Positions 1 through 59,022 of a stretch of DNA of 59,022 bases are shown one piece after another; within the stretch, counting starts at the first letter, position 1, and every line of letters starts with the position of its first letter. The DNA is taken from positions 1 through 59,022 of IMG/VR virus record IMGVR_UViG_3300049216_000181; one strand, given 5' to 3'. Origin of the DNA: a virus. Below the pieces are notes generated by a model. That model was given only the letters and a program-made list of their open reading frames with translations. It searched no databases and was not told the DNA's origin. Position numbers and translations under genes: made by a program.

Positions 1-229
1 CGACGGTCTGCTGAAAGACTTGCTTGGTCTCCGTGGCCTGCACTTCGCGATCCGGGGCGTAGCCGCGGATTTCTTTGAGGGGTTCGCGATCACGGGCGGA
101 CTGCCAGTGGCGTTCTTCGGCATCCTTGAGCATTTCGGGCGTCCACGGAACGCGGTCGATCACGGTGTATTGCCCACGCTCAACGCACGTGACGGTTTCG
201 ATCTTTTCGATGGTGATTTTGTAGGGCAT
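1..229 (-). CDS. Hypothetical phage protein, 3' part cut by the window edge
   Basis: A reading frame starts at the ATG at 229 and runs open to position 1 without a stop, so only about the first 76 residues are visible. It begins MPYKITIEK and contains a charged stretch with an aromatic motif (VPWTPEML), typical of small soluble phage early proteins. An operator-like palindrome lies 39 bases upstream (268-282), so this gene may start its own transcription unit. I recognise no domain. If the molecule were circular and joined at the window ends, the frame would read on through the region upstream of the RecT gene; that cannot be judged here. Confidence 0.6.
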   Translation of the reverse strand, partial: MPYKITIEKIETVTCVERGQYTVIDRVPWTPEMLKDAEERHWQSARDREPLKEIRGYAPDREVQATETKQVFQQTV

Positions 230-267
230 CGCGGCGAAGTGACCCCCCTTCTGCTGGACACTGCATA

Positions 268-282
268 TCCAGTCAAGCGGGA
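268..282. promoter_or_regulatory. Operator-like palindrome 1 (TCCAGT-CAA-GCGGGA)
   Basis: The 15 bases form an imperfect inverted repeat with half-site consensus TCC[A/C]G[T/C]. On the minus strand it reads TCCCGCTTGACTGGA, which is identical to copies at 17415 and 24248. It lies between the stop of the 57-residue gene and the start of the gene at 229. Its role as a repressor site or promoter element is inferred from recurrence in nine places. Confidence 0.6.
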
Positions 283-294
283 AAGTGAATTTTT

Positions 295-468
295 CTACCA
301 GAGTTTTAGTTGCTCCATCTTTTTAGTGAACTGCTCAACCGGCATCTGCGCCACGGCCTGCTTTTTCTTGCCGCCGCGCGCTCCGACAAACGCACAAACC
401 TTTTCCCAAGACCACGAAGGATTCTGGGCGGCGACACGAGCGGCGATTTGATGCCATGAGGGCTTCAC
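295..468 (-). CDS. Small hypothetical protein, 57 residues
   Basis: The frame starts with GTG at 468, overlapping the TGA of the upstream gene (GTGA), and ends in TAG at 295. The product is basic, begins MKPSWHQIAARVAAQ, has several tryptophans and a short lysine-rich patch (GGKKKQ). The stop-start overlap shows translational coupling to the 102-residue gene upstream. No family is recognised. It is followed directly by operator-like site 1. Confidence 0.55.
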   Translation of the reverse strand: MKPSWHQIAARVAAQNPSWSWEKVCAFVGARGGKKKQAVAQMPVEQFTKKMEQLKLW

Positions 469-773
469 GGGCGGTAGTTGGCGAGCACGGCGGCGACTTT
501 TCGGCCGGCGAGCGTGGGCGAAACGGTGAGGCCAAAGGGACCGCGGGCGCCCGTGAAGGTGACGCGCTCGCCATCGTCGAGACAGGTGATGGACACCCGG
601 AAGCCCGATGGCTTGAGGCGCGGTAGTATGACATGCGAGCAGTCGGGCATGGGCTCGGTGCGGGCGGCACGAGCCAGGCGCAGGCGCTCCTTAGCCGCGC
701 GCTGGTTGGCCCGTTTCCGCAAATGCCGACGCAGGTTCTTGCTGCGCCAGCGTGATTTCTGCCTTATCCTCAT
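465..773 (-). CDS. Small basic hypothetical protein, 102 residues
   Basis: The start ATG at 773 overlaps the TGA of the cysteine-rich upstream gene (ATGA), and its own stop overlaps the GTG start of the next gene, so three genes are translationally chained. The N-terminal half is very rich in arginine (for example RWRSKNLRRHLRKRANQR), suggesting nucleic-acid binding. The C-terminal half looks like a small beta-rich fold. No known domain is recognised, and the function is unknown. Confidence 0.55.
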   Translation of the reverse strand: MRIRQKSRWRSKNLRRHLRKRANQRAAKERLRLARAARTEPMPDCSHVILPRLKPSGFRVSITCLDDGERVTFTGARGPFGLTVSPTLAGRKVAAVLANYRP

Positions 774-1279
774 TTTGCACCTTGGCTGATTCTATGGTTC
801 AACCCTTCAGTGGGCGCGCCTGGTTCTACGGACGCCAAGGACTCGCACACGCGATCCCAAAACATCCGGTCATCCACTGTCACGAGGAAGCCTTCGCCCA
901 TCACGTCGCCGCCGTTGGCGAGGATATGCGCGGCGCAGGTCCACGCTTTGCAGATGTCGATTTGCTCCGGCGAGAGTTCCGCTTTTTCGAGCGCGAGCAG
1001 GTGCGGGCATTTCCGGCATTCGGTGCCGAGGCAGCACGTCAGGTGATTATCGACGATGTGCTTTCCATCGGAGCAGCACGCGCACGGGCGGAAGATTTTC
1101 GCCAGCTTGTTCTCGCGCTCCATCGCGAAGAGGAGGGCCATGCGCGGCACCTCATGAGCGGCGGTCTTGCCATCATACATGAAGCGCGGCCATTCGTCCT
1201 TTCCCATCTTGTCGCGCGTGTGCTCGTTGATGGCGCGATGCCATGGGTGGTCTATTTCTCTGATAGTTTTCGTGTCCAT
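770..1279 (-). CDS. Cysteine-rich hypothetical protein, 169 residues
   Basis: I chose the ATG at 1279 because it lies just after an attC-like half-site and gives a protein starting MDTKTIREIDHPWH. A central cluster of cysteines and histidines (CACC, then CC and CRKCPH, about residues 65-93) suggests zinc binding or an iron-sulfur site. The product is probably cytosolic and its function unknown. It ends in an ATGA overlap with the next gene. The long plus-strand frame over the same stretch lacks such conserved-looking motifs and is taken as a shadow. Confidence 0.7.
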   Translation of the reverse strand: MDTKTIREIDHPWHRAINEHTRDKMGKDEWPRFMYDGKTAAHEVPRMALLFAMERENKLAKIFRPCACCSDGKHIVDNHLTCCLGTECRKCPHLLALEKAELSPEQIDICKAWTCAAHILANGGDVMGEGFLVTVDDRMFWDRVCESLASVEPGAPTEGLNHRISQGAK

Positions 1280-1288
1280 AAAAGATGG

Positions 1289-1321
1289 GCGAACCAAGCG
1301 GTTACAGCCAACGGCGACAGG
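1289..1321 (-). repeat. attC-like half-site A (R'-L' arm)
   Basis: On the plus strand the site reads GCGAACC, 9 bases, then CAGCCAACGGCGACAGG. This matches the R'-L' arm of the complete sites at 2315, 4222, 4362 and 51704. The opposite arm is only weakly recognisable (CTGTCG near 1360), so this copy looks decayed. It sits between the gene ending at 1323 and the gene starting at 1279. Confidence 0.5.
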
Positions 1322-1322
1322 C

Positions 1323-1646
1323 TCACCCGTGAATGCGAGGCTCCATCCTCGCTGTCTCGCTGTCGTCTTCAAACGATATTGCGACGATGATGAGTTCTTC
1401 CGGTTTGTATGTGCAGTGGCATTGTCGGAGTGCTTCCGCTTCGGCGCGCGTCGAGAAGAGATGTCCCATTGGTTGTGAGCAGCGATGATGGCGGATTGCG
1501 TAACAGCGCCCCGAACAGGTCTCTCGACTTAACGCGCCTTGTGGGGCCGAGGATTCGATCATGCCGGTTCCGCTCGCGTCCGGTATCGGCTCGGAGGTGC
1601 CATGCGCCTTCGTTGCGAATCTGTGGATTTGCTGTGTGTCGTTCAT
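1323..1646 (-). CDS. Hypothetical protein, 107 residues
   Basis: It starts at an ATGA overlap with the upstream gene's stop (1643-1646) and ends 44 bases before the next gene, next to attC-like half-site A. The product contains four cysteines and a segment STRAEAEALRQC that looks helical. No domain is recognised. The position in a chain of coupled early genes supports real coding, but the sequence alone gives no function. Confidence 0.5.
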   Translation of the reverse strand: MNDTQQIHRFATKAHGTSEPIPDASGTGMIESSAPQGALSRETCSGRCYAIRHHRCSQPMGHLFSTRAEAEALRQCHCTYKPEELIIVAISFEDDSETARMEPRIHG

Positions 1647-2125
1647 GAAGACTTTGTTTTAAGTGCCGATGACGGCGCGTTAGTCACCTCTGCGTTCAGA
1701 AAAGAAAGGGGCGGGCATTCCGGCGCCCGCTCCATCTCGCGGAGGATTAACTCGCAGTAGATGAGGAGGCCGCGGCGGAGGAAAATCTTCTGGTAGTGTT
1801 CCTCGAAATCCAGGAGCGGGTGGAGGCTGTGCGGGTCGGGGTTGAGCGCGCCCTGGAGTTTCCAGAGGAGTGCGGTGAGGTTGCCGTCGGGGTTGTGGCA
1901 TTTGCCCGTGGGGTCGGCGAGGAAGGGGTCGCGGTGGAATGCGGCGAGGGCCTCGGTGAGGGCGGGTTTGATCTCCTCGAAGGCGTGCCAATTGGCCCAG
2001 GCGTCCTGGAGGGCGGGGCCGTGCCAGCGCTCCTCGCAGCGGGTGCGGTAGGCGGGGAGCGTGCAATAGACCGGCGCCGGTGGTGGCGGCGGAGGTGTGC
2101 CGGGGATTATGAGTTGCTCGGACAT
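1643..2125 (-). CDS. Hypothetical protein with proline-rich N-terminus, 160 residues
   Basis: I chose the ATG at 2125, giving a start MSEQLIIPG followed by a run of prolines, then an aromatic-rich helical region (WHGPALQDAWANWHAFEEIK). The upstream gene overlaps it by 19 bases, and its own stop overlaps the next start (ATGA). The middle resembles small phage early proteins of unknown role. No catalytic motif is visible. Confidence 0.6.
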   Translation of the reverse strand: MSEQLIIPGTPPPPPPAPVYCTLPAYRTRCEERWHGPALQDAWANWHAFEEIKPALTEALAAFHRDPFLADPTGKCHNPDGNLTALLWKLQGALNPDPHSLHPLLDFEEHYQKIFLRRGLLIYCELILREMERAPECPPLSFLNAEVTNAPSSALKTKSS

Positions 2126-2388
2126 TTCCTGCGCGCCATAAGATGCTCGCGTTCGCGATTGAGAAGCGCGGCTATTAAGCGAGCGGAATTTTCGTCGAAT
2201 CCACACGCTGCAACGCAGTCCCCCATTGAGTCGATGACCAGCCATTGCCGTCCAGCCTCGTCTAAGCATGGGTGGACTGGGCCGCTGCCGTGCTCGGAGT
2301 GGTCGAAGAAAAGTGCCGAACGAGACGCCACATCCAACGAGGCTGAAGCCTCGTTGGGCGGATATTGGGGAGCAATTTCGGAGTTCAT
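2107..2388 (-). CDS. Hypothetical protein, 93 residues, N-terminus encoded by an attC-like site
   Basis: The ATG at 2388 lies inside attC-like site B, and residues about 1-25 are encoded by the palindrome arms. The rest is ordinary coding sequence with a compact motif (WLVIDSMGDCVAACGFDENSA) followed by a basic helix that looks like a small alpha-beta domain. It overlaps the next gene by 19 bases. The function is unknown. Confidence 0.55.
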   Translation of the reverse strand: MNSEIAPQYPPNEASASLDVASRSALFFDHSEHGSGPVHPCLDEAGRQWLVIDSMGDCVAACGFDENSARLIAALLNREREHLMARRKCPSNS

Positions 2389-2427
2389 GTTATTTCGCAG
2401 CCTCGTGGCTGAGCTTATTTGTTCGCC
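2315..2427 (-). repeat. attC-like site B (complete arms)
   Basis: Read on the minus strand, the site has R'' GGCGAAC (2421-2427), a 10-base spacer, L'' AGCCACGAGGCTG, a loop, L' CAGCCTCGTTGG and R' GTTCGGC (2315-2321). L'' and L' are complementary except for one extra T in L' (CGTTGG against CCACG), the extrahelical-base signature of integron attC sites. The stop of the DUF4326 gene (2415) falls in the R''-L'' spacer, as is usual for cassette genes. The loop also holds the start codon of the next gene. Confidence 0.65.
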
Positions 2428-2765
2428 AAACGAAGAAGCACGTCGGCGTGGCATGGCTGGTCGAGCGGGCACCAGCAGGCCAGATTCTTGCCGCGCAGGG
2501 CCTCGACCGGAAGCGTGGGAGCGTGCAGGATCGCGAACCAATGCACGGCATCCTCGCGATCCATCTTGGTGCCTTTCAGCCCCGGAATTTCGTCGCCGAT
2601 TTTATACGGGTTTCCCCAGCGCGTGGGGCGCGCGACGACGATGCAGTTGGGCGGCTTCCGCCATCCTCGCCGCCGTGAGAGCTGAACCCGGATTGGCGAA
2701 CCAGGCGAGACAGCCAACCCGGACGTGCGTCCGTCCGTATTCGCTCCGATTTGGAGTAGGTTCAT
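2415..2765 (-). CDS. DUF4326 domain protein, 116 residues
   Basis: The C-terminal two thirds show the DUF4326 pattern: VARPTRWGNPYKIG, then REDAVHWF, then LRGKNLACWCPLDQPCHADVLL. The family is common in phages; its biochemical role is not established to my knowledge. The chosen ATG (2765) lies one base after the exonuclease stop and inside half-site C, so the first roughly 25 residues are encoded by the attC-like sequence. No start codon exists closer to the domain apart from a TTG in the same repeat. The gene ends inside attC-like site B. Confidence 0.75.
   Translation of the reverse strand: MNLLQIGANTDGRTSGLAVSPGSPIRVQLSRRRGWRKPPNCIVVARPTRWGNPYKIGDEIPGLKGTKMDREDAVHWFAILHAPTLPVEALRGKNLACWCPLDQPCHADVLLRLANK
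2696..2765 (-). repeat. attC-like half-site C
   Basis: On the plus strand GCGAACC (2696-2702), 8 bases and CAGCCAACCCGGACG (2711-2725) match the R'-L' arm of the complete sites. The outer R'' box is present as the complement of GGTTCAT (2759-2765), but the inner L'' arm has lost most complementarity. It separates the exonuclease gene from the DUF4326 gene. Confidence 0.5.
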
Positions 2766-2766
2766 A

Positions 2767-3276
2767 TCAGGTGGCGGCCAAAATTGACATGAGGTGGAAC
2801 GCCTGATCGGTGGCGTCATCGAGCGCGTTGTGGTGGGTGCCGGCCCGTGGCATCGGCACCTCGGGGTGCAGACTTTTCATCGTCCGGTAACAGCGGTCGT
2901 TCCAAAACTTCCACGGCCGCGGCAGCCGCAGGGCCTCGTAAGCGTCGGCCAACAGCACGTTGTCAAACGCCGCGCCGTTCCCCCAAACCTCGGCATCGGC
3001 GTCGCCGAGCCAACGCGCGAAATTGCTGAGCACCACCGCGAGCGGCTCGCCGGTCTTCGTAATTTCGAGCCGCGCGGCATCCGACTGCTTCAGCCACCAC
3101 ATGACTGTGGCAACATCCACTTTCAGACCGGCGTCGATGCAGCTTTGTGGATCGACACGTGCGTAAAACGTGCTGGTGATTTTGCCGTCGGCGAACTTCA
3201 CCGCCCCGACGGCGACGATGACCGAGCCCGGCTTGTTGCCGAGCGTTTCGAGGTCGAGCATTACTTGAGTTTTCAT
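2767..3276 (-). CDS. 3'-5' exonuclease, DnaQ-like fold (DUF5051-type)
   Basis: From the ATG at 3276 the protein (169 residues) begins MKTQVMLDLETLGNKPGS, which contains the DEDD-family Exo I motif (D-L-E-T). Exo II-like residues follow in DVATVMWWLKQ and the region WGNGAAFDNVLL, and the Exo III region HHNALDDATDQ near the C-terminus carries the last acidic residues. It should degrade DNA or RNA from 3' ends with two metal ions in the cytosol, as in T4 DexA-like and Rv2179c-like families. It sits in the early operon after an HTH gene. Confidence 0.85.
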   Translation of the reverse strand: MKTQVMLDLETLGNKPGSVIVAVGAVKFADGKITSTFYARVDPQSCIDAGLKVDVATVMWWLKQSDAARLEITKTGEPLAVVLSNFARWLGDADAEVWGNGAAFDNVLLADAYEALRLPRPWKFWNDRCYRTMKSLHPEVPMPRAGTHHNALDDATDQAFHLMSILAAT

Positions 3277-3283
3277 TGGAAAA

Positions 3284-3592
3284 TCAGGTGCTGACGGCGG
3301 TCGGTTCTTCGCGCTGGAAATGTGCAGCCACCTTCGCCCAGCGCGGTCGCTTCGCGATCCGCCGAATGTTCCACGGATGACGGAGTGCCACGTCCAAAAG
3401 CTCGATTTCCTCGGGCAGGAGCAGCGGCTTGACCTTGTCCCACAAAGGCCCGCGACGCCGGCTGCCAATCAGCACGCGCGTCAACGCCGGCCGCGACACT
3501 TTCAACTGCTCGGCCAGCAGTTTGACGTTGAGGCCACGTTTCCGCAGCTTCTGGTGGAACGTGAATATTTGGGGTGGTTTCAGTCCGCTCAT
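3284..3592 (-). CDS. Helix-turn-helix protein, 102 residues
   Basis: Residues about 20-45 (LNVKLLAEQLKVSRPALTRV) form a clear helix-turn-helix with the recognition helix SRPALTRVLIG, followed by basic residues. The rest is helical and lysine/arginine-rich. It starts at an ATGA overlap with the upstream gene and lies 8 bases before the exonuclease start. It is likely a small DNA-binding regulator; the target is unknown. Confidence 0.65.
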   Translation of the reverse strand: MSGLKPPQIFTFHQKLRKRGLNVKLLAEQLKVSRPALTRVLIGSRRRGPLWDKVKPLLLPEEIELLDVALRHPWNIRRIAKRPRWAKVAAHFQREEPTAVST

Positions 3593-3813
3593 GCTGTCCT
3601 CCGCTGGGGTTGATGGTTGGCGAGGCGCGCGGCCTCCTGGAGCAATTCGGCGGCGTATTTCGACCGGGTTGGCCGGCCGTCGATGAGCATCACGCCGTCC
3701 GGCGTGCAGCCGGTCTCATAAATCACAGAACCTGCGCTCGTGGGCGGCTCGCCTCGGTAGCGCCGAATGTCTGCGGCCATTTTAGCGGCATCGGATGACG
3801 GTTGGTTGTCCAT
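3589..3813 (-). CDS. Hypothetical protein, 74 residues
   Basis: I chose the ATG at 3813, two bases after the upstream stop, giving MDNQPSSDAAKMAADI. The middle (VIYETGCTPDGVMLIDGRPT) looks like a small beta-rich segment followed by a helix. The stop overlaps the HTH gene start (ATGA), so both are probably co-translated. No domain is recognised. Confidence 0.55.
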   Translation of the reverse strand: MDNQPSSDAAKMAADIRRYRGEPPTSAGSVIYETGCTPDGVMLIDGRPTRSKYAAELLQEAARLANHQPQRRTA

Positions 3814-3815
3814 GA

Positions 3816-4193
3816 TTATTTGCCTCCGTTCGTGCCGCTCGTCGGCACATCTCGGTCGTTCACCCCATCGGCCTCTTTGCCGTTGTGGTCGGCCAGGGAT
3901 GCAAGCTCGCTGTCGTCGCCGCCGTAGGAGACGTGTGCCCAATCGAGGCTCATGCTCGCTGCCCACGCTTTCCACGCGGCCCGTGCGGCATCTCCGTCGT
4001 TTGAGTCCTTCCATCCCTCCTTTGATCCGTCGGGCGCGATGAGGAAGCTTATGTAGCCATTCATCGGGCTATGCACGAGGTCGCTGCATGGCAGCCCTAG
4101 TTCGCGGGCCTTAGCCAGTGCGGAGTTGATCTTGTTCTTGTTTGGGTAGTTCCATCCGGTGACTACGATTGCTTCATGTCGTATGTAGCCCAT
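3816..4193 (-). CDS. Hypothetical phage protein, 125 residues
   Basis: It begins MGYIRHEAIVVTGWN, a start seen in small proteins of unrelated phages that I recognise by type but cannot name. An alpha-beta N-terminal domain (about residues 1-80, with NGYISFLIAPDGS and WKDS) is followed by a polar, probably disordered tail rich in D, N and G. It is the first gene after attC-like site D. The function is unknown. Confidence 0.65.
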   Translation of the reverse strand: MGYIRHEAIVVTGWNYPNKNKINSALAKARELGLPCSDLVHSPMNGYISFLIAPDGSKEGWKDSNDGDAARAAWKAWAASMSLDWAHVSYGGDDSELASLADHNGKEADGVNDRDVPTSGTNGGK

Positions 4194-4211
4194 AGGTGTA
4201 TTCGTTGATTT

Positions 4212-4352
4212 TTAAGAGAGGGTGAACCAGTTGATACCGCCAACGTCAGGGCTGCGCCCTGCCGTGGCAGATCGCGTTGTTCGGGGAAGGCGGTTTTGCA
4301 TCCAGCGCGTGAGGTTGCGGCGCTTCGTCCGCTTATTGTTTGTCGGTATCAT
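4212..4352 (-). CDS. Possible 46-residue ORF in a mini-cassette
   Basis: An ATG at 4352 opens 46 codons ending in TAA at 4212; the product is strongly basic (MIPTNNKRTKRRNLTRW). The reading frame runs through attC-like site D and starts just after site E, so it would be the only ORF of a very short cassette between E and D. It may equally be chance coding within repeat DNA. Confidence 0.3.
   Translation of the reverse strand: MIPTNNKRTKRRNLTRWMQNRLPRTTRSATAGRSPDVGGINWFTLS
4222..4285 (-). repeat. attC-like site D (complete, 64 bp)
   Basis: This is the most compact copy. On the minus strand it reads R'' CCCGAAC (4279-4285), a 10-base spacer, L'' TGCCACGGCAGGGC, L' GCCCTGACGTTGGC and R' GTTCACC-like (4222-4228). 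The inner arms pair over about 13 bases with one extra T in L', and the outer boxes pair. The length and arrangement match the classical 59-base element. Confidence 0.7.
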
Positions 4353-4361
4353 GAAGAAAGT

Positions 4362-4476
4362 GGCTAACCAGGCGGTAGAGAGGAACGCTCGGGAATGGGC
4401 CAGTTATTCGGCGGGGGCTTCAACGCTCGGGCTCGCGCCTGATTCGGCCCGAGCGTCCCTCACCTTGTTGTTCAGA
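4362..4476 (-). repeat. attC-like site E (complete)
   Basis: On the minus strand: R'' TCTGAAC (4470-4476), spacer, L'' GAGGGACGCTCGGG, a loop with a further copy of the arm near 4422-4432, L' CCCGAGCGTTCCTC (4378-4393 complement), and R' GTTAGCC (4362-4368). L' again carries one extra T relative to L''. The stop codon of the 94-residue gene lies inside R'', a common arrangement in integron cassettes. Confidence 0.65.
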
Positions 4477-4756
4477 CACCCCCTCCGCGTCCCGTCAAAC
4501 TGTATTTTCTCGCCTCGTGCAGTTTTACCACGCGGCCGTCGGGCATGGCATAGCGCCAGCCGAGGGGGACGCGGACGGCGACGGCGCCGGCGGAATGCAA
4601 GGCAGCGGCCTTCTCCCTGCGGATTTCGGTGATGCAAAAGGAGCCTGGGCCACGAGCCCAGCGACCGCCGAGGGACTTTAGGATCTCGGCGTGGCGGTTG
4701 TCTTTGGGGGCAGCCAAGGTGAGGTGCCCCCATTTACTTTTTCTTTCTGAGGTCAT
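4472..4756 (-). CDS. Hypothetical protein, 94 residues
   Basis: The protein begins MTSERKSKWGHLTL and contains EILKSLGGRWARGPGSFCI and WRYAMPDGRVVKLHEARKY, suggesting a small beta-rich fold with conserved tryptophan and glycine. The stop falls in attC-like site E. The start lies 22 bases inside the preceding 25-residue ORF. No family is recognised. Confidence 0.65.
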   Translation of the reverse strand: MTSERKSKWGHLTLAAPKDNRHAEILKSLGGRWARGPGSFCITEIRREKAAALHSAGAVAVRVPLGWRYAMPDGRVVKLHEARKYSLTGRGGGV

Positions 4757-4811
4757 AAATAGCGACGATGAAAACGGCTAGGGGAATGAGGATGCAAAGG
4801 GCGACGGTCAT
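4734..4811 (-). CDS. 25-residue single-pass membrane ORF
   Basis: The ATG at 4811 follows a good ribosome-binding sequence (GGAGGG, 8 bases upstream). The product MTVALCILIPLAVFIVAIYD plus RKKK is one hydrophobic helix with a positively charged end, so it would insert in the inner membrane. It is coupled by ATGA overlap to the ORF before it. It is the third of three consecutive tiny ORFs. The function is unknown; a membrane-active peptide is possible. Confidence 0.6.
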   Translation of the reverse strand: MTVALCILIPLAVFIVAIYDLRKKK

Positions 4812-4885
4812 TTTCGGCCCTCCAACTCCCGAAGGATGGGCAAGGCACCGAGGATAGGGGCGACGTGGGGGATGACGGAGGTCAT
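4808..4885 (-). CDS. 25-residue ORF in a chain of tiny genes
   Basis: The ATG at 4885 overlaps the stop of the preceding 29-residue ORF, and its stop overlaps the next start (both ATGA). The product begins MTSVIPHVAPILGALPIL and ends with the charged tail RELEGRK, so it is mildly hydrophobic and could associate with membranes. Short length limits certainty. Confidence 0.5.
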   Translation of the reverse strand: MTSVIPHVAPILGALPILRELEGRK

Positions 4886-4971
4886 AAAAAGCAGCGGACG
4901 ATTGCGACGATGAGCGCGCACCAGAAGCACGCGGAGAAGATGCAGGCAATTAGGACGGCGCGGCGGCTCAC
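4882..4971 (-). CDS. 29-residue membrane ORF (GTG start)
   Basis: GTG at 4971 overlaps the TGA of the upstream 60-residue gene, and its TGA overlaps the next ATG. The product starts MSRRAVLIACIFSACFWCALI, a hydrophobic helix with an N-terminal positive charge and three cysteines. The chain of perfect stop-start overlaps is the main evidence for translation. Confidence 0.5.
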   Translation of the reverse strand: MSRRAVLIACIFSACFWCALIVAIVRCFL

Positions 4972-5150
4972 AAGTCGGGCCTCCCGTCGATCTCCCGAAC
5001 CATCTCCGCGGCTTGGGCCGGGGTCGCTCCCATGCAATAGGCCGAAAACAGCTCCGACATGTAAGCCAGCGCGAGCCGCCGGTCAAGGTATTCGGAAAGG
5101 CTGGCTTCCCAGTGGTGGAAGGTGCGGGTGATGGCGTGAGGTGCGCTCAT
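4968..5150 (-). CDS. Hypothetical protein, 60 residues
   Basis: It starts MSAPHAITRTFHHWEASL and continues with a helical segment ending in GATPAQAAEMVREIDGRPDL. The start overlaps the stop of the Ala/Asp-repeat gene (ATGA) and its stop overlaps the GTG of the next tiny ORF. It is probably soluble, of unknown function. Confidence 0.6.
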   Translation of the reverse strand: MSAPHAITRTFHHWEASLSEYLDRRLALAYMSELFSAYCMGATPAQAAEMVREIDGRPDL

Positions 5151-6019
5151 GGCGTAATCAGCTTATCCATGAGCTTCACGCCGGCAGCCCCGACTATCCG
5201 CAGGGCTTCAACTCCTATGTCCGCAGCGATGGACAGGATTTCGTCGTGCTTACTGCGTTTTGCGGCCCGGCCGGCGGCGCTGGCGGCGGCGTTGGCGGCG
5301 CGGACGGCGGCCCGGCCGGCGGCGTCGGCGGCGGCGAAGGCGGCGTCATCGGCGTCGGCGGCGGCGAGGGCGGCGTCGGCGGCGTCGGCGGCGGCGAGGG
5401 CGGCGGCGAGGGCGGCGGCGAGGGCGGCGTCGGCGGCGTCGGCGCCGGCGTCGGCGGCCCGGGCGGCGTCGGCGGCGGCGAAGGCGGCGTCATCGGCGTC
5501 ATCGGCGTCGGCGGCGTCGGCGGCGGCGTTGGCGGCGCCGGCGGCCACTTTACGTGCTTCCCTTGCACTCTGCTCCGTTCCATCGGTTTCACATTTATTT
5601 GCGGCATCCTCCAAGGCCGCTTTTCTGGCCCCATCCTTCTGCATTTCGGCCGCGGCGCGAAGTGCAATCGGCACAATTCGCTGGATTGTCAGCTCGGCGA
5701 GAACGCGCGCAAATTCTTTTTCATCGATCTGGCCGGCGGTGCCGAGTTGAGCGATGGCGATTCGGCGCATACCTTTGGCGCGGGCTTCATTGCTGCTCCA
5801 TTTGCTGTCATTGAGCCGAATCTTGAATGAGCGCACGGCGGGCGCAACGCATTCGGGCTCGTCTCCATGTTCCTGACCGAGCGCGAAGCACACAGCGGCC
5901 TCAACGCACATTTGGCCCGGGACAGGGCGGCCTAAGCCGGAGCAAAGGCCAGCGTCAACTACCTCAAGCACGCGGCGCGCTTGGGCAAGGGTGATTTCTT
6001 TTTTAGCAGTGGTTTTCAT
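5147..6019 (-). CDS. Protein with long Ala/Asp helical repeat, 290 residues
   Basis: Residues about 1-150 form a normal domain that begins MKTTAKKEITLAQARRVLEV and contains VCFALGQEHGDEPECV. Residues about 155-262 are almost only alanine with regularly spaced aspartate (AADA, AADAD, AALAA), then a short C-terminal helical part (HDEILSIAADIGVEALRIVG). Proteins with this layout occur in other phages; their role is unknown to me. The repeat should be a continuous helix or coiled coil. The start at 6019 overlaps the preceding stop. Confidence 0.75.
   Translation of the reverse strand: MKTTAKKEITLAQARRVLEVVDAGLCSGLGRPVPGQMCVEAAVCFALGQEHGDEPECVAPAVRSFKIRLNDSKWSSNEARAKGMRRIAIAQLGTAGQIDEKEFARVLAELTIQRIVPIALRAAAEMQKDGARKAALEDAANKCETDGTEQSAREARKVAAGAANAAADAADADDADDAAFAAADAARAADAGADAADAALAAALAAALAAADAADAALAAADADDAAFAAADAAGRAAVRAANAAASAAGRAAKRSKHDEILSIAADIGVEALRIVGAAGVKLMDKLITP
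5265..5550. repeat. Low-complexity GGC/GTC repeat tract
   Basis: On the plus strand this tract is an irregular series of GGC, GTC and GAG triplets; on the minus strand it encodes the Ala/Asp repeat of the gene at 5147-6019. The triplet period keeps the frame open in several frames, which explains the long glycine- and arginine-rich frames on the plus strand that I do not call genes. Confidence 0.8.
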
Positions 6020-6075
6020 GGGTGATAGGCGTCGTAGGAGAGGGAGGGTTGTGGATTCATGGCATTAGATTCCAT
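6016..6075 (-). CDS. Possible 19-residue leader ORF
   Basis: ATG at 6075 lies within the end of the upstream gene, and the TGA overlaps the start of the next gene (ATGA at 6016-6019). The product begins MESNAMNPQPSLS. It may serve only to couple translation between the two larger genes. Very short, so tentative. Confidence 0.35.
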   Translation of the reverse strand: MESNAMNPQPSLSYDAYHP

Positions 6076-6409
6076 ACCCCGCCTCATCCCCGCCAAAGGT
6101 ATTGCCCGGAAGGCGCGGCGAACCTTTGTCAGCGAACAGGTGAACGGTTGCACCTCGCGGGTCGCCACCAACAGAGGCAGAGCATCGAAATTCGGCAGCA
6201 ATCTCGGCAGCCTGCTTGCGAAGGGAAACCTTCTTGCGATCCCAAATCGCCTGGTAATTTGGGATGTTGCACAGGTTGGTTGAGTGCCGGGCAGCGGATG
6301 ACGCAATGCGGGCGAGTTTCAGCGCATAGGCTGATACCTGGCCGGCGTTGAGGTGAGGCGCACGCGGGGCCAGCGTGGCGACAAGGTGCGCGAGGTCTTT
6401 GCGGGTCAT
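6065..6409 (-). CDS. Hypothetical protein, 114 residues
   Basis: It begins MTRKDLAHLVATLAPRAPHL, with a helical N-terminal half and a central segment NLCNIPNYQAIWDRKKVSLR followed by a helix and a polar tail. No catalytic motif is seen. The gene order (between the 40-residue gene and the Ala/Asp-repeat gene) suggests an early accessory function. Confidence 0.6.
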   Translation of the reverse strand: MTRKDLAHLVATLAPRAPHLNAGQVSAYALKLARIASSAARHSTNLCNIPNYQAIWDRKKVSLRKQAAEIAAEFRCSASVGGDPRGATVHLFADKGSPRLPGNTFGGDEAGYGI

Positions 6410-6426
6410 GTTCTGATTTGCCGTTT

Positions 6427-6549
6427 TTATTCCGCTGGCGCCGCGGGTTGTTGGTTTGTGGTTTGGCTGGGGCGGCGGTGCGCCTGCCAGTGGCGTCTCG
6501 GGCTCATCCGCTGGGCGGGGTGCTTCGCGTGATTGCCTCTGACGGGCAT
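6427..6549 (-). CDS. Small basic protein, 40 residues, next to an operator
   Basis: The ATG at 6549 lies only five bases from operator-like site 2, so the operator would cover the ribosome-binding region or the promoter. The product begins MPVRGNHAKHPAQRM and is rich in H, R and P. The leader and first codons resemble the sequence at 8497-8545, which suggests duplication of a promoter-leader unit. Unknown function. Confidence 0.45.
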   Translation of the reverse strand: MPVRGNHAKHPAQRMSPRRHWQAHRRPSQTTNQQPAAPAE

Positions 6550-6554
6550 ACTTA

Positions 6555-6569
6555 TCCAGTATAACGGGA
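6555..6569. promoter_or_regulatory. Operator-like palindrome 2 (TCCAGT-ATA-ACGGGA)
   Basis: An imperfect inverted repeat with the same half-site as the other eight copies. The central ATA and the flanking TTA form TTATCCAGTATAAC, shared with site 3. It lies between the 63-residue gene and the 40-residue gene. Confidence 0.6.
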
Positions 6570-6592
6570 GCAGTTGCGAGCTTTTTTGCGCT

Positions 6593-6784
6593 TTATCGCA
6601 TTTTTTTCGCCTGCGTGGCGGCGGCGGCCCTGGGTGGTTCCTCCGCATGCGCTTCGGCGTAGCGTTCGCGGAACTCGGCCTTGCGCCTGGCGCTGAGGCT
6701 CTCCCAATGGAGGCCGTAGTGCAGGCCAACCCATTCGGCAACGAGCGAATCGGCGGGCGGTTGGGTCTTGTCGGGCGTGGTCAT
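6593..6784 (-). CDS. Hypothetical protein, 63 residues
   Basis: The protein starts MTTPDKTQPPADSLVAEWV and has a helical middle (HWESLSARRKAEFRERYAEA) and a basic end. It begins one base after the stop of the frameshifted gene. It is probably soluble and of unknown function. Confidence 0.55.
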   Translation of the reverse strand: MTTPDKTQPPADSLVAEWVGLHYGLHWESLSARRKAEFRERYAEAHAEEPPRAAAATQAKKMR

Positions 6785-6785
6785 G

Positions 6786-6979
6786 TTAGTATTTGTCGGG
6801 GTCGATGGGAAAATCTCGGCTCCAGCGGGCACGCTCTTTCTTGCGGTAGGCGCGGCGCATGTCCTCGCGGGAAAGGCTGCGGTGCGATGCCGGCCGGCAG
6901 CCCGTGTCCAGGTCAATGCCCCCTCGTAAGTGTAGCCCACGAGGCGCGGCCGGATGGATTCGCGGTTGTTGGTGGTCAT
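6786..6979 (-). pseudogene. Small gene split by a -1 frameshift at a G run
   Basis: From the ATG at 6979 the frame reads MTTNNRESIRPRLVGYTYEG, but the plausible C-terminal part (RSLSREDMRRAYRKKERAR, ending FPIDPDKY) lies in the -1 frame. The switch point is a run of five G (complement of 6919-6923): one extra G, or a -1 slip after GAG GGG, joins both halves into one sensible small protein. It could be a mutation, a sequencing length error in the homopolymer, or programmed slippage. Function unknown. Confidence 0.5.
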
Positions 6980-6981
6980 GG

Positions 6982-7089
6982 TTATTTGGCGTTGAGGTTG
7001 GCGAGTTTCCACGCCGCCAGGGCAGTCAGCCCAAGCCGCCGGAAGTGGCGGAAATAGATGCGGGCGCGGTAGTGGTTGTAGGGGTGCAT
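6982..7089 (-). CDS. Small basic protein, 35 residues
   Basis: ATG at 7089 begins two bases after the stop of the methyltransferase gene. The product starts MHPYNHYRARIYFRHFRRL and is followed by a mildly hydrophobic helix. The clear stop/start packing with both neighbours supports coding. The function is unknown. Confidence 0.5.
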   Translation of the reverse strand: MHPYNHYRARIYFRHFRRLGLTALAAWKLANLNAK

Positions 7090-7091
7090 GG

Positions 7092-7589
7092 TTAGACGGT
7101 ATAACTGGCATTAATCAGATTCGGGCCGGCGTTGCTGCCAGGCGGGCGGAAAATAACCAGTGCGCTGGGGAACGGCGCCCCGGCAGTCGCGCCCACAAAG
7201 CGAACGCGCCCGCGGATGAACCTGACCTCGGCATAAGGCAGGATAACGTCATGCCAGACGGCCGTATCAGGCCGGGCCGGAATGAGGCAGACCACAGTCG
7301 CGCCCTTTAGAGATTCGGCGTAAGCCTTGCGGATAAAGGCCGCTTGCAGTCCGCGGGAGTAGGGCGGATTTAGCCAGACGGCGCCGCGACCCGCGACCCG
7401 CGACCAGTTGCAATCATCGGCCAAGCATTCGTTGGCGGCCGTGAAGAACTGGCGGCAGAGCGCGTTGGCTCCGTTGCTGGCGGCATCCAGCGTAAAGCCA
7501 AATTCGGCGTGCAGCTCGGCGAACAGTTCCGGCGGTGTGCGCCAATCGTCAGACGCGGACGAAAAATGGACGGAGTGTTTTGTTTTCAT
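7092..7589 (-). CDS. dam: Phage DNA N6-adenine methyltransferase, 165 residues
   Basis: From the ATG at 7589 the protein starts MKTKHSVHFSSASDDWRTP, the usual beginning of the phage Dam (N6A) family. It then has LDAASNGANALC and the catalytic motif LNPPYS (the (D/N)PPY motif), followed by ATVVCLIPARPDTAVWHD and VRFIRGRVRFVG, all typical. It transfers a methyl group from SAM to adenine in DNA, probably protecting phage DNA from host restriction. The length fits the family. Confidence 0.9.
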   Translation of the reverse strand: MKTKHSVHFSSASDDWRTPPELFAELHAEFGFTLDAASNGANALCRQFFTAANECLADDCNWSRVAGRGAVWLNPPYSRGLQAAFIRKAYAESLKGATVVCLIPARPDTAVWHDVILPYAEVRFIRGRVRFVGATAGAPFPSALVIFRPPGSNAGPNLINASYTV

Positions 7590-7650
7590 GTTGCGGAGCG
7601 GGCCTGTGATTGATGGATTTTCATGGGAGGGATTGGTTGCCGATTGGGCG

Positions 7651-8148
7651 TCACGCCAGCTCATGGCGTCGGATAGCGGCGAGGGTCGCGGCAAAGTCAG
7701 CTACCCTCACGTCGCTCGGCCCGATGCCGCAGAGGCGGCGCAGCCATTCTTCCGGGTCTTCCGGGGCGTCGTTGTCGAGGGCTTCGCGCACCTTAGCCAC
7801 CGCGGCGGAGACCTCCTCTTGGGAGAGGACCTCGACAAGCGGCAGTTCGCCGCCGTGATTGTCTGCCACGGCCTGCCGGCACTCTTGGAGGTCGGTAGCA
7901 TACTCGACCAGTTCCTCGGCGCTAGCCGCGTAAAAGGCGCGGACGGGGTGGCAGGCGAAGTCGCCCGGATTGGAGAGCACCAAGGCGTAGTCTGCCCGGA
8001 ACCCGTCGATGTGGCCGGAGGCGACGGCATACCAGCCGCCGCACTGGCCATACTTGTAGAGGCACAAGAGGGCGCAGTTGACCAGCTCGGTTTCGGCCTG
8101 GGCGGCCGCCACCTCGCGGTGGCGGCGGAATTTGTATGACATGTTCAT
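7651..8148 (-). CDS. Hypothetical protein, 165 residues
   Basis: The ATG at 8148 overlaps the stop of the upstream gene (ATGA); a second ATG lies at 8142. A central part (YGQCGGWYAVASGHIDGF and FRADYALVLSN) looks beta-rich, followed by acidic helices. It contains a few cysteines but no clear zinc motif. No family is recognised. Sixty bases without a gene separate it from the methyltransferase. Confidence 0.6.
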   Translation of the reverse strand: MNMSYKFRRHREVAAAQAETELVNCALLCLYKYGQCGGWYAVASGHIDGFRADYALVLSNPGDFACHPVRAFYAASAEELVEYATDLQECRQAVADNHGGELPLVEVLSQEEVSAAVAKVREALDNDAPEDPEEWLRRLCGIGPSDVRVADFAATLAAIRRHELA

Positions 8149-8474
8149 TCTGCGCCCTCCATCCCGAGAGCCTCGCGGACATTGCGGCGCGGATGCTTGA
8201 CCAGTCGCCCCGTCGTCGAGCAGCGCCCTTCGGCGCGCAGCGTAAGGACCACGTCGCCAGTGACCGGGCATTCGCGCTCGATCACCTCGACGCGCGAATA
8301 CTCGTGCTCGCTGGCCCCGATCTGGCGGCGCACGCGGATATGCTCGCCGACCTGCTCGCGGCCCTTCGTCGTGCCGGCCCAGAGCTGGCCATTGGCGTCC
8401 GGCTCCCCGAAGGCGAAGCTGACGACGCGGTTACTGTTGAGGATTTCGGCGGGGATCGTGATCGTGAGTTTCAT
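8145..8474 (-). CDS. Hypothetical protein, 109 residues
   Basis: It starts MKLTITIPAEILNSNRVV and appears to be a beta-rich soluble protein (GQLWAGTTKGREQVGEHIRV) with a basic C-terminal part. It is the first gene of the leftward operon that begins in the divergent region at 8475-8817, downstream of operator-like site 3 and its leader. The function is unknown. Confidence 0.6.
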   Translation of the reverse strand: MKLTITIPAEILNSNRVVSFAFGEPDANGQLWAGTTKGREQVGEHIRVRRQIGASEHEYSRVEVIERECPVTGDVVLTLRAEGRCSTTGRLVKHPRRNVREALGMEGAE

Positions 8475-8496
8475 TTTTTCTTTTGGTTTTTGGTTT

Positions 8497-8545
8497 CGCG
8501 GAGGCGTGATTGCCTCCGACGGGTGCTTTATCCAGTATAACTGGA
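8497..8545 (-). repeat. Promoter-leader repeat shared with 6529-6569, with a hairpin
   Basis: Read on the minus strand, TATACTGGATAA, then CCCGTCGGAGGCAATCACGC, recurs at the other copy with few changes. In this copy the leader can fold as GGAGGC-AATCAC-GCCTCC, a 6-7 bp hairpin. Both copies begin with an operator-like site and precede minus-strand genes, so the unit is likely a duplicated regulatory leader. Confidence 0.5.
8531..8545. promoter_or_regulatory. Operator-like palindrome 3 (perfect: TCCAGT-ATA-ACTGGA)
   Basis: The only fully symmetric copy of the nine. It lies in the divergent region between minus gene 8145-8474 and plus gene 8818-9267, 57 bases upstream of the minus-strand start. 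Confidence 0.65.
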
Positions 8546-8738
8546 CAGGGAGCGAGGTTTATTTTAGCGCCACTGCGCTGTGCGCTGGTTATCAGCGGCT
8601 TGCAAAATTCTTTTTTGCGAGTCCGTCGGCCTGCATGAGTCCGCATTACCGTAATACTGGGAGTCCGCACACATACGCCATTCGGAGTAATAGGCCGAAA
8701 AGAGTATGTGAAATGCAGGCCTGCTCCATAGGGAAACT

Positions 8739-8754
8739 TACTCCGATCGGAGTA
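8739..8754. promoter_or_regulatory. 16-bp perfect palindrome TACTCCGATCGGAGTA
   Basis: A perfect inverted repeat in the A/T-richer stretch 8546-8817. Its half-site CGGAGTA also occurs singly near 8685 (ATTCGGAGTAATAGG). It probably binds a dimeric regulator different from the one at the nine operator-like sites. Otherwise I see no gene in 8546-8817. Confidence 0.5.
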
Positions 8755-8817
8755 TGCATAGGGAAATGGTTAAGCTTTGACTTAAGCAAAAAGAGCCGCT
8801 TTTTCGCGCGCAGACGC

Positions 8818-9267
8818 ATGAGCGAAGCCGCGCAAAAACTTTCACTCGCACCGGCGGCCGGCGCCGGCATCGGCAAGCAGATTGCAGATAGCCTGCTCGC
8901 GCAGCCCGATTTTATCCAAGAAATGACCAAAACCGCGCGCGATGGGCTGCGTGCGATGTCCCCTCGGCGGTGGGACAAGGAAAGCCAGAAATGGGTGGCG
9001 GACCCCGACATGCGGACGCGCGCGCAAATGTTTTTTGGGCTGCTCGCCCACATGGAGGGCGAGCCCATCAAGCGCATCATCCACCAGCACCTCGGTCAGG
9101 GCGGGAAGATCGACGTAAGCGCCGCCCTGGCCGACTCGCCAGAGCTGCAGGCCGTCGTTGAGCGCGAGCTGCACAAAGCGCAATGGCGCACGTCCGGCAA
9201 CCAGCCTCACAAGCGGCCGAAGAGAGCGGAGCCGGTAGTCGAGGGAGAGGCTGGGCCGGCTGTTTAG
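8818..9267 (+). CDS. Hypothetical protein, 149 residues (terminase small subunit not excluded)
   Basis: From the ATG at 8818 the protein starts MSEAAQKLSLAPAAG. It has a helical core (DFIQEMTKTARDGLRAMSPR, then DMRTRAQMFFGLLAHMEGEP) and a basic, proline-rich C-terminal tail. The pattern of a small helical DNA-binding-like core with a tail would fit a terminase small subunit or a replication accessory protein, but no defining motif is visible. It lies alone on the plus strand, away from the large terminase. Confidence 0.6.
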   Translation: MSEAAQKLSLAPAAGAGIGKQIADSLLAQPDFIQEMTKTARDGLRAMSPRRWDKESQKWVADPDMRTRAQMFFGLLAHMEGEPIKRIIHQHLGQGGKIDVSAALADSPELQAVVERELHKAQWRTSGNQPHKRPKRAEPVVEGEAGPAV

Positions 9268-9400
9268 TGGGGGGCCCCCGCTTGCCCGCGTTTCGCGGCG
9301 GGCGTTGAGAAACGCGATTTCCTGCCCGTTTAAGCGTTTTTTGTGGGGGGGGGTATCCATGGCCTAGGCCCCGGCCGCCGCGCGCGTCGTAGGCCGGTAG

Positions 9401-9421
9401 GACGGCCCGTAATGGGCCGTC
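9401..9421. repeat. Perfect 8-bp hairpin GACGGCCC-GTAAT-GGGCCGTC
   Basis: An exact inverted repeat downstream of the plus gene 8818-9267, immediately followed by TAAAATTT. It could act as a weak terminator for that gene or belong to the repeat region; the missing long T run argues against a strong terminator. Confidence 0.45.
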
Positions 9422-9547
9422 TAAAATTTCCGACCACCCCCTATGCCCGCTTTCCAGCGCGGCTACGGGTCGATTGCGGTAGGCGGGCGAAGGGCTGTTT
9501 CTGCGGAAGCATCTGGCTGGATCTAAAAATCTCGACCACCCCCTATG
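9420..9547. repeat. Two 26-bp direct repeats (23 of 26 identical) plus a partial copy
   Basis: Copies at 9420-9445 and 9522-9547 share the 15-base core CGACCACCCCCTATG, and a diverged third copy (GCACCACCCGCTAT) lies at about 9558-9571. The spacing is 102 and about 26 bases. They resemble iterons or recombinase subsites. Too few and too irregular for a CRISPR array. Confidence 0.6.
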
Positions 9548-9620
9548 TCGAAGATTCGCACCACCCGCTATTCGCTAAACACTAAACGTCTAATCTAACC
9601 AGCCGCAATCGAAACAAATA

Positions 9621-9679
9621 GTTATTTAGTCGTCGGCCAAAAATTACCCCTACGGGGAATTTTGGCCACGCTAAATAAC
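9621..9679. repeat. 59-bp imperfect palindrome
   Basis: The outer arms GTTATTTAG (9621-9629) and CTAAATAAC (9671-9679) are exactly complementary. Inside, CGT pairs with ACG, and GGCCAAAAATTACCCC (9635-9650) pairs with GGGGAATTTTGGCC (9654-9667), leaving a tiny loop. The whole could extrude as a cruciform. It is A/T-rich at both ends, compatible with an origin unwinding element or a protein-binding site. Confidence 0.65.
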
Positions 9680-9785
9680 ATTTTCGATGCTGAACCGAAC
9701 AAATGCTGAACAACACAAAATAACTAAGATGAGTAATACTATAATTTGTATTGACAGTCGTTCATGCTAAACACAAAACACTCTC

Positions 9786-10184
9786 ATGTCCCAAGAAAAA
9801 TCATGCGCTTCCTGCCGTTACTGGCTCAACGAACAATGTCGCCACTCGCCGCCTCAGGTTCTTCCTGACGGCAGCAGCTCGTGGCCTCACACCCTGCGGG
9901 ACGACTTCTGTGGTCGTCACTCCCCGCGGACGCGCCCCAAGGGTAAGCGCTCCAAGGCCTCTGACGGTGCGATTCTCCGGCTGATTTTGGATGAGATCAA
10001 GTATGCCGGCGCCATGACTCGCAAGGGCTTGGTGTCCGACATCAGGATGAATTTCAACCTGTCCCGAACTGCGGCACTGTCTCGGGTGAATGTCCTCAAT
10101 GGACAGGGGCTCATCGCGATCAATGGTGAGCTGGTAACGGTCACGCGCCCGGAACTGGCGGATGCGGAGGAGGCGGTTACGTGA
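9786..10184 (+). CDS. Zinc-ribbon / winged-helix-like protein, 132 residues
   Basis: The N-terminus has CASC at residues 7-10, a cysteine at 18 and FCGRH at about 41-45, suggesting one zinc site. The C-terminal half (LRLILDEIKYAGAMTRKGLV, then FNLSRTAALSRVNVL) looks like a winged helix. It starts directly after the repeat region and its stop overlaps the recombinase start (GTGA), so it is probably a DNA-binding partner or regulator of the recombinase or origin. No family name is certain. Confidence 0.6.
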   Translation: MSQEKSCASCRYWLNEQCRHSPPQVLPDGSSSWPHTLRDDFCGRHSPRTRPKGKRSKASDGAILRLILDEIKYAGAMTRKGLVSDIRMNFNLSRTAALSRVNVLNGQGLIAINGELVTVTRPELADAEEAVT

Positions 10185-10843
10185 CCACCGCAATCTATTA
10201 CAGGGTAAGTTCCGCGCAGCAGACCGTCGCCAACCAGAAGCCGGATGTGGAGCGGTATGTTCAGGCGCAGGGCTTGGGGCCGGTGACGGTTTACGAGGAG
10301 CAGGCGAGTGCAGCCAGGCGCAGGCCCGAATTCGAGCGCATGTTGGCCGCGTGTCGGGACGGCCATCACAGCACGGTCGTCGTCTGGGCGCTGGACCGCT
10401 TTGGCCGCAGCATGGCCGGGAATGTCCGGGACGTGCTGGAACTGGACCGGCTGGGGGTTCGGGTGGTGTCCGTTCGTGAGCCGTGGCTGAACACCGCCGG
10501 CCCGGTTCGGGAGCTGCTCGTGGCGATCTTCTCCTGGGTGGCGCAGCAGGAAAGGCAGAGGCTCATTGAGCGGACCAAGGCAGGGCTGGCGACGGCGAAA
10601 GCCAAGGGCAAGCAGATCGGGACGATCAGCCCGGTGGCTCCACGGGAGCCGGAGGCCAGGGCAGCGGTGGTGCGGGCGTGGCGCGCCGAGACGGGCGGGA
10701 AGTCCGTCCGCCGGCTGGCTGAGATGCTGGGCGGGGTTTCGACGGCGACGGCGGCCCGCCTTGCCCGCGAGTGGCCGGCGGCCGATCCTCAGCAGGCCAT
10801 CACAGCGGCCAGTGGCGCGCCGGACTCACCTGAGTTTGCATGA
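10181..10843 (+). CDS. Serine recombinase, resolvase/invertase type, 220 residues
   Basis: With the GTG start at 10181 the protein begins MTTAIYYRVSSAQQ; the serine at position 10 in YRVSS is the catalytic residue. VVVWALDRFGRSM carries the conserved D-R-x-G-R motif, and the following segment (LLVAIFSWVAQQERQRLIER, then GLATAKAKGKQIG) is the E-helix region of this family, with a C-terminal HTH of Hin type. The size fits resolvases, not large phage integrases, so it may resolve multimers or invert a segment at the repeats just upstream. Confidence 0.9.
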   Translation: MTTAIYYRVSSAQQTVANQKPDVERYVQAQGLGPVTVYEEQASAARRRPEFERMLAACRDGHHSTVVVWALDRFGRSMAGNVRDVLELDRLGVRVVSVREPWLNTAGPVRELLVAIFSWVAQQERQRLIERTKAGLATAKAKGKQIGTISPVAPREPEARAAVVRAWRAETGGKSVRRLAEMLGGVSTATAARLAREWPAADPQQAITAASGAPDSPEFA

Positions 10844-11175
10844 AGCCCCGCCCCATCACCTTTCTCGGCCACACGCTCGATGCCAGCAAAGTCCTGTGCG
10901 TCGATCCCGTGCACTGGCACCAAACGCCCGGCGGCATCACGCGGCCGGGGTTTGTCGTGCGGTTTGCTGGAGCCGAGGTGACGATTATTGCGGAGTCGAT
11001 GAGCACGCCGGTCCGCGGTCCGGAACTGGACGCGATTGCCGAACGGGAGCGAGAGCGGTTGGTGGCGATGGTGTGGCCGACCTGGCCGGCCGACATCACC
11101 GCGCCGCCCGATACTTGTCCGGTTTACCCGGGTCCGGAACAACCTCCACGTCGCAGTCCTCGATCCACTTCTTGA
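10840..11175 (+). CDS. Hypothetical protein, 111 residues
   Basis: It begins at an ATGA overlap with the recombinase stop and starts MKPRPITFLGHTLDASKVL; the first 80 residues look beta-rich (GFVVRFAGAEVTIIAE) and end in a helix. Its last 80 bases overlap the 3' end of the convergent RepA-like helicase gene, so the C-terminal proline-rich part may be a shadow of that gene. The function is unknown. Confidence 0.55.
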   Translation: MKPRPITFLGHTLDASKVLCVDPVHWHQTPGGITRPGFVVRFAGAEVTIIAESMSTPVRGPELDAIAERERERLVAMVWPTWPADITAPPDTCPVYPGPEQPPRRSPRSTS

Positions 11176-12256
11176 TCGCATAGAACAGGGCGTCGCGACT
11201 GATCGGCTTCTGTTGGGCGAGAACACGCTGGAGCTGCGCGAGCGTAAGTCCGGCTGACGCCTTGGTGGGGAACACGGGACGGTAATCCGAGAACTGGTGC
11301 TTTGATGCCCGTGCGACCTTCTTGGCCTCATCGGGCCCGGATTCCTTTCCGGTAAGGTCAAATGCCTCCCAGTGAATGAGCCGGGTGCTGGTGCCGGGGA
11401 TGAATCCATCCGAATGCTTGAGCCCGATTTCGGTGACGGGCTCGTGGCGAACCCCGGCCCCTTGGGTGACTTCACGGGTGACCCCGGCGCGCACACCGCG
11501 CTTGGCGAGAACGGCCTTGAAGTGGCCCGGGGTTTCCGTAGCCCGAAGGGAGATGATGGCACGAGCCCAGTTGATGATTTCGGCGCCGCCGGCCATGTCA
11601 TACATGACCTCGTGCCACAGGCGCTCGCTTCGTTCCTTGCCGGTTGCCGGCTTGGTGGTGTGGTGGATGATGAGATAGCCGAAGGCCGAGTCCCGATTGA
11701 TGCCGTTCAAGCCCTCGCGCAAGAAGGCGCCGATGTCCCTGGAGTCGGTCACGTCACCGTCGATGAAAGCTTGGAGTGGGTTGATGATGACCAGATCGGG
11801 TTTGAATAATTCGGTCTGGCCACGGAGCCAGTTGATGAAGAGGACACCGCGGAGACTGCGCTCGGAGATAATGCGGATATTCTTTTCCAAGGTCTCGCGC
11901 TGCTGTGGATTCCAGCCCTTCGCGTGAGCCAGGGACTGCCACACTTCGGCGATGTCGCCGTCGCTATCCTCGGATTGGACGACGAGGATGCGTAACGGGC
12001 CGTTCGGGGCTATGCCGAAGAAGGGCATTCCAAGCGCCCAGTCTCCCGCGGCCTGCATCGAGAAGGAGGACTTGCCCATGCCGGAACTGGAGGACACCAC
12101 CATGCCGTCGCCGCGGTTCAGGTAGCGGTTTCCAAGAAGAATCGAGCGGTCGTTGCCCTTGGGGATTGTGAATGAGAAGGGGGTGCGGTGGGCATTCGTC
12201 GGCGCCGACACTCCGCCCGGCCGCTTAAACAAAAGATCGAGACTCGGCGTGTGCAT
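11096..12256 (-). CDS. RepA-like replicative helicase / AAA ATPase, 386 residues
   Basis: Walker A is SSSGMGKSSFSMQ (about residues 57-69) and Walker B is DLVIINPLQAF, with GYLIIHHTTKPATGKER downstream. This pattern matches the RepA/AAA_25 branch of RecA-like hexameric helicases that partner phage and plasmid primases. A C-terminal winged-helix-like part (LTLAQLQRVLAQQKPISRDA) may bind DNA. It is encoded just after the primase with a TGATG overlap. It should unwind DNA at the fork in the 5'-3' direction (family knowledge). Confidence 0.8.
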   Translation of the reverse strand: MHTPSLDLLFKRPGGVSAPTNAHRTPFSFTIPKGNDRSILLGNRYLNRGDGMVVSSSSGMGKSSFSMQAAGDWALGMPFFGIAPNGPLRILVVQSEDSDGDIAEVWQSLAHAKGWNPQQRETLEKNIRIISERSLRGVLFINWLRGQTELFKPDLVIINPLQAFIDGDVTDSRDIGAFLREGLNGINRDSAFGYLIIHHTTKPATGKERSERLWHEVMYDMAGGAEIINWARAIISLRATETPGHFKAVLAKRGVRAGVTREVTQGAGVRHEPVTEIGLKHSDGFIPGTSTRLIHWEAFDLTGKESGPDEAKKVARASKHQFSDYRPVFPTKASAGLTLAQLQRVLAQQKPISRDALFYAIKKWIEDCDVEVVPDPGKPDKYRAAR

Positions 12257-13191
12257 CAGAATTCGACCTCATCTGCCGGCTGGCACGCGCTCACATAGTC
12301 ATTCAGATCCTTGACCCCGGGATAGGCCGAAAAGTCGAACGGTATCACCGTGCAGCCCGCTCGCCGAAGTTGGCCGTCCCAGCGAATCGCACCCTGGAGT
12401 CCGGCCAGGTTCTCGTCGTTGTGCGGGAACATCCAGACTGTCCGCGAGCGCAGAACAGGCATCGCGTCCGGGTGAATCGACTGTGCGGAGCCGAGCATCG
12501 CGATGGGCTGGATGTGTGGCGGGCAGACGCAGCAGGCGGCAAGGAAGTCAGGGGCGCCCTCGACAAGCGCGAATTCCTTCGCCGTGGCCCCGGCCACGCC
12601 AATCGGCCAGCGCGCTTGGCACCCGGGGATGGTCTTCGCCTTCGGCCCGGACGGCCATGGCTTGCCGTCCATTCGCCGCGCCTGGGCGTTGCGCCTGCTG
12701 CTGTCCGTCAAAATCCATGAGTGATGGCGCTCGCCATTATCGGGCACTGGACCGAAGAACAGGTGGCCGCGGTCTCGGGCGACGCGAAGCCCGGATTCGG
12801 GAAGGCTGCGGAGGCTGGCAAGCGTCGCGATGTCGTGCTCAGTGCCGCTTCCCATCTCGCGCTGGATGGACGCCCATGTAGGCGATGTCGCCGGAATGTC
12901 GCCCTCGACCGGGATGCCGAGAAATTCGCAAGCCTCGCGATAGGCCGTCTTCAGATCGACTCCGCGGACCTGCTGCCAGAGACCCATCATGTCGCCCTTC
13001 TGGCCGGTGGAGAAGTCAAGCCACACGCCGGCCTTCGGGCCGGTGAGTTGGATATGGAGCGACTTGCCGGCATCGCCATCCGTGCCGCCGATGACCCAGT
13101 TCCCGTGCCGGATGCGGCCGCCGGGAAGGAGATGCAGGCAGGCGCGTTCGCAGTGCTTCGCGAGTTCGTGAGCCAACTCGGTCGCGGTCAT
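12256..13191 (-). CDS. DNA primase with TOPRIM domain, 311 residues
   Basis: I chose the ATG at 13191: it follows GGGAGGG by six bases and overlaps the stop of a 41-residue ORF. The N-terminal part (LHLLPGGRIRHGNWVIGG, then VWLDFSTGQKGDMMGLW) resembles CHC2-type primase zinc domains without all cysteines. The TOPRIM part has FALVEGAPDFLAA (the catalytic E), then a VWMFPHNDENLAG region (D-x-N variant of D-x-D). It makes RNA primers. The C-terminus ends in EVEF, encoded by the ribosome-binding sequence of the next gene. Confidence 0.75.
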   Translation of the reverse strand: MTATELAHELAKHCERACLHLLPGGRIRHGNWVIGGTDGDAGKSLHIQLTGPKAGVWLDFSTGQKGDMMGLWQQVRGVDLKTAYREACEFLGIPVEGDIPATSPTWASIQREMGSGTEHDIATLASLRSLPESGLRVARDRGHLFFGPVPDNGERHHSWILTDSSRRNAQARRMDGKPWPSGPKAKTIPGCQARWPIGVAGATAKEFALVEGAPDFLAACCVCPPHIQPIAMLGSAQSIHPDAMPVLRSRTVWMFPHNDENLAGLQGAIRWDGQLRRAGCTVIPFDFSAYPGVKDLNDYVSACQPADEVEF

Positions 13192-13313
13192 TGCCAGCCC
13201 TCCCGGTGCAGAGACAGGCCGAAGAGGCGCTTGAGCGACATGACCGCGCAGAGCGGAAGCCATTCGCCGGTTTGGGCGAAGTGGTCTTCGAGGATGTTGA
13301 GAAGGCGGTGCAT
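13188..13313 (-). CDS. Small ORF of 41 residues coupled to the primase
   Basis: ATG at 13313 opens 41 codons, beginning MHRLLNILEDHFAQTGEWLP, and its TGA overlaps the primase ATG. The amphipathic helix start and the exact overlap suggest a real gene in the replication operon rather than a leader, but no family is recognised. Confidence 0.5.
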   Translation of the reverse strand: MHRLLNILEDHFAQTGEWLPLCAVMSLKRLFGLSLHREGWQ

Positions 13314-13335
13314 GGCTACTTCGTCGGAGGGGCCA

Positions 13336-15582
13336 TTAGAATTCTACCTCCGGGGAGGCGGCAACCATCGCGATGCGTTTTCCGATCCATGCCATGCACG
13401 GAACGGCCATGCTGTTTCCGAGCGCTTTATAGCGCGGACCGTCAGGAGCGGTCGGAGACTTGCGCCACGGGATATTCGTGTAATCCCGCTCCACATCCAC
13501 GATCAGCTTAACGGAATTCGTGATCGGTGTTTCGCTTGGAATGCACGAAGCGATGACACTTAATGCAGAGCAGAGCCAAGTTGGCTGGATTAAGCGCGAG
13601 GTGTTTGTTTTTTGACCAAGGCTTGATATGATGAACATGATGGCTTCGCGCAGACTCGATGCCGCAACGCTGGCACTTTCTTCGTTCTCTTGCCCAAATA
13701 CGCTGGCAAACCAATTTCCATTCGCGGGAAGAATAAAACTTGTCATGTTCTGCGGTGATGCCGCCTTTCCACGTCCTGCTAAGAGATCCGCTTCTTGCTG
13801 CACTGCTACAAGCGCGGCTGCAAAATCTTCTAGTGGCGTAGGCCGGAGAGACATGGCGAACTTTTCCACACCATTGACAGGCCACATTAATCTTCCTGCA
13901 CTGTGTATGGCGTGAAGCCTCGGCTCGTGCAGCAATCGCACATGGGCGTGAGCAGCAGAGGCGTGGCTTTCCAGGTCGTTCCATAAAGTCGTTTCCGCAG
14001 ATGATGCATTTTCGCTGCTCGCGTTTCCTTCGGCACGCAAGGCACTGCTTGGCGACCTGAGACATTTTATTTCCACACGCACAGAGTTGTTTTGACGGTC
14101 TAAGCATAGGTCAAATACAACACGATCAATCATCGTTGTAAAGCCTTGCAATCTTTCGCATTCGGTCGGAGTCAGCCGACGCACAGCCATCTTGGCGGCG
14201 ACAGCTTGAACGTGGTGGCGTGCTTCGAGCGTGCATGCCACGCCCTCTTGGCATCCCTTCCCGCTTGGGCCATTCTGGATGTTCTCGCTCACGGCCCGTT
14301 CTTGGATTGAATATGCGACACACGCACCCTCGCCACCGGCATCTGCGCGCAGCGCGCCGATGCGTTCGTCAGAAATTTTTGGGGTTGTGTCGTCTTGAAG
14401 GCCGATGGCGAAGGCAGTGGGAGCGCTGGCATTTGCATGGCTTCCAGTGTGTCCGCCGGCACGAAGCGTTGGACTGATGCCAAGGGCAGCATCGGCACCA
14501 TGATCCTTGGACGAAAAGGCGATGGGCTGCGGAACGGCCACAATCGGATTTCCGCGCCCGGTTCCGTCTTCAGATGCGTCAGCGCCCTCGGCTTTTAAGG
14601 CGTGCGTCACGTCTCCGGCACCACACTTCGCGTCATCAAAGAAACCTCCTTGCCGCACTGGAAGCAGCGTTTCCGTTTCCGAATCGTTTCGCTGACTTTT
14701 CGCAGTCAGTGCCCGTGCTAGATGCGGGAACAAACAGCCCCTCCCCGCCAAGCGCGTGCTGATCCTCAAGACCCTGCTTTTCGCCGAAGCTGGCGGGGCA
14801 ACTTCTGCGGGCCAGTGAGCAACCGCATGCCTGTCACTTGCATTGACCGTCGGAGCGGGATCGCCCGGATTCCAAACTCCCATCATGTTCGGCGACTTGG
14901 CCCCGTTCTTGGCCGCAGCCTGCATATTTATTGGAATGCAACCCCATCCGGTGTCGAAGTAGGTTCCGAGTCCGCCACCGCCTTGAGTGCGAGATGCAAG
15001 GCATGGGGCAATGCCTTTCCTCGCTTCTCTGCCCGGCGGAGGATTCCCGAGCACGCTTTCGGGCTCAAAAAGAACCGCTGCGGCACGGGTCCAGTCTCCA
15101 AGATTTGCGACAACAAACATACGGCGGCGTCGCTGGGCCACGTTGAAGTATTGAGCGTCAAGCATCCGGTAGGCCCACCCATACCCGAGTTGCCCCAGTC
15201 CGGCGAGGAACTGGCCGAAAGCATTTGTTCGGTCTGATAGGACACCGGGCACGTTTTCCCAGACCACCCACTCGGGGCGATAGCGGTCAACCAGGCCAAG
15301 AAAGGTGAGCGTGAGATTTCCTCGTGGGTCGGAAATCCCTTGGCGGAGGCCCGCGACCGAGAACGCTTGGCAGGGGGTTCCTCCGACGATGAGGTTGGGT
15401 TTGATGTCAGGCCATTCATGGTATTTTGTCATGTCGCCCAGGTTCGTGACATTCGGATAGTGATGGGCCAGCACCGCCGAAGGGAATTTCTCGATTTCTG
15501 AAAAAGCGATTGGCCTCCAGCCGAGCGGGTGCCACGCGACGGTTGCAGCTTCGATTCCGGAGCAGACGCTTAGGTAGTTCAT
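13336..15582 (-). CDS. DNA cytosine-5 methyltransferase with internal insertion, 748 residues
   Basis: The ATG at 15582 (preceded by GGAGGGAC) gives MNYLSVCSGIEAATVAWHPL, motif I. The catalytic motif IV is GGTPCQAFS, motif VI is VWENVPGV, motif VIII is AQRRRRMFVV, motif IX is RLTPTECERLQGF and motif X is YKALGNSMAV. The enzyme methylates cytosine C5 in DNA, probably for anti-restriction. Between LQGF and DYTNIPWRK, where relatives have only a few residues, about 216 extra codons remain open in frame; this stretch carries an HNH gene in another frame. Whether the methyltransferase is active with this insertion is unknown. Confidence 0.85.
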   Translation of the reverse strand: MNYLSVCSGIEAATVAWHPLGWRPIAFSEIEKFPSAVLAHHYPNVTNLGDMTKYHEWPDIKPNLIVGGTPCQAFSVAGLRQGISDPRGNLTLTFLGLVDRYRPEWVVWENVPGVLSDRTNAFGQFLAGLGQLGYGWAYRMLDAQYFNVAQRRRRMFVVANLGDWTRAAAVLFEPESVLGNPPPGREARKGIAPCLASRTQGGGGLGTYFDTGWGCIPINMQAAAKNGAKSPNMMGVWNPGDPAPTVNASDRHAVAHWPAEVAPPASAKSRVLRISTRLAGRGCLFPHLARALTAKSQRNDSETETLLPVRQGGFFDDAKCGAGDVTHALKAEGADASEDGTGRGNPIVAVPQPIAFSSKDHGADAALGISPTLRAGGHTGSHANASAPTAFAIGLQDDTTPKISDERIGALRADAGGEGACVAYSIQERAVSENIQNGPSGKGCQEGVACTLEARHHVQAVAAKMAVRRLTPTECERLQGFTTMIDRVVFDLCLDRQNNSVRVEIKCLRSPSSALRAEGNASSENASSAETTLWNDLESHASAAHAHVRLLHEPRLHAIHSAGRLMWPVNGVEKFAMSLRPTPLEDFAAALVAVQQEADLLAGRGKAASPQNMTSFILPANGNWFASVFGQENEESASVAASSLREAIMFIISSLGQKTNTSRLIQPTWLCSALSVIASCIPSETPITNSVKLIVDVERDYTNIPWRKSPTAPDGPRYKALGNSMAVPCMAWIGKRIAMVAASPEVEF
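13508..14107 (-). CDS. HNH endonuclease nested in the methyltransferase gene, 199 residues
   Basis: From the ATG at 14107 the frame encodes several cysteine pairs (CACG, CLAC, CIICGNDF, CCSRPC, CQWCGKV, CSRAC), a linker WKGGI, and a C-terminal HNH nuclease (CQRCGIESARSHHVHHIKPW, then NLALLCIKCHRFVH). The catalytic HH and the C-x2-C zinc ligands are present. It is read in a different frame from the surrounding methyltransferase and its sequence is visibly less GC-rich. It looks like a free-standing homing endonuclease gene that invaded the methyltransferase after motif IX. Confidence 0.85.
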   Translation of the reverse strand: MLRPSKQLCACGNKMSQVAKQCLACRRKREQRKCIICGNDFMERPGKPRLCCSRPCAIAARAEASRHTQCRKINVACQWCGKVRHVSPAYATRRFCSRACSSAARSGSLSRTWKGGITAEHDKFYSSREWKLVCQRIWARERRKCQRCGIESARSHHVHHIKPWSKNKHLALNPANLALLCIKCHRFVHSKRNTDHEFR

Positions 15583-15698
15583 GCTGTCCCTCCAGCCTGA
15601 AAATAACACCCACCACACCTGCCGCCCCGATGAATGCCCTGTGGCAGACGCCGAGAGATGTGGTGGGGCCGGTTGCCGCCGAAGCGCAGCCGGAAATG

Positions 15699-15727
15699 AA
15701 AAAGCCCGCGTCTGGAGACAGGCGGGC
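15699..15727 (-). terminator. Rho-independent terminator, minus strand
   Basis: On the minus strand GCCCGC, 12 bases able to extend the stem (GTCT/AGAC), GCGGGC and then TTTTT. It lies between the early operon ending at 15811 and the methyltransferase start at 15582, so it should end the upstream transcript. Operator-like site 6 lies upstream of it. Confidence 0.7.
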
Positions 15728-15792
15728 ATGGAAAATTGGATTGGATGGACTTCATCGCGGACGGCATTTGCGAGCAAGCGCCGGCGCAGGGA

Positions 15793-15807
15793 TACAGTCA
15801 AGCGGGA
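15793..15807. promoter_or_regulatory. Operator-like palindrome 6 (TACAGT-CAA-GCGGGA)
   Basis: On the minus strand the site reads TCCCGCTTGACTGTA, as at 32809. It lies three bases after the stop of the 72-residue gene and about 66 bases before the terminator, so any transcript starting here would meet that terminator first. I see no gene in 15583-15810. Confidence 0.55.
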
Positions 15808-15810
15808 AAG

Positions 15811-16029
15811 TTATTTCCCCAGTCCAAACCTTTCCGCCATGTCCACCGACATCCGGAGCGCGTTCGTGATGCGAGCAATCCGGCGCCCGCGCTCGGCGCT
15901 TGCCGGCTTTGCCATCTCCTCGTCGAGCAGCCTGACGGCAATGCGGGAATCCCGCACGAGCGCCCGCAGCCAGCGGCGGAGTTCGCGGGCTTGGCGGAAG
16001 TGCTTGAGTTCGGTGGGGGTCATTTTCAT
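15811..16029 (-). CDS. Small helical protein, 72 residues
   Basis: It starts MKMTPTELKHFRQARELRRW and is predicted fully helical and basic (IAVRLLDEEMAKPASAERGR). The start overlaps the stop of the HNH gene (ATGA). It closes the leftward operon that begins at 17361. No family is recognised. Confidence 0.6.
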   Translation of the reverse strand: MKMTPTELKHFRQARELRRWLRALVRDSRIAVRLLDEEMAKPASAERGRRIARITNALRMSVDMAERFGLGK

Positions 16030-16370
16030 CGCAGATACTTCGTCCTCACCAGCACGCGCCGCTTCGTGTTGCGCAACTCCTCCAACTTCCGCTCCTTCCT
16101 CTGCTGGTGCCTCATCAGCGCCAAATCCACGCGGTCACGTTCCTGATTGCACTCGAAACACGCGAGGACGTGGTTATCCGAGGATTCGTATTCCTCCTGA
16201 CTCCGACATTCCCGCCGCGGCTTGACGTGATCGACTGTGGCCGCGTTGGCGTCGGTGGCGCCATCGGTAGTGTGGGTAACTGTGCGGCACCAGTAGCGCC
16301 GCGGGTCAGCGGCGTGCAGCTCGGCCCGGATGCGGCGGACTTGGTGCGGGGATTGGCGGGAGATGGTCAA
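16026..16370 (-). CDS. HNH endonuclease, 114 residues (TTG start)
   Basis: The TTG at 16370 overlaps the preceding TGA (TTGA). The core has a cysteine in YWCRTVTH, the active-site segment ATVDHVKPRRE, and NHVLACFECNQERD, which is the H-N-H core with C-x2-C zinc ligands. The C-terminal part is a lysine/arginine-rich helix. It could nick or cut DNA during packaging or replication as many phage HNH proteins do. It sits in the early operon, not next to the terminase. Confidence 0.7.
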   Translation of the reverse strand: MTISRQSPHQVRRIRAELHAADPRRYWCRTVTHTTDGATDANAATVDHVKPRRECRSQEEYESSDNHVLACFECNQERDRVDLALMRHQQRKERKLEELRNTKRRVLVRTKYLR

Positions 16371-16618
16371 GTTGCATCCCTCCTCCGTCTCGCCCGCGCT
16401 TCCGCCGCATAATGCTTCAGGTGATAATCGCAGTAAACGCTGACCACGCCATCCGGCATCACGCGAGCCGTATTTCCGCAACGCAGGCACAGGCCCTGGG
16501 ATCGACGCAGTTGCTTGCAGGCCGGCGGCTTGGGCTTCGGCTTGGGCGTGGTGCTCGGCCACTGTGCGAGGCCGGCGGCTTCAAGGAGCTGGCGGTCTTG
16601 TGGGGTGAGGAATATCAC
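16367..16618 (-). CDS. Small zinc-ribbon-like protein, 83 residues (GTG start)
   Basis: GTG at 16618 overlaps the TGA of the upstream gene. The N-terminus (MIFLTPQDRQLLEAAGL) is helical, then a proline/lysine linker KPKPKPPACK, then C-x-x-C in LCLRCGNTARV and a C in YCDYHLKHY, giving a likely zinc site. Probably a small nucleic-acid-binding protein. Confidence 0.6.
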   Translation of the reverse strand: MIFLTPQDRQLLEAAGLAQWPSTTPKPKPKPPACKQLRRSQGLCLRCGNTARVMPDGVVSVYCDYHLKHYAAEARARRRRDAT

Positions 16619-16869
16619 GCACCATCCTTTCTCGCCTTCGCGTTGCTTGGCTGCTTCCCCCAAGTCGCCTCAATGTAGGCGCGGAGCTTGGTCGCGGCGG
16701 CTTCGGCTTGGGCCTGTGTCTCGTGGCTGAACTGGATGTCGGGATGCGGCGGAGCCCGGAACAGGCGCGGGCCGGCCGGAGTTGTCTGGCCATACGAGGT
16801 GGCGTAGAGCGTGTGGCTCTCGGTCTCTAGGTCAAACTGGATAGTGATGGCGGGGATTGCGGCGCTCAA
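16615..16869 (-). CDS. Hypothetical protein, 84 residues (TTG start)
   Basis: TTG at 16869 overlaps the upstream TGA and follows GAGGTGGAG, a strong ribosome-binding sequence that lies in the previous gene. The product starts MSAAIPAITIQFDLETES and is beta-rich with a helical end (QAQAEAAATKLRAYI). The function is unknown. Confidence 0.6.
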   Translation of the reverse strand: MSAAIPAITIQFDLETESHTLYATSYGQTTPAGPRLFRAPPHPDIQFSHETQAQAEAAATKLRAYIEATWGKQPSNAKARKDGA

Positions 16870-17078
16870 AACTCCACCTCCGTTTCAGGCTGCACCGTCT
16901 CCGCAATCTCCGTCTGCACCACCTCGCATTTGCGGATTATGAACGCGCCCGAGTCTCCCGCGAACGGGTAGCCCTTGCGCACCTTGCGAAACCGCTCGCC
17001 ATCCCAGATGCTGTCGCCTTTTTGGGACTGGCCTTCCACGCGCTTGTAGCCGAATAGGATTTCAGGCTCCGGCGACAC
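16866..17078 (-). CDS. Hypothetical protein, 70 residues (GTG start), EVEF C-terminus
   Basis: GTG at 17078 lies 17 bases inside the end of the upstream gene, giving a protein with EPEILFGYKRVEGQSQKGDS. It ends PETEVEF. It is a small beta-rich protein of unknown function in the early operon. Confidence 0.5.
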   Translation of the reverse strand: MSPEPEILFGYKRVEGQSQKGDSIWDGERFRKVRKGYPFAGDSGAFIIRKCEVVQTEIAETVQPETEVEF

Positions 17079-17361
17079 GACACGCCTCCTCCGCCACCCG
17101 GTTGATAAATTCCGCATTCGCCGCGCTGGTGGGCCGGGCGGACTCAAAGCGGACGGTGCCGATTTCGATGACGGCACCGTGGATGATGTCTCGGTTCAGG
17201 TGCTGGAATTCGTTGTCACGGACGATTCCGCCTCCAGCTCCCGACGAGAACTGGGCCAGTTGGATGAGTTTGGGTTTCATAATGAAATCGCGGAGTCTGG
17301 GTTGGGTGCGAGACCAGCGAATGCTGCGGCCGAAATCGCGGCCGGTGATGGTGTGGAACAT
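17062..17361 (-). CDS. Hypothetical protein, 99 residues, first gene of the leftward operon
   Basis: ATG at 17361 gives MFHTITGRDFGRSIRWSRTQ. The C-terminal half (VIEIGTVRFESARPTSAANA) is beta followed by helix. It is the first gene left of the divergent control region, with operator-like site 4 only 11 bases upstream, so it should be repressed by whatever binds there. It may itself be an early regulator, but no HTH is seen. Confidence 0.6.
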   Translation of the reverse strand: MFHTITGRDFGRSIRWSRTQPRLRDFIMKPKLIQLAQFSSGAGGGIVRDNEFQHLNRDIIHGAVIEIGTVRFESARPTSAANAEFINRVAEEACRVAGA

Positions 17362-17371
17362 GCGCCCCTTA

Positions 17372-17386
17372 TCCCGTCCAACTGGA
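17372..17386. promoter_or_regulatory. Operator-like palindrome 4 (TCCCGT-CCA-ACTGGA)
   Basis: Same half-site family as the other copies. Placed immediately upstream of the leftward gene starting at 17361 and 29 bases from site 5. Confidence 0.6.
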
Positions 17387-17414
17387 CAAACGTCAAGCCC
17401 GGAATGCCATTTTT

Positions 17415-17429
17415 TCCCGCTTGACTGGA
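17415..17429. promoter_or_regulatory. Operator-like palindrome 5 (TCCCGC-TTG-ACTGGA)
   Basis: Lies 30 bases before the start of the XRE-type HTH gene and is identical to site 7. The contained TTGACT resembles a -35 box, but I see no convincing -10 box at the right distance. Confidence 0.65.
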
Positions 17430-17458
17430 TACGCCATAGGGGCAGCCTGCCGTGGCGA

Positions 17459-17713
17459 ATGAAGAAACATCGCCACCACCGCCTGAGCCGGACGCCGGAA
17501 GCCGTCGAAGATCTGAAGCGTTTCGCTTCCGCTCTCCGTTCCCGGCGCGGCACGGCCACGCAGACCAAGATCGCCACCGCCATAGGCATCTCGGTCACGC
17601 AATACTCGAACCTTGAATGCGCTCAGAACTGGCCGTCGATGCAGGTGTATGTGGCGCTGTGCCGCCATTTCGGGGTGAAGAAACTCCCGTTTTTCCATGA
17701 GCACACTTCCTGA
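17459..17713 (+). CDS. XRE/Cro-type HTH transcription regulator, 84 residues
   Basis: From the ATG at 17459: a basic N-terminus (MKKHRHHRLSRTPEAV), then an HTH of the Cro/CI type, QTKIATAIGISVTQYSNLE, followed by a last helix QVYVALCRHFGVKKLPF. It is transcribed away from the leftward operon, and sites 4 and 5 of the operator family lie in the 97-base gap. That arrangement is like a repressor/Cro switch, so this protein is the prime candidate to bind all nine sites. The last bases overlap the FkbM gene by 17. Confidence 0.8.
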   Translation: MKKHRHHRLSRTPEAVEDLKRFASALRSRRGTATQTKIATAIGISVTQYSNLECAQNWPSMQVYVALCRHFGVKKLPFFHEHTS

Positions 17714-18386
17714 AGGCATCATCCGCACGCCGGAAGGCGTTCACGTTCTCAAGGCGGACAGCCATCTCAGCCGTTGGGTCGAGCAAGCCGGGCGCCTCGA
17801 CATCGCCGAAGCCGAGATCGCCCACTTCGCCGGCCACATCCCGGAGGGCGGCGTCGTTCTTGATGCTGGTGCCTGCATTGGCGACCACACGGCGACCTAC
17901 GCCAAGCTGGTAGGCCCGCTCGGCAAGGTTATCGCCATCGAACCCGGGGAACTGGCTTATCAGGCCCTGTGGCGCAACTTCCAGGATGTGCCGCAGGTGG
18001 CGACGATTCACGCGGCACTCGGCGCGCACGAGGGCGAGACCTGTCACGTCATGGCAGAGAATGTCGGCGGCTCGCACATTGGCAACGATGGCCCGCCGAA
18101 TGTTGCGCTCACAACCATTGATGCGTTGCGGCTGCCGCGGCTGGACTTTGTGCATTTGGATGCGGAGGGGATGGAGCCGGATATATTGCGCGGTGGCCGC
18201 GAAACCCTGAAACGCTTCATGCCCGTCATGGTCATAGAAATCAACAAGGGCGCGCTGGCCCGATTCGGCCACAAGGACGAGGACGTGTATCGCATCCTGG
18301 ACGAGCTGGGCTACGGCTGGCGGGAGATGTTCGATCACTGTCACGCCGGAATGGAACAGCGCGACATCATCGCCATTCGCAAGTGA
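17697..18386 (+). CDS. FkbM-family SAM-dependent methyltransferase, 229 residues
   Basis: The SAM-binding motif I is VVLDAGACIGDHTATYAK (about residues 53-70), followed by VIAIEPGELAYQAL, the acidic loop. Later TTIDALRLPRLDFVHLDAEG (motif DFVHLDAEGME) and VMVIEINKGAL are typical of the FkbM family, which methylates sugar hydroxyls. It starts a chain of sugar-acting genes linked by 4-base overlaps, so it likely methylates a glycan made by its neighbours. Confidence 0.85.
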   Translation: MSTLPEGIIRTPEGVHVLKADSHLSRWVEQAGRLDIAEAEIAHFAGHIPEGGVVLDAGACIGDHTATYAKLVGPLGKVIAIEPGELAYQALWRNFQDVPQVATIHAALGAHEGETCHVMAENVGGSHIGNDGPPNVALTTIDALRLPRLDFVHLDAEGMEPDILRGGRETLKRFMPVMVIEINKGALARFGHKDEDVYRILDELGYGWREMFDHCHAGMEQRDIIAIRK

Positions 18387-20053
18387 GCCAAGAACTTCCC
18401 GTCACGCTCCGCCACCTCGAAGGCACCGACAACCGTCGCCTTGATCTGGTCGTGGTCATCCCGGTTGCCCGATGCGAGTGGCATTTGGCGATGAAGCTGC
18501 TGAAGTGGATCGACTGCCTGCGCGATTCTCCAGAGATCATAGTGTATTGCGCCCCTCCACTTTCCAAGGAAGAAAGAGATGCGCTTCACTCGGTAACGCC
18601 ATGCACCGTGGTTCACGCGACACACTTCAAGGATGTCGGCTATTTTGGGTCGGCCAATCAGATGATAAAGGGCGCGCTGGATTGGATGGAATCCAAGCGA
18701 CCCGGGAAGGCTATGCTCTACGTCGAAGCCGATTGCGTTCCCATGCGCTCTGGCTGGTTCGACGAAATTCTCGACGAGTATCGCGGTTGCGGTCAGCCGT
18801 TCATGGGCGATGTGCATTTGTGCGCAATCAATCACATGACGGGAAACGCGGTGTATCACCCGGAATGGCGCAAGGTCGCCCCGCCGCTGGCGAACCTCCC
18901 TGGCCCCGACCCCGAATGGGGATGGGATAGCCAATATGCCGCGGAGACCATCACCCGCGCCCACCGAGCCAAGACCATCCAACAAATCTGGCGCCCGCCG
19001 CTCCCGATCACCGCCGAATGGGCCGCCAAGAATATCCGCCCCGAGACCGCACTTTTTCATCAGCAAAAAGACGGCTCCCTCATCGACGTTCTCTGCCAGC
19101 AGCGCGGCCTGCCGTTCATCCCGCTTCCCAAGCAGCTTGAGGAATCCACCTACGCCAAGGGCCGGCAGACGCCGGAAGATCCCGCGCTTGTGGCGCAGAT
19201 GACGCCGCAGCAGAAGATCATTGCCGGCATGCGGACCAGCGGCCAAGTGCCGACCATGGGCATTCTGATTGTCACCTGCGCTCGCCACATGGACTACCTG
19301 CGTTACTGCCTCAAATCCATCGAGAAGTTCGCGACCGGGTTCAGCGAGGTCGTCGTTGCCGTCGAGGAATCCGAAGCCGCACAGTTCTCATGGATTCGCA
19401 AGCAGCGCGTCCACGTTTACAAACCGGCGCATCCCGACAAGGGAATGCTCAGTCATCAGGTGGTCAAGTGTCGGGCGGACGAAATCATGCCGTCGAGCGA
19501 TGCGATTCTATTTGTGGATTCGGACTGCGTGTTCTGGAAGCCGACCACGCCGGAATCTTTCGTTGTCAACGGCAAGTTGCGTCTCGTGCGCGAGCGGTAT
19601 GCGGACGTGAAAAATCCGCTTCGCAAGAACTGGCAGAAGGCGGTCGAGAATTCGATGGGCTTCAAGCCGGAGTATGATGGAATGGTCTGCCACGGCATCG
19701 TCCACTGGCGCGAGGTCTTCCCGGCACTACGAAAGGCGGTCGAGGCCCATACGGGGATGAAGTTTGACGAGCACTTCACCGCTGGGCGGAACGAATTCCA
19801 GCAGGAGGTCAGCGAATTCGGCAGCATGATTGCGATTGCGATTCGCGACCTCCGCCACCGCTATCACCCCATCGACTACAGCGTGGATGCGGACTGCAAG
19901 GAGCTGGGCATCCCATACACGGGGCAGCAGTATGTGTATCGCAAGAGTCGAGATAATCTCGTGGAGTTCTGGGGACACGCTCCGCTGTCGCGATACAAGT
20001 CGGACATGGATGCGATTCTGCGGGGAAGAACGCCTGACTACTACCTGAAGTGA
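18383..20053 (+). CDS. Glycosyltransferase-like protein with two GT-A-like halves, 556 residues
   Basis: GTG at 18383 overlaps the FkbM stop. The first half has LVVVIPVARCEWHLAMKLLK and the acidic motif LYVEADCVPM; the second has GILIVTCARHMDYLRYCLKS and LFVDSDCVFWKP with a D-x-D. Both look like GT-A nucleotide-sugar domains fused in tandem. Possible targets are the phage capsid, phage DNA, or a host surface glycan. Overlap with the next gene (GTGA) indicates coupled production. Confidence 0.75.
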   Translation: MSQELPVTLRHLEGTDNRRLDLVVVIPVARCEWHLAMKLLKWIDCLRDSPEIIVYCAPPLSKEERDALHSVTPCTVVHATHFKDVGYFGSANQMIKGALDWMESKRPGKAMLYVEADCVPMRSGWFDEILDEYRGCGQPFMGDVHLCAINHMTGNAVYHPEWRKVAPPLANLPGPDPEWGWDSQYAAETITRAHRAKTIQQIWRPPLPITAEWAAKNIRPETALFHQQKDGSLIDVLCQQRGLPFIPLPKQLEESTYAKGRQTPEDPALVAQMTPQQKIIAGMRTSGQVPTMGILIVTCARHMDYLRYCLKSIEKFATGFSEVVVAVEESEAAQFSWIRKQRVHVYKPAHPDKGMLSHQVVKCRADEIMPSSDAILFVDSDCVFWKPTTPESFVVNGKLRLVRERYADVKNPLRKNWQKAVENSMGFKPEYDGMVCHGIVHWREVFPALRKAVEAHTGMKFDEHFTAGRNEFQQEVSEFGSMIAIAIRDLRHRYHPIDYSVDADCKELGIPYTGQQYVYRKSRDNLVEFWGHAPLSRYKSDMDAILRGRTPDYYLK

Positions 20054-20772
20054 ATCCTCCACTCGTATCACTTTTGCATGCCACGAAGGGCCGAGCCGAG
20101 AAAGCCCTCGCCACCATGCGCCTCTGGGCCGAGCGCGCCAGCAATCCTGGCGAAATCGAATACGTGCTTGCGTGGGAACGGGAGGATCGGGCTACAACCA
20201 ACCATTTTGACGCGACGATTCCGGGTATGGATGTGCCGTGGATCGGCGGCAGCGTGATGGCGATTCGGGGCGACTTCGGCGGTTCAGCGCCTGCGTGGGA
20301 CGCGGCTTATCAGGTGAGCATGGGCGCGTTGCTCGTTCAGGTCAGCGACGATTTTTTTCCCGTCGAGCATTGGGATATTGCGCTGCTTGGCCGCTTGCCG
20401 ACAGGTTGGGAGAACGAGCCGCACGTCATCGCGATCAACGACGGTCTGCGCCGCGACCGGCTCATGTGCCACGCCATTTGCACTCGGGCGTATGCGGACT
20501 TGCGCGGCGAGTTCCTGCATGCTGGCTACCAGTCAATGTTCTCGGACAACGAATTCACAGCCCGTGCATATATCGGCGCCGCGAACGGTGAGTGCAACGT
20601 CATCGAGGCCCGCGACCTGCTTTTCAAGCACGACCATCACTGTGCCCGCGGCGAGCCGCCTGATGCGACATATGAGTGGACGAACCGCCCGGAGGCTTAC
20701 GCCGCCGGGCTCAAGTTGTTCAACGAGCGCAATCCGCATGCGTATGGGAGAGATGTTCACCTCTGGCTATGA
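20050..20772 (+). CDS. Glycosyltransferase-like protein, 240 residues (GTG start)
   Basis: It begins MNPPLVSLLHATKGRAEKAL, a GT-A-type first strand with a basic loop, then LVQVSDDFFPVEHWD (acidic D-D motif at the usual position). The C-terminal NEFTARAYIGAANGE region would fit the acceptor side. Weak similarity to GT2-like enzymes; the sugar is unknown. It is coupled by overlaps on both sides. Confidence 0.65.
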   Translation: MNPPLVSLLHATKGRAEKALATMRLWAERASNPGEIEYVLAWEREDRATTNHFDATIPGMDVPWIGGSVMAIRGDFGGSAPAWDAAYQVSMGALLVQVSDDFFPVEHWDIALLGRLPTGWENEPHVIAINDGLRRDRLMCHAICTRAYADLRGEFLHAGYQSMFSDNEFTARAYIGAANGECNVIEARDLLFKHDHHCARGEPPDATYEWTNRPEAYAAGLKLFNERNPHAYGRDVHLWL

Positions 20773-21491
20773 CCCCCCGCCTCTTCATCGCCATTCCCAC
20801 CTACAACCGCCTCGCGATTGCCGAGCAGTGTATTCCGACGGTGCGGGATGGTATGGCGGATGGAGATGCGCTGGTGGTGTATGATGACGGATCGCAGGAG
20901 AAGCCGTGGGAAAGCCCAATCCTAGACAACACTCAGGGAATCTCCTTCGAGCGGTGCGAATCAATGGGCATCGACGCCCAGCGTCGGAAGCACATTTTGG
21001 AGTTCTGGAGGAACCGCGAGACACACGGCTGCACGCATTTATACCTGACTGACAGTGACGCATTTCACGATCCTTCGTGGCGCACGGTCGCGCTCGCGTT
21101 GCAAGCCGAACACGACGCTCCGGTGTGCTTGTATCGCACTCAGACGCACGCCGATTACCACAACAACATCTATCGCAATGTTCCGACCGAGAACGTAATC
21201 TGGCAGCGTTTCGCGCCCGGGGTGTCTTACTTGCTGACTCTCGCGCACTGCGAAATCCTGGCCTATCACATGCCTGAGAAAATCTCGTGGGACTGGTGGG
21301 TGCCGTCGATGCTCGGCTATCGCATGGCCATCAGCCGGGTGAGCTACTGCGACCACATCGACAGCGGCGGCCTGCATTCTCCGGAGAAAGGCATCGGCCC
21401 AGAACGGGCTACGAATCCTACTCCGTGGCTTGCATCCAAGCGGGAGGAGATTATCAATGCACTCAACGCGCAAGCTGGCCAAAAGCCTTAA
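20769..21491 (+). CDS. GT2-type glycosyltransferase, 240 residues
   Basis: From the ATG at 20769 (overlapping the previous TGA) it reads MTPRLFIAIPTYNRLAIAEQ, then ALVVYDDGSQEKPWE and LYLTDSDAFHDPSW with the D-x-D motif. These are the standard GT2 features. The C-terminal half (WDWWVPSMLGYRMAISR) is an aromatic-rich acceptor part. It probably adds a sugar in the same pathway as the three preceding genes. Confidence 0.8.
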   Translation: MTPRLFIAIPTYNRLAIAEQCIPTVRDGMADGDALVVYDDGSQEKPWESPILDNTQGISFERCESMGIDAQRRKHILEFWRNRETHGCTHLYLTDSDAFHDPSWRTVALALQAEHDAPVCLYRTQTHADYHNNIYRNVPTENVIWQRFAPGVSYLLTLAHCEILAYHMPEKISWDWWVPSMLGYRMAISRVSYCDHIDSGGLHSPEKGIGPERATNPTPWLASKREEIINALNAQAGQKP

Positions 21492-21502
21492 CATCCCCTA
21501 CC

Positions 21503-21940
21503 ATGTCCGACGTGCCATCTACCGCCGACGCGCCCGCGTTCACATTGTCCTCCGACCCCGCGCTCCTTGACCGCGAGTGGATCGTGCGCGAGGTGAAAGC
21601 GTCCTACTGGGGCGAGCCGCTGACGCCCGAGCAAATTTTGGGCGCGCTGGATGAGTCTTTAGTCATCGGCGCCTACGAGGCCGGCAAGCAAATCGGCTTC
21701 ATCCGCGCCGTGACCGACAGCCACATCTGGTCGAGCATCACGGACATGCTGGTAGAGGAGCCGCATCGCGGGAAGGGCGTGGGCACGGCGCTTCTCAAGG
21801 CGATGGTGGAGAACGATCGGATGAAAAAGACGCTGTGCATCCTTCAGGCCCGGCAGGCGGCGTGGCTCTGGTATTACAGGCATGCCGATTTCCACGTCAT
21901 CGACAAGGCCCACGGGATTATGCGGAGGATGCCGCGATGA
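21503..21940 (+). CDS. GNAT-family acetyltransferase, 145 residues
   Basis: From the ATG at 21503: a linker, then SLVIGAYEAGKQIGFIRAVT, SSITDMLVEEPHRGKGVGTAL (the R/Q-x-x-G-x-G/A acetyl-CoA motif, here HRGKGVGTAL), and a C-terminal YYRHADFHVIDKA strand. It uses acetyl-CoA to acetylate an amine. Position after glycosyltransferases suggests an amino-sugar substrate, but protein targets are possible. The stop overlaps the terminase start. Confidence 0.85.
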   Translation: MSDVPSTADAPAFTLSSDPALLDREWIVREVKASYWGEPLTPEQILGALDESLVIGAYEAGKQIGFIRAVTDSHIWSSITDMLVEEPHRGKGVGTALLKAMVENDRMKKTLCILQARQAAWLWYYRHADFHVIDKAHGIMRRMPR

Positions 21941-23781
21941 CGATCACCCGTGACGACATCCTGAATGCCTTCATCCGCAAATCCACCGGCGCGTGGATGG
22001 AGACCTATGGCAAAATCTGGGGGCGCGACCGCACCAAGGGGCTCATTACTCCGAAGCTGAATTTCCTCCAGCGCAAGATTCAGCGTGTGATTGAGAAGCT
22101 GGAGGACATGGAGCTGCCCATCCGCATCCTCGGCCTCAAGCCGCGCGCCCGGGGATCGACGACTTACTTCACCGCCCTCGGATACACCCTCATGCGGCGC
22201 ACCCCCACCTCAGCGGTTTTCATTGGCGGCCAGAGTGATCAAACCGTCGGTCTGTGGAACATGCTGAAGACCTACCACGCAAACGACCGATTTGACTGGG
22301 GAAACACCGGCGAGGTGAACGAAAAGGGCGCGATTTTCACCAACGGAAGCCGGGCAAAGAAAGAAACCGCCAAGGACGTGCAGGCGGGCATCGGCGACAC
22401 TTACCAGTTGCTGCACGCCACCGAGGCTGCACGCTGGTCTCAGTATGGCGTGGCCAATGCCGCGGACGTGATGGCGAACATCCTCAAGGCCGTCCCGATG
22501 CTGCCGCACACTTACGTCTTTCTGGAATCTACCGCCGAGTTCGCATCCGGCGATTTCTACGAACGCTGGATCGGCGCCATTGATGCGGATGATTTTCTCT
22601 CGGACAGGGTTGTTCCGAAACCCGGCGACTACATCCGCGTATTTGCAAGCTGGTTTGAGTTTGAGGAATCGCTGCTCCCGGGCGAAATGTCCGAGGAGGA
22701 GCGTCGCCACATCGAACTCACGCTGGATGCCGAGGAATGGTATCAGGGCGAGAAGGAGCTAAAGCAGCTTTATGGCGTGACCGAGGATGGCGTCACCCGG
22801 CTCGGAACCAGCGTGACCTGCGGCGACTGGATCGACCAGATCGCGTGGCGTCGGTATGCCATTGAGAAGGAGTGCAAAAAAGACCTCCAGAACTTCTGGC
22901 GCGATTACCCGCACTCTTGGCAGGATGCCTTTCTCAAGGCCGGAAATACGCGCTTCAACCAGGCGGGGCTCGCCGTGGCTCGCAAGCGGCTGCAAACCGT
23001 CGTCCCACTTCACGGCATCATTGAGGAGGGCAAGAATGGTCGCGCGGTCGCATTCCGGCAGTCCTCCCAAGGTGAGGCCGTGGTCACGATCTTCGAGAAG
23101 CCGAAGAACGGATGCAAATACATCCTGTCGGTTGATCCGATGACGGGCATCACGCAGACGGGCGGCAAAGAGCCTGACCGGCATGGCGTGTTCGTCATGC
23201 GGGCCGGATACTGGAACGAGAAAGGGAAGTGGTGCCGGCCGGCAACTGCGGCCCGAATTGTCCAGTGCCGCTTCGATATAGACGTTCTGGAGGTGCATGT
23301 GTGGCGGCTGGCCCGATACTATGGCGGCCACAGCGGCTGCATGATCGCGGTGGAAGTGAACATGGATCGCGGCATCATCGAACTGCTGAAGCTCCGCGGC
23401 GCCAACTTGTATGCGCGAGAGATTTTCAACCGCCGGGACTACAAGACCACGGAGGCGCTGGGCTTCCAGACAAACGAGCGCACCCGCGAGGCGATGGTCG
23501 AGACCCTGGCATCAGCCATCCGCGAATACGATGCGCCGGGACACGGCATCGACATTTGGTGCCCGCAGGCACTGGAGCAGTGCGAGAACTTCGTGCGAAA
23601 GAAGAACGGGCGAAGCGAGGCGGCGGATGGGCACAAGGATGACGATGTTATCGCCATCGCGCTCGGGCTAGAGCTGATCGAGCACGCGACGCCGTATTTC
23701 ATACAGCAGACGGCTGCGAGTGCCTGGTTCCAGCCGCCCAGTCGCAGCAACGTGCAGGCTGGGCCTGGGGCGTATTCTTAA
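21937..23781 (+). CDS. terL: Terminase large subunit, 614 residues
   Basis: ATPase domain: Walker A-like RARGSTTY (about residues 66-73) and the Walker B region TYVFLESTAEFASGDFYERW. Nuclease domain: ILSVDPMTGITQ (first D), MIAVEVNMDRGIIE, and KDDDVIAIALGL near the end, which together form the RNase H-like catalytic acidic set. It cuts and pumps DNA into the prohead through the portal. The start overlaps the GNAT stop (ATGA). Length is normal. Confidence 0.9.
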   Translation: MTITRDDILNAFIRKSTGAWMETYGKIWGRDRTKGLITPKLNFLQRKIQRVIEKLEDMELPIRILGLKPRARGSTTYFTALGYTLMRRTPTSAVFIGGQSDQTVGLWNMLKTYHANDRFDWGNTGEVNEKGAIFTNGSRAKKETAKDVQAGIGDTYQLLHATEAARWSQYGVANAADVMANILKAVPMLPHTYVFLESTAEFASGDFYERWIGAIDADDFLSDRVVPKPGDYIRVFASWFEFEESLLPGEMSEEERRHIELTLDAEEWYQGEKELKQLYGVTEDGVTRLGTSVTCGDWIDQIAWRRYAIEKECKKDLQNFWRDYPHSWQDAFLKAGNTRFNQAGLAVARKRLQTVVPLHGIIEEGKNGRAVAFRQSSQGEAVVTIFEKPKNGCKYILSVDPMTGITQTGGKEPDRHGVFVMRAGYWNEKGKWCRPATAARIVQCRFDIDVLEVHVWRLARYYGGHSGCMIAVEVNMDRGIIELLKLRGANLYAREIFNRRDYKTTEALGFQTNERTREAMVETLASAIREYDAPGHGIDIWCPQALEQCENFVRKKNGRSEAADGHKDDDVIAIALGLELIEHATPYFIQQTAASAWFQPPSRSNVQAGPGAYS

Positions 23782-23784
23782 TTT

Positions 23785-24087
23785 ATGCCAAACGTAATCG
23801 TAGTTAAAGTAGATGTCCGCCTCTTGGAGAAAGCTCGTTTCTTCGAGGGCAAGGAAAAGAACGGCCACAAGCCGCTTTATGCGGATCTGGTTCTCATACC
23901 CAAGAAAGAGGTAGGCCAGTATGGCGACACTCATTTCGTAGTGCAGTCGAAGAAGAAAGATGAGAACATCCAGATGCCGATTATCGGCTCGGCGACGGAG
24001 CTAGGCGGACAAGCGCCGAAACAGCAGGCCCCGTCCGCCCAGCGACCGCCGGCACAGGAGAATCTGGATGAAGATATCCCTTTCTAA
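23785..24087 (+). CDS. SSB-like protein with DEDIPF tail, 100 residues
   Basis: A compact beta-rich N-terminal part (MPNVIVVKVDVRLLEKARFF, then ADLVLIPKK) is followed by a Q/P/A-rich linker and the acidic-hydrophobic end DEDIPF. This tail is the hallmark by which SSB proteins recruit replication and repair proteins. The N-terminal domain is shorter than standard SSB and I cannot prove an OB-fold. Likely a single-strand binding or adapter protein. Confidence 0.6.
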   Translation: MPNVIVVKVDVRLLEKARFFEGKEKNGHKPLYADLVLIPKKEVGQYGDTHFVVQSKKKDENIQMPIIGSATELGGQAPKQQAPSAQRPPAQENLDEDIPF

Positions 24088-24089
24088 TT

Positions 24090-24245
24090 ATGAAAAAACT
24101 AAGACATGAATGGGCGTTTGAGTTTAATTTTAGCCGGAATCGTTACCTGCTTCCGTATTTCGCATACGGAGTTCTCGGCCATGATGGCGATTGGGCCATC
24201 GGGTTCATGGGGATATACGCAAAGAGAACCGTATATTGGGGTTAA
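24090..24245 (+). CDS. Small hypothetical protein, 51 residues
   Basis: ATG at 24090 lies two bases after the SSB-like stop. The product begins MKKLRHEWAFEFNFSRNRYL, then AYGVLGHDGDWAIGFMG and ends in WG; aromatic-rich and not clearly transmembrane. The next base block is operator-like site 7. A plus-strand frame at 24106 covering the same DNA is a shadow. Confidence 0.55.
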   Translation: MKKLRHEWAFEFNFSRNRYLLPYFAYGVLGHDGDWAIGFMGIYAKRTVYWG

Positions 24246-24247
24246 AT

Positions 24248-24262
24248 TCCCGCTTGACTGGA
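24248..24262. promoter_or_regulatory. Operator-like palindrome 7 (TCCCGC-TTG-ACTGGA)
   Basis: Two bases after the stop of the 51-residue gene and upstream of a terminator, tRNA and ncRNA. Identical in 15 bases to site 5. Confidence 0.6.
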
Positions 24263-24324
24263 CAAGTCTCGCGCCCCAGTTTGGCGTCCTCGTTCTTTGC
24301 TAATAGTGTGTGCATAGTCATAGC

Positions 24325-24353
24325 GCCGGCTCATTCGACATGGGTGAGCCGGC
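24325..24353 (+). terminator. Hairpin terminator GCCGGCTCA / TGAGCCGGC
   Basis: A perfect 9-bp stem with an 11-base loop followed by CTCATTTTCTC. It should stop plus-strand transcription from the terminase/SSB unit, or give a short transcript from site 7. Confidence 0.6.
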
Positions 24354-24447
24354 CTCATTTTCTCACCCGTCGCCGGAAAAACCAACAGGTCTTGAACGGA
24401 ACCTTAAGCGGGCATGAGGGCTTCGTCTTCGCGAGGGGACGAAGTAT

Positions 24448-24523
24448 GCTTCGGTAGCTCAGTAGGCAGAGCCGCTGTTCTGTAAACAGCAGGTCGGCGG
24501 TTCGATCCCGTCCCGAAGCTCCA
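24448..24523 (+). tRNA. tRNA-Thr (TGT), with C at position 33
   Basis: The cloverleaf is complete: acceptor GCTTCGG/CCGAAGC, D-arm GCTC-AGTAGGCA-GAGC, anticodon stem GCTGT/ACAGC, T-arm GGCGG-TTCGATC-CCGTC and encoded CCA. The loop TCTGTAA puts TGT in the anticodon position, reading ACA. Position 33 is C instead of the nearly universal U, so decoding may be altered. A 7-bp hairpin (CTTCGTC/GACGAAG, 24421-24444) lies just upstream and could mark processing. Confidence 0.85.
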
Positions 24524-24733
24524 ATTTACCCAACAACTACGCAGGTGCGCTGCGGCGAGGCAGCAGGAAGCTGAAATCCGAAAGGGTCTTCTAAGGCACT
24601 AAACCGCGAAAGCGGCTTCCGCGCTGCATCTAGGCGTCAGTATCATGGAGGATAGCCTACGCCGATGATCCTCACTCGGGCCTCTCGCGTTGGGTTAGCC
24701 CCGCTGGCTTCGGCTGGCGGGGCTTTCTTTTTG
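24524..24733 (+). ncRNA. Candidate structured non-coding RNA downstream of the tRNA
   Basis: No ORF fits, but the sequence can fold as a set of hairpins: GCTGC/GCAGC, AUCC-GAAA-GGGU and CCGC-GAAA-GCGG (both with GNRA loops) enclosed by GGAAG/CTTCC, and a later GAGGAT/ATCCTC or TAGGC/GCCTA stem. It ends in a strong terminator hairpin. It would be co-transcribed with the tRNA. I do not recognise the family. Confidence 0.5.
24697..24733 (+). terminator. Rho-independent terminator AGCCCCGC...GCGGGGCT + T-run
   Basis: The stem AGCCCCGC/GCGGGGCT with TGGC-TTCG-GCTG in between is followed by TTCTTTTTG. It ends the tRNA/ncRNA transcript 38 bases before the large virion gene. Confidence 0.8.
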
Positions 24734-24770
24734 ACAATCCCCATCCCCGTATCCACACACACGGATACAA

Positions 24771-27700
24771 ATGCCAACCAGTCCCACCAGACCGCCGCCT
24801 TCAATGGCGCCGCGAGCCGGTTCGACTCTGCCTCCTGATGATGAGGACGAGGAGGATAACGTGCTTCCCGGCGGTGTGATGCCGCCTCCTGTGAGGCCGA
24901 TTTCGCCGGTGGCCCGCGCTCGTCCTGTGCTGGACGCAGGCCGTCTTTCCGATGATCCGCAGGAGCGCGCTAAGCAGTCGATGGCCCGTGCCGAGGCTGA
25001 CTTTGAAGCCAAGCAGCGGGCGGTGAATCCTTTCCTGTATTCCGGCGCCGTCAAGTCGCTGGCGAAGGTCGGCGGACGGCGTTACATGGACCGAGCGGTT
25101 CAGGCCGGCGAGGCGGCTTACGCCGACCAAGTTCAGGCCGAGCGAGCGCGGGCCGTAGCCGAGCGCCAGCAGCAGGTGGAAGCACAGAAGGCACAGAACG
25201 CCCAGCGCGAGGCCCAGATGCGCGGAACGCGGCAGCAGTTCTACACCGACCCCTACGGCAACATTCAGCCGGTGCTCGATCCGACTGGCCGCCCGCTTTA
25301 CCGCCCGACCACTTGGAGCGCCAGCAAGCACCCGAAGGACGGTCGGCCCGTGATGGAGATGCTGGACCAATACGGCCAGCGCCAGTTCAAGGATTATCCG
25401 CTGGTGACGACGGATGACCCGAACGACATGCAGATGCACTGGAACGTGGACGGCGAGTTCGTCCCGGCCATGAGCATTGACGATGCGATAAAGCGTGGTG
25501 GGAAGATTGCCAAGCAGGCCCGGGTTGCGCGGGAGCAGAAGCTGAAGGCCCAGATTCGGGAGTCCACGGCTCCGGCTAGGCGAGAGGTCGAGGCCGTTGA
25601 CCTTGAGATTGCGACCAAGCGTGCTGAGGTGGCTGATCTAAATCGCCGCTCGGAGGAGCTGGCGCGCGCTGGTGACGCTGTGCGCGCCGCAGAAATGGCA
25701 AACTCCGCACTCGCCTTGGAGGATGAGCTTAACAATAATGCCGGCGAACTAGGGGCTCGCAAGCGGCTGGCTGATGCCCGGTATGGCTATGAGAAAATCC
25801 GCGCCGAGCGGGATGGCCACTTGGTCAACCGTCAGGAGATCGCCGACCGGCTGATTGCCGAGGGCATCGACCCGGCTTCTGATCCCGGTTACCAAGCTAA
25901 CGAGAAGGCACTGGCGCAGGTCGAGAAGACGCTGGGCTACGCCAAGGCTGCACTGGGGCGCATGGGGCAGCCGGTGGTGGCCCAGCCCGCGACCCCGGTG
26001 GCTGCCGAACCAGAGAGCCGAATCAAGTCCGTAGGAAAGGCGCTCGCTCGTGGCGCCACCGCTGAACGCATCTATGCTGCCGGCGAGGGCCTTGCGCGTC
26101 TTATGGAGGGCATCGGCCGCACGGGCTGGATTCCCGGATTCGGCGCCGCCCCGCGCGGCATGGAAGGCGCGGCGAGGTGGTATGGCAATGCTACGCGGGA
26201 TGTGCGAAAGGCCATCCGCGAGGCACTGCCGCTGGACGAGGAGTTCTCGCGTTCGCTCACTGGACAAGTTTCCCAAGGCATCGGCCAAGCCATTGGCACG
26301 CTCCTGACCGCCGCGCTTGGGCCTGCTGGTCTTGCGGTCGCATCCATCGGACAGATTTACGATGAAGCGTATCAGGACGCCAAGCAGGCCGGCGCCAGCG
26401 ATTCCGAGGCCAATGCAGCGGCGGTTAAGTATCTGCCGGCCGCGGGACTCGATTTCCTTTCCGACCGTCTCGTGGTGGGTCGGATTATGAAGCCACTGGT
26501 CGGCAAGATGACCGTGGGCGCCGTGCTAAAGGACATCTTGGTTTCTGCCGTCGCGGAAGGCGCCACCGAAGGCGCGCAGCAGGCGTATCTCAATCAGGTC
26601 GCGTCGAAGCTGGCGGGCTACGACCCGAATCGCGTGTTCGACAAGGAGGTTTACGATTCGATGCTGGTGGGTGCGATCACTGGCGGCGTCGTGACGGGTG
26701 CTGGTCGTGGAGCCCGTGCGGCGCTATCGGGCGGCGAACCCGAAGGCGGCAACGTCCAGACGCCGGAGCAGCCGCCAGTTGAGGGTGGTCCTCCGGCTAC
26801 CCAGACCCCGGAACAGGCGCAGGCGGAGGCTGAATTTCAGCGGGCGCTGGCGGAGGAGCCGGTGGCCGCCGCAGAGGCCGCGCCCACCCCAGAAGCCGCT
26901 CCAGCCCCCGTGCAGGAAGCCCAGCCCGCGCCGACCGAGCAACCACAGCCCGCCGAACAGCCCGCGGCCGAGGAACTCCCGGCTGGCCGTCCTCCCGTCG
27001 TCGAACAATCGCCGGAAGCCACCGCCACCGACCGTCGCCAATACGACATGCTCCAGCGCCGCATGAGCGAACTGCTCAAGCGTGGGGGTGCCGACGCCGT
27101 GGGCTCGCCCGAATACCAAGCCGCGTGGCAGGCCAGCGAGGACATCAAGAACCGGCATGGCGGGATGCCGCCGGGGGAGGTGGCGGGGGAACCGCGCCCA
27201 GTTTCTCAACCATCAACCGAGGAAACCCAAAATGCCAGCATCCAGCAAAGCGCAACTCAGGTGGGTGAACAGCCCGTCGGGACACAAGGCCCTCGGATCG
27301 AAGGGGGTTCGGGAGTGGAACAAAGCGTCGAAGGGATTGAACCTCCCCGAGCGCAAGCATCCGCCGTCCCCGGTGAGCCGAGCGTTTCGTCCCAAGAAGT
27401 AGCTCGTCCCACCGCCGAACTCCGCCGGAACAATGCCGACTTGGGCCAGAAGCCCGTCGCCCAGCTTTCCCGCGCCGAGAAATATGCCGAGCTTGAGGCG
27501 GCAGGCGTCAAGCAATACAAGGGCAAGCCGGTGTCTGAACTCAACCCGGCGGAACTCAGCGCGGCGGTAGGACAGGCTCGACGCGGAGGCGAATCCCAGC
27601 CGCTCCTGACCGAGCGGGCCGAGGCCGCGCTACGCAAGGCCAAGATCGACACTCGCGGAAAGGTGTTCGACGTGACCGGCGCCACTGCCGCTGCCGCTTG

Positions 27701-30449
27701 GAACGCGGCCATTGACCTCGCTATTCTCGGCGTGAAAGCCGGACGCCCCATCGAACAGGTCATCCGCATTGCGATTGCCCGCTACAAGGCGGCGCACAAG
27801 GCGGCGACAGAAGCCGAACTCGCGCGCCTTGATACGGCCATCCGGAGTGCCGTTTCCCAGCCGCCAGAGCCCACGCCTAAAGGCAAGGAAAAGTCGCGCC
27901 TTCCCGAATCCCTGCGCGCCGCTGGCGCCCCCGTTGAATCCATCGAATACGAGGTTCGCAACCAGGAGGCGCGCAAGCAGGAGGCATCCGAATTCGTCCG
28001 TAAGAACGGCCCCGAAGCCGCCGAGGCCGCGTTGACCGATGCCGCCATCCCGGGCGACACCCGCGTTGCCATTGGCGGCCAGCTCATCAACGACCGGATG
28101 ATGGCGCTGGCGGAGGCCAAGCCGGAGAAGGTCCGCGCCATCACCCGCGACATCCAGCGCATCACCGCCAAGATGCAGCCGGAACTGGCGACCAAGGCCG
28201 GTCAGCAGATTTCGATGTTCAGCGCCATCTATCAGGATGTCGCAACAGCCGCTGGCATGGAATACATCCGGGAGGCTGGTAAGCGCCGCTCGGATGCGCT
28301 TGGCGGCGAACGCGGCGAACAAGCTGCTCAGGAAGCCGCCGACATCTTCAACCGGAAACTGACGCCCGAGGAGCGCAACAAGGAGATCGAGCGCCTGAAG
28401 GAACGCTACACCGAAAAGCCGGTGCGAAAGATGCTGAATGAGTTCAAGCGTATGCAGGTCGCGCAAAAGCTGAACGAACTCGGCGTTCTCACTCGCGAGG
28501 ACATGATTGAGGTCGCCGGCAATGCGCTTGGAATCCCAGGCATCGACCCGAAGAAGCTGAAGCACATCGCACAGTTGGCGGACAAGGTGAAGGGCGCGAA
28601 GAACGAGGCCGAGCGAGCAAAGGCGGAAATCGAGCTGGCTGATGCCCTATCGGTTTACAAGGGCCTTAACCCGCTCGATCTTGAGGCTTCCATCCTGACG
28701 CTCAACATCCTTTCCGGCCCTTCCACCCAGCTTGCTAACTTGGGCGGCAACACCCTCCAGTCGCTCTCCGAACTTGTCTCGACTGCGGCGACGAATCCCA
28801 GTCAGACTCCGGCGTTGGTTCAGGGTCTTATCTACGGCATGGGGCTTGGGGCCACCGAAGCCAAGTCCATCCTTCAGACCGGCCGCGGTAGTCGAGACTT
28901 TCAGGACAAGACCAATCTCGCCGGCTCGTCCCTTCAGACCGTGGACTATGCCCGCGACTTTCCGAAGGTGGGTAAAGCTGCCGGCGCCGTGCTCACCGCC
29001 CGCGCCCGACTGGTCGAGAAGGTCAGCCGCGTGATGAAGGCGACCGACGCCATATTCTACTACCCGGCCCGAGAAGCCTACGCCAGAATGGTCGTCTCCA
29101 AGTTACTGGAGGGCAAGGTTGCCCCGGCGGACATGAAGCGCGCCGTGGATGAGGTGCTTCACATCACTCCCGTCCAGTTCAAGCAGGCCGAGGCTGCTGC
29201 CAAGGCCGAGGGCTGGGAGGGCATCGACCTTGCACGCCGGACGGCAGACATCATCGAGGAACGTCGTGCCCAGCGACCGGAAGGAGCGGAAGCCGTCAGG
29301 CAGTCGGAGCAATTCGCAGCCGAGGCGACTTACAACCAAGAGCCGGTCGGACTCGCCGGAGTCGTCTATCGCAATGCGGCCAATCTGGTTAATCAGGCCC
29401 GGGTCGGCGGCGCTCCGATTCTGAAACCGTGGCTCATGTTCCTGCGCACGCCAGCCAACGTCTTCAACGCGACCACGAATTACACCCCGATGGGTGCCGT
29501 TCGGGCCAAGCTGGGCATGCCCGACAGCAAGCCGGGCGAGTGGAAGAATTTCACCCGTGAGGAGCGCAAGCGTCTCTATCTCCAGAGTCTCATCGGCACG
29601 TCTCTGATGTCCGCCCTTATTTGGCGTGTGCTTGAGAAGGAGGATCTGGATGTCACCGCTCGCGGCCCCGAGAATCCGGCTCAGCGTCGCCAGCTCATGC
29701 AGGGCGGATGGATGCCTTACTCCATCAAGGTCGGCGACAGGTATTATTCCTATAAGGACAGCCCGCTTCTGGTTCCCCTTTCGGTAGTCGGAAACGTCGC
29801 CGATGCGGTGAAGTATCAGAAGGCCAAGGCCGATCAGTTGTTGGAGAATCGCGTGACGGATGCTCTTTTCCAAGCCCCGCGCGTGATGTTCCAGACCTCC
29901 ATGCTTTCCGGCCTCGCGAACCTCATGTCCTCGCTTTCCGGCACCGGGCCGACGACCGATATTGGCCGCGAACTTGGCGGCCTCCCGGCCAATCTCGCAA
30001 TTCCCTACAATCGCCTGCTCCAGCAGGTTGACCAAGTATTTGAGCCCCGCCAGTTCCAGACCGGAGCCGTCCAGTCCAATGTGCCTTTCCTGCGCCGTGA
30101 GGGCCAGCTAAAGACCGATGTCCAAGGCCGTCCGGAAACCTACAGTCCGTTCTCCCGCTTCGGCTCGCCGGAGTCCAAAGACCCCGTGGATGTCCTGATC
30201 CGCGACAAGCATGTGTTCATTCCGGACGTGGATCGCTCCGCCAAGATTGGCGACAAGCCCATGACCGACGAGCAGATCGCGGAATACCGGCGCATCTCAG
30301 GGGAGAGAATTCGCTCGCGGCTTCTCCGTATGGTGCCTATTCTCAAAGCCAAGACCAAGGAAGACGTGCAGGACGAAATTAGCCGCGTGTCTCGCGAGGA
30401 GCGTGACCGGGCCAAGAAAATCATCGCGCGCCAACCTATTGAACGCTGA
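24771..30449 (+). CDS. Large virion/ejection-type polyvalent protein, 1892 residues
   Basis: The N-terminal 400 residues are polar with heptad-like helices (KQRAVNPFLYSGAVKSLAKV, then EARRE-rich coiled coils). Residues about 500-660 contain glycine/alanine-rich hydrophobic stretches (IGTLLTAALGPAGLAVASIG and MLVGAITGGVVTGAGRGARA) able to enter membranes. A long P/E/Q/A linker follows (about 660-850), then a helical C-terminal domain with LNILSGPSTQLANLGGNTLQ and FLRTPANVFNATTNYTPMGA, typical of LPD38-like parts of large phage polyvalent proteins. It is probably packed in the head and ejected with DNA. Confidence 0.7.
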   Translation: MPTSPTRPPPSMAPRAGSTLPPDDEDEEDNVLPGGVMPPPVRPISPVARARPVLDAGRLSDDPQERAKQSMARAEADFEAKQRAVNPFLYSGAVKSLAKVGGRRYMDRAVQAGEAAYADQVQAERARAVAERQQQVEAQKAQNAQREAQMRGTRQQFYTDPYGNIQPVLDPTGRPLYRPTTWSASKHPKDGRPVMEMLDQYGQRQFKDYPLVTTDDPNDMQMHWNVDGEFVPAMSIDDAIKRGGKIAKQARVAREQKLKAQIRESTAPARREVEAVDLEIATKRAEVADLNRRSEELARAGDAVRAAEMANSALALEDELNNNAGELGARKRLADARYGYEKIRAERDGHLVNRQEIADRLIAEGIDPASDPGYQANEKALAQVEKTLGYAKAALGRMGQPVVAQPATPVAAEPESRIKSVGKALARGATAERIYAAGEGLARLMEGIGRTGWIPGFGAAPRGMEGAARWYGNATRDVRKAIREALPLDEEFSRSLTGQVSQGIGQAIGTLLTAALGPAGLAVASIGQIYDEAYQDAKQAGASDSEANAAAVKYLPAAGLDFLSDRLVVGRIMKPLVGKMTVGAVLKDILVSAVAEGATEGAQQAYLNQVASKLAGYDPNRVFDKEVYDSMLVGAITGGVVTGAGRGARAALSGGEPEGGNVQTPEQPPVEGGPPATQTPEQAQAEAEFQRALAEEPVAAAEAAPTPEAAPAPVQEAQPAPTEQPQPAEQPAAEELPAGRPPVVEQSPEATATDRRQYDMLQRRMSELLKRGGADAVGSPEYQAAWQASEDIKNRHGGMPPGEVAGEPRPVSQPSTEETQNASIQQSATQVGEQPVGTQGPRIEGGSGVEQSVEGIEPPRAQASAVPGEPSVSSQEVARPTAELRRNNADLGQKPVAQLSRAEKYAELEAAGVKQYKGKPVSELNPAELSAAVGQARRGGESQPLLTERAEAALRKAKIDTRGKVFDVTGATAAAAWNAAIDLAILGVKAGRPIEQVIRIAIARYKAAHKAATEAELARLDTAIRSAVSQPPEPTPKGKEKSRLPESLRAAGAPVESIEYEVRNQEARKQEASEFVRKNGPEAAEAALTDAAIPGDTRVAIGGQLINDRMMALAEAKPEKVRAITRDIQRITAKMQPELATKAGQQISMFSAIYQDVATAAGMEYIREAGKRRSDALGGERGEQAAQEAADIFNRKLTPEERNKEIERLKERYTEKPVRKMLNEFKRMQVAQKLNELGVLTREDMIEVAGNALGIPGIDPKKLKHIAQLADKVKGAKNEAERAKAEIELADALSVYKGLNPLDLEASILTLNILSGPSTQLANLGGNTLQSLSELVSTAATNPSQTPALVQGLIYGMGLGATEAKSILQTGRGSRDFQDKTNLAGSSLQTVDYARDFPKVGKAAGAVLTARARLVEKVSRVMKATDAIFYYPAREAYARMVVSKLLEGKVAPADMKRAVDEVLHITPVQFKQAEAAAKAEGWEGIDLARRTADIIEERRAQRPEGAEAVRQSEQFAAEATYNQEPVGLAGVVYRNAANLVNQARVGGAPILKPWLMFLRTPANVFNATTNYTPMGAVRAKLGMPDSKPGEWKNFTREERKRLYLQSLIGTSLMSALIWRVLEKEDLDVTARGPENPAQRRQLMQGGWMPYSIKVGDRYYSYKDSPLLVPLSVVGNVADAVKYQKAKADQLLENRVTDALFQAPRVMFQTSMLSGLANLMSSLSGTGPTTDIGRELGGLPANLAIPYNRLLQQVDQVFEPRQFQTGAVQSNVPFLRREGQLKTDVQGRPETYSPFSRFGSPESKDPVDVLIRDKHVFIPDVDRSAKIGDKPMTDEQIAEYRRISGERIRSRLLRMVPILKAKTKEDVQDEISRVSREERDRAKKIIARQPIER

Positions 30450-30454
30450 ACACC

Positions 30455-32806
30455 ATGCCAGACCCCCAATCCCAAGTCGGTAAATTCCTTTCGGACGTGC
30501 AGGCCGTGATCCCGGCACTCCCGGCCGGCGGCGACGAGCCGATGGTGCCGTTCCAGACCGCCCTGAAGCTGAATCGCGACCAAGAGAAGCGGATGATTGA
30601 GCACGCTTTCAAGCGCATGGGGGAAATCTCGCGCGAACTCGGCCGCGACCAGACCGTTCAGCCGAACTGGTGGATGAACAACGGACAGTCGCAGAATCAG
30701 GCGCTGGCGAGCCAGGGCCTCGTGCCGACCGAAACCTTCCTTGGCAAGCGCGCCCGCTTCGATGCCACGTTTGCGAACGATGTCGCGTGGCGGCCTTACA
30801 CCTTCGGCCCGGACAACATCTTCTTCTCGTCCAACATCCCGGTGCCAGTCGTCCGCCGCGTGTGCCGGCAGATGATTGCGCGGGCCAAGAATGCGTTCTT
30901 CGGGACTGACCCGTGGTTCTCCATTGACCCGACCCCGGTGCCAGAGTTCGACCCGGAGGAACATGCCGAGCGAGCCGACCGGATAGAGAAGTTCTGCCGC
31001 TTCAAGCTGGGCGAGTCCCAGTCGGACGCGAAGGCTTCTGCCGGCCGCGCTATCGCCCGTGCGCTGATTCTGGGTGAGGCCGTGGTGAAGACCTCGTATG
31101 TTGTCCGCGACCAGATTTTCAACGTCGAGGCGACCGTCCTTCACGGCGTCGATGGTCAGCCCGTGCGCGCCTCGGACGGCAATTTCATCACCGAGGAAGA
31201 CCAGTGGGTTGACGCGCAGGATGGAATGGGGACGATGGTGTTGGAGCGCGACCCGAGCGTGGTTCGTCCGCTGGCGCCGATCTACCAGAAGATCCCGCTT
31301 GATCGCCGGCAGGTGCTGTTTGAGGGCACGAAGTCGGATGTCATCTACTACAAGGACTTCCTGTGTCCGCTGACTGCGGCGGATGAGCAGCAGGCGGATT
31401 GCGTGATCCATCTTTATGACAAGCCGGTGATGGAGTTCGTCGATCTCGTGGTCAAGCGAGGCATGGTGGATGACACAGCCGAGGATCGCATCAACGCCGC
31501 ACAAAAGATGGTGGCGCTCGTGAAGAAGATGGCGGACAACAGCCAGCTCCCGAAGTCTGCGGCCAACATGCAGTCAAGGCCGAACGAATACTTCTCCGGC
31601 GGTCCATCCGTTGAGACTGGTGGCCCGATTTCAGAGTTCGCCGAGTTCTACATGTGGTATGACGCCAACGGCGATGGAATCGCGGAGAACATCATGCTCG
31701 TCTGCGATAAGGTGACGCAGGCGCCGATTTTCTACGACCACGTTGCGAATGTCACCACGGATGGCCTTCGCCCGTTGAAGGTCGTGCGCGTGAATCCGGT
31801 GGAGGGGCGGTGGTATGGCGTGGGCATCATGGAACTCTTCGAGAGTTACCAGAACATCATCGACTTGTTGGTGAATCGCTGGAATTTCTCCCAGAGCCGT
31901 GCCGGCCGCGTGGACTTCTGGCGTCCGACCGACACGCAGGAGGGCGACCGCGATCCGAACCTGAAGATGAACTATGGTGGAACATACACAGCGAAACCTG
32001 GTATCGACCCCACCGAAATCCTCACCTCGGTTTACTTGCGAGATGAAAAGTTCGCCGACCTTGAGCGGATGTTCACCCTTTTCTTCCAGCTTCTCGCAAA
32101 CGAGAGCGGCGTCAGCAATGCGAACGACGCCGCGGCTGCGGGGCTGAATACCTCGGACCTCGCCACTGGCATCAACAACATCCAGCAGAGCGGCCTTGAG
32201 CTGACGGAACCCATGCTACAGGACTTGAAGCCGGGCATTCAAGACGTGCTCACACGCGAGGTGGAGATCACCTTGGCCAACATGAATCCCGTCGAGGTGT
32301 TTGAATATCTCAACGGCGACACCAAGGGCATCGACACTATCACCCCCGATGATGTCCGCGGCCTGAAATTTAAGGTCAAGATCGAGTTGGACACCAAGAA
32401 CGATCAGCAGAAGATTCAACTCTCCACTGCTGCGGCTGCACTTGTGGAAAGATTTTATCTCTTGGCCCCTTCCGTGCAGCAAAAAGTAGTCGGGTTCTAT
32501 CGTGACCAAGTTCGCCGACTGTGCCCGCGTTGCGATGTCAAGTCGGTCATTTCCCCGGTTGAGCCCACTGGCCCTCAGCCCGAGGCGCCTCGCAAGACGG
32601 TGACGGTTAATATCAAAGGCGAGCAGCTCACGCCCGAGCAGCGCGACGAACTCCTTCAGGAGCAATACGACGTTCAGGCCGCTGGCGCACAGCCGCTCAA
32701 GACACGGGATCAAGGCTCGGTTGAGAAGCTAGGAGAGCCTGCGCCTGCGACCGAGTTCAGCGCCCAACTTAGCCAGCGGATTCGGAAGAAGGCGTCGCCG
32801 AGCTAA
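30455..32806 (+). CDS. Portal protein, 783 residues
   Basis: It has the arrangement of podovirus-type portals: a long N-terminal helical part, a core with YTFGPDNIFFSSNIPVPVVR and ALILGEAVVKTSYVV, and a C-terminal LLVNRWNFSQSRAGRVDFWR and LTEPMLQDLKPGIQDV stem/wing region, then a basic tail. The portal is the ring at the packaging vertex that binds the terminase. It lies right after the large virion gene and before a small ORF and a glycosyltransferase, close to terL upstream. Confidence 0.8.
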   Translation: MPDPQSQVGKFLSDVQAVIPALPAGGDEPMVPFQTALKLNRDQEKRMIEHAFKRMGEISRELGRDQTVQPNWWMNNGQSQNQALASQGLVPTETFLGKRARFDATFANDVAWRPYTFGPDNIFFSSNIPVPVVRRVCRQMIARAKNAFFGTDPWFSIDPTPVPEFDPEEHAERADRIEKFCRFKLGESQSDAKASAGRAIARALILGEAVVKTSYVVRDQIFNVEATVLHGVDGQPVRASDGNFITEEDQWVDAQDGMGTMVLERDPSVVRPLAPIYQKIPLDRRQVLFEGTKSDVIYYKDFLCPLTAADEQQADCVIHLYDKPVMEFVDLVVKRGMVDDTAEDRINAAQKMVALVKKMADNSQLPKSAANMQSRPNEYFSGGPSVETGGPISEFAEFYMWYDANGDGIAENIMLVCDKVTQAPIFYDHVANVTTDGLRPLKVVRVNPVEGRWYGVGIMELFESYQNIIDLLVNRWNFSQSRAGRVDFWRPTDTQEGDRDPNLKMNYGGTYTAKPGIDPTEILTSVYLRDEKFADLERMFTLFFQLLANESGVSNANDAAAAGLNTSDLATGINNIQQSGLELTEPMLQDLKPGIQDVLTREVEITLANMNPVEVFEYLNGDTKGIDTITPDDVRGLKFKVKIELDTKNDQQKIQLSTAAAALVERFYLLAPSVQQKVVGFYRDQVRRLCPRCDVKSVISPVEPTGPQPEAPRKTVTVNIKGEQLTPEQRDELLQEQYDVQAAGAQPLKTRDQGSVEKLGEPAPATEFSAQLSQRIRKKASPS

Positions 32807-32808
32807 AT

Positions 32809-32823
32809 TCCCGCTTGACTGTA
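32809..32823. promoter_or_regulatory. Operator-like palindrome 8 (TCCCGC-TTG-ACTGTA)
   Basis: Three bases after the portal stop and 29 bases before the next small gene. Same 15-base family; the right half-site is ACTGTA, as in site 9. Confidence 0.6.
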
Positions 32824-32851
32824 TATCTCGCAGGCCGCAACCTGCGGTCAC

Positions 32852-33022
32852 ATGCCTGCCGTTTCTGTAGCCCAGCCAATCGTCGCCGCCCTTGTGCGCG
32901 TGCTCAAGAAGCACAAGGCTCGGGTGATTCACAAGGAGTCCGATGATGGGAAAATCCGCATCTACATCGAGATCGCGGCGGAAGACGCAGCCAAGGCCGA
33001 GAAGATGATTTTCACTGATTAA
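32852..33022 (+). CDS. Small hypothetical protein, 56 residues
   Basis: ATG at 32852, product begins MPAVSVAQPIVAALVRVLKK and is a short alpha-beta protein (GKIRIYIEIAAED). It is the first gene after operator-like site 8 and ends four bases before the heptosyltransferase-like gene. Unknown function. Confidence 0.6.
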   Translation: MPAVSVAQPIVAALVRVLKKHKARVIHKESDDGKIRIYIEIAAEDAAKAEKMIFTD

Positions 33023-33025
33023 ACC

Positions 33026-34201
33026 ATGCATATACTGACCCTTAGCAACGAATTCGCCTTCTCGCCCGACGACAAGGTTTCACCGGGCCGCTACATTGTT
33101 GAGGACGTGAGCGGCGCCCAGCTCCTCGTGGTCTCGGGGGGCGGGATGATGGAGCCGTTGAGGGAGAACAGAGTTCCGATGTTTAATGGCGTCATGGGGG
33201 GAGACGATGGCGTGCTTTATTCCAGCCAGAACAACGGAAGCGGGACGCGCCCCTGCACCTCCCTCCTCATCGGCCGAACCGGCGGCCTTGGAGACCTCAC
33301 GCTCCTTACCCCCGTCCTCCGCGAAATCAAGCGCCGCTGGCCGAGCGTCAAGATCGCCGTCGCCTGCATCAAGGAACTCGGCCAAGCCATTCACAATATT
33401 CCCTTCATTGACGAGGTGCTGAATTACCCGGTGCCCTACGAGTTGGCTGACAAATACGACGGCTGGATTTGGCTGGAGGGCGCGCTGGAGGACAACCCGG
33501 ACGCGAAGACCCTGCACTCCGTCGATTGCGTGGCCAAGTTCATCGGCCTTGAACTGCCCGAGGGCTGTGACAAGCGGCAGACCTACGTCGTCACTGACAA
33601 GGAACGCGCTTGGGTTCAGTGGGCCTATCCGCGCATCAATGGAACGCGCCGACTGTGCATCCAGGTGGGCGCCTCGGCCCGATGCCGCACCTACCCGCAG
33701 CAGAAACTCGGTGTCGTCATCGCCGAGATGCTAAAGAAGGGCTGGGAGGTCTTCCTGCTCGGCCAGCCCGGCGAAGTGAAGATTCCTGACCAGCCGCGCC
33801 CCGGACTTCGCATCGTCACCGACGGTGCCACTTTCCGCCAGCGGGCGGCTTTGGTGGAATCCTCCGACTGCGTTTTGGCTCCCGACTCCAGCCTGACGCA
33901 TATCGCGGGCGCGCTGGAAGTCCCGGCCGTTGCCCTCTACGGCCCGTTCCCGTGGCAGATTCGGACAGCCTACTGCGAGACCACGCGGGCGCTTACCCGG
34001 CAGGAGGGTTTTCCGTGCGCGCCTTGCCATCACCACGCCACCATCCAGAAGCAGTTCCCGGACAACTGCCCGACGAAGGCCAAGGGCTTCTGCGGCGTGC
34101 TGGACGCCATTCCGCCCGACCAGATCATCAAGGCCATCGAGGAGCAGACTGCGAAGTTTGCGAAGAATGTGGTGCAGTTTGAAGATTATGCCAAAGCCTA
34201 A
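33026..34201 (+). CDS. GT9-family (heptosyltransferase-like) glycosyltransferase, 391 residues
   Basis: After an unusual N-terminal 75 residues, the GT9 fold starts with LLIGRTGGLGDLTLLTPVLR, and the C-terminal nucleotide-binding side shows CIQVGASARCRTYP and APDSSLTHIAGALEVPAVAL, the GT9 signature (H-x-A-x-A-L). A cysteine/histidine cluster (FPCAPCHHH, then NCPTKAKGFCG) near the end may bind zinc. GT9 enzymes transfer heptose from ADP-heptose. Located between portal and scaffold genes, it probably modifies a virion protein or host LPS. Confidence 0.8.
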   Translation: MHILTLSNEFAFSPDDKVSPGRYIVEDVSGAQLLVVSGGGMMEPLRENRVPMFNGVMGGDDGVLYSSQNNGSGTRPCTSLLIGRTGGLGDLTLLTPVLREIKRRWPSVKIAVACIKELGQAIHNIPFIDEVLNYPVPYELADKYDGWIWLEGALEDNPDAKTLHSVDCVAKFIGLELPEGCDKRQTYVVTDKERAWVQWAYPRINGTRRLCIQVGASARCRTYPQQKLGVVIAEMLKKGWEVFLLGQPGEVKIPDQPRPGLRIVTDGATFRQRAALVESSDCVLAPDSSLTHIAGALEVPAVALYGPFPWQIRTAYCETTRALTRQEGFPCAPCHHHATIQKQFPDNCPTKAKGFCGVLDAIPPDQIIKAIEEQTAKFAKNVVQFEDYAKA

Positions 34202-34427
34202 CCAGCCCCCCTCCGTCCGCGGCACGCGCCGTGACCAAGCTCGCATGACCGCCGGCAAGTCTGTTCTGAAGGACGTGGCTGCCGGTGTTTCTGACACGGG
34301 CCTCATCGGCATGGACGACCTGAAGGACGCCATCTACTATCTCGACGGCACGCTTTTCATCGGTGCTGGCATGTCCAAGGCTGGGCGCAAGCTGCGAGAA
34401 GAGGCCAAGAAGCGAGGGCTGTTGTAA
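34188..34427 (+). CDS. Hypothetical protein, 79 residues
   Basis: The ATG at 34188 lies 14 bases inside the GT9 gene. The product begins MPKPNQPPSVRGTRRDQARM and has a small C-terminal domain (LDGTLFIGAGMSKAGRKLRE). The stop and next start share bases (TAATG). Probably a small virion or assembly accessory protein; no family seen. Confidence 0.6.
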   Translation: MPKPNQPPSVRGTRRDQARMTAGKSVLKDVAAGVSDTGLIGMDDLKDAIYYLDGTLFIGAGMSKAGRKLREEAKKRGLL

Positions 34428-34729
34428 TGGACCCGGTTGCGATTCAGAGAAAGAAACGCGAGGCCGCTTCGCAGGATCTGGCTGACATTGAGGCGCTGTC
34501 GAAGTCAGCCCCGTTCAACCGCTACTTTGTCGGCGAAATCAACCGGCTGTTTCAGGAAAGCCAAGAGCTTGCCTTGAGCGGAAAAACTGCCGAAGACCGA
34601 GATCGCGGTCGCTACCGGGCAATGCTCCTGCGCGAGATTAGCGAGATGCCGGCGAAGCACCGGGCTATTGCTGAGGCTATTCTATCCGCACCTGATATAG
34701 TCGAGCCACGCCCGACGCAGGCCGGTTAG
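34427..34729 (+). CDS. Small helical protein, 100 residues
   Basis: It starts MDPVAIQRKKREAASQDLAD, a wholly helical protein with NRYFVGEINRLFQES and ending in a proline tail. It overlaps the minus-strand gene by 4 bases at its end. A head-assembly or accessory role is plausible from position only. Confidence 0.6.
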   Translation: MDPVAIQRKKREAASQDLADIEALSKSAPFNRYFVGEINRLFQESQELALSGKTAEDRDRGRYRAMLLREISEMPAKHRAIAEAILSAPDIVEPRPTQAG

Positions 34730-35280
34730 CGAAGAAGCACGTCAGAAGGATAGCGAGTCCGCGCCGGCTGACCAAAGCGGCGGACATAGCGGCCCGCCTG
34801 AATTCCGCGCAGGCGGTCAAACGTGCCCTGCATAGATGTGCCGATGTCCGCGTCCTGATCAAAGGTCTGCGGAGCAACATCCTGGCCTCCAGGGATTCCT
34901 GTGCCGCGTTGGATGAATGGCGGACGGGGGATCGCGGTGGTGGTGCTCTCCATCTGGATGTTGTTGTCGCCCGTGAGTGGATTGGCGCGCTCGGTTTGCT
35001 GGGGTGGACGATAGGGGGGACGCGAAACCGGAGTGAGGCGCCGAGCGTGCTGAAGTGCAGCGGCGCCCGAGTAGGTGTTGTAGTTCGGCGCGGGGGACGG
35101 CGACGGGGAAACGTCAGGCGCGATCCCCGTGCGTAGAAAATCCATCGCGGCAGCGGAAGGGGTGGTCGGTGTGACGCGGGTCACGGGCGGCCGATTAAGA
35201 CCGCCGGAGGTCAGCGTTCCGAGATAGCGCCCCCCGAAGCGGTTGATGCGCTGGACAGGAGATGGAGCGAAGTCAGCCAT
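34726..35280 (-). CDS. Proline-rich hypothetical protein, 184 residues
   Basis: From the ATG at 35280: MADFAPSPVQRINRFGGRYL, then long P/S/T-rich, probably disordered stretches (PDVSPSPSPAPNYNTYSGAA) and a basic end (RYVRRFGQPARTRYPSDVLL). It is last in a minus-strand unit and may be a structural linker or minor virion component. No domain seen. Confidence 0.6.
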   Translation of the reverse strand: MADFAPSPVQRINRFGGRYLGTLTSGGLNRPPVTRVTPTTPSAAAMDFLRTGIAPDVSPSPSPAPNYNTYSGAAALQHARRLTPVSRPPYRPPQQTERANPLTGDNNIQMESTTTAIPRPPFIQRGTGIPGGQDVAPQTFDQDADIGTSMQGTFDRLRGIQAGRYVRRFGQPARTRYPSDVLLR

Positions 35281-35464
35281 GACTGGGATTGCTAGGCGGA
35301 GTTTTGGTTTTTGTCGAGAATGGAACGAGACGGTTGAGGGCCTCTTGGCGTGCTTTGCATGCCGAGCAGGGGCGGATTCCGACAAGACGGGTGGCCGATG
35401 CCACCGCGTCCCCCAGACCTTTCCAGCGGGCGGCGCGTTGCTGGGCAGTGATGATTTTAGTCAT
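35273..35464 (-). CDS. Small basic protein, 63 residues
   Basis: It starts MTKIITAQQRAARWKGLGDA and contains CSACKARQEALNRLVPF, with a C-x2-C pair. The start overlaps the end of the 421-residue gene. Similar small zinc-pair proteins are common among phage tail genes; function unknown. Confidence 0.6.
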   Translation of the reverse strand: MTKIITAQQRAARWKGLGDAVASATRLVGIRPCSACKARQEALNRLVPFSTKTKTPPSNPSHG

Positions 35465-36726
35465 GGGCAGGCGTCTCCGCAGTTGAGGCGCCCTGGGCAG
35501 ATCAGGCCGATGTCGTAGAGAGATTGGGATGGGTTTGTCGTGATCGCCGTCTCGGCCGACAAAGAGGCCTCAAGCTTGATGTCTTTGAGGCAACACGGGC
35601 CGGCTGCTATAAAATCGCCCCTTGTATAGAAGATAAAGCGGCCAGTGTAGGGGGCCACAAACGTGCCTCCGACCGTTTGCACATTGGCTTGCCCCGAAGC
35701 ATTGAGGACATCGATCACCGCGCCGGTGGTGCCATCGCGCACTTCTGCGAGCAGCGAGAATTGATCGCAAACCTCGCCACCGCCCGGAATCGTGTAACAT
35801 GGAGGAGCCTCATCACATTCTTGGTAAATGCATGTGAGAATGGCGGAAACCGTAATGGTCTCGCCGCCCACCAGATTTACCGACAACAAGCCGCCTTGGA
35901 AGCCGAGGGTGCAACCTTCATCAACAACTTGTCGCAGCTCAAAGGCTGAACCAACGAGATAGGCGGTCTGGCCGCCAGTGCTCACAAGGTTCACGTCGGA
36001 ATACAACTTACAATCGTGAATATATTCGGCCATCTCTTCCGCCGACGCACAATCCGCATACCAGCTCCCCGTAGCCTCGGTCAATGGTGGCAGCAGCAGC
36101 TTCGGACACGCCTCCAACTGCCGGGAGATGCCGCTGTCGTTCCAGAGGGCGATGACGGGATTGGCAATCATGGTATTATCACACGAGACGGGAAACGTGA
36201 GTGTCCAATCATTCGTTGTGCCGTAGTAAACGCGAAGAATGTAAGTGCCGTCTGACGGTATGCTGAAATTGTAGGATTGCGGGCCGAGGCCCATTTCTTG
36301 CGACCCAATCAGCGTCCCGTCGCATAGCCACAGGGTTACATCTCCGCCGCCCTCAGCCAAGTCGGAGGTCACGGTTAATGTGCTTCCGGCAAGAAGGGTA
36401 AGGCTGGCATACATCCTCGCCCTGCGGGACTCAAAAATCCCGCCGTTCACATTTGCCGTGAAATCGAAAGCGTTCGCCACCGGAACCGACATCGAGAAGC
36501 TGAAAGAAGTTGGGCCGAATGGAACAATCGGATTCTCGATATACCCAATGCAGTTGCTGGTAAGGTCGGCAATAGCAGTCATCGCGGCGGAGTGACTTGA
36601 GAATATGGATGTGACCCGCCCATCTGGCATGGTTGGAATGAGCAATGCACATTGACAAGGCACTGGAGGGGCGCAGCACACGCATGGGTTCGGCGCCGCG
36701 AATATCGCTGGATCGAACGGGTTCAC
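35461..36726 (-). CDS. Probable virion/tail protein, 421 residues (GTG start)
   Basis: GTG at 36726 overlaps the preceding TGA. The N-terminus is cysteine/proline-rich (NPCVCCAPPVPCQCALL), followed by beta-rich domains (SFSFSMSVPVANAFDFTANV and YNFSIPSDGTYILRVYYGTT), which resemble carbohydrate-binding-like folds, and a later cysteine-containing part. It is likely a receptor-binding or tail surface protein. No catalytic motif seen. Confidence 0.6.
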   Translation of the reverse strand: MNPFDPAIFAAPNPCVCCAPPVPCQCALLIPTMPDGRVTSIFSSHSAAMTAIADLTSNCIGYIENPIVPFGPTSFSFSMSVPVANAFDFTANVNGGIFESRRARMYASLTLLAGSTLTVTSDLAEGGGDVTLWLCDGTLIGSQEMGLGPQSYNFSIPSDGTYILRVYYGTTNDWTLTFPVSCDNTMIANPVIALWNDSGISRQLEACPKLLLPPLTEATGSWYADCASAEEMAEYIHDCKLYSDVNLVSTGGQTAYLVGSAFELRQVVDEGCTLGFQGGLLSVNLVGGETITVSAILTCIYQECDEAPPCYTIPGGGEVCDQFSLLAEVRDGTTGAVIDVLNASGQANVQTVGGTFVAPYTGRFIFYTRGDFIAAGPCCLKDIKLEASLSAETAITTNPSQSLYDIGLICPGRLNCGDACP

Positions 36727-37205
36727 GCGCCTGTCGTCCAGTAATACGGCGGCGAATCCGCCGTGCAGACGCTGACATTCTGCGACCACGCCATGCTGGG
36801 GCGCACCGCTGTAATAACCGACGAAGCCACATCCACCTCGCCTATTAGCCTATACGAATCGGTGGCCGTGTCCGAAGGCACGGTGCCCGCGCTGCTGCTC
36901 AGAACCTCCGGGCTGCTGGCGGTGGTTCCACTGATCGAAACGTGCATGTAGATGGCCCAAGTTCCGTTCACCCCGCTCACGTCGATGTTCGTGTTGATGC
37001 CCGCAGGCGTCGCGCCGCTCACGGTGCCCAGAAGAACCTTCACTTTCGTATCATCAACCTGAACCAGCTTGAGCGGCCAGTCGCCTGTGGTGCCACCGCC
37101 ACCACCCTGTCTCGGCGTTTCGCTGTCCACGCTGCGGTCATAATACACCGCCGGCATAGCCCGCTTCGGGTTAATCGATGGCCATCCTGTATTCGGCGCA
37201 TGCAT
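36723..37205 (-). CDS. Probable virion protein, 160 residues
   Basis: It begins MHAPNTGWPSINPKRAMPAV and is mostly beta-strand (VKVLLGTVSGATPAGINTNI, WAIYMHVSISGTTASSPEVL). Repetitive valine/threonine/serine strands suggest a fibre- or decoration-type protein. TGATG overlap with the upstream 540-residue gene and GTGA overlap with the next gene show a tight unit. Confidence 0.6.
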   Translation of the reverse strand: MHAPNTGWPSINPKRAMPAVYYDRSVDSETPRQGGGGGTTGDWPLKLVQVDDTKVKVLLGTVSGATPAGINTNIDVSGVNGTWAIYMHVSISGTTASSPEVLSSSAGTVPSDTATDSYRLIGEVDVASSVITAVRPSMAWSQNVSVCTADSPPYYWTTGA

Positions 37206-38827
37206 CAGAAATGGTAGGTGATAACCGTTCGGCGATAGACCTTCGTGCCGTCAACCGCGGTCAGATACGGGTCGTTATCCACTTTGAGCGTCACGGTGCC
37301 TGTCGGAAAGGTGGACGGAATGGATGAAAGCAACGACGCGGAGAACGTGTCGCACAACACGCCGTTATACACATCGTTAGTGCCGCTCTGGCCAGAAGCC
37401 TGCGCGAGATACCCGCCAAGGCCGCGTTGCGACTGCACGGCGATACCAGTGTCAGTCGGGGTATAGGTTTCGTAAAACGATGCATACGCCTTCACCTCGA
37501 ACGGAGTCGTGGCATTCTGCGTTGTTCCGAAGCTTACCTCTACATCTACCAGAAGCGTGCGTTGCTTCGGAGGACGAAGGACGAATTGCGGCGGCGTGCC
37601 AGTGAACTCTGCAATGCCGGGTTCCTCAAACTCCATCTGCTTCTTATAGGTATCCGTGTCTGGAGGCTTCTTCCACACGGCTACATTCTTCCAGAAACCG
37701 TTATCCCGTGCGTGCGTAATCCGCACATTATAGGCCGTGCCGCTGCCAGGATACGCCGGGACTAGCGTGCCGTCTCCATCGTTCTGGCTGACGGTATAAA
37801 CCAGTGCACCGTCGGGCTCACCTTCCACGCTGACTTCTATCGAATTGCCGCCACCGAAGCCCGCGCGAGATTCCCACATGCGGTATCCGTCGTCATCTTG
37901 CACATCAAGTGCGAACAGGACGAATCCAGTTGGCTGAGTAATGGGATTGGCCGTGACAGAGGATGCGGTGATATACCTGATGGTGCAAACCACTTCACCC
38001 GTGGCGGAGTTAGGCGTGCTTGGGTTGAACGCGATGTTGCCGCCTTGTCTGTTTGTGTAGCTGCGAGAAATTTCTCCACCCGTGCCGCCGGTGCCGATGG
38101 CATTTGCGTAGCAGTATTTATACAACCGCAACCCGTTGACGTATTCCTCGCTCTGCGTGATGAGCGTATATCCGCTGGGCGTCGGGGGAACTTGATTCAG
38201 ATACGTCAGGCATCGCAGCTTCAGTTTGCCCCCGAACTTCAGTTCCTCGGTGTCGGACATTTGTCCGCCCGTCGTGTAGGTCAGGACGTAGGTGCGAATG
38301 GTGCCGTTGTTTTCGCCTTCGACGGTTTTGAGAACGCCGCTGCCGTAGGTGGATGAGCCCACGATGTCCGAGTAAACGGTGCTGCCGTTGCTCAACTGCG
38401 CGTAGGTGATTCGCGTTTCCGCGAAACCGAACTGGTTGTAGCTGACTCCCGGAAGTCCTACGATAACGCGTTCATTTTCGGGCAGCTCTTCATACGTCCG
38501 CAGCACATAGGCTGGCGGATTATTCGGCGAGATGTTCTCGGTGCCATCCTGTCCGACGAGGCGCTGATCCACAAGGCGGCATCCGGTGTAAGTGTCGTCC
38601 TCGACGCCGAGTGCCAGCTTCACGTTCGTGTTGAACTTGGTGAGATCCTTGGCGGCGGCCTGCGGGTCCACCACGTCGCCGCGTCTGACAATTCTCAAAC
38701 GCTGATCCGGGAGAACGGTAACACTGGGCTGACGATTTATAAATTGGATGTAACGAGTGTCGGCCACGCCGCATCCCTGCCAACATGCTCTCCGATTTTC
38801 AAGCCGATACCGTATCCACGGAGTCAT
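37205..38827 (-). CDS. Probable virion/tail protein, 540 residues
   Basis: ATG at 38827, starting MTPWIRYRLENRRACWQGCG, then IQFINRQPSVTVLPDQRLRI and long beta-rich regions (YVLTYTTGGQMSDTEELKFG; VDVEVSFGTTQNATTPFEVK). No enzyme motif. Starts in a 47-base gap from the divergently read scaffold gene, so this minus-strand unit is probably controlled together with the head genes. A tail or fibre-base role is inferred. Confidence 0.6.
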   Translation of the reverse strand: MTPWIRYRLENRRACWQGCGVADTRYIQFINRQPSVTVLPDQRLRIVRRGDVVDPQAAAKDLTKFNTNVKLALGVEDDTYTGCRLVDQRLVGQDGTENISPNNPPAYVLRTYEELPENERVIVGLPGVSYNQFGFAETRITYAQLSNGSTVYSDIVGSSTYGSGVLKTVEGENNGTIRTYVLTYTTGGQMSDTEELKFGGKLKLRCLTYLNQVPPTPSGYTLITQSEEYVNGLRLYKYCYANAIGTGGTGGEISRSYTNRQGGNIAFNPSTPNSATGEVVCTIRYITASSVTANPITQPTGFVLFALDVQDDDGYRMWESRAGFGGGNSIEVSVEGEPDGALVYTVSQNDGDGTLVPAYPGSGTAYNVRITHARDNGFWKNVAVWKKPPDTDTYKKQMEFEEPGIAEFTGTPPQFVLRPPKQRTLLVDVEVSFGTTQNATTPFEVKAYASFYETYTPTDTGIAVQSQRGLGGYLAQASGQSGTNDVYNGVLCDTFSASLLSSIPSTFPTGTVTLKVDNDPYLTAVDGTKVYRRTVITYHF

Positions 38828-38874
38828 TACACTAATTCCTTGACGCCCGAAATCCACATTCTCAACGGTTGGGC

Positions 38875-39990
38875 ATGGCAGACTCTACGATGCCGAGCGG
38901 GAATCCCTCGGCTGCTACTACTCCGGCAGCGGCTCCGGCCGAGGCCAGTTCTTCGACAGTTCAGCAAGATCAACAGCAGTTGCGCACCCCGCTGGATCTG
39001 CGCCGCGCCATCGAACAGATGAAGGCGGCTGGTCCCATCAAGGCGTCCGCTCCCGCTCCAGAAGCTGCCCCGGCACCCGCCGCAGTTGAGGAAACTCCTG
39101 CCGCCGAGCCCGAGGTCACTGTTCCCGCAGAAGGTGAGGAAACTCCCGCCGCGGAACCTGGTGCCGAGCCAGCGCCGGCTGAAGGTGATGAGGACGATGG
39201 TGGCGAAGGCCCCGTCACGCCGCTCACCGGAAAGCGCGTCCATCTCCGCGTCCCGGATAACGAGGTCGATAAACTCGCCCTTGCCCTCCAGCGGCGCAAC
39301 CGAGACTGGACGTTGGAGCAGTCGCTTGAGGCCGCCAAGAAGCAACTGGGTATTTCTACCCAGAAGCAGGAAGGCGAGACCCCTGAGACGCCTGCAAAGC
39401 CCAAACTACCGGACACCCCGGAAGCTGTGCAAACCACTATCGCAGAAAAGCTAGTAGCCTATAAAAAGGCGATGGCCGAAGTGCGATTTGAGGACGCCGC
39501 CGATCTTCAGGCCGAAATCCTGGAACTGCAAGGCCACCGCTCCACGCTGGAGCGCCGTGCCGAGCAACAGAAAGTTCAGGAGGCCCAGAAGTATGATGCA
39601 GAATTTGATGCATCCGTGGCGAAAGCTGCTGACCTTTATCCCTTTGCCGCCGACCTCACGAGTCCGGGCGCCAAGCGAATGGCCGAGATCGATGAACAGC
39701 TCAAGAAGCTGGACGACCCTCTCTACTATTCGCCCAACAAGCCCCTTAAGCTCGCCCAGATGGCGGCGGCGGAACTGAACATCGCGCCCAAGAGCAAGAC
39801 TGCCGCACCGGCAAAGCCGGCCGCGGTGCAGCCGCAAGCCCAGGCGCCGAAGAAGGGCATTGTGCCCGCTGGTAGTGGTCGCACGACCCCGCCTGCTACA
39901 AATCAACCCGCAGTCGATCCGGCCATCGCCGCGATCAAGACTCCGCTGGAACTCCGAGCACAACTCAAGAGGTTTGGCGTCCGAGTCTGA
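38875..39990 (+). CDS. Scaffold-like protein, 371 residues
   Basis: I chose the ATG at 38875. The N-terminal 120 residues are A/P/E-rich and probably disordered, followed by helices (VDKLALALQRRNRDWTLEQS, EVRFEDAADLQAEILELQGH) and a basic C-terminal end. This composition and position just before the capsid gene are those of phage scaffolding proteins that assemble the prohead and then leave. Confidence 0.75.
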   Translation: MADSTMPSGNPSAATTPAAAPAEASSSTVQQDQQQLRTPLDLRRAIEQMKAAGPIKASAPAPEAAPAPAAVEETPAAEPEVTVPAEGEETPAAEPGAEPAPAEGDEDDGGEGPVTPLTGKRVHLRVPDNEVDKLALALQRRNRDWTLEQSLEAAKKQLGISTQKQEGETPETPAKPKLPDTPEAVQTTIAEKLVAYKKAMAEVRFEDAADLQAEILELQGHRSTLERRAEQQKVQEAQKYDAEFDASVAKAADLYPFAADLTSPGAKRMAEIDEQLKKLDDPLYYSPNKPLKLAQMAAAELNIAPKSKTAAPAKPAAVQPQAQAPKKGIVPAGSGRTTPPATNQPAVDPAIAAIKTPLELRAQLKRFGVRV

Positions 39991-40041
39991 CTGCCCTCCG
40001 CCCGTAGGCCACAGGCATGCTAGTCTAACTCCTTTACTACA

Positions 40042-41541
40042 ATGTCTTGGGAACTTGGTTCTCCTAACACCGGCACGTCCCTCGCGACGCAGTCGCCGGA
40101 TTCAGTCCGTGTCCTCTGGCAGAAGGCCATGGATATATTTGAGCAAACGAACGACTTCTTCGCCCAGTTCGAGGGCGACTCGAAAGACAGCCCCATTTTT
40201 GTCATCAACGACACGTCGGTTGACCGCGGCCTCAAGTTCCGCGTCACCGCCACCGCCGGCTTCTATGGCCGCGGCAAGTCGGGCGATGCGCTGTTCACCG
40301 ACACCGATGACTTTGAGAAGCAGGTCATCAACTCCAACGAGATGCAGGCGGATTACCTCCGCAATGCCACCTCCTACACCCGCCGTGCGGACGAGTTTAT
40401 GGGTCTTCAGGGCGAACTGATCGCCTCGATCCCCCAGAATCTCGGCGCCTGGATGGGTCGCGAGAAGTCGGCCCGCATCGGCATGATGTTCGTCCTCCAG
40501 GGCGGCCCGGAGAATCTGCTCATCGGCGGCGGCAAGGCCACCGAGGGCGACCTCCTCACCGCGGACGGCCTCAGCTACAACGACATCCTCTTCATGGGCC
40601 AGGCCCTGAAGCCGCTCGGCGGCAAGCCGGCGGAAGTCGGCACCATCCGCGGCACGCCGGTTTACAAGTATATCGTCGTCGGCACCACCCCGGGCCTCTT
40701 CTCGCTGAAGCAGGACGACGACTACAAACAGATCCTGCGCGAAGCCGGTCCTCGTGAAAAGTATGACGAGAACCCGCTGTTCACCGGCGGCTACATGGAG
40801 CTGGACGGCCACTCCATCCGCGAGTGGAACCCCATCGACCCGGACGGCTATGCGTGGAGCGGTTCGCCGTTCAACGCCAAGGCGTTCCTCGGCGCCCCCA
40901 TCACCGCCGGCACCTCGACCTTCGCCATCAAGGGCGGCGGTTCCGCGGCTGCTGCGGCCGTCACCAACATCGACTACTTCCGGTTCTTCCCGAACTATGC
41001 GTTCGAGTTCACCCCGGAGGACATCTATGTGCCGGATACCTCGGTCGTCCAATACCTGCTCGTGGTCGCCCCGCGCGGCCCGGTCACGGCGGACAACCCG
41101 ACCCCCGGAAAGATCGGCATGTATTCATACACGACCGGCAACAACGGCAACCAGATCACCATTCTCCAGCGCCTCGGACCCAGCAACGCGGGCGCGATGG
41201 TGAGCACCCTGGGTGACGTGACGTGGAATACCGGCGTCTGGTCCGGCAAGCATGCCGAGAACTTCCCCATCGGCTCCACGGTCGTCCTCTGCAACAAGAA
41301 GGGCGTGCCGATTGGCGACACGATCATGATGGGCGCCATGGCCGCGATGCGCGGCTACGGCAAGTATCGCAACACCCGCGATTCCTGGCTCGTGGACGGC
41401 AACTTCGAGACCCGCATGTATATCACGACTGTCTTCGGACAGAAACTCAGAAAGAATGTTAACTCGAAGTATCCTGGTTACGTAAGGCTTCGAAGCGCAA
41501 TCTCTTACCCTGAATTGGGTTTGCCGACTGTGACTGCTTAA
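40042..41541 (+). CDS. Major capsid protein, N4-gp56 type, 499 residues
   Basis: It starts MSWELGSPNTGTSLATQSPD and contains VDRGLKFRVTATAGFYGRGK, DYLRNATSYTRRADEFMGLQ and SARIGMMFVLQGGPENLLIG, features seen in N4-gp56-type capsid proteins with the HK97 fold. It forms the icosahedral shell. The last about 25 codons have visibly lower GC than the rest and lie next to the antisense HNH gene. A strong terminator follows. Confidence 0.8.
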   Translation: MSWELGSPNTGTSLATQSPDSVRVLWQKAMDIFEQTNDFFAQFEGDSKDSPIFVINDTSVDRGLKFRVTATAGFYGRGKSGDALFTDTDDFEKQVINSNEMQADYLRNATSYTRRADEFMGLQGELIASIPQNLGAWMGREKSARIGMMFVLQGGPENLLIGGGKATEGDLLTADGLSYNDILFMGQALKPLGGKPAEVGTIRGTPVYKYIVVGTTPGLFSLKQDDDYKQILREAGPREKYDENPLFTGGYMELDGHSIREWNPIDPDGYAWSGSPFNAKAFLGAPITAGTSTFAIKGGGSAAAAAVTNIDYFRFFPNYAFEFTPEDIYVPDTSVVQYLLVVAPRGPVTADNPTPGKIGMYSYTTGNNGNQITILQRLGPSNAGAMVSTLGDVTWNTGVWSGKHAENFPIGSTVVLCNKKGVPIGDTIMMGAMAAMRGYGKYRNTRDSWLVDGNFETRMYITTVFGQKLRKNVNSKYPGYVRLRSAISYPELGLPTVTA

Positions 41542-41547
41542 TCAGAT

Positions 41548-42174
41548 CTATGGGCAGCCGGATTGGTGTTCGGCTGCCCATATTCTGCCGCTCGTTATTG
41601 CGGCAATTGTAGATTGGGTGACACCAAAACAATTCGCTAAGGCGATCTGAGTTACATCACCGGCCGCGTATAACGCGCGTATTTCATTAACTTGAGCCCA
41701 ACTCAACTTAGCTCTGCCGTTTTTCTCGCCTCGGCAAATCAGCTCGGGAAATGCCCTGAAATGGTGTTTTTCCCCGATTGGCCAGTTCTGAGGTTTTGTG
41801 CGCCTACCGTTGCGATCTCCAAATGCGTGATTGCCTCTGCCTTTCAACATTTTGTCGCGCATATTATCCGAATGCGTCCCAAGCCACAGGTTATCGGGAT
41901 TGCAGTCATACAACTCCGGCGTGACATCGTTGCGATGGCATACATCCAAGCCGTGCGGGATTTGATAACTGGGGTCAGTCTGTCGTTTTCTCCAGACCCA
42001 CATCGCGCGATTCACGGAGTAAACCCTTCCCTCAATACTAATCACCGCGCGATGAGGCGTGGACCTCGGCCTAAGCCATTCCCAAATTCCATCGGGGCGT
42101 TTCTTTATGCTCAGGAACAGTCGAAACTCGACAAGCGGAGAAATCGGTGGAATAGGACGTGCAGCACTTCTCAT
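41548..42174 (-). CDS. HNH homing-type endonuclease, antisense, 208 residues
   Basis: The N-terminal half has SIEGRVYSVNRAMWVWRKRQ and the HNH core HGLDVCHRNDVTPELYDCNPDN, followed by LWLGTHSDNMRDKMLKGRGN, the HNH_3 style. The C-terminus (LSWAQVNEIRALYAAGDVTQ, FGVTQSTIAAITSGRIW) is a DNA-binding HTH-like module. Less GC-rich than neighbours and antisense to virion genes, so it looks like a recently invading free-standing homing endonuclease. Confidence 0.8.
   Translation of the reverse strand: MRSAARPIPPISPLVEFRLFLSIKKRPDGIWEWLRPRSTPHRAVISIEGRVYSVNRAMWVWRKRQTDPSYQIPHGLDVCHRNDVTPELYDCNPDNLWLGTHSDNMRDKMLKGRGNHAFGDRNGRRTKPQNWPIGEKHHFRAFPELICRGEKNGRAKLSWAQVNEIRALYAAGDVTQIALANCFGVTQSTIAAITSGRIWAAEHQSGCP
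41550..41581 (+). terminator. Strong hairpin terminator after the capsid gene
   Basis: ATGGGCAGCCG and CGGCTGCCCAT form an 11-bp perfect stem with a 10-base loop, followed by ATTCTG. It lies 8 bases after the capsid stop and inside the end of the antisense HNH gene; its T-run is short. Confidence 0.65.
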
Positions 42175-42209
42175 AGTAACGTATGCAGAATTGTTAGAGC
42201 GATTTGGCC

Positions 42210-42242
42210 GCTGAACACGGCCCTATCGCTCGCCCGAATTTG
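42210..42242. repeat. Hairpin upstream of the 137-residue gene
   Basis: GCGAT..GGCCG and CGGCC..ATCGC can pair into a stem with small internal loops, in the short low-GC gap between the HNH gene and the next virion gene. It may be an mRNA leader or processing site. Confidence 0.35.
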
Positions 42243-42278
42243 ATAGACCTCTTCATTTTAGACAATAATATTCACGCC

Positions 42279-42692
42279 ATGCCGAAACTCATCCTCTGCT
42301 GTGCGGGTCGTCCTGGCCTCAACGGCCACAAGCGTCGGTCCTTCCTGTGGAACGCCGAGCACAACTGCTTCATTCACGAGGGCCGCGCCTTCGAGCCCTC
42401 CGAGTTCAACGAAATCGTGCAGGATGTCTGCAAGAAAAACTGGGATCTCTACCCTTACGCCAAGGTGATTCCGGATGCGGGCGAGAAGTTCGCGCCGCCG
42501 GAGAGCGCCGGCCTGAAAGAGAAAGTGGCCGATCTTCAGGAAAAGCTGGCGACCGCTCGCGCCGAGGCTCATGCCGCGCGGACTGCCGATGTCACCCTTG
42601 AGACCGCGCTGGCCGTCGTCGAAAAACTGGCTCCCGAACGCTTGAAGCGAAAGCCCGGCCCGAAACCCGCTGAAGTTCCCGCCTTTGCCTGA
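42279..42692 (+). CDS. Virion-region hypothetical protein, 137 residues
   Basis: From the ATG at 42279: a small folded start MPKLILCCAGRPGLNGHKRR, then SEFNEIVQDVCKKNWDLYPY and a charged coiled-coil (LKEKVADLQEKLATARAEAH) and proline-rich end. It overlaps the next gene by TGATG. Possible head decoration or assembly protein; no family recognised. Confidence 0.6.
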   Translation: MPKLILCCAGRPGLNGHKRRSFLWNAEHNCFIHEGRAFEPSEFNEIVQDVCKKNWDLYPYAKVIPDAGEKFAPPESAGLKEKVADLQEKLATARAEAHAARTADVTLETALAVVEKLAPERLKRKPGPKPAEVPAFA

Positions 42693-43405
42693 TGTCCCTC
42701 CAGATCGTCCAAGTCCGCAACGACCTGCTGAGCAAACTCGGGGTGGATGATCCTGCCGAGGCAGACGCACTGACCCTTCAGGACGTTCTCATCGCCATCA
42801 ACGGCGCCGGGCAGATCCTCCAGACCGCCGGCCAGGATTACTTCACGCGCGAGATAATCACGGTCGGTATCGCTGCTGGCACTTCCATCTACCCGATCCC
42901 CGGAAGCGTGCAGGCCATCCTCGGCCCGGTTCGGCTGAACGACGAGAAGCCGCTGGATGCACTGGAGAGCCAAGGTCAGTATGACCAGTATGACCGCCTG
43001 TTCAATGGCGGCACGGGCTATGGCCCCGGTGATGGCGAACCCCAAGCCTACTGGCCGAAATACACCAAGATCGGAAACACGGGCGACATCTGTGCGGTGG
43101 ATCTTTACATCGCGCCGCGGCCGACGGCGGCAGACTCACTTACCATCGAGGTCGTGAAGGATTGGGTGGAACTGGAGATCGCAGACCTCTATAGCACGAA
43201 TGAACTGCCTGTCGCCCAAAACTATACCGAGTCCATTTTCCTCCCCATTGCCCGCATGCTCGTCACCCGCTCCCGCATCTTCGCGCGGCCTGACCTCCGC
43301 GAGCAACTGATCGCCGACGGGCAATACGCCATGCAGCGGCTCGGCGTCAGCGGCGGCTTCCCGAACGAGGAGCAACCGAGGCCGCCCCGGAGGACTGAAG
43401 GATGA
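42692..43405 (+). CDS. Head-tail adaptor-like protein, 237 residues
   Basis: A helical N-terminus (MSLQIVQVRNDLLSKLGVDD) with INGAGQILQTAGQDYFTREI, followed by a beta region and C-terminal helices (FLPIARMLVTRSRIFARPDL). Length, composition and position after the capsid match phage connector or stopper proteins that close the head. It is coupled to the next gene by a 4-base overlap. Confidence 0.65.
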   Translation: MSLQIVQVRNDLLSKLGVDDPAEADALTLQDVLIAINGAGQILQTAGQDYFTREIITVGIAAGTSIYPIPGSVQAILGPVRLNDEKPLDALESQGQYDQYDRLFNGGTGYGPGDGEPQAYWPKYTKIGNTGDICAVDLYIAPRPTAADSLTIEVVKDWVELEIADLYSTNELPVAQNYTESIFLPIARMLVTRSRIFARPDLREQLIADGQYAMQRLGVSGGFPNEEQPRPPRRTEG

Positions 43406-44586
43406 ACGCCACGCAAACAGGCAGCATCGCCCTGGTAGCCGGTCAGCAGAGCTATGCAATCACTTTCCCGACCTCCTACAGCGCGGTGCCGACGGCGTTC
43501 ATCCCGACCGTCCAGATGCCGAACGACTCCGGGGAGGTCTTCGAGGTCAGCGCCGACCTGAGCACGCTCACCGAAAACGGTGTGACCGTGTGGCTGTCGG
43601 GCGTGCCTTCTTCCGCATCCGACGGCGGCTACATCAACTGGATCGCGATTGGGGAAGGCGGGTCGCTCCCCCCGGTGCCCACCCCGGGATTCACCGGCAT
43701 CACCACGGTCGCCCTGCTCAATCGCCTCGGCCGGCGCTGCCGCGGCGGGGATTTTACCAAGCTGTCGAAAAACGAGAAAGAAGACGTTATTGAGGCGGCG
43801 AACGCCGGGCTTGCGCGGACTTACAACGCGCTGCCGACCTACTTCAAGGAACAGACCCAAGGCTTCGTCCTTCCGGCGCCGCTCTCGGTGTCGGTCGGCG
43901 TCACGCAGTTTGGGAGGTTCGTCACCGGCCTGACCTTCACCGACGCCCAGTTCGGACAGACCATTGTCATCGACGGAGACCCGGGCTGGAATCAGATCAT
44001 CGGGGAGAATGAACTGCTGAATCCCTACATGGGAGACACGGGCACTCAGGGGGCGATCATCTACGGCAACGCGATCCACTCGGATACCTACCCGCTGGAT
44101 CGCATCATCGGAAATCCCAAGTTCGCCAACCAGAATCTGTTCCCGATGTCCACGTTCGCCATCACGGCGGGCGGCGTCGGGCAGCGCAATTACCAGTGGT
44201 GGTGGGCACAGAGCGTGGGAATCCCTCAGGTCTGGTGGCCGCAAGTGTTCGGCAATTCGCAGAACAAGCGGCCGATCATGGTGCTAAGGTTCGCCCCGGC
44301 TCCGCAGCAGGCGTATGCGATCAACGTCCGCATCGGCTTCTGGTCGAAGCGGCTGACGATTGATGACTACGAAGCGAACTCGGAGATCCCTGTGCCGGAC
44401 CAGTTCATCGAGAGCGGTCTGATTCCTGTGTGCTTGGCGGAGCTGATGAGCACGCCGGTTTGGCAGGACGGCCCCAAGGACAACCTCATCGCGGCGCGCG
44501 GCGTGGAGGCGGAGAGGTTTTTGAGGAATCAGTTGGGCCAAGTGGGCGCGCCGAATAATGGGGTTTACACGCCTTTTGGCTACTGA
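43402..44586 (+). CDS. Tail/connector protein, 394 residues
   Basis: The N-terminal part is beta-rich (GSIALVAGQQSYAITFPTSY; SADLSTLTENGVTVWLSGVP). The middle (TTVALLNRLGRRCRGGDFTK, VIEAANAGLARTYNALPTYF) and C-terminal (LIAARGVEAERFLRNQLGQV) parts resemble tail tubular or adaptor proteins of podoviruses. It is an ordered structural protein; exact role inferred from place in the cluster. Confidence 0.65.
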   Translation: MNATQTGSIALVAGQQSYAITFPTSYSAVPTAFIPTVQMPNDSGEVFEVSADLSTLTENGVTVWLSGVPSSASDGGYINWIAIGEGGSLPPVPTPGFTGITTVALLNRLGRRCRGGDFTKLSKNEKEDVIEAANAGLARTYNALPTYFKEQTQGFVLPAPLSVSVGVTQFGRFVTGLTFTDAQFGQTIVIDGDPGWNQIIGENELLNPYMGDTGTQGAIIYGNAIHSDTYPLDRIIGNPKFANQNLFPMSTFAITAGGVGQRNYQWWWAQSVGIPQVWWPQVFGNSQNKRPIMVLRFAPAPQQAYAINVRIGFWSKRLTIDDYEANSEIPVPDQFIESGLIPVCLAELMSTPVWQDGPKDNLIAARGVEAERFLRNQLGQVGAPNNGVYTPFGY

Positions 44587-44617
44587 GCAACTTACTAACA
44601 ATCAACAACTTACAACC

Positions 44618-44929
44618 ATGTCTAAATTCCGTTTTGGCTCGCGAGCCCTCCAGTCTGAAAGCACCGTTTCCATCAATGCGCCGATTCCTGATTTCGGCGG
44701 CATCTTCGTTTCCGATACCGTCGAGCGCACCGCCGAGGCGCCGAAGTTCTTCACGCACATCCTCTGCCTGACGGATGCCGTGATCGACGTGGCGACCTCG
44801 AACATCGCCGGCACCGGGTCGAACACCGCCACCGCCGTTGCCATCAAGGCCGGCACCATCCTCTACGGCGTCTTCCCTCGCTTCAAGTTGGCGAGCGGCA
44901 CCGTGGTCGCTTACTACGGGACGGACTGA
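44618..44929 (+). CDS. Small virion protein, 103 residues
   Basis: From the ATG at 44618 it reads [20 protein letters not shown] with strands ([40 protein letters not shown]) of a small beta protein. Located between the connector and the fibre genes, it is probably a decoration or baseplate component. Confidence 0.6.
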
Positions 44930-44933
44930 TTTT

Positions 44934-47573
44934 ATGAAAAAACTCCTGCTGTTTCTCGGCCTTATCGGGGCGGTTCTGGCCGCGCCCACGACCGTCCAGA
45001 ATAACCTCGTCATCCAGAAGGACGGCACCGCCCAATCCGGCGTCCTAGCTGGCAACGGCGCGGGTGTGGCCACGGCAACCGCGACCGGGGCGCAGATTTC
45101 CACCGCGCTCGACCTCATCGGCGCCACCCGCGGTTCGGTGCTGTATCGCGGCGCGGCTGGCTGGAGTATCCTGGCGCCGGGAACGAGCGGGTATGTGCTG
45201 ACCTCGGCCGGGGCTGGCGCTGACCCTGCGTGGTCGCCGGAAGGCAGCACGGGCACTGTCACGTCGTTTTCTGCCGGCAACCTCTCGCCGCTATTCACGA
45301 CAAACGTGGCGACGCCGACGAGCACCCCGGTGCTGACGTTCAGCTTGTCCAATGCCGCGCAGAATACGGTGCTCGCTGGGCCGGCGACCGGAGGGGCCGG
45401 GGCACCGACCTACCGGGCGCTGGTGGCGGCGGACGTGCCTGCGGCCAACCTCGCTTCCTCGGCCAACGGTGGCGTGACTGGCAACCTGCCAGTGACGAAT
45501 CTGAACTCGGGGACTTCGGCCAGCAGCAGCACGTTCTGGCGCGGTGATGGGAACTGGGCAATTCCGAGTGGATCGTCGTCGGTGGCGATAACCGACGACA
45601 CAACCACGAATGCCACGATGTACCCGACATGGGTTACGGCATCGACCGGCAACCTGCCGATCAAGGTATCTTCGTCCAAATTCACGTTCAATCCGTCCAC
45701 CAGCATCATTGGTCTTGCGGATGGCGGCGGTATTTCCCCGGCAACATCGGCTGGCAAGGTTTATCTGGCCACCAATTCGTACTTCACCAGCGGCGTTTCT
45801 GATCGACTCCTGAAGATTACCGGCGATTGGTCGGTCAACGCGCCGACGGTTGAGCTGTCTTCCACGAACGATGCCAGCTTCTTTAACTGGCAGATTTCCG
45901 CGGGACTTCCTCGGTTCGTTCTTGCGAAGGGCGCGCTGTCTGTGACGCAGAGGTTTGATATGGGCTTCATGTCTTCTGCGCTTTCAACAGATAACTTTGC
46001 TATTCGCAACGCCACTCAGTCCGTCAATAGTCTTGAGGTTGAGGGTGCTGCAAACGGGAATGTTTATCTCAGGCCCACCGGCACCGGAATTGTCAGCATC
46101 CCATCATCCGCCACACTAGGAGGTAATCTCACATTTGGTACGTCAGCCTCCGTGTTGAACGGAACGACTGGCTCTATCGGCCTCACGGCAACCGGCACCA
46201 ATCAGAACATCACGCTGACGCCGAGCGGGACGGGGCAAATATCCACAACGGGGCGCATATCTCAAACATCTACGCAATCGGGTATCAGTCAAACCGGCAT
46301 ATCCTCTGTGGTGACTACGCAAGGAACCACGGGCTCACTCACTATTGCTGGAGCTAATTTTGATTCTCGATTAGACGCTTCTTCTGGAAGCGGATCTGAT
46401 GTCATCGGTGCAGCCTCTGCAGCAAGGAATATAAATGCGGCCACGGCAAACTCGCTCGTAGGAAATCGCTCGATTGTTATCATCGGCGCATCTGGTGGTA
46501 ATGTCACAGCCGGCTATGGCTATGTGGCCCGAGCGCCTTCCGTGAGCGGCTCTGGTGTATTATCTACGGCCTATGGATTCTATTCGGAGAAGCAGAAACA
46601 GGCCGGGGTAACTACGGGATATGCGTTCTACAATTCTGACTCGGCTGACTTGAACTTTTTTGCCGGGCGCACGCAAATCGGATCCAGTTCCGTGACTAAT
46701 CTTTTAGTCGGGACTTCAACAGATAGCAGCAATGGCGCGATCCAGCTAGCCACTCACACGACTAGTGCGGGTGGAATAGGATTCGGAACCGACGTGGCTT
46801 TGTTTCGCTCTGGCTCTGGCCAGATCACTCAAAGCGTATCGGGGAATGCGTATTACCTGCTTCGTGGTGCCAATCAAGAGTCCTATCAATTTTTCACCAA
46901 CACCGGCCTACCTTCCGGTCAGCAGGTTTGGCGATTTGGAATTGGCGCAACAAGTGGATCTGGTGCGCTTGCTAATTCCTTCAACATTCAGGCGCTCAAT
47001 GATTCATTGGCGTCAGTTACTGCTACAATTTTGTCGGCCGATGGGACAACCCTAAGACTTTCACCCACCGGGACGACTCCAACCCTTACTCTAACCGGCT
47101 CAGGCGCTGCCACGCTCACCGGCGGCGCCGGAAACATGACCATCACCGCCGGCACGGGCAACAGCCGGACGCTGACGCTCCAGACCACCACCAGCGGCGG
47201 CACGGCGACGAATGCAGTTGTTTTTGGGGCCACGCAGTCCGCAACCTTCAATGGCCCGATCATCCAAAAGGTCTCCGCCCTCACCTACGCATCCCCGACA
47301 TCCGTGGATGTGACGCTCGGCAACGTCTATACTGTCACCACGGTAAACGCCACCGGCTCCGTCACGTTCAACGCATCAGCAGGTGGCACGTCCGGCCAGT
47401 CCATGACCATCATCATCACCAACGACGCTACGAGTGCCAAGACCATTACCTTTGGAACGAACTTCGTGGCCAACGGCACCCTGACGCCATCTGGCGCTGG
47501 CAAGGTCGCTACTATTCAGTTCATATCCAACGGCACCAATTTTTACGAGGTGAGCAGGACCGTCCTTCCCTAA
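44934..47573 (+). CDS. Tail fibre protein with signal-peptide-like N-terminus, 879 residues
   Basis: The start [20 protein letters not shown] looks like a Sec signal peptide (KK, then a hydrophobic core, A-x-A cleavage site), which is unusual for a fibre. The rest is repetitive G/S/T-rich beta structure ([20 protein letters not shown]) ending in [20 protein letters not shown] and [11 protein letters not shown], typical of fibre tips with carbohydrate-binding loops. It likely determines host binding. Export could matter if the protein is displayed or assembled outside. Confidence 0.75.
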
Positions 47574-48091
47574 TGCCCCTCTTTTCCATCATCGGTTCCT
47601 CGCAAGTCGCCATTCCGGCCGTCCCGAAGTGGGCTGTTGGCGCACCTGTTGGCAGTGCGTTCGACCTGAAGGCTGCTGTTCTGCGCCAATCTCCTGGCTG
47701 CAAGATGCCGTTCATCTCGGCTGACGCTGATTACTGCCTCGTGCCGTTGGTAGTGCTTGACGCCGCTGTGGGGCGCACGCTGAAGGTGCTCGCCGCCGAA
47801 GGCATCGGCTACACGAAAAACGCATGGGACTGCGAGGACTTCGTGAACGAGCTTCACCAGAACATCCGCAAGATGGCAGCCAAGGCGGGAATCTTGCGCG
47901 CTCCTGTGACCTGCGGGCTTGCGGTAGCCAACGCCCTTCCGTGGGCTAATGTCCCCGCTGGCAACGGCCATGAGGTCGCCTGCGTGCTCACTGATGAAGG
48001 GCCGATGGTCGTGGAGCCGCAGAACGGTATCCGCTGTCCGTTGGCGGCGTATCCGAATCGTGGGAATATCTTGGAGTTGTCCAATCTATGA
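47573..48091 (+). CDS. Cysteine-peptidase/transglutaminase-like protein, 172 residues
   Basis: The segment NAWDCEDFVNELHQ gives a possible catalytic C, N-G-HEVAC gives H, and VVEPQNG gives the acidic partner, an order like papain/transglutaminase-like enzymes. It could process cell-wall peptides or a virion protein. It is the first gene of a chain ending in membrane proteins, so a lysis role is possible. No standard endolysin family matched. Confidence 0.5.
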   Translation: MPLFSIIGSSQVAIPAVPKWAVGAPVGSAFDLKAAVLRQSPGCKMPFISADADYCLVPLVVLDAAVGRTLKVLAAEGIGYTKNAWDCEDFVNELHQNIRKMAAKAGILRAPVTCGLAVANALPWANVPAGNGHEVACVLTDEGPMVVEPQNGIRCPLAAYPNRGNILELSNL

Positions 48092-48411
48092 ACGACCTGC
48101 TGCAAACGCTCATTGAAAACGCGCCGATGCTAGTGGCTGTGGCCATCGCATTTTTGGTGATCTACAAGACGGGTGAACGCGCCAAGCGACTCGCGGACGC
48201 AGTGGAGGCCGGCTTGGTGAACGAAGCCATCAAGGACTACAAGGCGTATGCCATGGCGACGATGTATGCGCTGGCGGCTTCGCTTCAGGCGCTGTCTGAT
48301 GTTGCCGCCAGCATGGGCTGGCACAAGACCTCCGCCGTGGCCAAGGTCATCCTTCCGGGCGTCGTAGCCGTCATCGCTTACGTCAACAAGACGCCGGAGA
48401 GGAAATCGTGA
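48088..48411 (+). CDS. Membrane protein, holin-like, 107 residues
   Basis: One hydrophobic segment near residues 14-27 (MLVAVAIAFLVIY) and another near the end (VAKVILPGVVAVIAYVN), with a charged middle. Size and position fit a holin or spanin-like membrane protein. It overlaps both neighbours by four bases or less. Confidence 0.55.
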   Translation: MNDLLQTLIENAPMLVAVAIAFLVIYKTGERAKRLADAVEAGLVNEAIKDYKAYAMATMYALAASLQALSDVAASMGWHKTSAVAKVILPGVVAVIAYVNKTPERKS

Positions 48412-48878
48412 TGAACCAACCCATCATCTGCCTCCACCGGGGAACCTCTCTGATTTCCCGAATGATCCGCTGGCAACAGCGCTCGCACTACAGCCACGCC
48501 TCCATCCTGCTCCCAAGTGACCTGCACTACGAAAGCCGGGAGGGCAAAGGCGTCATCGTCCACCCGCGCTTCACGCTCACGAACAAGTCCGAGCAGGTTG
48601 ACCAGTTCGTGTTCTGCGAACCTCTCAGACCCGAGGACATCACAGCCGGCGCTGACTTCCTCGCCAAGCAGGTGGGCAAGAAATACGACTGGCCGATGGT
48701 CTTCGGCTTTGTATCCCGCTCCGACCACGAAGGCCCATCCAGTGAGGGGCGCTACTTCTGCTCGGAGCTGGTTGACCACTGGGCGAAGTCGATGGGGCGA
48801 CACTTTCTTGCCCGCATCAACCCTTGGGAAATGAGCCCGGGTCACATCGGCCTCTCTCCCCTTATCAAGCCTCTATGA
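48411..48878 (+). CDS. NlpC/P60-like (permuted papain, YiiX-type) hydrolase, 155 residues
   Basis: I chose the ATG at 48411. It has HRGTSLISRMIRWQQRSHYS (H at the start as in YiiX/YaeF-type enzymes) and SHASILLPSD, then RYFCSELVDHWAKSMG with a catalytic-type C. The permuted order and length fit the YiiX-like NlpC/P60 group, which cleave peptides or lipids. In a lysis cluster it may be the cell-wall hydrolase. Confidence 0.65.
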   Translation: MNQPIICLHRGTSLISRMIRWQQRSHYSHASILLPSDLHYESREGKGVIVHPRFTLTNKSEQVDQFVFCEPLRPEDITAGADFLAKQVGKKYDWPMVFGFVSRSDHEGPSSEGRYFCSELVDHWAKSMGRHFLARINPWEMSPGHIGLSPLIKPL

Positions 48879-49138
48879 AAACCAGAATCATCATTCTCGC
48901 GCTGGCGGTGCTGGCGCTTTGTGGGTGCAGTTCTCCCAAGAAGCTCGCGGCCGACCTTGCGGAATACGAAAAGCTCGGCGTCCGCGAGGTGGTAATCAAC
49001 GGCAAGTTTTCCCACACCGACTACACGGTGAACTACGCCAACGGCCAGCGCATTGCCGTGGTGAATCACACGAACCCATGGATTTCGCAGATCAAGATTG
49101 TCAGAGTCACACCCGAAACCACAACCACCAACCCATAA
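48875..49138 (+). CDS. Small lipoprotein, 87 residues
   Basis: The start MKTRIIILALAVLALCGCSS has a lipobox-like LCGC, so it should be lipidated and anchored. The remainder is polar (KLAADLAEYEKLGVREVVIN) and ends in a threonine tail. Lipoproteins near membrane genes often act as outer spanins (Rz1-like), although this one is not embedded in another frame. It overlaps the preceding stop (ATGA). Confidence 0.7.
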   Translation: MKTRIIILALAVLALCGCSSPKKLAADLAEYEKLGVREVVINGKFSHTDYTVNYANGQRIAVVNHTNPWISQIKIVRVTPETTTTNP

Positions 49139-49143
49139 CACCG

Positions 49144-49221
49144 ATGCCCTCCAAGCCAGATAAGCCGCCGCAGGAAGAAGAACGCCGCGCTCCGCGCAAG
49201 CCGAAGAAGCCGAAGAAGTGA
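49144..49221 (+). CDS. 25-residue basic ORF
   Basis: ATG at 49144 encodes MPSKPDKPPQEEERRAPRKP and ends in KPKK, a proline/lysine-rich peptide. Its stop overlaps the GTG of the next gene. Tight packing suggests coding; function unknown. Confidence 0.45.
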   Translation: MPSKPDKPPQEEERRAPRKPKKPKK

Positions 49222-49727
49222 GCCTTGACTGGTATCACGGGTTCCTCGCAGCCGTGTTCCTGCTCTGGCTGGGTGCCGCCCCTATCGACAGGAACGCGCT
49301 GCGGATCATCCTCATCGCCTCCCTCGCATCCGAGGCGCTGGTTGATCTCGTGACGCGACAGATGACGGCGCCGTGGAAGCTGGTCATCCCTGGCGCGCTT
49401 GAGGTGCTGACCATCGCAGCCATGCTTCGATTCTCGCGCAATCGAACGGGCTACTGGCAGGCCGCACTTCTGGCGTTAGCATGGGCCGCGCACCTTCTTT
49501 GCTATTTTGACATCGCCATGCGGACCGACCTTGTTTACTCACGCTACGAAACAATCATTCAAATGGTGGCAGTGGGCCAGCTGGCCGCCTGTTATGAAAC
49601 CATCGTTCACATCGCTGGCCGAGTTCGTTTGTGGTCTGAATCCTGTTGGCATGGCCGTCGCCGCTTTGTTCGCTCTCCAAGCAGTGCTGCTCATTTACTA
49701 TGTGGCAAAGGCAATAATGGCGTATAG
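49218..49727 (+). CDS. Polytopic membrane protein, 169 residues (GTG start)
   Basis: Starts MSLDWYHGFLAAVFLLWLGA and shows at least four hydrophobic segments (LRIILIASLASEALVDLV; VLTIAAMLRFSRN; AALLALAWAAHLLCYF). It would sit in the inner membrane; a holin or superinfection role is possible. The C-terminal 40 residues overlap two other frames and may be less reliable. Confidence 0.6.
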   Translation: MSLDWYHGFLAAVFLLWLGAAPIDRNALRIILIASLASEALVDLVTRQMTAPWKLVIPGALEVLTIAAMLRFSRNRTGYWQAALLALAWAAHLLCYFDIAMRTDLVYSRYETIIQMVAVGQLAACYETIVHIAGRVRLWSESCWHGRRRFVRSPSSAAHLLCGKGNNGV

Positions 49728-49770
49728 ACGCCTTGTGAACCATGGAAGACGAAACAAAGGCCCTCGTTGA
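49651..49770 (+). CDS. 39-residue membrane ORF overlapping neighbours
   Basis: ATG at 49651 encodes MAVAALFALQAVLLIYYVAK and a basic end (RRLVNHGRRNKGPR): a single transmembrane helix with a positive tail, like small holins. It overlaps the end of the polytopic protein gene and the start of the next gene in different frames. Confidence 0.5.
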   Translation: MAVAALFALQAVLLIYYVAKAIMAYRRLVNHGRRNKGPR

Positions 49771-49981
49771 ACTCCATCACCGGACGCTTTTCGGTGACCC
49801 CAGCAATTATCGAGACGCCCCTGGCGTCATCGCAGACCAAATGAAAATGTCACGCGAACAGGAAAGGACAAACGAGATATTGACCGAATTGCGAGATGCC
49901 GTCATGCGGATCAATTGGATGATTATTGCGGGGTTCATCACCGCCATCGGGTCGGTTATTTACAAGGCGACAGGACACTGA
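49742..49981 (+). CDS. Membrane-anchored protein, 79 residues
   Basis: A charged, helical N-terminal part (MEDETKALVELHHRTLFGDP, QEERTN-type coiled coil) and a C-terminal transmembrane segment (MIIAGFITAIGSVIYKA). This layout is like tail-anchored holin/spanin-related proteins (DUF-like phage membrane proteins). It ends opposite the convergent minus-strand genes, overlapping by 22 bases. Confidence 0.6.
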   Translation: MEDETKALVELHHRTLFGDPSNYRDAPGVIADQMKMSREQERTNEILTELRDAVMRINWMIIAGFITAIGSVIYKATGH

Positions 49982-50298
49982 TTTGGCCGGAAGCGTTTAG
50001 GCAGTCGGCGTCTTCCAGAGGTGCGAACAATTTTGCCATTTGCAATTAGCTCGAACTGATCCGTGCGACCACAGACGGCGTGGCGCACGAGCCAATGCGT
50101 GACGCCGTGGGCCGTGTATGTAGCGCCCTGGCGCAAGATCGTTCCCCGCCGGTCATCCAGCGCCCGGCGACGCAAGGTGTCCGCATCTGGGCCGCGGGCG
50201 AGCCGTGCGGCCGCCTGAACCGCACGGGATCGCGCGGCCCATTCTTGGGCCACACGGCGGCGGTCGCGCCAAGGGTAACGAAGCAGGGCGGCAAACAT
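49960..50298 (-). CDS. Hypothetical basic protein, 112 residues
   Basis: It starts MFAALLRYPWRDRRRVAQEW, has a strongly basic helical N-terminal half and a C-terminal beta part (VTHWLVRHAVCGRTDQFELI). It is the last gene of the rightward-reading minus unit, overlapping the plus gene end. Possibly a DNA-binding protein; no family recognised. Confidence 0.55.
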   Translation of the reverse strand: MFAALLRYPWRDRRRVAQEWAARSRAVQAAARLARGPDADTLRRRALDDRRGTILRQGATYTAHGVTHWLVRHAVCGRTDQFELIANGKIVRTSGRRRLPKRFRPNQCPVAL

Positions 50299-50307
50299 AA
50301 GAGCACG

Positions 50308-50694
50308 TTATGAGCTGCAAGTCGTGTTATCCGCCTTGTTCTCTTCCGGCTGGCGCTCAGTCGCACGGGCCAGCTCCCGGCGCAGCTCTTCGGCGCACTT
50401 GTCGTAGATGTCGGCTTGGATTTTGTAGGAGTTCGAGAGCGTATATTGCCCCTCAGCGAATGCAGTGTTTCGCAGGCCGTTGAGATACATCGCACGCCCA
50501 TACCAGTTCGTGAGAAGACTGTCGGCGCTCGACACCGGAAGAGAACCAGGCGCTACAGCAGCAACGACCTTGGCTGGGCCTGCGAACGCGGACATGGCTT
50601 CTTCGCTCGTGGCTTCGCAGTCACACATTGGGCGCGTCTGCACGCAGTCTGTCGGGTCGGACATTTGTCCTTGGCATCGTGGGCAGATTCTCAT
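50308..50694 (-). CDS. Zinc-ribbon-start hypothetical protein, 128 residues
   Basis: ATG at 50694 gives MRICPRCQGQMSDPTDCVQT, a C-x2-C zinc ribbon start, and further cysteines (CDC) near residue 25. The C-terminal half is a helical segment (QADIYDKCAEELRRELARAT). It begins inside attC-like half-site H's downstream side. Unknown function. Confidence 0.6.
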   Translation of the reverse strand: MRICPRCQGQMSDPTDCVQTRPMCDCEATSEEAMSAFAGPAKVVAAVAPGSLPVSSADSLLTNWYGRAMYLNGLRNTAFAEGQYTLSNSYKIQADIYDKCAEELRRELARATERQPEENKADNTTCSS

Positions 50695-51023
50695 GGGCGT
50701 TTTACGTTTCGGTCGTGGCTGATCTCCACGTTGGGCGAATGATTCCACGGCACGAGGAGGTTGCCCACGCTGTCGCACGGCAGCGATGGGTCTGGCCGGT
50801 TTGCGTATGGTGCTACCCACTCACCGCACCTTGGGCAGTCTTCGCCGCTTGGGCTATGGCGGTCGCGCGACGGCCGCTCCCACTTGTTCGCGCATTCGTG
50901 GCACTCGAAGAAGCGCCAACCGCGGCGAACGTCCTGAACGCCCAAAAAAGGGCCAGAGCCAACGCTCGCCGTCTGTCCGTCTTCGTGCGCGTTAGCCACG
51001 CGCGGGGCATTTTGGTTTGCCAT
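50691..51023 (-). CDS. Zinc-ribbon hypothetical protein, 110 residues
   Basis: The N-terminus (MANQNAPRVANAHEDGQTAS) is encoded partly by attC-like site G. The core has FFECHECANKWERPS and DCPRCGEWVAPY, two C-x2-C pairs that form one zinc site. Similar small zinc-ribbon proteins occur in phage early regions, with nucleic-acid-binding role likely. The end (SHDRNVKRP) is coded by half-site H. Confidence 0.65.
   Translation of the reverse strand: MANQNAPRVANAHEDGQTASVGSGPFLGVQDVRRGWRFFECHECANKWERPSRDRHSPSGEDCPRCGEWVAPYANRPDPSLPCDSVGNLLVPWNHSPNVEISHDRNVKRP
50705..50736 (-). repeat. attC-like half-site H (R''-L'' arm)
   Basis: On the minus strand GCCCAAC (50730-50736), then a spacer and AGCCACGACCGAAACG. 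R'' fits the canonical RYYYAAC box exactly. The opposite arm is not clearly present (only AGCAACGACC near 50557). It lies where one gene ends and the next begins (50691-50694). Confidence 0.5.
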
Positions 51024-51070
51024 AGATTTAGGTGCGCTCTGGCGAGCGCGGCTCATCCCTGCCGATCGGC
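50956..51070 (-). repeat. attC-like site G
   Basis: L'' GAGCCGCGCTCGCC (complement of 51041-51055) and L' GGCGAGCGTTGGCTC (complement of 50956-50970) pair with one extra T in L'; an R''-like box GCCGATC stands exactly 10 bases from L''. R' is decayed. The loop contains the stop (51028) of one gene and the start (51023) of the next. The arm differs from site F in a compensated way (CTCGCC/GGCGAG versus CTCACAG/CTGTGAG). Confidence 0.6.
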
Positions 51071-51432
51071 GGCTGGGTCTGCATGGCATCGAAGATTTCC
51101 TTATCGTGCTCCATCGCCACGCGCACCGCCTCGGCGTAGGTGTTGCCCCAGCAGGTTGTGCCATCGCTGGCGATGCAGAGTCTTTGCACGCCGTGGAGTT
51201 CTTCCGGGCTTTGCATCCCGTCGAGCCAACATAGGTAGTCGAACATGTCGGCCTTTAGCTGCATCGCTTGCCACGCCTTATTCGACGCCGCCGATCCAGC
51301 GGCCACAGCAGCAACGCCCTTGATGTCACATTCTTCGGGCGTTGCGCCTGCGCTCTGGCTCTTGGCGAGCCGTCTATTTTCCTGCTCCCACTCATCGTGG
51401 GAGGCGTCGTCGATTGTGCGTTTTTCGCTCAT
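51028..51432 (-). CDS. Hypothetical protein, 134 residues
   Basis: It begins MSEKRTIDDASHDEWEQENR and has a helical core (AWQAMQLKADMFDYLCWLDG) and WGNTYAEAVRVAMEH. Its last residues (RDEPRSPERT) come from attC-like site G. Shares an alanine-rich segment (VAAVAAGSAASN) with the 128-residue gene (VAAVAPGS). The function is unknown. Confidence 0.6.
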   Translation of the reverse strand: MSEKRTIDDASHDEWEQENRRLAKSQSAGATPEECDIKGVAAVAAGSAASNKAWQAMQLKADMFDYLCWLDGMQSPEELHGVQRLCIASDGTTCWGNTYAEAVRVAMEHDKEIFDAMQTQPPIGRDEPRSPERT

Positions 51433-51764
51433 AGAGATTTTGCGTTCGTCGGGCGTGGCTGATCCGCACCGTTCGGCAAAACGTAGGTCGTGAATCCGTC
51501 CGCGATTTTGGCCACATGAACCACGCCATCAGCTTCGAGGCGTTTCATCGCTTCGGCGGTTTCGGTCGCGCTGCGGCCCTGCGGCGATTGCGGCACCATT
51601 ATCCCGTGCGCTAGCACTCCGCGAGAAATCGCTTTACGCCAGTATTTCACGGCGGCGCGCACGTTGATTTTCGCGGGCTCGTCCGGCAGTCCAAAACGAA
51701 GCACCGAACCACCCGTAGAGCCAACGCTCACAGGCTGTCCGTTTTCGTGTGTTTGGTCAGGCAT
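51429..51764 (-). CDS. Hypothetical protein, 111 residues
   Basis: ATG at 51764 is inside attC-like site F, and the first roughly 20 residues (MPDQTHENGQPVSVGS) are encoded by the repeat. Then a helix-turn-helix-like stretch (QSPQGRSATETAEAMKRLEA) and a strand region (DGVVHVAKIADGFTTYVL). The C-terminus (ADQPRPTNAKSL) is encoded by half-site I. Possibly a small DNA-binding protein. Confidence 0.6.
   Translation of the reverse strand: MPDQTHENGQPVSVGSTGGSVLRFGLPDEPAKINVRAAVKYWRKAISRGVLAHGIMVPQSPQGRSATETAEAMKRLEADGVVHVAKIADGFTTYVLPNGADQPRPTNAKSL
51442..51477 (-). repeat. attC-like half-site I (R''-L'' arm)
   Basis: On the minus strand GCCGAAC (51471-51477), exactly 10 bases, then AGCCACGCCCGACGAACGC. 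The partner arm is not clear. It marks the junction between genes ending at 51429 and starting at 51432. Confidence 0.5.
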
Positions 51765-51817
51765 GATCTTCCCCTTTGGTCTTCTGCTGTGAGCGTGGCT
51801 CACTTTGGACGTTCGGC
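51704..51817 (-). repeat. attC-like site F (complete arms)
   Basis: On the minus strand: R'' GCCGAAC (51811-51817), a 10-base spacer, L'' GAGCCACGCTCACAG, a loop, L' CTGTGAGCGTTGGCTC and R' GGTTCGG (51704-51710). L' and L'' pair over 15 bases with a single extra T in L'. This is the clearest complete site in the right arm. Stop (51757) and start (51764) codons of the two flanking genes lie in the loop. Confidence 0.7.
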
Positions 51818-52080
51818 TGAGGGTAGTGTCTGGCGTGCTCACCGTCGGGTTGCGACTGCTCGCCGTTTTTGTAACCATGGATCGGGCAGTCGTCGCGCAT
51901 GATATAGAGTCCTGAGCAGAGCCAGCCCTTGCCATGCGCGTTGTCGTAGATCGGGCAGTTACATCCGGCTGCGATTGCTGCCGCCGAACCAGGCGCCAGA
52001 CCGAACGCGCCCGCCGGCCCCGCGATTTCGGGAGCGGGTTCAACGCTCAACACTGAGGGTTTTTCGGGCGCGCCGGTCAT
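51757..52080 (-). CDS. Cysteine-containing hypothetical phage protein, 107 residues
   Basis: The core GSAAAIAAGCNCPIYDNAHG, then GWLCSGLYIMRDDCPIHGY is a pattern found in many small phage early proteins, with four cysteines and a histidine likely binding zinc. The N-terminus is proline-rich. The C-terminal end (QPNVQSEPRSQQ) lies in attC-like site F. Unknown function. Confidence 0.65.
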   Translation of the reverse strand: MTGAPEKPSVLSVEPAPEIAGPAGAFGLAPGSAAAIAAGCNCPIYDNAHGKGWLCSGLYIMRDDCPIHGYKNGEQSQPDGEHARHYPQPNVQSEPRSQQKTKGEDHA

Positions 52081-52081
52081 C

Positions 52082-52450
52082 TTATTTGTTCGGGAAAGGA
52101 GGCAGCGGTTGCCAGTGCGTCACGTTAGAGAGCGCCCACATCGTCTCCGCTTCGACCTGCGATTCCCACCAGCCGTCCTCCGGACATCGGCATTCGTTGC
52201 CGTCTTCGTCCCACCATTCCTCGGGAGGGTCGTCCCAGTTGCTCGCGTCGAGCGTTCCGGCGGGCCACCACTCGGCAATGGTGCGCCAGCGGTTGCCGTT
52301 GTCCCAATGCCCGCAGACGAGCACCTTCTGGCCCTTCTTCGGCATCTGTTCTCCGACGGGCGTCCAACATCCCGAACCAGGCGGTGGAGCGCAATCCGGC
52401 CCCGTGGACGCCGAGACCTTCGGCGGGAGGTTTTCTGTGTTCGTATTCAT
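52082..52450 (-). CDS. DUF551-like domain protein, 122 residues
   Basis: Starting MNTNTENLPPKVSASTG, the protein continues with WTPVGEQMPKKGQKVLVCGH and WRTIAEWWPAGT and ends VTHWQPLPPFP, matching the DUF551 pattern (W-x-P-V...VLV...VTHW-x-PLP). This family is widespread in phages; its molecular job is not known to me. The start is two bases after... it overlaps none of its neighbours, unlike most of the cluster. Confidence 0.7.
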   Translation of the reverse strand: MNTNTENLPPKVSASTGPDCAPPPGSGCWTPVGEQMPKKGQKVLVCGHWDNGNRWRTIAEWWPAGTLDASNWDDPPEEWWDEDGNECRCPEDGWWESQVEAETMWALSNVTHWQPLPPFPNK

Positions 52451-52457
52451 GTTGTGG

Positions 52458-53126
52458 TTACTGCGGTTGATTGGGGGCCGGATTGCTCACCTTCGTGTTC
52501 GGGTCAGGCAGCCCCGCGATTTCACGGAGGATGTTGTCGATGCGTAGTTGCTGCGCCGAGTTCGGGCCGTAACCGTTGTTGTGCAGCATGGCGCGAGCTT
52601 CTGCCGCTAGCCGGTGGTGGCGGTCGAGTATATCGGTGAGCCGCTTGATTTCCGGCTGGCCAGAGAGTTCGTCGGCCACCGCGTTGAACAGTCGCAGGGC
52701 GCTCGGCCGAAGACCCGAACCACGGGCCAGAGAGGAACGCGCGGCGGCGTTCCGCTTCGCTTTTTTGCGGGCGTCAGCCCTGCGAATAAATACGAGGGCC
52801 ACATGCGGGAATGTAGGTAACCAGGACTGCGTCAGGTAGTCTCGAAGAGTCTGACCAACGCCGTCCTCGTTGTGGTCTGACCACGCCCACGAGAAGTCGG
52901 ATTTTTTGGCCCAGCTTGGGGAACAGAAGCGGTCAGTGGCTTCCAGCACCTCGTCCAGCTCAACAAGACGGTAGCCTTCGGGAATGGGGATTGGGCGCCA
53001 AACCCCCGCAACCGACTCGGGCCGAAAGTCGCCTGCCTGATAGCGGTCTGAGGCCGTCAGGCGATAAGCCCACACATCGCCGAAGCGGCGAACGGTGGGG
53101 GCATCTTTGATCATATCGGTATTCAT
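52458..53126 (-). CDS. Hypothetical protein, 222 residues
   Basis: Chosen start ATG 53126 (a GTG at 53138 is possible). It has MNTDMIKDAPTVRRFGDVWA, then WRPIPIPEGYRLVELDEVLE, a basic central linker (ARKKAKRNAAARSSLARGSG) and helical C-terminal part. It is the first gene left of operator-like site 9, so it probably begins the rightmost leftward unit. No family. Confidence 0.6.
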   Translation of the reverse strand: MNTDMIKDAPTVRRFGDVWAYRLTASDRYQAGDFRPESVAGVWRPIPIPEGYRLVELDEVLEATDRFCSPSWAKKSDFSWAWSDHNEDGVGQTLRDYLTQSWLPTFPHVALVFIRRADARKKAKRNAAARSSLARGSGLRPSALRLFNAVADELSGQPEIKRLTDILDRHHRLAAEARAMLHNNGYGPNSAQQLRIDNILREIAGLPDPNTKVSNPAPNQPQ

Positions 53127-53190
53127 AAAATTTGGCACTCGGCAAACAAACCTCTATCACGCCATAATGTGGCTTTTGTCGGGAACATCA

Positions 53191-53205
53191 TCCCGCCAAA
53201 CTGTA
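53191..53205. promoter_or_regulatory. Operator-like palindrome 9 (TCCCGC-CAA-ACTGTA)
   Basis: In the 96-base gap between the helicase end (53223) and the next gene start (53126). On the minus strand TTGACG and TTATAC stand next to it, suggesting overlap with promoter elements. Confidence 0.6.
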
Positions 53206-53222
53206 TAACGTCAAGCATGTAT

Positions 53223-54896
53223 TCAGCCCGAATATCGCACACCCTTCGCAATCAGAACGCCGGCCTGAGACTGCTTCATCTTCGCCGCCAGTTCCTCCGG
53301 CCAGCCGAGGCGCAGCGTCAGTTGCACCATTGACTTCGGCGACGCCAACCCCAGTCGCGCCCGTTCCCGGCAGGTGTTAATCAGCCGCTGGGCTTCTCCG
53401 GAGGTCTTTACCTTCGTCGTGTCGATGCCGAACTCCAGAAGCACATCAAGTTCGGGGCGGGAAGGCGGAGCGGCGTCGGCGGAGTTCTGAGCAGGAGCCT
53501 GCCTGCCGTTGATCGACAGCGAGTAGAGCACCGGATCGATAGTGCGCGGCTGCCGGTTCTTGTGCGGATTGGCCGCGTTCTCCAACGACGCCACCCAGTC
53601 GCGGACTTTTTCTGGCGTGCTAAGGTCGCGCTCGGTTTCACCGCGCTTCTTCTTCGGATGCGGAGCGTCGGTGAACAAGTCAAATCCCTCGCAAATATCT
53701 ATCCGGTCTGAAATGAAGAACGGCGAGAGGACTGTGAGAAACGGCTTGGCGCTGCGGGCTATGGCGCCACGGCGCTGCTCTGCGGTCATGCCCTCAACCA
53801 GCACCCCCTTCAGGACGCGCGTGCCGCGATAGACCGACTGGACGTAGCGGCACTTCGAGATCATGGCGCAGAACGGCGCGATGCAGTCGGTGTCAACGAA
53901 GTCGATGCCGTAAGTAACCAATGCGCAGTTGCAGAACACGGTGCCAGGACCGGCCATGTTGTAGGCGTGCGTTTTCTCGCCCTTGTCCAAGCACTCGCCG
54001 GAAGCGAAGATGGCGCGCATGCCCATGCCGTTCAGCGTCTCGGCCATGAGACGGGCGCACTCGACGGATGGAAGGAAGCAGATGGTCTTCTTGTCGTGGG
54101 CGTACCGGACAATCTGCTGGGCCAATTCGCGGATGATGGGGATGATTGCCGCGGCTTGATCGGCCACGGAGAAGTCGGCGCCCTCCGCCGTCCTCCGGGT
54201 GCGGAACTTCCGGGTGTCAATCGTCACCGGGATGTTCATTTCCTTGATGCCAACCAGCCAGCCCTCCTCGATGGCTTCGAGGTAGGAGTAATTCACGCTG
54301 ACACGGTGATACCACTCGCCCAAGGAGCGGTTGCCGCCGAGGTTGGGGGAGGCGGTGAAGCCGCAGACTGACGACAGCGGCGTGTATTCGCCGTCCGCGG
54401 GGCGCCTCCAGTCCTCGGAGAGTGATGCCTCGCCGTAGTGGCAGTAGTTCAGGATGCGCTGCGCCTGCGGGGAGAGGGACAGGTGGCACTCGTCGCTGAC
54501 TATGAAACCGAAGTGGCGGTCGCTGAAGGAGGTCAGGCGGTTGACACGGCCGAGGGTCTGGACAGAAGCAACTACCACGGCGGCATTCGGACTCGCGGAC
54601 TGCGACGCCATCTCGATGTCGGTCTCCAGTCCGGTCTCGTCCCGCACTCGGCCCGCAGTCTGCTCTACCAAGTGCTCGCGGTTCTCGGTGATGAGCGTGC
54701 GCGTGCCGTTGGATTCCCACTTCTTTTTGGCGAGGTGGGCCATACACGAACTTTTCCCGATCCCGCCCGGCGCGATGAACAGATTGCGCTTGAAGCCCTG
54801 CGCCTCGTCGCGCTCCACGGCATCGCACCAGTCCTGCTGCCGCCCGCGCAGCCTGAACGCTGGCGCGGTGTCGAACTCTACTTCGTAGTCAGGCAT
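53223..54896 (-). CDS. Superfamily 2 DECH-box helicase, 557 residues
   Basis: Walker A is LFIAPGGIGKSSCMAHLA (near residue 45), motif Ia ITENREHLVEQT, Walker B VSDECHLSLSPQ (DECH), motif III GFTASPNL, and later motifs KTICFLPSVECARLMAETL and SVYRGTRVLKG. This resembles phage DEAD/DECH ATPases of the Type III res/UvsW type that remodel forks and recombination intermediates. Start ATG at 54896 shares bases with the preceding stop (TAATG). Confidence 0.85.
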   Translation of the reverse strand: MPDYEVEFDTAPAFRLRGRQQDWCDAVERDEAQGFKRNLFIAPGGIGKSSCMAHLAKKKWESNGTRTLITENREHLVEQTAGRVRDETGLETDIEMASQSASPNAAVVVASVQTLGRVNRLTSFSDRHFGFIVSDECHLSLSPQAQRILNYCHYGEASLSEDWRRPADGEYTPLSSVCGFTASPNLGGNRSLGEWYHRVSVNYSYLEAIEEGWLVGIKEMNIPVTIDTRKFRTRRTAEGADFSVADQAAAIIPIIRELAQQIVRYAHDKKTICFLPSVECARLMAETLNGMGMRAIFASGECLDKGEKTHAYNMAGPGTVFCNCALVTYGIDFVDTDCIAPFCAMISKCRYVQSVYRGTRVLKGVLVEGMTAEQRRGAIARSAKPFLTVLSPFFISDRIDICEGFDLFTDAPHPKKKRGETERDLSTPEKVRDWVASLENAANPHKNRQPRTIDPVLYSLSINGRQAPAQNSADAAPPSRPELDVLLEFGIDTTKVKTSGEAQRLINTCRERARLGLASPKSMVQLTLRLGWPEELAAKMKQSQAGVLIAKGVRYSG

Positions 54897-55168
54897 TACT
54901 CCCACACCCTCCCGCCCGCATCGACGATCTCGAAATGCGTGGCCCCGGTCAGGGCGATGACCTCGCGGGCTTCCTCAACCGACGCGAACTCCTTGGCCTC
55001 GTCCCGCTTCCTTGTGGTGGGGCGGACAAGCCGACGATTCGGATGCTTGGACGAGGGCCAGAAATCACCCATGCCGGTGAAAAAGAATTGCTGGCCCGCT
55101 TCCTCCGTCCATCGGTCATTCCAGTTGTTCGTGAAGCGCAGGACGAATGGTGCTGCTGCTTCAGACAT
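54896..55168 (-). CDS. Hypothetical protein, 90 residues
   Basis: It starts MSEAAAPFVLRFTNNWNDRW and has the tail VEEAREVIALTGATHFEIVD, a small alpha-beta protein with acidic and basic patches. It overlaps the preceding gene by 8 bases and ends at the helicase start. Perhaps a helicase partner; no family recognised. Confidence 0.6.
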   Translation of the reverse strand: MSEAAAPFVLRFTNNWNDRWTEEAGQQFFFTGMGDFWPSSKHPNRRLVRPTTRKRDEAKEFASVEEAREVIALTGATHFEIVDAGGRVWE

Positions 55169-55388
55169 CCGGCGCCCCTCCTGGCCCGCACTGGCGGATG
55201 AACTCGGGATTATTGACGGACCGCGGCCCCATGCCGGCGCGGAGCATGGCTCCGGCTTCCTCCGTCAGCGCCTCGTAGATGGCAGCCTCGACATGTTCGC
55301 GGAGCGTGGTCGTGCTGCGCTGGGGATCTGCGCCGAACCAAGCGTCAAGGTGCTGGTCGGCGATTTCTGATATGCGGGATTTGGTCAT
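55161..55388 (-). CDS. Small helical protein, 75 residues
   Basis: The protein begins MTKSRISEIADQHLDAWFGA and is helical (TLREHVEAAIYEALTEEAGA). It overlaps the next gene by 8 bases. The function is unknown. Confidence 0.6.
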   Translation of the reverse strand: MTKSRISEIADQHLDAWFGADPQRSTTTLREHVEAAIYEALTEEAGAMLRAGMGPRSVNNPEFIRQCGPGGAPDV

Positions 55389-55421
55389 GTGGCTTTATAC
55401 TCCGGATTGATGCCTTCGTCT

Positions 55422-55676
55422 TCAAGTCTGTCGTGCTCCTCGCGGCATGAGAGCCATGCGCTTCTCCGCTCTAGCCGCAAATGTTTCCGACCGCTGCTTC
55501 GCGTCCATGGGCTTCTCAACCCATACGTCCCAGCAATCTGAAAGATCGCGCGTCCAGTGCTCCCAGTCGGATGCATACATGAGGCGCTTGAAGCGGACGA
55601 GTTCGGTGGGCTCGTCGGGGGTGCCCCGGAGGCGGAGCATGATCCTGGCGTGGTAGGGGGGTGTGAAGGTGCTCAC
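55422..55676 (-). CDS. Hypothetical protein, 84 residues (GTG start)
   Basis: GTG at 55676 overlaps the TGA of the upstream gene. The product has STFTPPYHARIMLRLRGTPD, then RFKRLMYASDWEHWTRDLSD, WVEKPMDAKQRSETF, a small alpha-beta protein. The gap 55389-55421 contains only the possible frame remnant noted as rejected. Confidence 0.6.
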   Translation of the reverse strand: MSTFTPPYHARIMLRLRGTPDEPTELVRFKRLMYASDWEHWTRDLSDCWDVWVEKPMDAKQRSETFAARAEKRMALMPRGARQT

Positions 55677-55876
55677 GGCAAAACCATCCAAAGCATCACA
55701 AGGCCCCAAATGACGACGGTGATCGCAACGCCGATGGCAGCCATCTCAATGCGCTCCTTCCTGCGCTGACGCCGGCACTCGGCCTCCTGGCGAGCAACCT
55801 GCCGCTCCAAGTAGCGAGTGTAGGCGCTAGGCTCGGGCAGGCGGGGGTTGTGGATTTTGTGGATCTCGGTTGTCAT
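55673..55876 (-). CDS. Small tail-anchored membrane protein, 67 residues
   Basis: From the ATG at 55876: a basic, coiled-coil-like N-terminal part (YLERQVARQEAECRRQRRKE) and a C-terminal transmembrane helix (MAAIGVAITVVIWGLVMLW). It overlaps the stop of the nuclease gene and the start of the next. Likely inner-membrane anchored; role unknown. Confidence 0.65.
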   Translation of the reverse strand: MTTEIHKIHNPRLPEPSAYTRYLERQVARQEAECRRQRRKERIEMAAIGVAITVVIWGLVMLWMVLP

Positions 55877-56367
55877 TGATTTATATACTCCAGCAATTCC
55901 CGCCACGCCTCATCAGCGTCATCGTGAACCGCGCATTTGTATCCACGGGCCGTGGCGTAGCCCATGAACAGTTCCTGCTCGTCGGAGACGATGCCACCAG
56001 GTTTTTTAAACTCGATAATCAAGCCCGACCACTTGCCAGCCGGCACGAGCAGTAGCCAGTCCGATACACCGTCCTCGACACCGGCCAGCTTCTGAAGCCG
56101 TCCGCGAATCTGGCGCTCTTTCTTCTGCCAATCGGCATTGCCTCCGCCCATGACCGAACCGTTCGGGACGTGAAACCCAAGGCATTGCGCGATCCCGAGC
56201 GACTGGCAGTTAGCGCGCCACTTCCTCACGAATGCCGACTGGACTCGAAACTCGGCGTTGTCGCGCTTCTTGCGGATTGGCGCGGGAAGGACGACGGACT
56301 CCGGCGGCGTGCCTGCCTGCATCTGGGCTTTCATGGCGAGAAGTTGGTTTTTGGTGAGGCGGGTCAT
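55873..56367 (-). CDS. VRR-NUC domain nuclease, 164 residues
   Basis: After a helical N-terminus, the domain shows NAEFRVQSAFVRKWRANCQ, LGFHVPNGSVMGGG, GVEDGVSDWLLLVPAGKWSG, then LIIEFKKPGGIVSDEQELFM, which carry the D (SDW) and E-x-K of the PD-(D/E)XK/VRR-NUC active site. Such proteins are structure-specific endonucleases, often resolving Holliday junctions. It is next to the RecB-like nuclease and RecT genes, fitting a recombination set. Confidence 0.85.
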   Translation of the reverse strand: MTRLTKNQLLAMKAQMQAGTPPESVVLPAPIRKKRDNAEFRVQSAFVRKWRANCQSLGIAQCLGFHVPNGSVMGGGNADWQKKERQIRGRLQKLAGVEDGVSDWLLLVPAGKWSGLIIEFKKPGGIVSDEQELFMGYATARGYKCAVHDDADEAWRELLEYINQ

Positions 56368-57560
56368 GTTACGACAAGCACGCGGCGCTCATTCTGAACC
56401 ACCAACCCCTCCAGCCGATCTTTCCAGATGCCGCTCGCGCTAGCCTCTTTCTTCGACTCTTTCGGAATCCCGCGGGCCTCGGCAATCTGCTCGATGACAG
56501 CACCCTTTGACCATGACATGCACTGATCCTGGCGCTCACGCTCGGGCAGAACTTCTTCCACGGCCTTGCGGAACGCAACCTTGTCTGGGATCTCGATGTC
56601 ACCCTTCGTGACCTTGCGCGTGATGCGATGGCCTGATGCAGAATCGACATAGCCCTGCGCGTCAATGCGGGCGTGGAGCAGTTCGGTGACTTCCTTGAGC
56701 GGCGCGGCCAGCGTGCGGCCGGCGAGGACGAAGTCGCCAATGAGGCCGTCGTCGGGGGACTGTGCGAGGGCGGCCAGGGTTTCTGGAGTAAGGCGTGATT
56801 TCATAAATGCTTGTTCGGCTTGGAGTGAAGGGCAGAGGCAGGCTTTCTGGGAGTTGGCGAGCGGACACCAGCGGCACTGCTTCGGCCCGGAGTCGGTCTC
56901 GTAGCGGTTTTCCAACGCGGTGCAGGCTTTGTCGGCAAGGACGCTGTTCAGCCGCTCCAGCGCGTCGCCTTCGAGCGTCGTTTCCGAGATGCGAGGAATG
57001 CCGGCGCTCTCTTCGTCGATGCGCGGCTGGGCGAGGACGAACTTGATTTTGCTCAAGCCGGGCCACGCTTTCTTGGCCAGCCCCATATATACCGCAGCCT
57101 GCCAGTTGCTTTCGGCGGGGTCGGCGCCGACTTGGCCGGTCTTCCAGTCTATGCCAACCGCTTCGGTTCCGTCCGGCGAGATGGCTAGAACGTCGAGGTG
57201 GCCGGAGAAGGTGATGGCTGTGCAGTCCGGCTGCGGACGCGGCAGCGCGTATTCATACGCCAGCGGCACCTCCACCATCAGCGACCAGTCCGCCGGCACC
57301 AGTTCCCGGATGCGCTCGATGGCCCACGCGGGAATCCAAGAGGAGAACGTGGGTAGTTTCACGCGACGGCAGGGTGGAGCAAGCGGGGGGTCAGCGAGAG
57401 CGCCGAGAGTGTCCACGGCGAGCTTGGCAATCTCGTAGTGGATTTGTGTTCCTTCGTCGCCGTCCGATGACTCCGTGCGCTGCACATACTCGCTCGCCAG
57501 CATGGAGCCGGGGCAGGCGAAGATGCGATCAGCTTGGGAGGCTCTCAGCGTCAGGTTCAT
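56364..57560 (-). CDS. RecB/Cas4-like PD-(D/E)XK nuclease (DUF2800-type), 398 residues
   Basis: Chosen ATG 57560 gives MNLTLRASQADRIFACPGSM. A conserved HYEIAKLAV and SLMVEVPLAYEY precede the active-site strands GHLDVLAIS and AVGIDWKTGQV (D, then D-x-K), and a cysteine cluster CRWCPLANSQKACLCPS suggests an Fe-S or zinc site, as in Cas4/RecB-type nucleases. The C-terminal part is helical. It is the partner exonuclease for RecT, producing single strands. Confidence 0.8.
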   Translation of the reverse strand: MNLTLRASQADRIFACPGSMLASEYVQRTESSDGDEGTQIHYEIAKLAVDTLGALADPPLAPPCRRVKLPTFSSWIPAWAIERIRELVPADWSLMVEVPLAYEYALPRPQPDCTAITFSGHLDVLAISPDGTEAVGIDWKTGQVGADPAESNWQAAVYMGLAKKAWPGLSKIKFVLAQPRIDEESAGIPRISETTLEGDALERLNSVLADKACTALENRYETDSGPKQCRWCPLANSQKACLCPSLQAEQAFMKSRLTPETLAALAQSPDDGLIGDFVLAGRTLAAPLKEVTELLHARIDAQGYVDSASGHRITRKVTKGDIEIPDKVAFRKAVEEVLPERERQDQCMSWSKGAVIEQIAEARGIPKESKKEASASGIWKDRLEGLVVQNERRVLVVT

Positions 57561-57703
57561 GGTTCGATAAGTCGGTAGCCCTGCTTGCGCATGGAGTCCA
57601 GTCGGCCCTTTACGTCTCGGCACACGTCACCAAAGAAATACCACCGACCGCGGCGTTTTAATAGGCGTCCGGTGAAGCAACCAAGATTGCGATGGAAGAT
57701 CAT
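57557..57703 (-). CDS. Small basic ORF, 48 residues
   Basis: ATG at 57703 opens 48 codons, beginning MIFHRNLGCFTGRLLKRRGR, and the TGA overlaps the nuclease start (ATGA at 57557-57560). The tight overlap and strong basic composition with WYFFGDVCRDVKGRLD support coding. It is probably a small accessory protein of the recombination unit. Confidence 0.55.
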   Translation of the reverse strand: MIFHRNLGCFTGRLLKRRGRWYFFGDVCRDVKGRLDSMRKQGYRLIEP

Positions 57704-57729
57704 CGCGGGCTGGAGATGGTGGCAACGGT

Positions 57730-58998
57730 TCAAAACTCCTCCTTCTCCGCCACGGCCTCGACCGTGACGCTGACAGTGCCCTTCTTATTTTTCTTGCCGA
57801 GGAGTTCGAGTGTGAGCACGGCGCCAACGGCCCAGGGCTTGCTTGGCTGCCCATCCGCACCGCCACCGCCGAGGTGATACACCTCGCCGACGAACTCGCC
57901 GGACAGCTTGGCCTTCACGGAGGGAGTCGGCTTGCCGTCCACGGGGATTGAAAGGCCGGTCAGCTCCTCTACCTTGCAATCCACCTTCACGCGCTCGCCG
58001 TCCTGAAGGAAGGCGCGGGGCTGCTTGGCCGGCGCAGCCTCCTCAGTCGCCGGCGCAGCTTGCTCAAAGGTTTCGACAGGGGCAGGAGCGGGGGCAGCCT
58101 CGACGACGACCTCCGTCGGCTTCGCCTGGGGCGACACAGCTTCCACGACGGGCGTCACGTTCTTCGGCTCGGGGGCCGGGGCCTCGACGTTCTCTTTCAC
58201 GGCGGCGGCGCCCTTGGGGGCGCGCTTGGGCGGTGCGGGGCGGGCGACCGCCGGCTCCGGCTGAACCGACGTGTCCTCGCCGTCCACATACTTCACGTCC
58301 GCATCCACGTCCTCTTGGGCACCCTGGTCGTGAACAACGGCCTTCTGCATCTCGACCGAGAGAATACCCCACTTGGCAAGTGCGGCCTTCACGACGGTCT
58401 TTGTGGCCATCGCGTCAAAATCAGTCTTCCACGGTGAGTTCCAGCCCTTCTGGTAAGCACGAGAGAATCGCTTGGCGTGAGCCTCGGCCTGCGCCTTGCT
58501 CCAGTAAACGATTTTCACGAAACCGTTCAAGGTCTCGAAAGCGCAGAAGTATCCGGTGGTCTCGCCCGTCGGATCGAAGTTGCTCCAGTCAAGCACGGGC
58601 TCGCCAACCATGTCGTAGCCCTTGAACACGGAGCCGTTCACCGGGCCGGCGTTCAGGCGTTTGTATTGGCCGGAGCGAAGGGCGAGCTGAATCAGCCCCT
58701 TGTAGCCAATCTGAAATTGAGCGACCTTGCCGCGCTCGCCTTCATTGTAAGCGACGATGTGAGCTTGGCCGAGAGTCGGGTTTACCGGCAGATCAAGAGT
58801 GGCGGCCACCATTGCGGCGGCGATGACGGAGCGCGGTTCGGCGTCCTTAAGGCCCGGGGTCTGAGAGACCGCCGTGATGGCGGCCATGAACTGCGGAGCG
58901 CGGTTGCGAAGGACTTCGGAGAAGCGATCCTTGTAGGCCGGGAGAGCGAGGAGGTCTTTGACGGAGGTGGGTCGGACTGCGGGTTGATTTTCGGACAT
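57730..58998 (-). CDS. recT: RecT-family single-strand annealing protein, 422 residues
   Basis: The N-terminal 210 residues follow the RecT pattern: VLRNRAPQFMAAITAVSQTP, VIAAAMVAATLDLPVNPTLG, and KVAQFQIGYKGLIQLALRSG, then RFSRAYQKGWNSPWKTDFDA and MATKTVVKAAL. The remaining 200 residues are a P/A/E-rich linker plus a beta-rich C-terminal domain (GERVKVDCKVEELTGLSIPV), longer than in typical RecT. It anneals complementary strands made by the neighbouring nuclease. The start is at the right end of the window, 24 bases from the edge. Confidence 0.85.
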   Translation of the reverse strand: MSENQPAVRPTSVKDLLALPAYKDRFSEVLRNRAPQFMAAITAVSQTPGLKDAEPRSVIAAAMVAATLDLPVNPTLGQAHIVAYNEGERGKVAQFQIGYKGLIQLALRSGQYKRLNAGPVNGSVFKGYDMVGEPVLDWSNFDPTGETTGYFCAFETLNGFVKIVYWSKAQAEAHAKRFSRAYQKGWNSPWKTDFDAMATKTVVKAALAKWGILSVEMQKAVVHDQGAQEDVDADVKYVDGEDTSVQPEPAVARPAPPKRAPKGAAAVKENVEAPAPEPKNVTPVVEAVSPQAKPTEVVVEAAPAPAPVETFEQAAPATEEAAPAKQPRAFLQDGERVKVDCKVEELTGLSIPVDGKPTPSVKAKLSGEFVGEVYHLGGGGADGQPSKPWAVGAVLTLELLGKKNKKGTVSVTVEAVAEKEEF

Positions 58999-59022
58999 GG
59001 TGGTTAGGAGTTGATAGCGTTG

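Follow-up and report, generated by a model that had tools for sequence, protein, structure and literature searches.

Integron attC sites inverted relative to the early genes in a tailed-phage sequence without an integron integrase

In bacteria, integrons capture genes as cassettes that are oriented in parallel with their attC sites. The IMG/VR record IMGVR_UViG_3300049216_000181, analyzed over 59,022 nt (the window), carries attC-like palindromes between small genes, raising the question of whether these are true attC sites and what they would be doing in a virus. The window belongs to a tailed phage, because it encodes a portal protein. The initial annotation described a phage-borne attC cluster without an integrase, and this is what the window contains, with about ten attC sites between phage early genes (Table 1).

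Table 1. attC sites and selected genes of the window. R1 and R2 are the covariance models described in the text.
Feature	Position	Strand	Basis and remarks
Gene, function unknown	770..1279	-	Gene call; start codon 2 bp beyond R'' end of site A
Site A, decayed attC	1281..1380	+	R''-L'' retained, L' gone; by sequence
Site B, attC, every box present	2313..2429	+	R1 33.7 bits, E 4e-6; R2 59.3 bits (R2 training member)
DUF4326 gene, cassette between B and C	2415..2720	-	PF14216 E 2e-19; antiparallel to its own attC
Site C, decayed attC	2693..2765	+	R''-L'' retained, L'-R' degenerate
Rv2179c-like 3'-5' exonuclease, between C and D	2767..3279	-	PF16473 E 2e-51
Phage gene after site D, phrog_11375	3816..4193	-	E 4e-27
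46-codon ORF between D and E, putative gene	4211..4351	-	Sequence; start 9 bp beyond R'' end of E
Site D, attC	4219..4287	+	R1 18.7 bits (E 0.02); R2 29.3 bits (E 7e-5), outside R2 training set; fold z -2.6
Site E, attC	4360..4479	+	R2 33.6 bits (E 7e-6), outside R2 training set
Portal protein	30455..32806	+	phrog_1216 E 7e-9
Major head protein	40042..41541	+	phrog_334; tblastn: 67% identical in G011, 85% in L167
Site S1, attC, long loop containing gene junction	50538..50738	+	R2 36.2 bits, E 1.9e-6
Site S2, attC, R'' decayed	50938..51072	+	R1 24.5 bits (default filters); R2 48.4 bits (R2 training member)
Site S3, attC, long loop	51288..51479	+	R2 41.4 bits, E 1e-7
Site S4, attC, R''/R' and L''/L' paired	51701..51819	+	R1 34.6 bits, E 2.5e-6; fold z -2.2
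Site S5, attC, R''/R' and L''/L' paired	51981..52096	+	R1 36.7 bits, E 7e-7
Small gene between S5 and S6	52082..52345	-	Gene call; antiparallel to attCs
Site S6, attC	52369..52505	+	R2 42.2 bits, E 8e-8; fold z -3.9

The palindromes were searched with two covariance models: R1, made from 18 host attCs of Verrucomicrobiota chromosomal integrons and containing no phage sequence, and R2, made from 86 phage attCs including site B and excluding D and E. R1 matched the window and the phage contig L003 above a control of 552 kb of other loci, where the best match reached just 17.9 bits. It detected B, D and three sites near 51-52 kb, and R2 added E and three more. Given that control score, D is marginal and E (13.7 bits, E 0.39, + strand) not significant by R1 alone; A (8.8 bits) and S1 (8.1 bits) were also not significant with R1, and S2 gave only a partial match of 10.1 bits when the filters were off. 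The matches far above background bear out the initial annotation, which had placed the complete sites B, D and E correctly; its left-arm cluster is real but incomplete, six further sites at 50.5-52.5 kb having been overlooked. A home-made stem-plus-bulge scanner was dropped as too strict, recovering few known host sites.

Sites A and C, previously listed as half-sites, are indeed incomplete, both having decayed. A fuller counterpart of site A occurs in L003, with 85% identity over 75 bp. Site C contains an exact half-site motif at 2695-2718 (chance expectation 0.01) and scored 22.5 bits with R2, but with its 3' arm placed past 2765. Site E shares 75% identity over 116 bp with an attC of phage L136, and site S5 76% identity over 114 bp with one of phage L107; attC sites like those of the window were found in about 20 other IMG/VR contigs. 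A tblastx comparison of L003 with the window gave only scattered low-quality matches.

Across the aligned 86 phage sites, pairing is intact in 90% of cells, with a covariation score of 0.297, against 0.087 in shuffles (none of 500 reached the observed value) and at most 0.047 in slid controls. Compensatory change was found in all eight L''/L' pairs. The stems thus covary among relatives, as the initial annotation had required of true sites, with the caveat that fitting the alignment to the model biases the pair counts towards it. The AAC and GTT boxes are present in at least 98% of the sites, which meet the criterion of an R''-L''-loop-L'-R' palindrome, and an extrahelical A (alignment column 34) in 100%. 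Judged by sequence, the window palindromes are genuine integron attC sites.

The extra base of real attCs sits in L'' and sets the strand. The initial annotation had rightly seen that this base occupies a constant place, but had assigned it to L' by reading the sites on the minus strand. Because the base belongs in L'', the true top strand in the window is +, and the sites are therefore inverted relative to the genes; the crossover triplet GTT of site B is at 2421-2423. The opposite-strand reading was rejected: the host attCs of the R1 set scored 59-120 bits when read on the correct strand but no more than 27.7 bits on the other, which makes the assignment safe. Neither the inversion nor the presence of IntI in related phages had been noticed in the initial annotation.

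The same polarity was found in the relatives. In a first set of 22 phage loci, 141 attC-gene adjacencies were antiparallel and two parallel, compared with 41 parallel and none antiparallel in host integron arrays; the criterion of a canonical array, cassette genes parallel to attC, was not met in these phages. Locus L132 carries attC sites in both orientations, and each of them opposes the genes around it. In a second set, fetched by searching for IntI, 153 adjacencies were antiparallel and 35 parallel, the latter mostly in the host-like contigs L203, L241 and L249; polarity was mixed in L204, L205, L221 and L245. Since contigs inside each set are partly related, the adjacencies are not independent, and gene strands came from a codon-usage gene caller made for this analysis, checked by homology for some genes only. 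The systematic inversion of phage cassettes appears to be new.

No integron integrase was found in the window by a TIGR02249 search, in agreement with the initial annotation, and with at least two clustered attC sites the window meets the CALIN criteria, within the limits of a 59 kb and possibly incomplete sequence. A search of the window for an intI remnant gave weak matches only (best E 0.002; another at 158-295, E 0.009), with no plausible remnant near the attC clusters. In relatives, a TIGR02249 integrase adjoins the attC arrays (G011, 313 bits; G024; G022; G013/G016). The G011 protein gave a structural match to IntI of V. cholerae (2A3V, E 2e-58) and is intact, with an ORF of 318 codons and the catalytic residues Arg, Lys, His, Arg, His and Tyr, which do not vary in the alignment. 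GTTAGGC, possibly part of an attI site, lies right upstream of this intI (L148, about 13302-13309, minus strand), and a similar motif, also judged by eye, is present in L046. In relatives with window-type sites intI occupies its usual position relative to the attC array, and since the attCs are antiparallel to the genes, the phage cassette genes run towards intI and on its strand. Genes upstream of intI point towards it in nearly all scorable loci of the 80 from the IntI search, where R2 found 103 attC matches compared with none in 34 control loci. The viral status of many of these contigs rests on IMG/VR, because no phage hallmark gene was among the tested proteins. One GenBank virus (Rctr41k), whose intI-like xerD follows the direction of the upstream genes, was discarded, having no attC by R2.

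The initial annotation also expected genes to be gained or lost at the sites among relatives, and one such case was found. G011, co-linear with the window and with a capsid protein 67% identical, has only one cluster gene in common with it, the DUF4326 gene (55% identical, tblastn). This gene is attC-flanked in both, the neighbouring genes are not common, and the breakpoints fall inside the sites, the similarity ending at the G of the G/TT crossover triplet. Because no other cluster gene is common to the two, the evidence for gene exchange is a single case. A relative closer than G011 (G025, capsid 85% identical) showed no attC by R1, and when attC-adjacent phage genes were compared by blastp in search of common ones, only one weak pair emerged.

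We consider it very probable that the window holds IntI-type attC sites with inverted early-gene cassettes, and is an integrase-less, partly decayed remnant of a phage integron. The palindromes would be recognised by an IntI-type integrase; they separate small early genes, each running opposite to its own attC, with the early operon heading towards attI and intI and intI, when present, read on the strand of the cassette genes. The form with both phage and intI is found in relatives, and the window would be its remnant without an integrase. An IntI present in the cell, encoded by the phage (as in relatives) or by the host, may fold and recombine the attC bottom strands and so swap early genes among phages by cassette exchange. 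The attC identity, the inversion, the co-occurrence with intI and the single case of a gene difference whose breakpoints coincide with the sites are read directly from sequence; active recombination, including that of bottom strands by IntI, is an inference, since no recombination was observed. With the inversion, the bottom strand, which is the recombinogenic one, would coincide with the coding (non-template) strand; were replication to proceed in the direction of transcription, it would also lie on the lagging-strand template. It may have been retained because this strand becomes exposed, favouring recombination. As a wider proposal, phages of Verrucomicrobiota, and possibly of other hosts, would own integrons with a phage IntI lineage 3' of the early operon and all cassettes inverted, a layout selected for strand exposure through transcription and replication, giving fast gene shuffling in the infection cycle and isolated by polarity from the bacterial cassette pool; we hold this only tentatively, at slightly less than even confidence.

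Clusters of attC sites have been reported from phages before: Qi et al. 2023 (PMC9892861) described CALINs or integrons in phages TJE1, P12002L, PH101 and Shewanella phage M16-3, with IntI1 recombining five of six tested phage sites. Their phages resemble the window group in carrying attC clusters, some without intI. The window could likewise be an ordinary CALIN, holding host cassettes captured by chance from a Verrucomicrobiota chromosomal integron and now decaying, with no phage-specific system, and its missing intI and decayed sites, as well as those published CALINs, would fit. Captured host cassettes should, however, stay parallel, as the attCs of TJE1 are by eye, whereas those of the window group are antiparallel throughout; the inverted polarity contradicts simple capture, and other phages with window-type sites have an intI at its usual position relative to the array, so that we regard this explanation as unlikely. 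Chance palindromes or unrelated hairpins, suggested by the R1 scores of A and E, are already refuted by the empty or weak integron-free controls, the covariation and the long matches to attCs in unrelated phages, and receive practically no credence.

Exchange of cassettes by IntI preserves polarity and is unable to reverse a gene with respect to its attC. The inversion may therefore be without advantage, descendants of one inverted phage array simply staying inverted, and many phage IntIs do form a single clade without host IntIs (SH-aLRT 99). On the other hand, loci labelled inverted also occur outside this clade, with 11 label changes on a quick tree, at least six of them forced by well-supported branches, although the label there mostly means gene direction, the attCs being unchecked. 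This founder effect is a real possibility, if a doubtful one; it is a rival only to selection as the reason for the inversion and leaves the identification of the attC sites untouched.

Verrucomicrobiota sedentary chromosomal integrons (Opitutus JANPZY010000004, Ki3-D1 bin-0330) have the attC consensus and extrahelical base of the phage sites, which match Verrucomicrobiota attCs, and the same relative orientation of intI and array; host genes are parallel to attC and point away from intI, whereas phage genes are antiparallel and point towards it. In reverse integrons of the Treponema type, intI and cassette genes are on the same strand, the cassettes being parallel to attC and downstream of intI. 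The phage layout shares the common strand, but with intI at the 3' end of the genes and with the gene itself flipped relative to attC. When the V. cholerae chromosomal integron was inverted experimentally (PMC11023631; compare PMC5371416), attC bottom strands came to lie on the lagging-strand template and excision rose; in that case it was the complete array that changed direction relative to replication, whereas in the phages the gene is inverted relative to its own attC. The window-group contigs differ from the phages of Qi et al. also in that several have their own intI. If the phage integrons are as proposed, their opposite polarity would serve as a natural experiment testing the control of cassette excision by orientation, and would create two cassette pools with a common integrase chemistry and no useful exchange of expressed genes; they would also help explain why small early genes turn over in these phages. 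Several predictions are testable with established attC assays.

Several window attCs contain both the stop codon of a gene and the start codon of the gene after it, as might be expected if the hairpins were RNA elements of the early operon (translational coupling, processing or termination) and integrase recognition a relic. We judge this improbable, even more so than chance capture, because the extrahelical base, the AAC and GTT boxes and the L boxes are conserved as IntI requires, beyond pairing alone, and intI adjoins the arrays in relatives. The bottom-strand frame is also no more open in phage attCs (27/51) than in host attCs (7/13), and with no excess over the latter, the idea of a leader peptide, in which the attC bottom strand would supply the start codon and N-terminus of the gene, was rejected. 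For single sites, such as that of the G011 DUF4326 gene, the bottom strand does supply the gene start.

The palindromes at gene junctions in the left arm of the window, A to E (A and C decayed), had been read in the initial annotation as integron attC-like sites. A search tolerating up to 3 mismatches found the half-site GTTGGCTGT..CGCYTGGTTCGCC once in the window, where 0.01 occurrences were expected. In a scan of genome contigs, matches to a relaxed motif were mostly lone ones in unrelated bacteria, but those in Verrucomicrobiota clustered, six of them on one Opitutus contig. The matching Verrucomicrobiota contigs were carriers of classic integron arrays; host locus L046 contains intI, a GTTAGGC attI-like site and cassettes in the order gene then attC, and in five of the eight records tested an integron integrase scored above the cut-off of TIGR02249. 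At least three such integrases above the curated cut-off were found in each of the Verrucomicrobiota genomes G059, G108, G165 and G075.

A covariance model (R1) was built from 18 host attCs of these contigs, with the structure assigned by hand. With default filters R1 matched the plus strand of the window only, and four sites in the phage contig L003; strand assignment was unambiguous. Its best match across 552 kb of loci with no known integron reached 17.9 bits. The R1 match at site E was not significant, and with filters off the 50938 site gave only a partial match of 10.1 bits. A second model (R2), built from 86 aligned phage sites that did not include D or E, added three window sites and made D and E significant. 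In the 86-site alignment 90.1% of cells were paired and the covariation score was 0.297, against 0.087 for column shuffles and at most 0.047 for slid partners; the extrahelical A and the AAC box were invariant or nearly so. Because the sites were aligned by fitting to the model, the absolute pairing level is biased towards it, but the contrasts with shuffles and slides are still large. Both the model search and the covariation of the stems between relatives support the annotation, and on this comparative sequence evidence the window palindromes are real attC sites.

Positions of attC sites and other features in the window and in two further records
Feature	Record	Position	Strand	Remark
Weak match between sites A and B	window	1508-1702		R2, 18.8 bits; possibly another decayed attC
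Site B	window	2313-2429	+	R1
Similarity to G011	window	2421-2718		nucleotide level
Site D	window	4219-4284	+	R1
Site E	window	4360-4475	+	R1
Alanine-rich protein	window	5147-6019		290 residues; encoded by about 300 bases of GCC/GGC triplet-like repeat
Serine recombinase (DNA invertase family)	window	10181-10843	+	close to left early arm; could be an alternative means of mobility
Right-arm site	window	50538-50738		R2
Right-arm site	window	50938-51072	+	R1
Several right-arm sites (S2-S5)	window	50938-52080		stop of one gene and start of the next within attC loop
Right-arm site	window	51288-51479		R2
Right-arm site	window	51701-51819	+	R1
Right-arm site	window	51981-52096	+	R1
Right-arm site	window	52369-52505		R2
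ORF adjoining attC	L143	4513-5415	-	
IntI-like gene	L278	4680-5678		annotated xerD/integrase-like protein

The window, a virus contig of 59,022 bases from IMG/VR, encodes a portal protein (phrog_1216) and a major head protein (phrog_334), together with a DNA helicase and a RecT-like protein. Minus-strand genes were called at both ends, so that in a circular or permuted genome the two arms would form a single early region; a search of the window for an exact end repeat of 16-200 bases found none. Gene shuffling at the sites, also proposed in the initial annotation, was supported by sequence comparison in one case, without a population survey, with G011, a phage relative whose structural genes are co-linear with those of the window (head protein 67% and portal 59% identical). 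DUF4326 was the only between-site gene of the window matched in the G011 cluster (tblastn, 55% identity), its neighbours having no G011 match by tblastn, and it is flanked by attC on both sides in both genomes. Nucleotide similarity starts at the G of the G|TT triplet of site B and stops inside L'' of site C, with which the alignment concurs. No attC was found by R1 in a closer relative, G025.

Scanning viral sequences for the R''-L'' half yielded 60 stretches, in many of which R1 confirmed site clusters; when full phage records were then searched, R1 found at least one site in 17 of 17, L003 included. Two attC-bearing records, G013 and G016, were identical over 7.6 kb. One further attC contig, L169, was found by an L'-R' pattern. 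Several contigs encoded phage hallmarks: L164, L124 and L169 a terminase, L158 a tail spike-like protein, L151 a primase and L162 a transposase. The scan patterns were chosen after inspection of the window and L003 and favour sites close to the host consensus; being independent of gene strand, they should not bias polarity.

Among scored neighbouring genes of host arrays, 41 were parallel to the attC and none antiparallel, and by our reading the upstream gene was opposite to intI, the canonical layout, in 12 of 12 host intI loci (only those with a callable upstream gene and an untruncated contig). In phages, 141 confident neighbouring genes were antiparallel and 2 parallel, both exceptions being one weak L154 gene counted twice. 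These counts used a gene-score cut-off of at least 3; without a cut-off they were 134 and 5, on partly different loci, and the conclusion was unchanged. Phage contig L132 carried attC clusters on either strand, and both lay antiparallel to the genes around them. Gene strand in the window was confirmed by homology for DUF4326, an exonuclease and phrog_11375. The comparison was unplanned: the polarity was noticed during construction of R1 and counted on records already fetched. The only held-out data were L169 and the later intI set, and both agreed. Phage CALINs (attC clusters without integrase) have been described, and IntI1 recombines 5 of 6 tested sites (Qi et al. 2023, PMC9892861). In TJE1, a published phage with a CALIN, the attCs by our reading run parallel to the genes, indicating that inversion is not general to phages. 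Inverted phage cassettes appeared in no title or abstract retrieved from a subset of PMC, subscription papers and preprints being outside the scope of the search.

TIGR02249 matched seven attC-bearing phage records, five of them substantially (G011 with 313 bits, G024, G022 and the G013/G016 pair). The G011 intI is an intact ORF of 318 codons whose product conserves the catalytic Arg, Lys, His, Arg, His and Tyr and has V. cholerae IntI as its best structure match. Since intI and the attC array have their usual relative orientation in phages, the inverted cassette genes lie on the intI strand and run towards intI. A search of viral contigs with an IntI alignment gave 80 loci, and genes upstream of intI ran towards it in nearly all that could be scored. 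Within them R2 found 103 attC matches, which with few exceptions lay upstream of intI on the strand opposite to it; 34 control loci had none. Adjacencies were antiparallel in 153 cases and parallel in 35, the latter mainly in the host-like L203, L241 and L249; L204, L205, L221 and L245 were mixed. For many of these contigs IMG/VR is the basis for calling them viral, as few tested proteins had a PHROG match.

Where genes are antiparallel to attC, the bottom strand of the attC is the coding strand and, if replication runs with transcription, also the lagging-strand template. In V. cholerae, excision rises when the whole chromosomal integron array is inverted such that attC bottom strands come to lie on the lagging-strand template (PMC11023631). 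The inverted layout may for this reason be the recombination-prone one, an inference made without data on replication direction or recombination. The main alternative is that polarity was inherited from a founder, as cassette exchange preserves polarity. In a quick tree, 18 phage IntIs formed a clade without host IntIs (SH-aLRT 99), and other loci labelled inverted, mostly from gene direction, were placed outside it.

In the L143 ORF, apparently a fusion made by recombination, an apparent DNA cytosine methyltransferase start (MSHG...LLDLFCGVGG) is followed by the C-terminal two thirds of an integron integrase. In L278 (KX853513, Rctr41k, a GenBank virus) the IntI-like gene is in line with small upstream genes, and C-rich hairpins, unlike attC, occur at several gene junctions.

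Follow-up and report, generated by a model that had tools for sequence, protein, structure and literature searches.

Probable integron cassette array without its own integrase in a podovirus-like phage record

Small genes and attC-like sites at the two ends of the record

The window, i.e. the whole stretch of viral DNA analysed in this study (59,022 bases; IMG/VR record IMGVR_UViG_3300049216_000181), is a podovirus-like phage record in which portal, major head, terminase, helicase and RecT-like genes are present. Small genes on the minus strand, several of them with stop/start overlaps, follow one another between the end of the late genes (ca. 49.98 kb) and the helicase gene, and the overlapping genes from 52450 to 50308 were read directly from the sequence. 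Six attC-like sites (S1 to S6) were found on the same strand from 52503 to 50540, one per small-gene junction, and the genes behind them start in or beside the loop of their own site. The left arm harbours at least two complete attC-like sites and, besides these, single half sites. The features are listed in Table 1.

Table 1 Sites and genes of the two arms, with the evidence for each
Feature	Positions	Strand	Evidence or remark
Site S1	52371..52503	-	Between genes 52458-53138 and 52082-52450; stem finder; covariance model E 2.7e-4
Site S2	51983..52094	-	PWM scan, stem finder, covariance model E 5.8e-9
Site S3, complete	51703..51817	-	PWM scan, stem finder, covariance model E 8.6e-11; site F of the first-pass annotation
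Site S4, long loop	51290..51477	-	Weak PWM match, score 35.2
Site S5	50940..51070	-	PWM scan; covariance model E 4.1e-6
Site S6, long loop	50540..50736	-	Left half by PWM; right half by eye and homologous cassettes
R''-like box AGAGAAC, closes last cassette	50338..50344	-	Complementary to GTTCTCT of S6; also in G055 and G042 homologues
Gene upstream of S1	52458..53138	-	C-terminus reads into S1
Cassette gene, 122 aa, DUF551	52082..52450	-	Pfam E 2.9e-5, above cut-off
Cassette gene, 107 aa, no function assigned	51757..52080	-	
Cassette gene, 111 aa	51429..51764	-	Weak winged-helix likeness; Pfam GntR E 0.096, below cut-off
Cassette gene, 134 aa, no function assigned	51028..51432	-	
Cassette gene, 110 aa, zinc-ribbon-like	50691..51023	-	Homologous cassette in virus record G059
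Cassette gene, 128 aa	50308..50694	-	Homologues in virus records G055 and G042, R boxes identical
Left-arm site, complete	2315..2427	-	Covariance model E 1.2e-6; stem finder
Left-arm site, covaried L box	4362..4476	-	Stem finder; absent from covariance model matches
Left-arm cassette gene, DUF4326	2415..2819	-	Homologous cassette in G008 array
Left-arm cassette gene	3816..4193	-	Homologues in G006, G012 and G055
Helicase gene	53223..54896	-	
RecT-like annealing protein gene	57730..58998		

The R''-spacer-L''-loop-L'-spacer-R' anatomy is complete in S1, S2, S3, S5 and both left-arm sites, and the spacers between the boxes are long (7-11 bases). S1 is composed of R'' CCCGAAC, L'' GAGCAATCCGGCCCC, L' GGGGCCGGATTGCGCTC and R' GTTCGGG, and S2 has a covaried L box (GACCG/CGGTC) and is adjoined by the TAA stop and the ATG start of its flanking genes. 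The arms are CTCACAG/CTGTGAG in S3 and CTCGCC/GGCGAG in S5. CAGCCACGCCC pairs with GGGCGTTGCTG in S4, and CAGCCACGACC with GGTCGTTGCTG in S6; each pair has one mismatch, located where the bulge would be. An extra base lies on the canonical L'' side, as in the chromosomal integron of Opitutaceae bacterium EW11; S1 and the site at 4476-4362 have two. The AAC/GTT cores are present in S1, S2, S3, S6 (R'' GCCCAAC, R' GTTCTCT) and the two left-arm sites, and they are broken in S4 (R' altered to GATCGGC) and S5 (R'' altered to GCCGATC and R' to TTTGGGC). Since the R boxes of S4 and S5 are altered and the loops of S4 and S6 are long, some window sites may be decaying. The strict attC consensus is RYYYAAC/GTTRRRY, from which GCCGAAC/GTTCGGC deviates; since this deviation is also seen in EW11 arrays adjoining intI, the strict form was not treated as defining. 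Single-strand folding of six window sites gave z values from -3.70 to -0.89, and the hairpins by themselves are thus only moderately stable.

The first-pass annotation had proposed an attC-like site at each junction of four small genes, with stop and start codons in the loops. The sites were confirmed, although S4 is only a weak PWM match and S6 was assigned by eye, the codons were seen in the loops, and the two arm pairs that it had named, now assigned to S3 and S5, are present. Its extent of the cluster has to be corrected, since the array is longer and includes complete sites at S1 and S2. In addition, two sites (its H and I) had been described as R''-L'' halves only; these correspond to S4 and S6, both of which are whole.

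The boxes that delimit the left-arm gene at 3816-4193 are GTTCACC (from 4227) and GGTGAAC (from 3864). Within the DUF4326 gene, 41-42 bases at 2437-2478 are identical to DUF4326 genes of many mycobacteriophages (>=99% identity in 17 of 33 records), which is striking given that the phages are otherwise unrelated. Several other features of the record were recorded in passing. The minus-strand gene 5147-6019 contains a degenerate GGC-rich repeat (5227-5563), and a 62-base repeat including TTATCCAGTATAAC (6527-6587 and 8504-8563; 79% identity) is possibly a regulatory or replication element. The promoter-like TAAATTCCCGCTTGACT is common to 24243-24278 and 32804-32839 and has related copies at about 15.8 and 17.4 kb; a 1881-residue protein (24804-30449, plus strand) gave a weak match to an internal virion protein. 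An Rfam gathering search returned tRNA only.

Detection against chance, covariation and R-box matching

A PWM-plus-pairing scan, for which the PWM was derived from sites retrieved with exact 10-mers, detected 5 sites in the window but none once the window was reversed; the corresponding counts for the 16 scanned phage records together were 14 and 0. A finder that required nothing but AAC, a stem and GTT detected 5 minus-strand sites, as compared to 0.28 on average and never more than 1 in 40 dinucleotide shuffles. Five window sites (E-values in Table 1) were likewise matched by a covariance model whose training set consisted of 42 attC sites from bacterial integrons and no phage site; the two long-looped sites, S4 and S6, were missed by it. 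When applied to 35 pieces of 15 relative phage records, this model gave 40 matches at E <= 0.5: G008 accounted for 15 at 49478-59184 (plus strand) and two near 11.0-11.4 kb (minus strand), G006 for 13, G012 and G007 for 4 each and G019 for 2, with 0 in the other ten. A further 120 matches (E <= 0.01) were obtained in 40 pieces of 22 additional viral records, which had been picked by pattern match.

A pattern derived from S3, TGAGCCACGC-N(45-75)-GCGTTGGCTC, matched 29 stretches of viral contigs, and among the control patterns the hairpin minus the extra T gave 0 matches and a scrambled arm gave 5. In bacterial and archaeal genomes the S3-derived pattern matched 105 stretches, many of which were titled Verrucomicrobia, Opitutaceae, Pedosphaera or Limisphaerales. 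Matches in Mycolicibacter, Citrobacter, Hymenobacter, Salinarchaeum and others lacked the R boxes and were rejected as chance. One of the two hits of the first DNA pattern (L023) has the motif without any attC context in its ORF list.

Pairing was then compared with that of swapped partners in 82 viral sites, picked regardless of pairing. The outer L box paired with its own partner at 4.77 of 5 positions and with swapped partners at 4.27 (z 16.1), the inner L box at 3.56 and 2.70 of 4 (z 14.6), and the hairpin tip at 2.85 and 1.46 of 5 (z 13.3). Pairing at 5/5 was kept in 15 of the 27 sites in which the outer L box had changed. Compensatory change in the L arms and hairpin tips of these putative attC sites is therefore real, and the attC criterion of a structure conserved beyond its sequence is met. 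The compensatory change inferred earlier from two window sites is thus upheld on the larger set, and the case that would have refuted it, identical arms arising by recent copying, does not apply, as the arms are not recent identical copies.

If recombination cuts within one R box, the R boxes should match per cassette and not per site. In viral arrays (n=43), the match over 4 variable positions was 3.26 within the own cassette and 2.58 within the same site, as compared to 2.51 for random partners (sd 0.10, maximum 2.86 in 1000 shuffles). EW11, used as a positive control, gave values of 3.92, 3.08 and 3.19, respectively (n=106). On covariance-model coordinates, the R boxes of the phage family gave 2.91, 2.32 and 2.26 (n=34), and 19 of the 34 pairs favoured the own cassette and 6 the same site (p 0.015). 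The six window pairs, aligned by hand, matched at 40/42 bases within cassettes and at 32/42 within sites; the altered GATCGGC in S4 has its match in the GCCGATC of S5, and that for GTTCTCT in S6 is AGAGAAC at 50344. The hand count is only illustrative, since visual inspection contributed to the choice of the S4 and S6 R boxes and of the end box; the n=43 and n=34 tests are independent of the S6 and end-box choices. True phages are mixed with possibly bacterial records in the viral set used for the R-box, orientation and frame tests. As judged from sequence alone, the match within cassettes rather than within sites is the footprint of a crossover in the R box.

Cassette turnover, gene direction and reading frame

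A portal query against viral contigs yielded 18 relatives, and a helicase query against viral contigs yielded none. The core genes are kept across the relatives. The right-arm genes at 50308-53138 had no homologue in the 11 relatives tabulated, and in the closest relative (G002; portal 69% identical) the late genes reach the helicase, leaving the locus free of cassettes. Cassettes of the window recur in other viruses, with similarity confined to the stretch between the R boxes. The homologue of gene 50691-51023 in G059 (58.6% identity over 70 aa) begins at an attC site, and the attC-encoded N-termini of the two are unlike and in different frames. The body of gene 50308-50694 is common to G055 and G042, where, as in the window, it extends from GTTCTCT to AGAGAAC. 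The left-arm DUF4326 gene has a counterpart in the G008 array (55% over 101 residues), and both are bounded by GTTCGCC/GGCGAAC. When the cassette gene 51429-51764 was the query, the sole result was an unrelated winged-helix stretch. These comparisons demonstrate, at the level of sequence, that cassettes turn over and circulate among viruses, some of them unrelated. Gene order at the locus, whose conservation across all relatives would have spoken against the earlier proposal, is not fixed. A contig of a Sulfuritalea MAG (L077), which may be a binned phage, also contains cassettes starting in the loop, and one of its sites is nearly identical to a G059 site.

The window sites are of the type found in the sedentary chromosomal integrons of Verrucomicrobiota, to which EW11 belongs. 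The integron of EW11 resembles the window array in the R-L-L-R anatomy, the R boxes GCCGAAC/GTTCGGC, the own-cassette R pairing and the L box GAGCC/GGCTC with one extra base. The search for host integrons suggested by the first-pass annotation thus recovered the exact letters of its R' box, GTTCGGC, in chromosomal arrays adjoining a true intI. EW11 sites occur every 0.4-1 kb, with up to 15 per 8-kb stretch, and intI lies directly before the array. The canonical direction follows from this position: the pattern corresponds to the bottom strand of a canonical attC, with the extra base in L''. IntI above the TIGR02249 cut-off was found in 7 of the 12 pattern-matched genomes examined. EW11 differs from the window in that its ORFs are mostly canonical (73/106; pattern direction 18/106), its hairpin tips form closed stems and it possesses intI. 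MCP relatives were found in 4 of 288 genomes of the EW11 phylum, the sole phylum searched. That the phage host is a verrucomicrobium is inferred and no more than a guess.

The window genes run opposite to the attC direction and end in the neighbour's attC, so that one usual but non-defining property of cassettes is not met. Cassette ORFs at host loci were canonical in 110/164 and in the pattern direction in 31/164, whereas those of viral records were canonical in 8/43 and in the pattern direction in 26/43 (26:8 vs 31:110, Fisher p 5e-9, omitting the unassigned cassettes, 9/43 viral and 23/164 host). This reversed orientation, a further correction to the first-pass annotation, places the predicted cut point in the R box upstream of the gene.

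The gene-side R'' box was crossed in the frame [CCG][AAC] at 10 of the 11 sites that were informative in the window and its relatives and at 33/39 in other viral records, as compared to 19/52 in EW11 and 28/51 at other genome loci. The EW11 ORFs concerned are mostly antisense, so these counts serve as a negative control for chance and not for translation. On covariance-model sites the same frame was found at 26/30 (p 2e-9). Informative sites were defined by 60 codons with a lead of 25 in the main test and by 45 codons with a lead of 15 on covariance-model sites. A stop closes one frame where R'' contains TAAC; with such sites excluded, the frame was the same at 8/9 in the window and its relatives and at 18/22 in other viral records. 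No frame is fixed at the other (R') box. At phase-0 sites the stop lay within the attC in 37/43, and an ATG was located -10 to +30 bases from the stop in 29/43. The frame fixed at the predicted cut suggests that translation has shaped a recombination site.

Integrases, competing explanations and meaning of the array

Integrons are gene-trading platforms of bacteria, and attC sites are worked by tyrosine recombinases. The window record, which may be incomplete, has no PF00589 match at E <= 10. With six sites in 2 kb and no such match in the record, the CALIN criteria are met, and the criterion of a complete integron, which includes intI, is not. A gene for a small serine recombinase (10181-10843, plus strand) with homologues in G002, G006, G012 and G019 was considered as the source of the array enzyme and ruled out because its product is of the invertase/resolvase kind, whereas attC needs tyrosine recombinases.

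An intact integron integrase is present in the relative G008 (portal 60% identical), where it follows 15 attC-like sites and starts ca. 250 bases beyond the last of them. This IntI of 318 residues scored 312 bits against TIGR02249 (cut-off 265), and its best solved structure was IntI4 (2a3v, 1.9e-58, full-length match). The cassettes of the G008 array (L177, 40001-60000) include a C5 cytosine methylase, a methyltransferase-like protein and DUF4326. IntI above the cut-off was found in 5 of 40 viral records (G008, G032, G034, G043 and G057), of which G032 was recognised as a phage from its terminase. The integrases of G008 and G032 fell into two separate supported pairs in a 12-row tree. The phage G032 (L230, 20001-40000), which carries seven attC sites and an IntI of another clade, is apparently unrelated.

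Based on these results, we interpret the window array as a phage integron cassette array without its own integrase, with a probability of roughly 0.88; no experiment bears on it. Since the window lacks an integrase, the array would be a CALIN that needs one in trans. The unit between two R boxes would be one gene cassette, and the coding strand would correspond to the folded bottom strand of a canonical attC. A tyrosine recombinase of the IntI type acting in trans would cut this folded strand in the R box upstream of the gene, at GCCGAA^C, the canonical R' on the other strand, and cassettes could thereby be removed, inserted or exchanged singly. Each cassette hairpin would contain its own gene's start codon together with the last part of the gene before it. 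A gene would accordingly start in its own attC, run through the cassette body, cross the next R box in [CCG][AAC], and take its tail and stop from the neighbour's attC. As one gene ends and the next begins in the same attC, a swap would leave the genes translatable and alter only the last residues of the upstream gene. That recombination continues in the window phage, with an integrase supplied by the host or a co-infecting phage, is inferred, as is the role of the cassettes as accessory or counter-defence genes.

The lack of IntI in the record, the altered R boxes of S4 and S5 and the two long loops would also be expected of a fossil array, i.e. cassettes of old host-integron origin that are now inherited as ordinary genes and whose sites are no longer recombined. 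We regard this as unlikely, although it remains the most serious competitor: the altered boxes of S4 and S5 match within the cassette, the closest relative is cassette-free, the genes at 50308-53138 occur in no relative searched, and relatives bear other arrays, one of them with intI. Exchange of units by homologous recombination without an integrase has less in its favour. The phage encodes a RecT-like protein that could act on repeated sites, and 10-20 bases are common to the sites; however, neighbouring arms differ and pair within the site, R boxes pair within the cassette, and the frame is fixed at one R box only, a pattern expected of cleavage within a single R box rather than of annealing at arbitrary points of the repeat.

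It is very improbable that the inverted repeats merely couple the translation of overlapping genes or end transcripts. Stops and starts do lie in the loops, mostly with the phase-0 stop within the site, but this explanation leaves unpredicted the R boxes 7-11 bases beyond the stem, the extra T, the own-cassette R pairing, the turnover and the identical site type in arrays adjoining intI, and the perfect hairpin without the extra T was not matched by any viral contig, as against 29 for the pattern with it. A role in translation coupling may well exist in addition to recombination. Start-associated repeats of cluster K mycobacteriophages have inverted arms at gene starts, as here, and are not known to be flanked by integrase-type R boxes. 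Finally, HE(D/N)GQxxSVGS in two genes and AxGS-like stretches in several could be read as terminal peptide motifs of a single gene family. This is scarcely credible, and the frame data already contradict it: one half site is read in several frames (SVGS in the window, PLAPATGS in G059), the frame of R' is not conserved and there is no relationship between the gene bodies.

Phage attC clusters and phage integron integrases have been described before: according to the part of the article considered here, virulent phages carry attC sites and gene cassettes, IntI1 recombined 5 of 6 tested phage attC sites, and the cassettes of TJE1 and PH101 have the typical same-direction order (Qi et al. 2023, PMC9892861). 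As far as that part of the source extends, the window differs in that its genes run against attC, start within attC and keep a fixed frame across the cut site, and in that its cassettes are common to unrelated viruses; the strings 'Verrucomicrob', 'start codon' and 'IMG' do not occur in the main text of the article (PMC9892861). Neither reversed, frame-fixed phage cassettes nor phage integrons of verrucomicrobial type were found in the literature searched (preprints were outside its scope). With respect to that literature, the combination of anti-attC genes, a start in the own attC, a stop in the neighbour's attC and a fixed frame across the predicted recombination point appears to be new.

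Beyond the cassette array without its own integrase, we consider it somewhat better than an even bet that this virus lineage has made the integron an in-frame swapping device. The attC would serve as a stop/start adaptor with a fixed frame at the cut, each swap would renew the C-terminal tail encoded upstream, some phages would use their own IntI, and unrelated phages would draw on a common cassette pool. One phage family carries arrays at two genome ends and has a relative with an integrase and 15 sites; such arrays would provide phages with a one-step route for changing accessory genes, including methyltransferases such as those in the G008 array.
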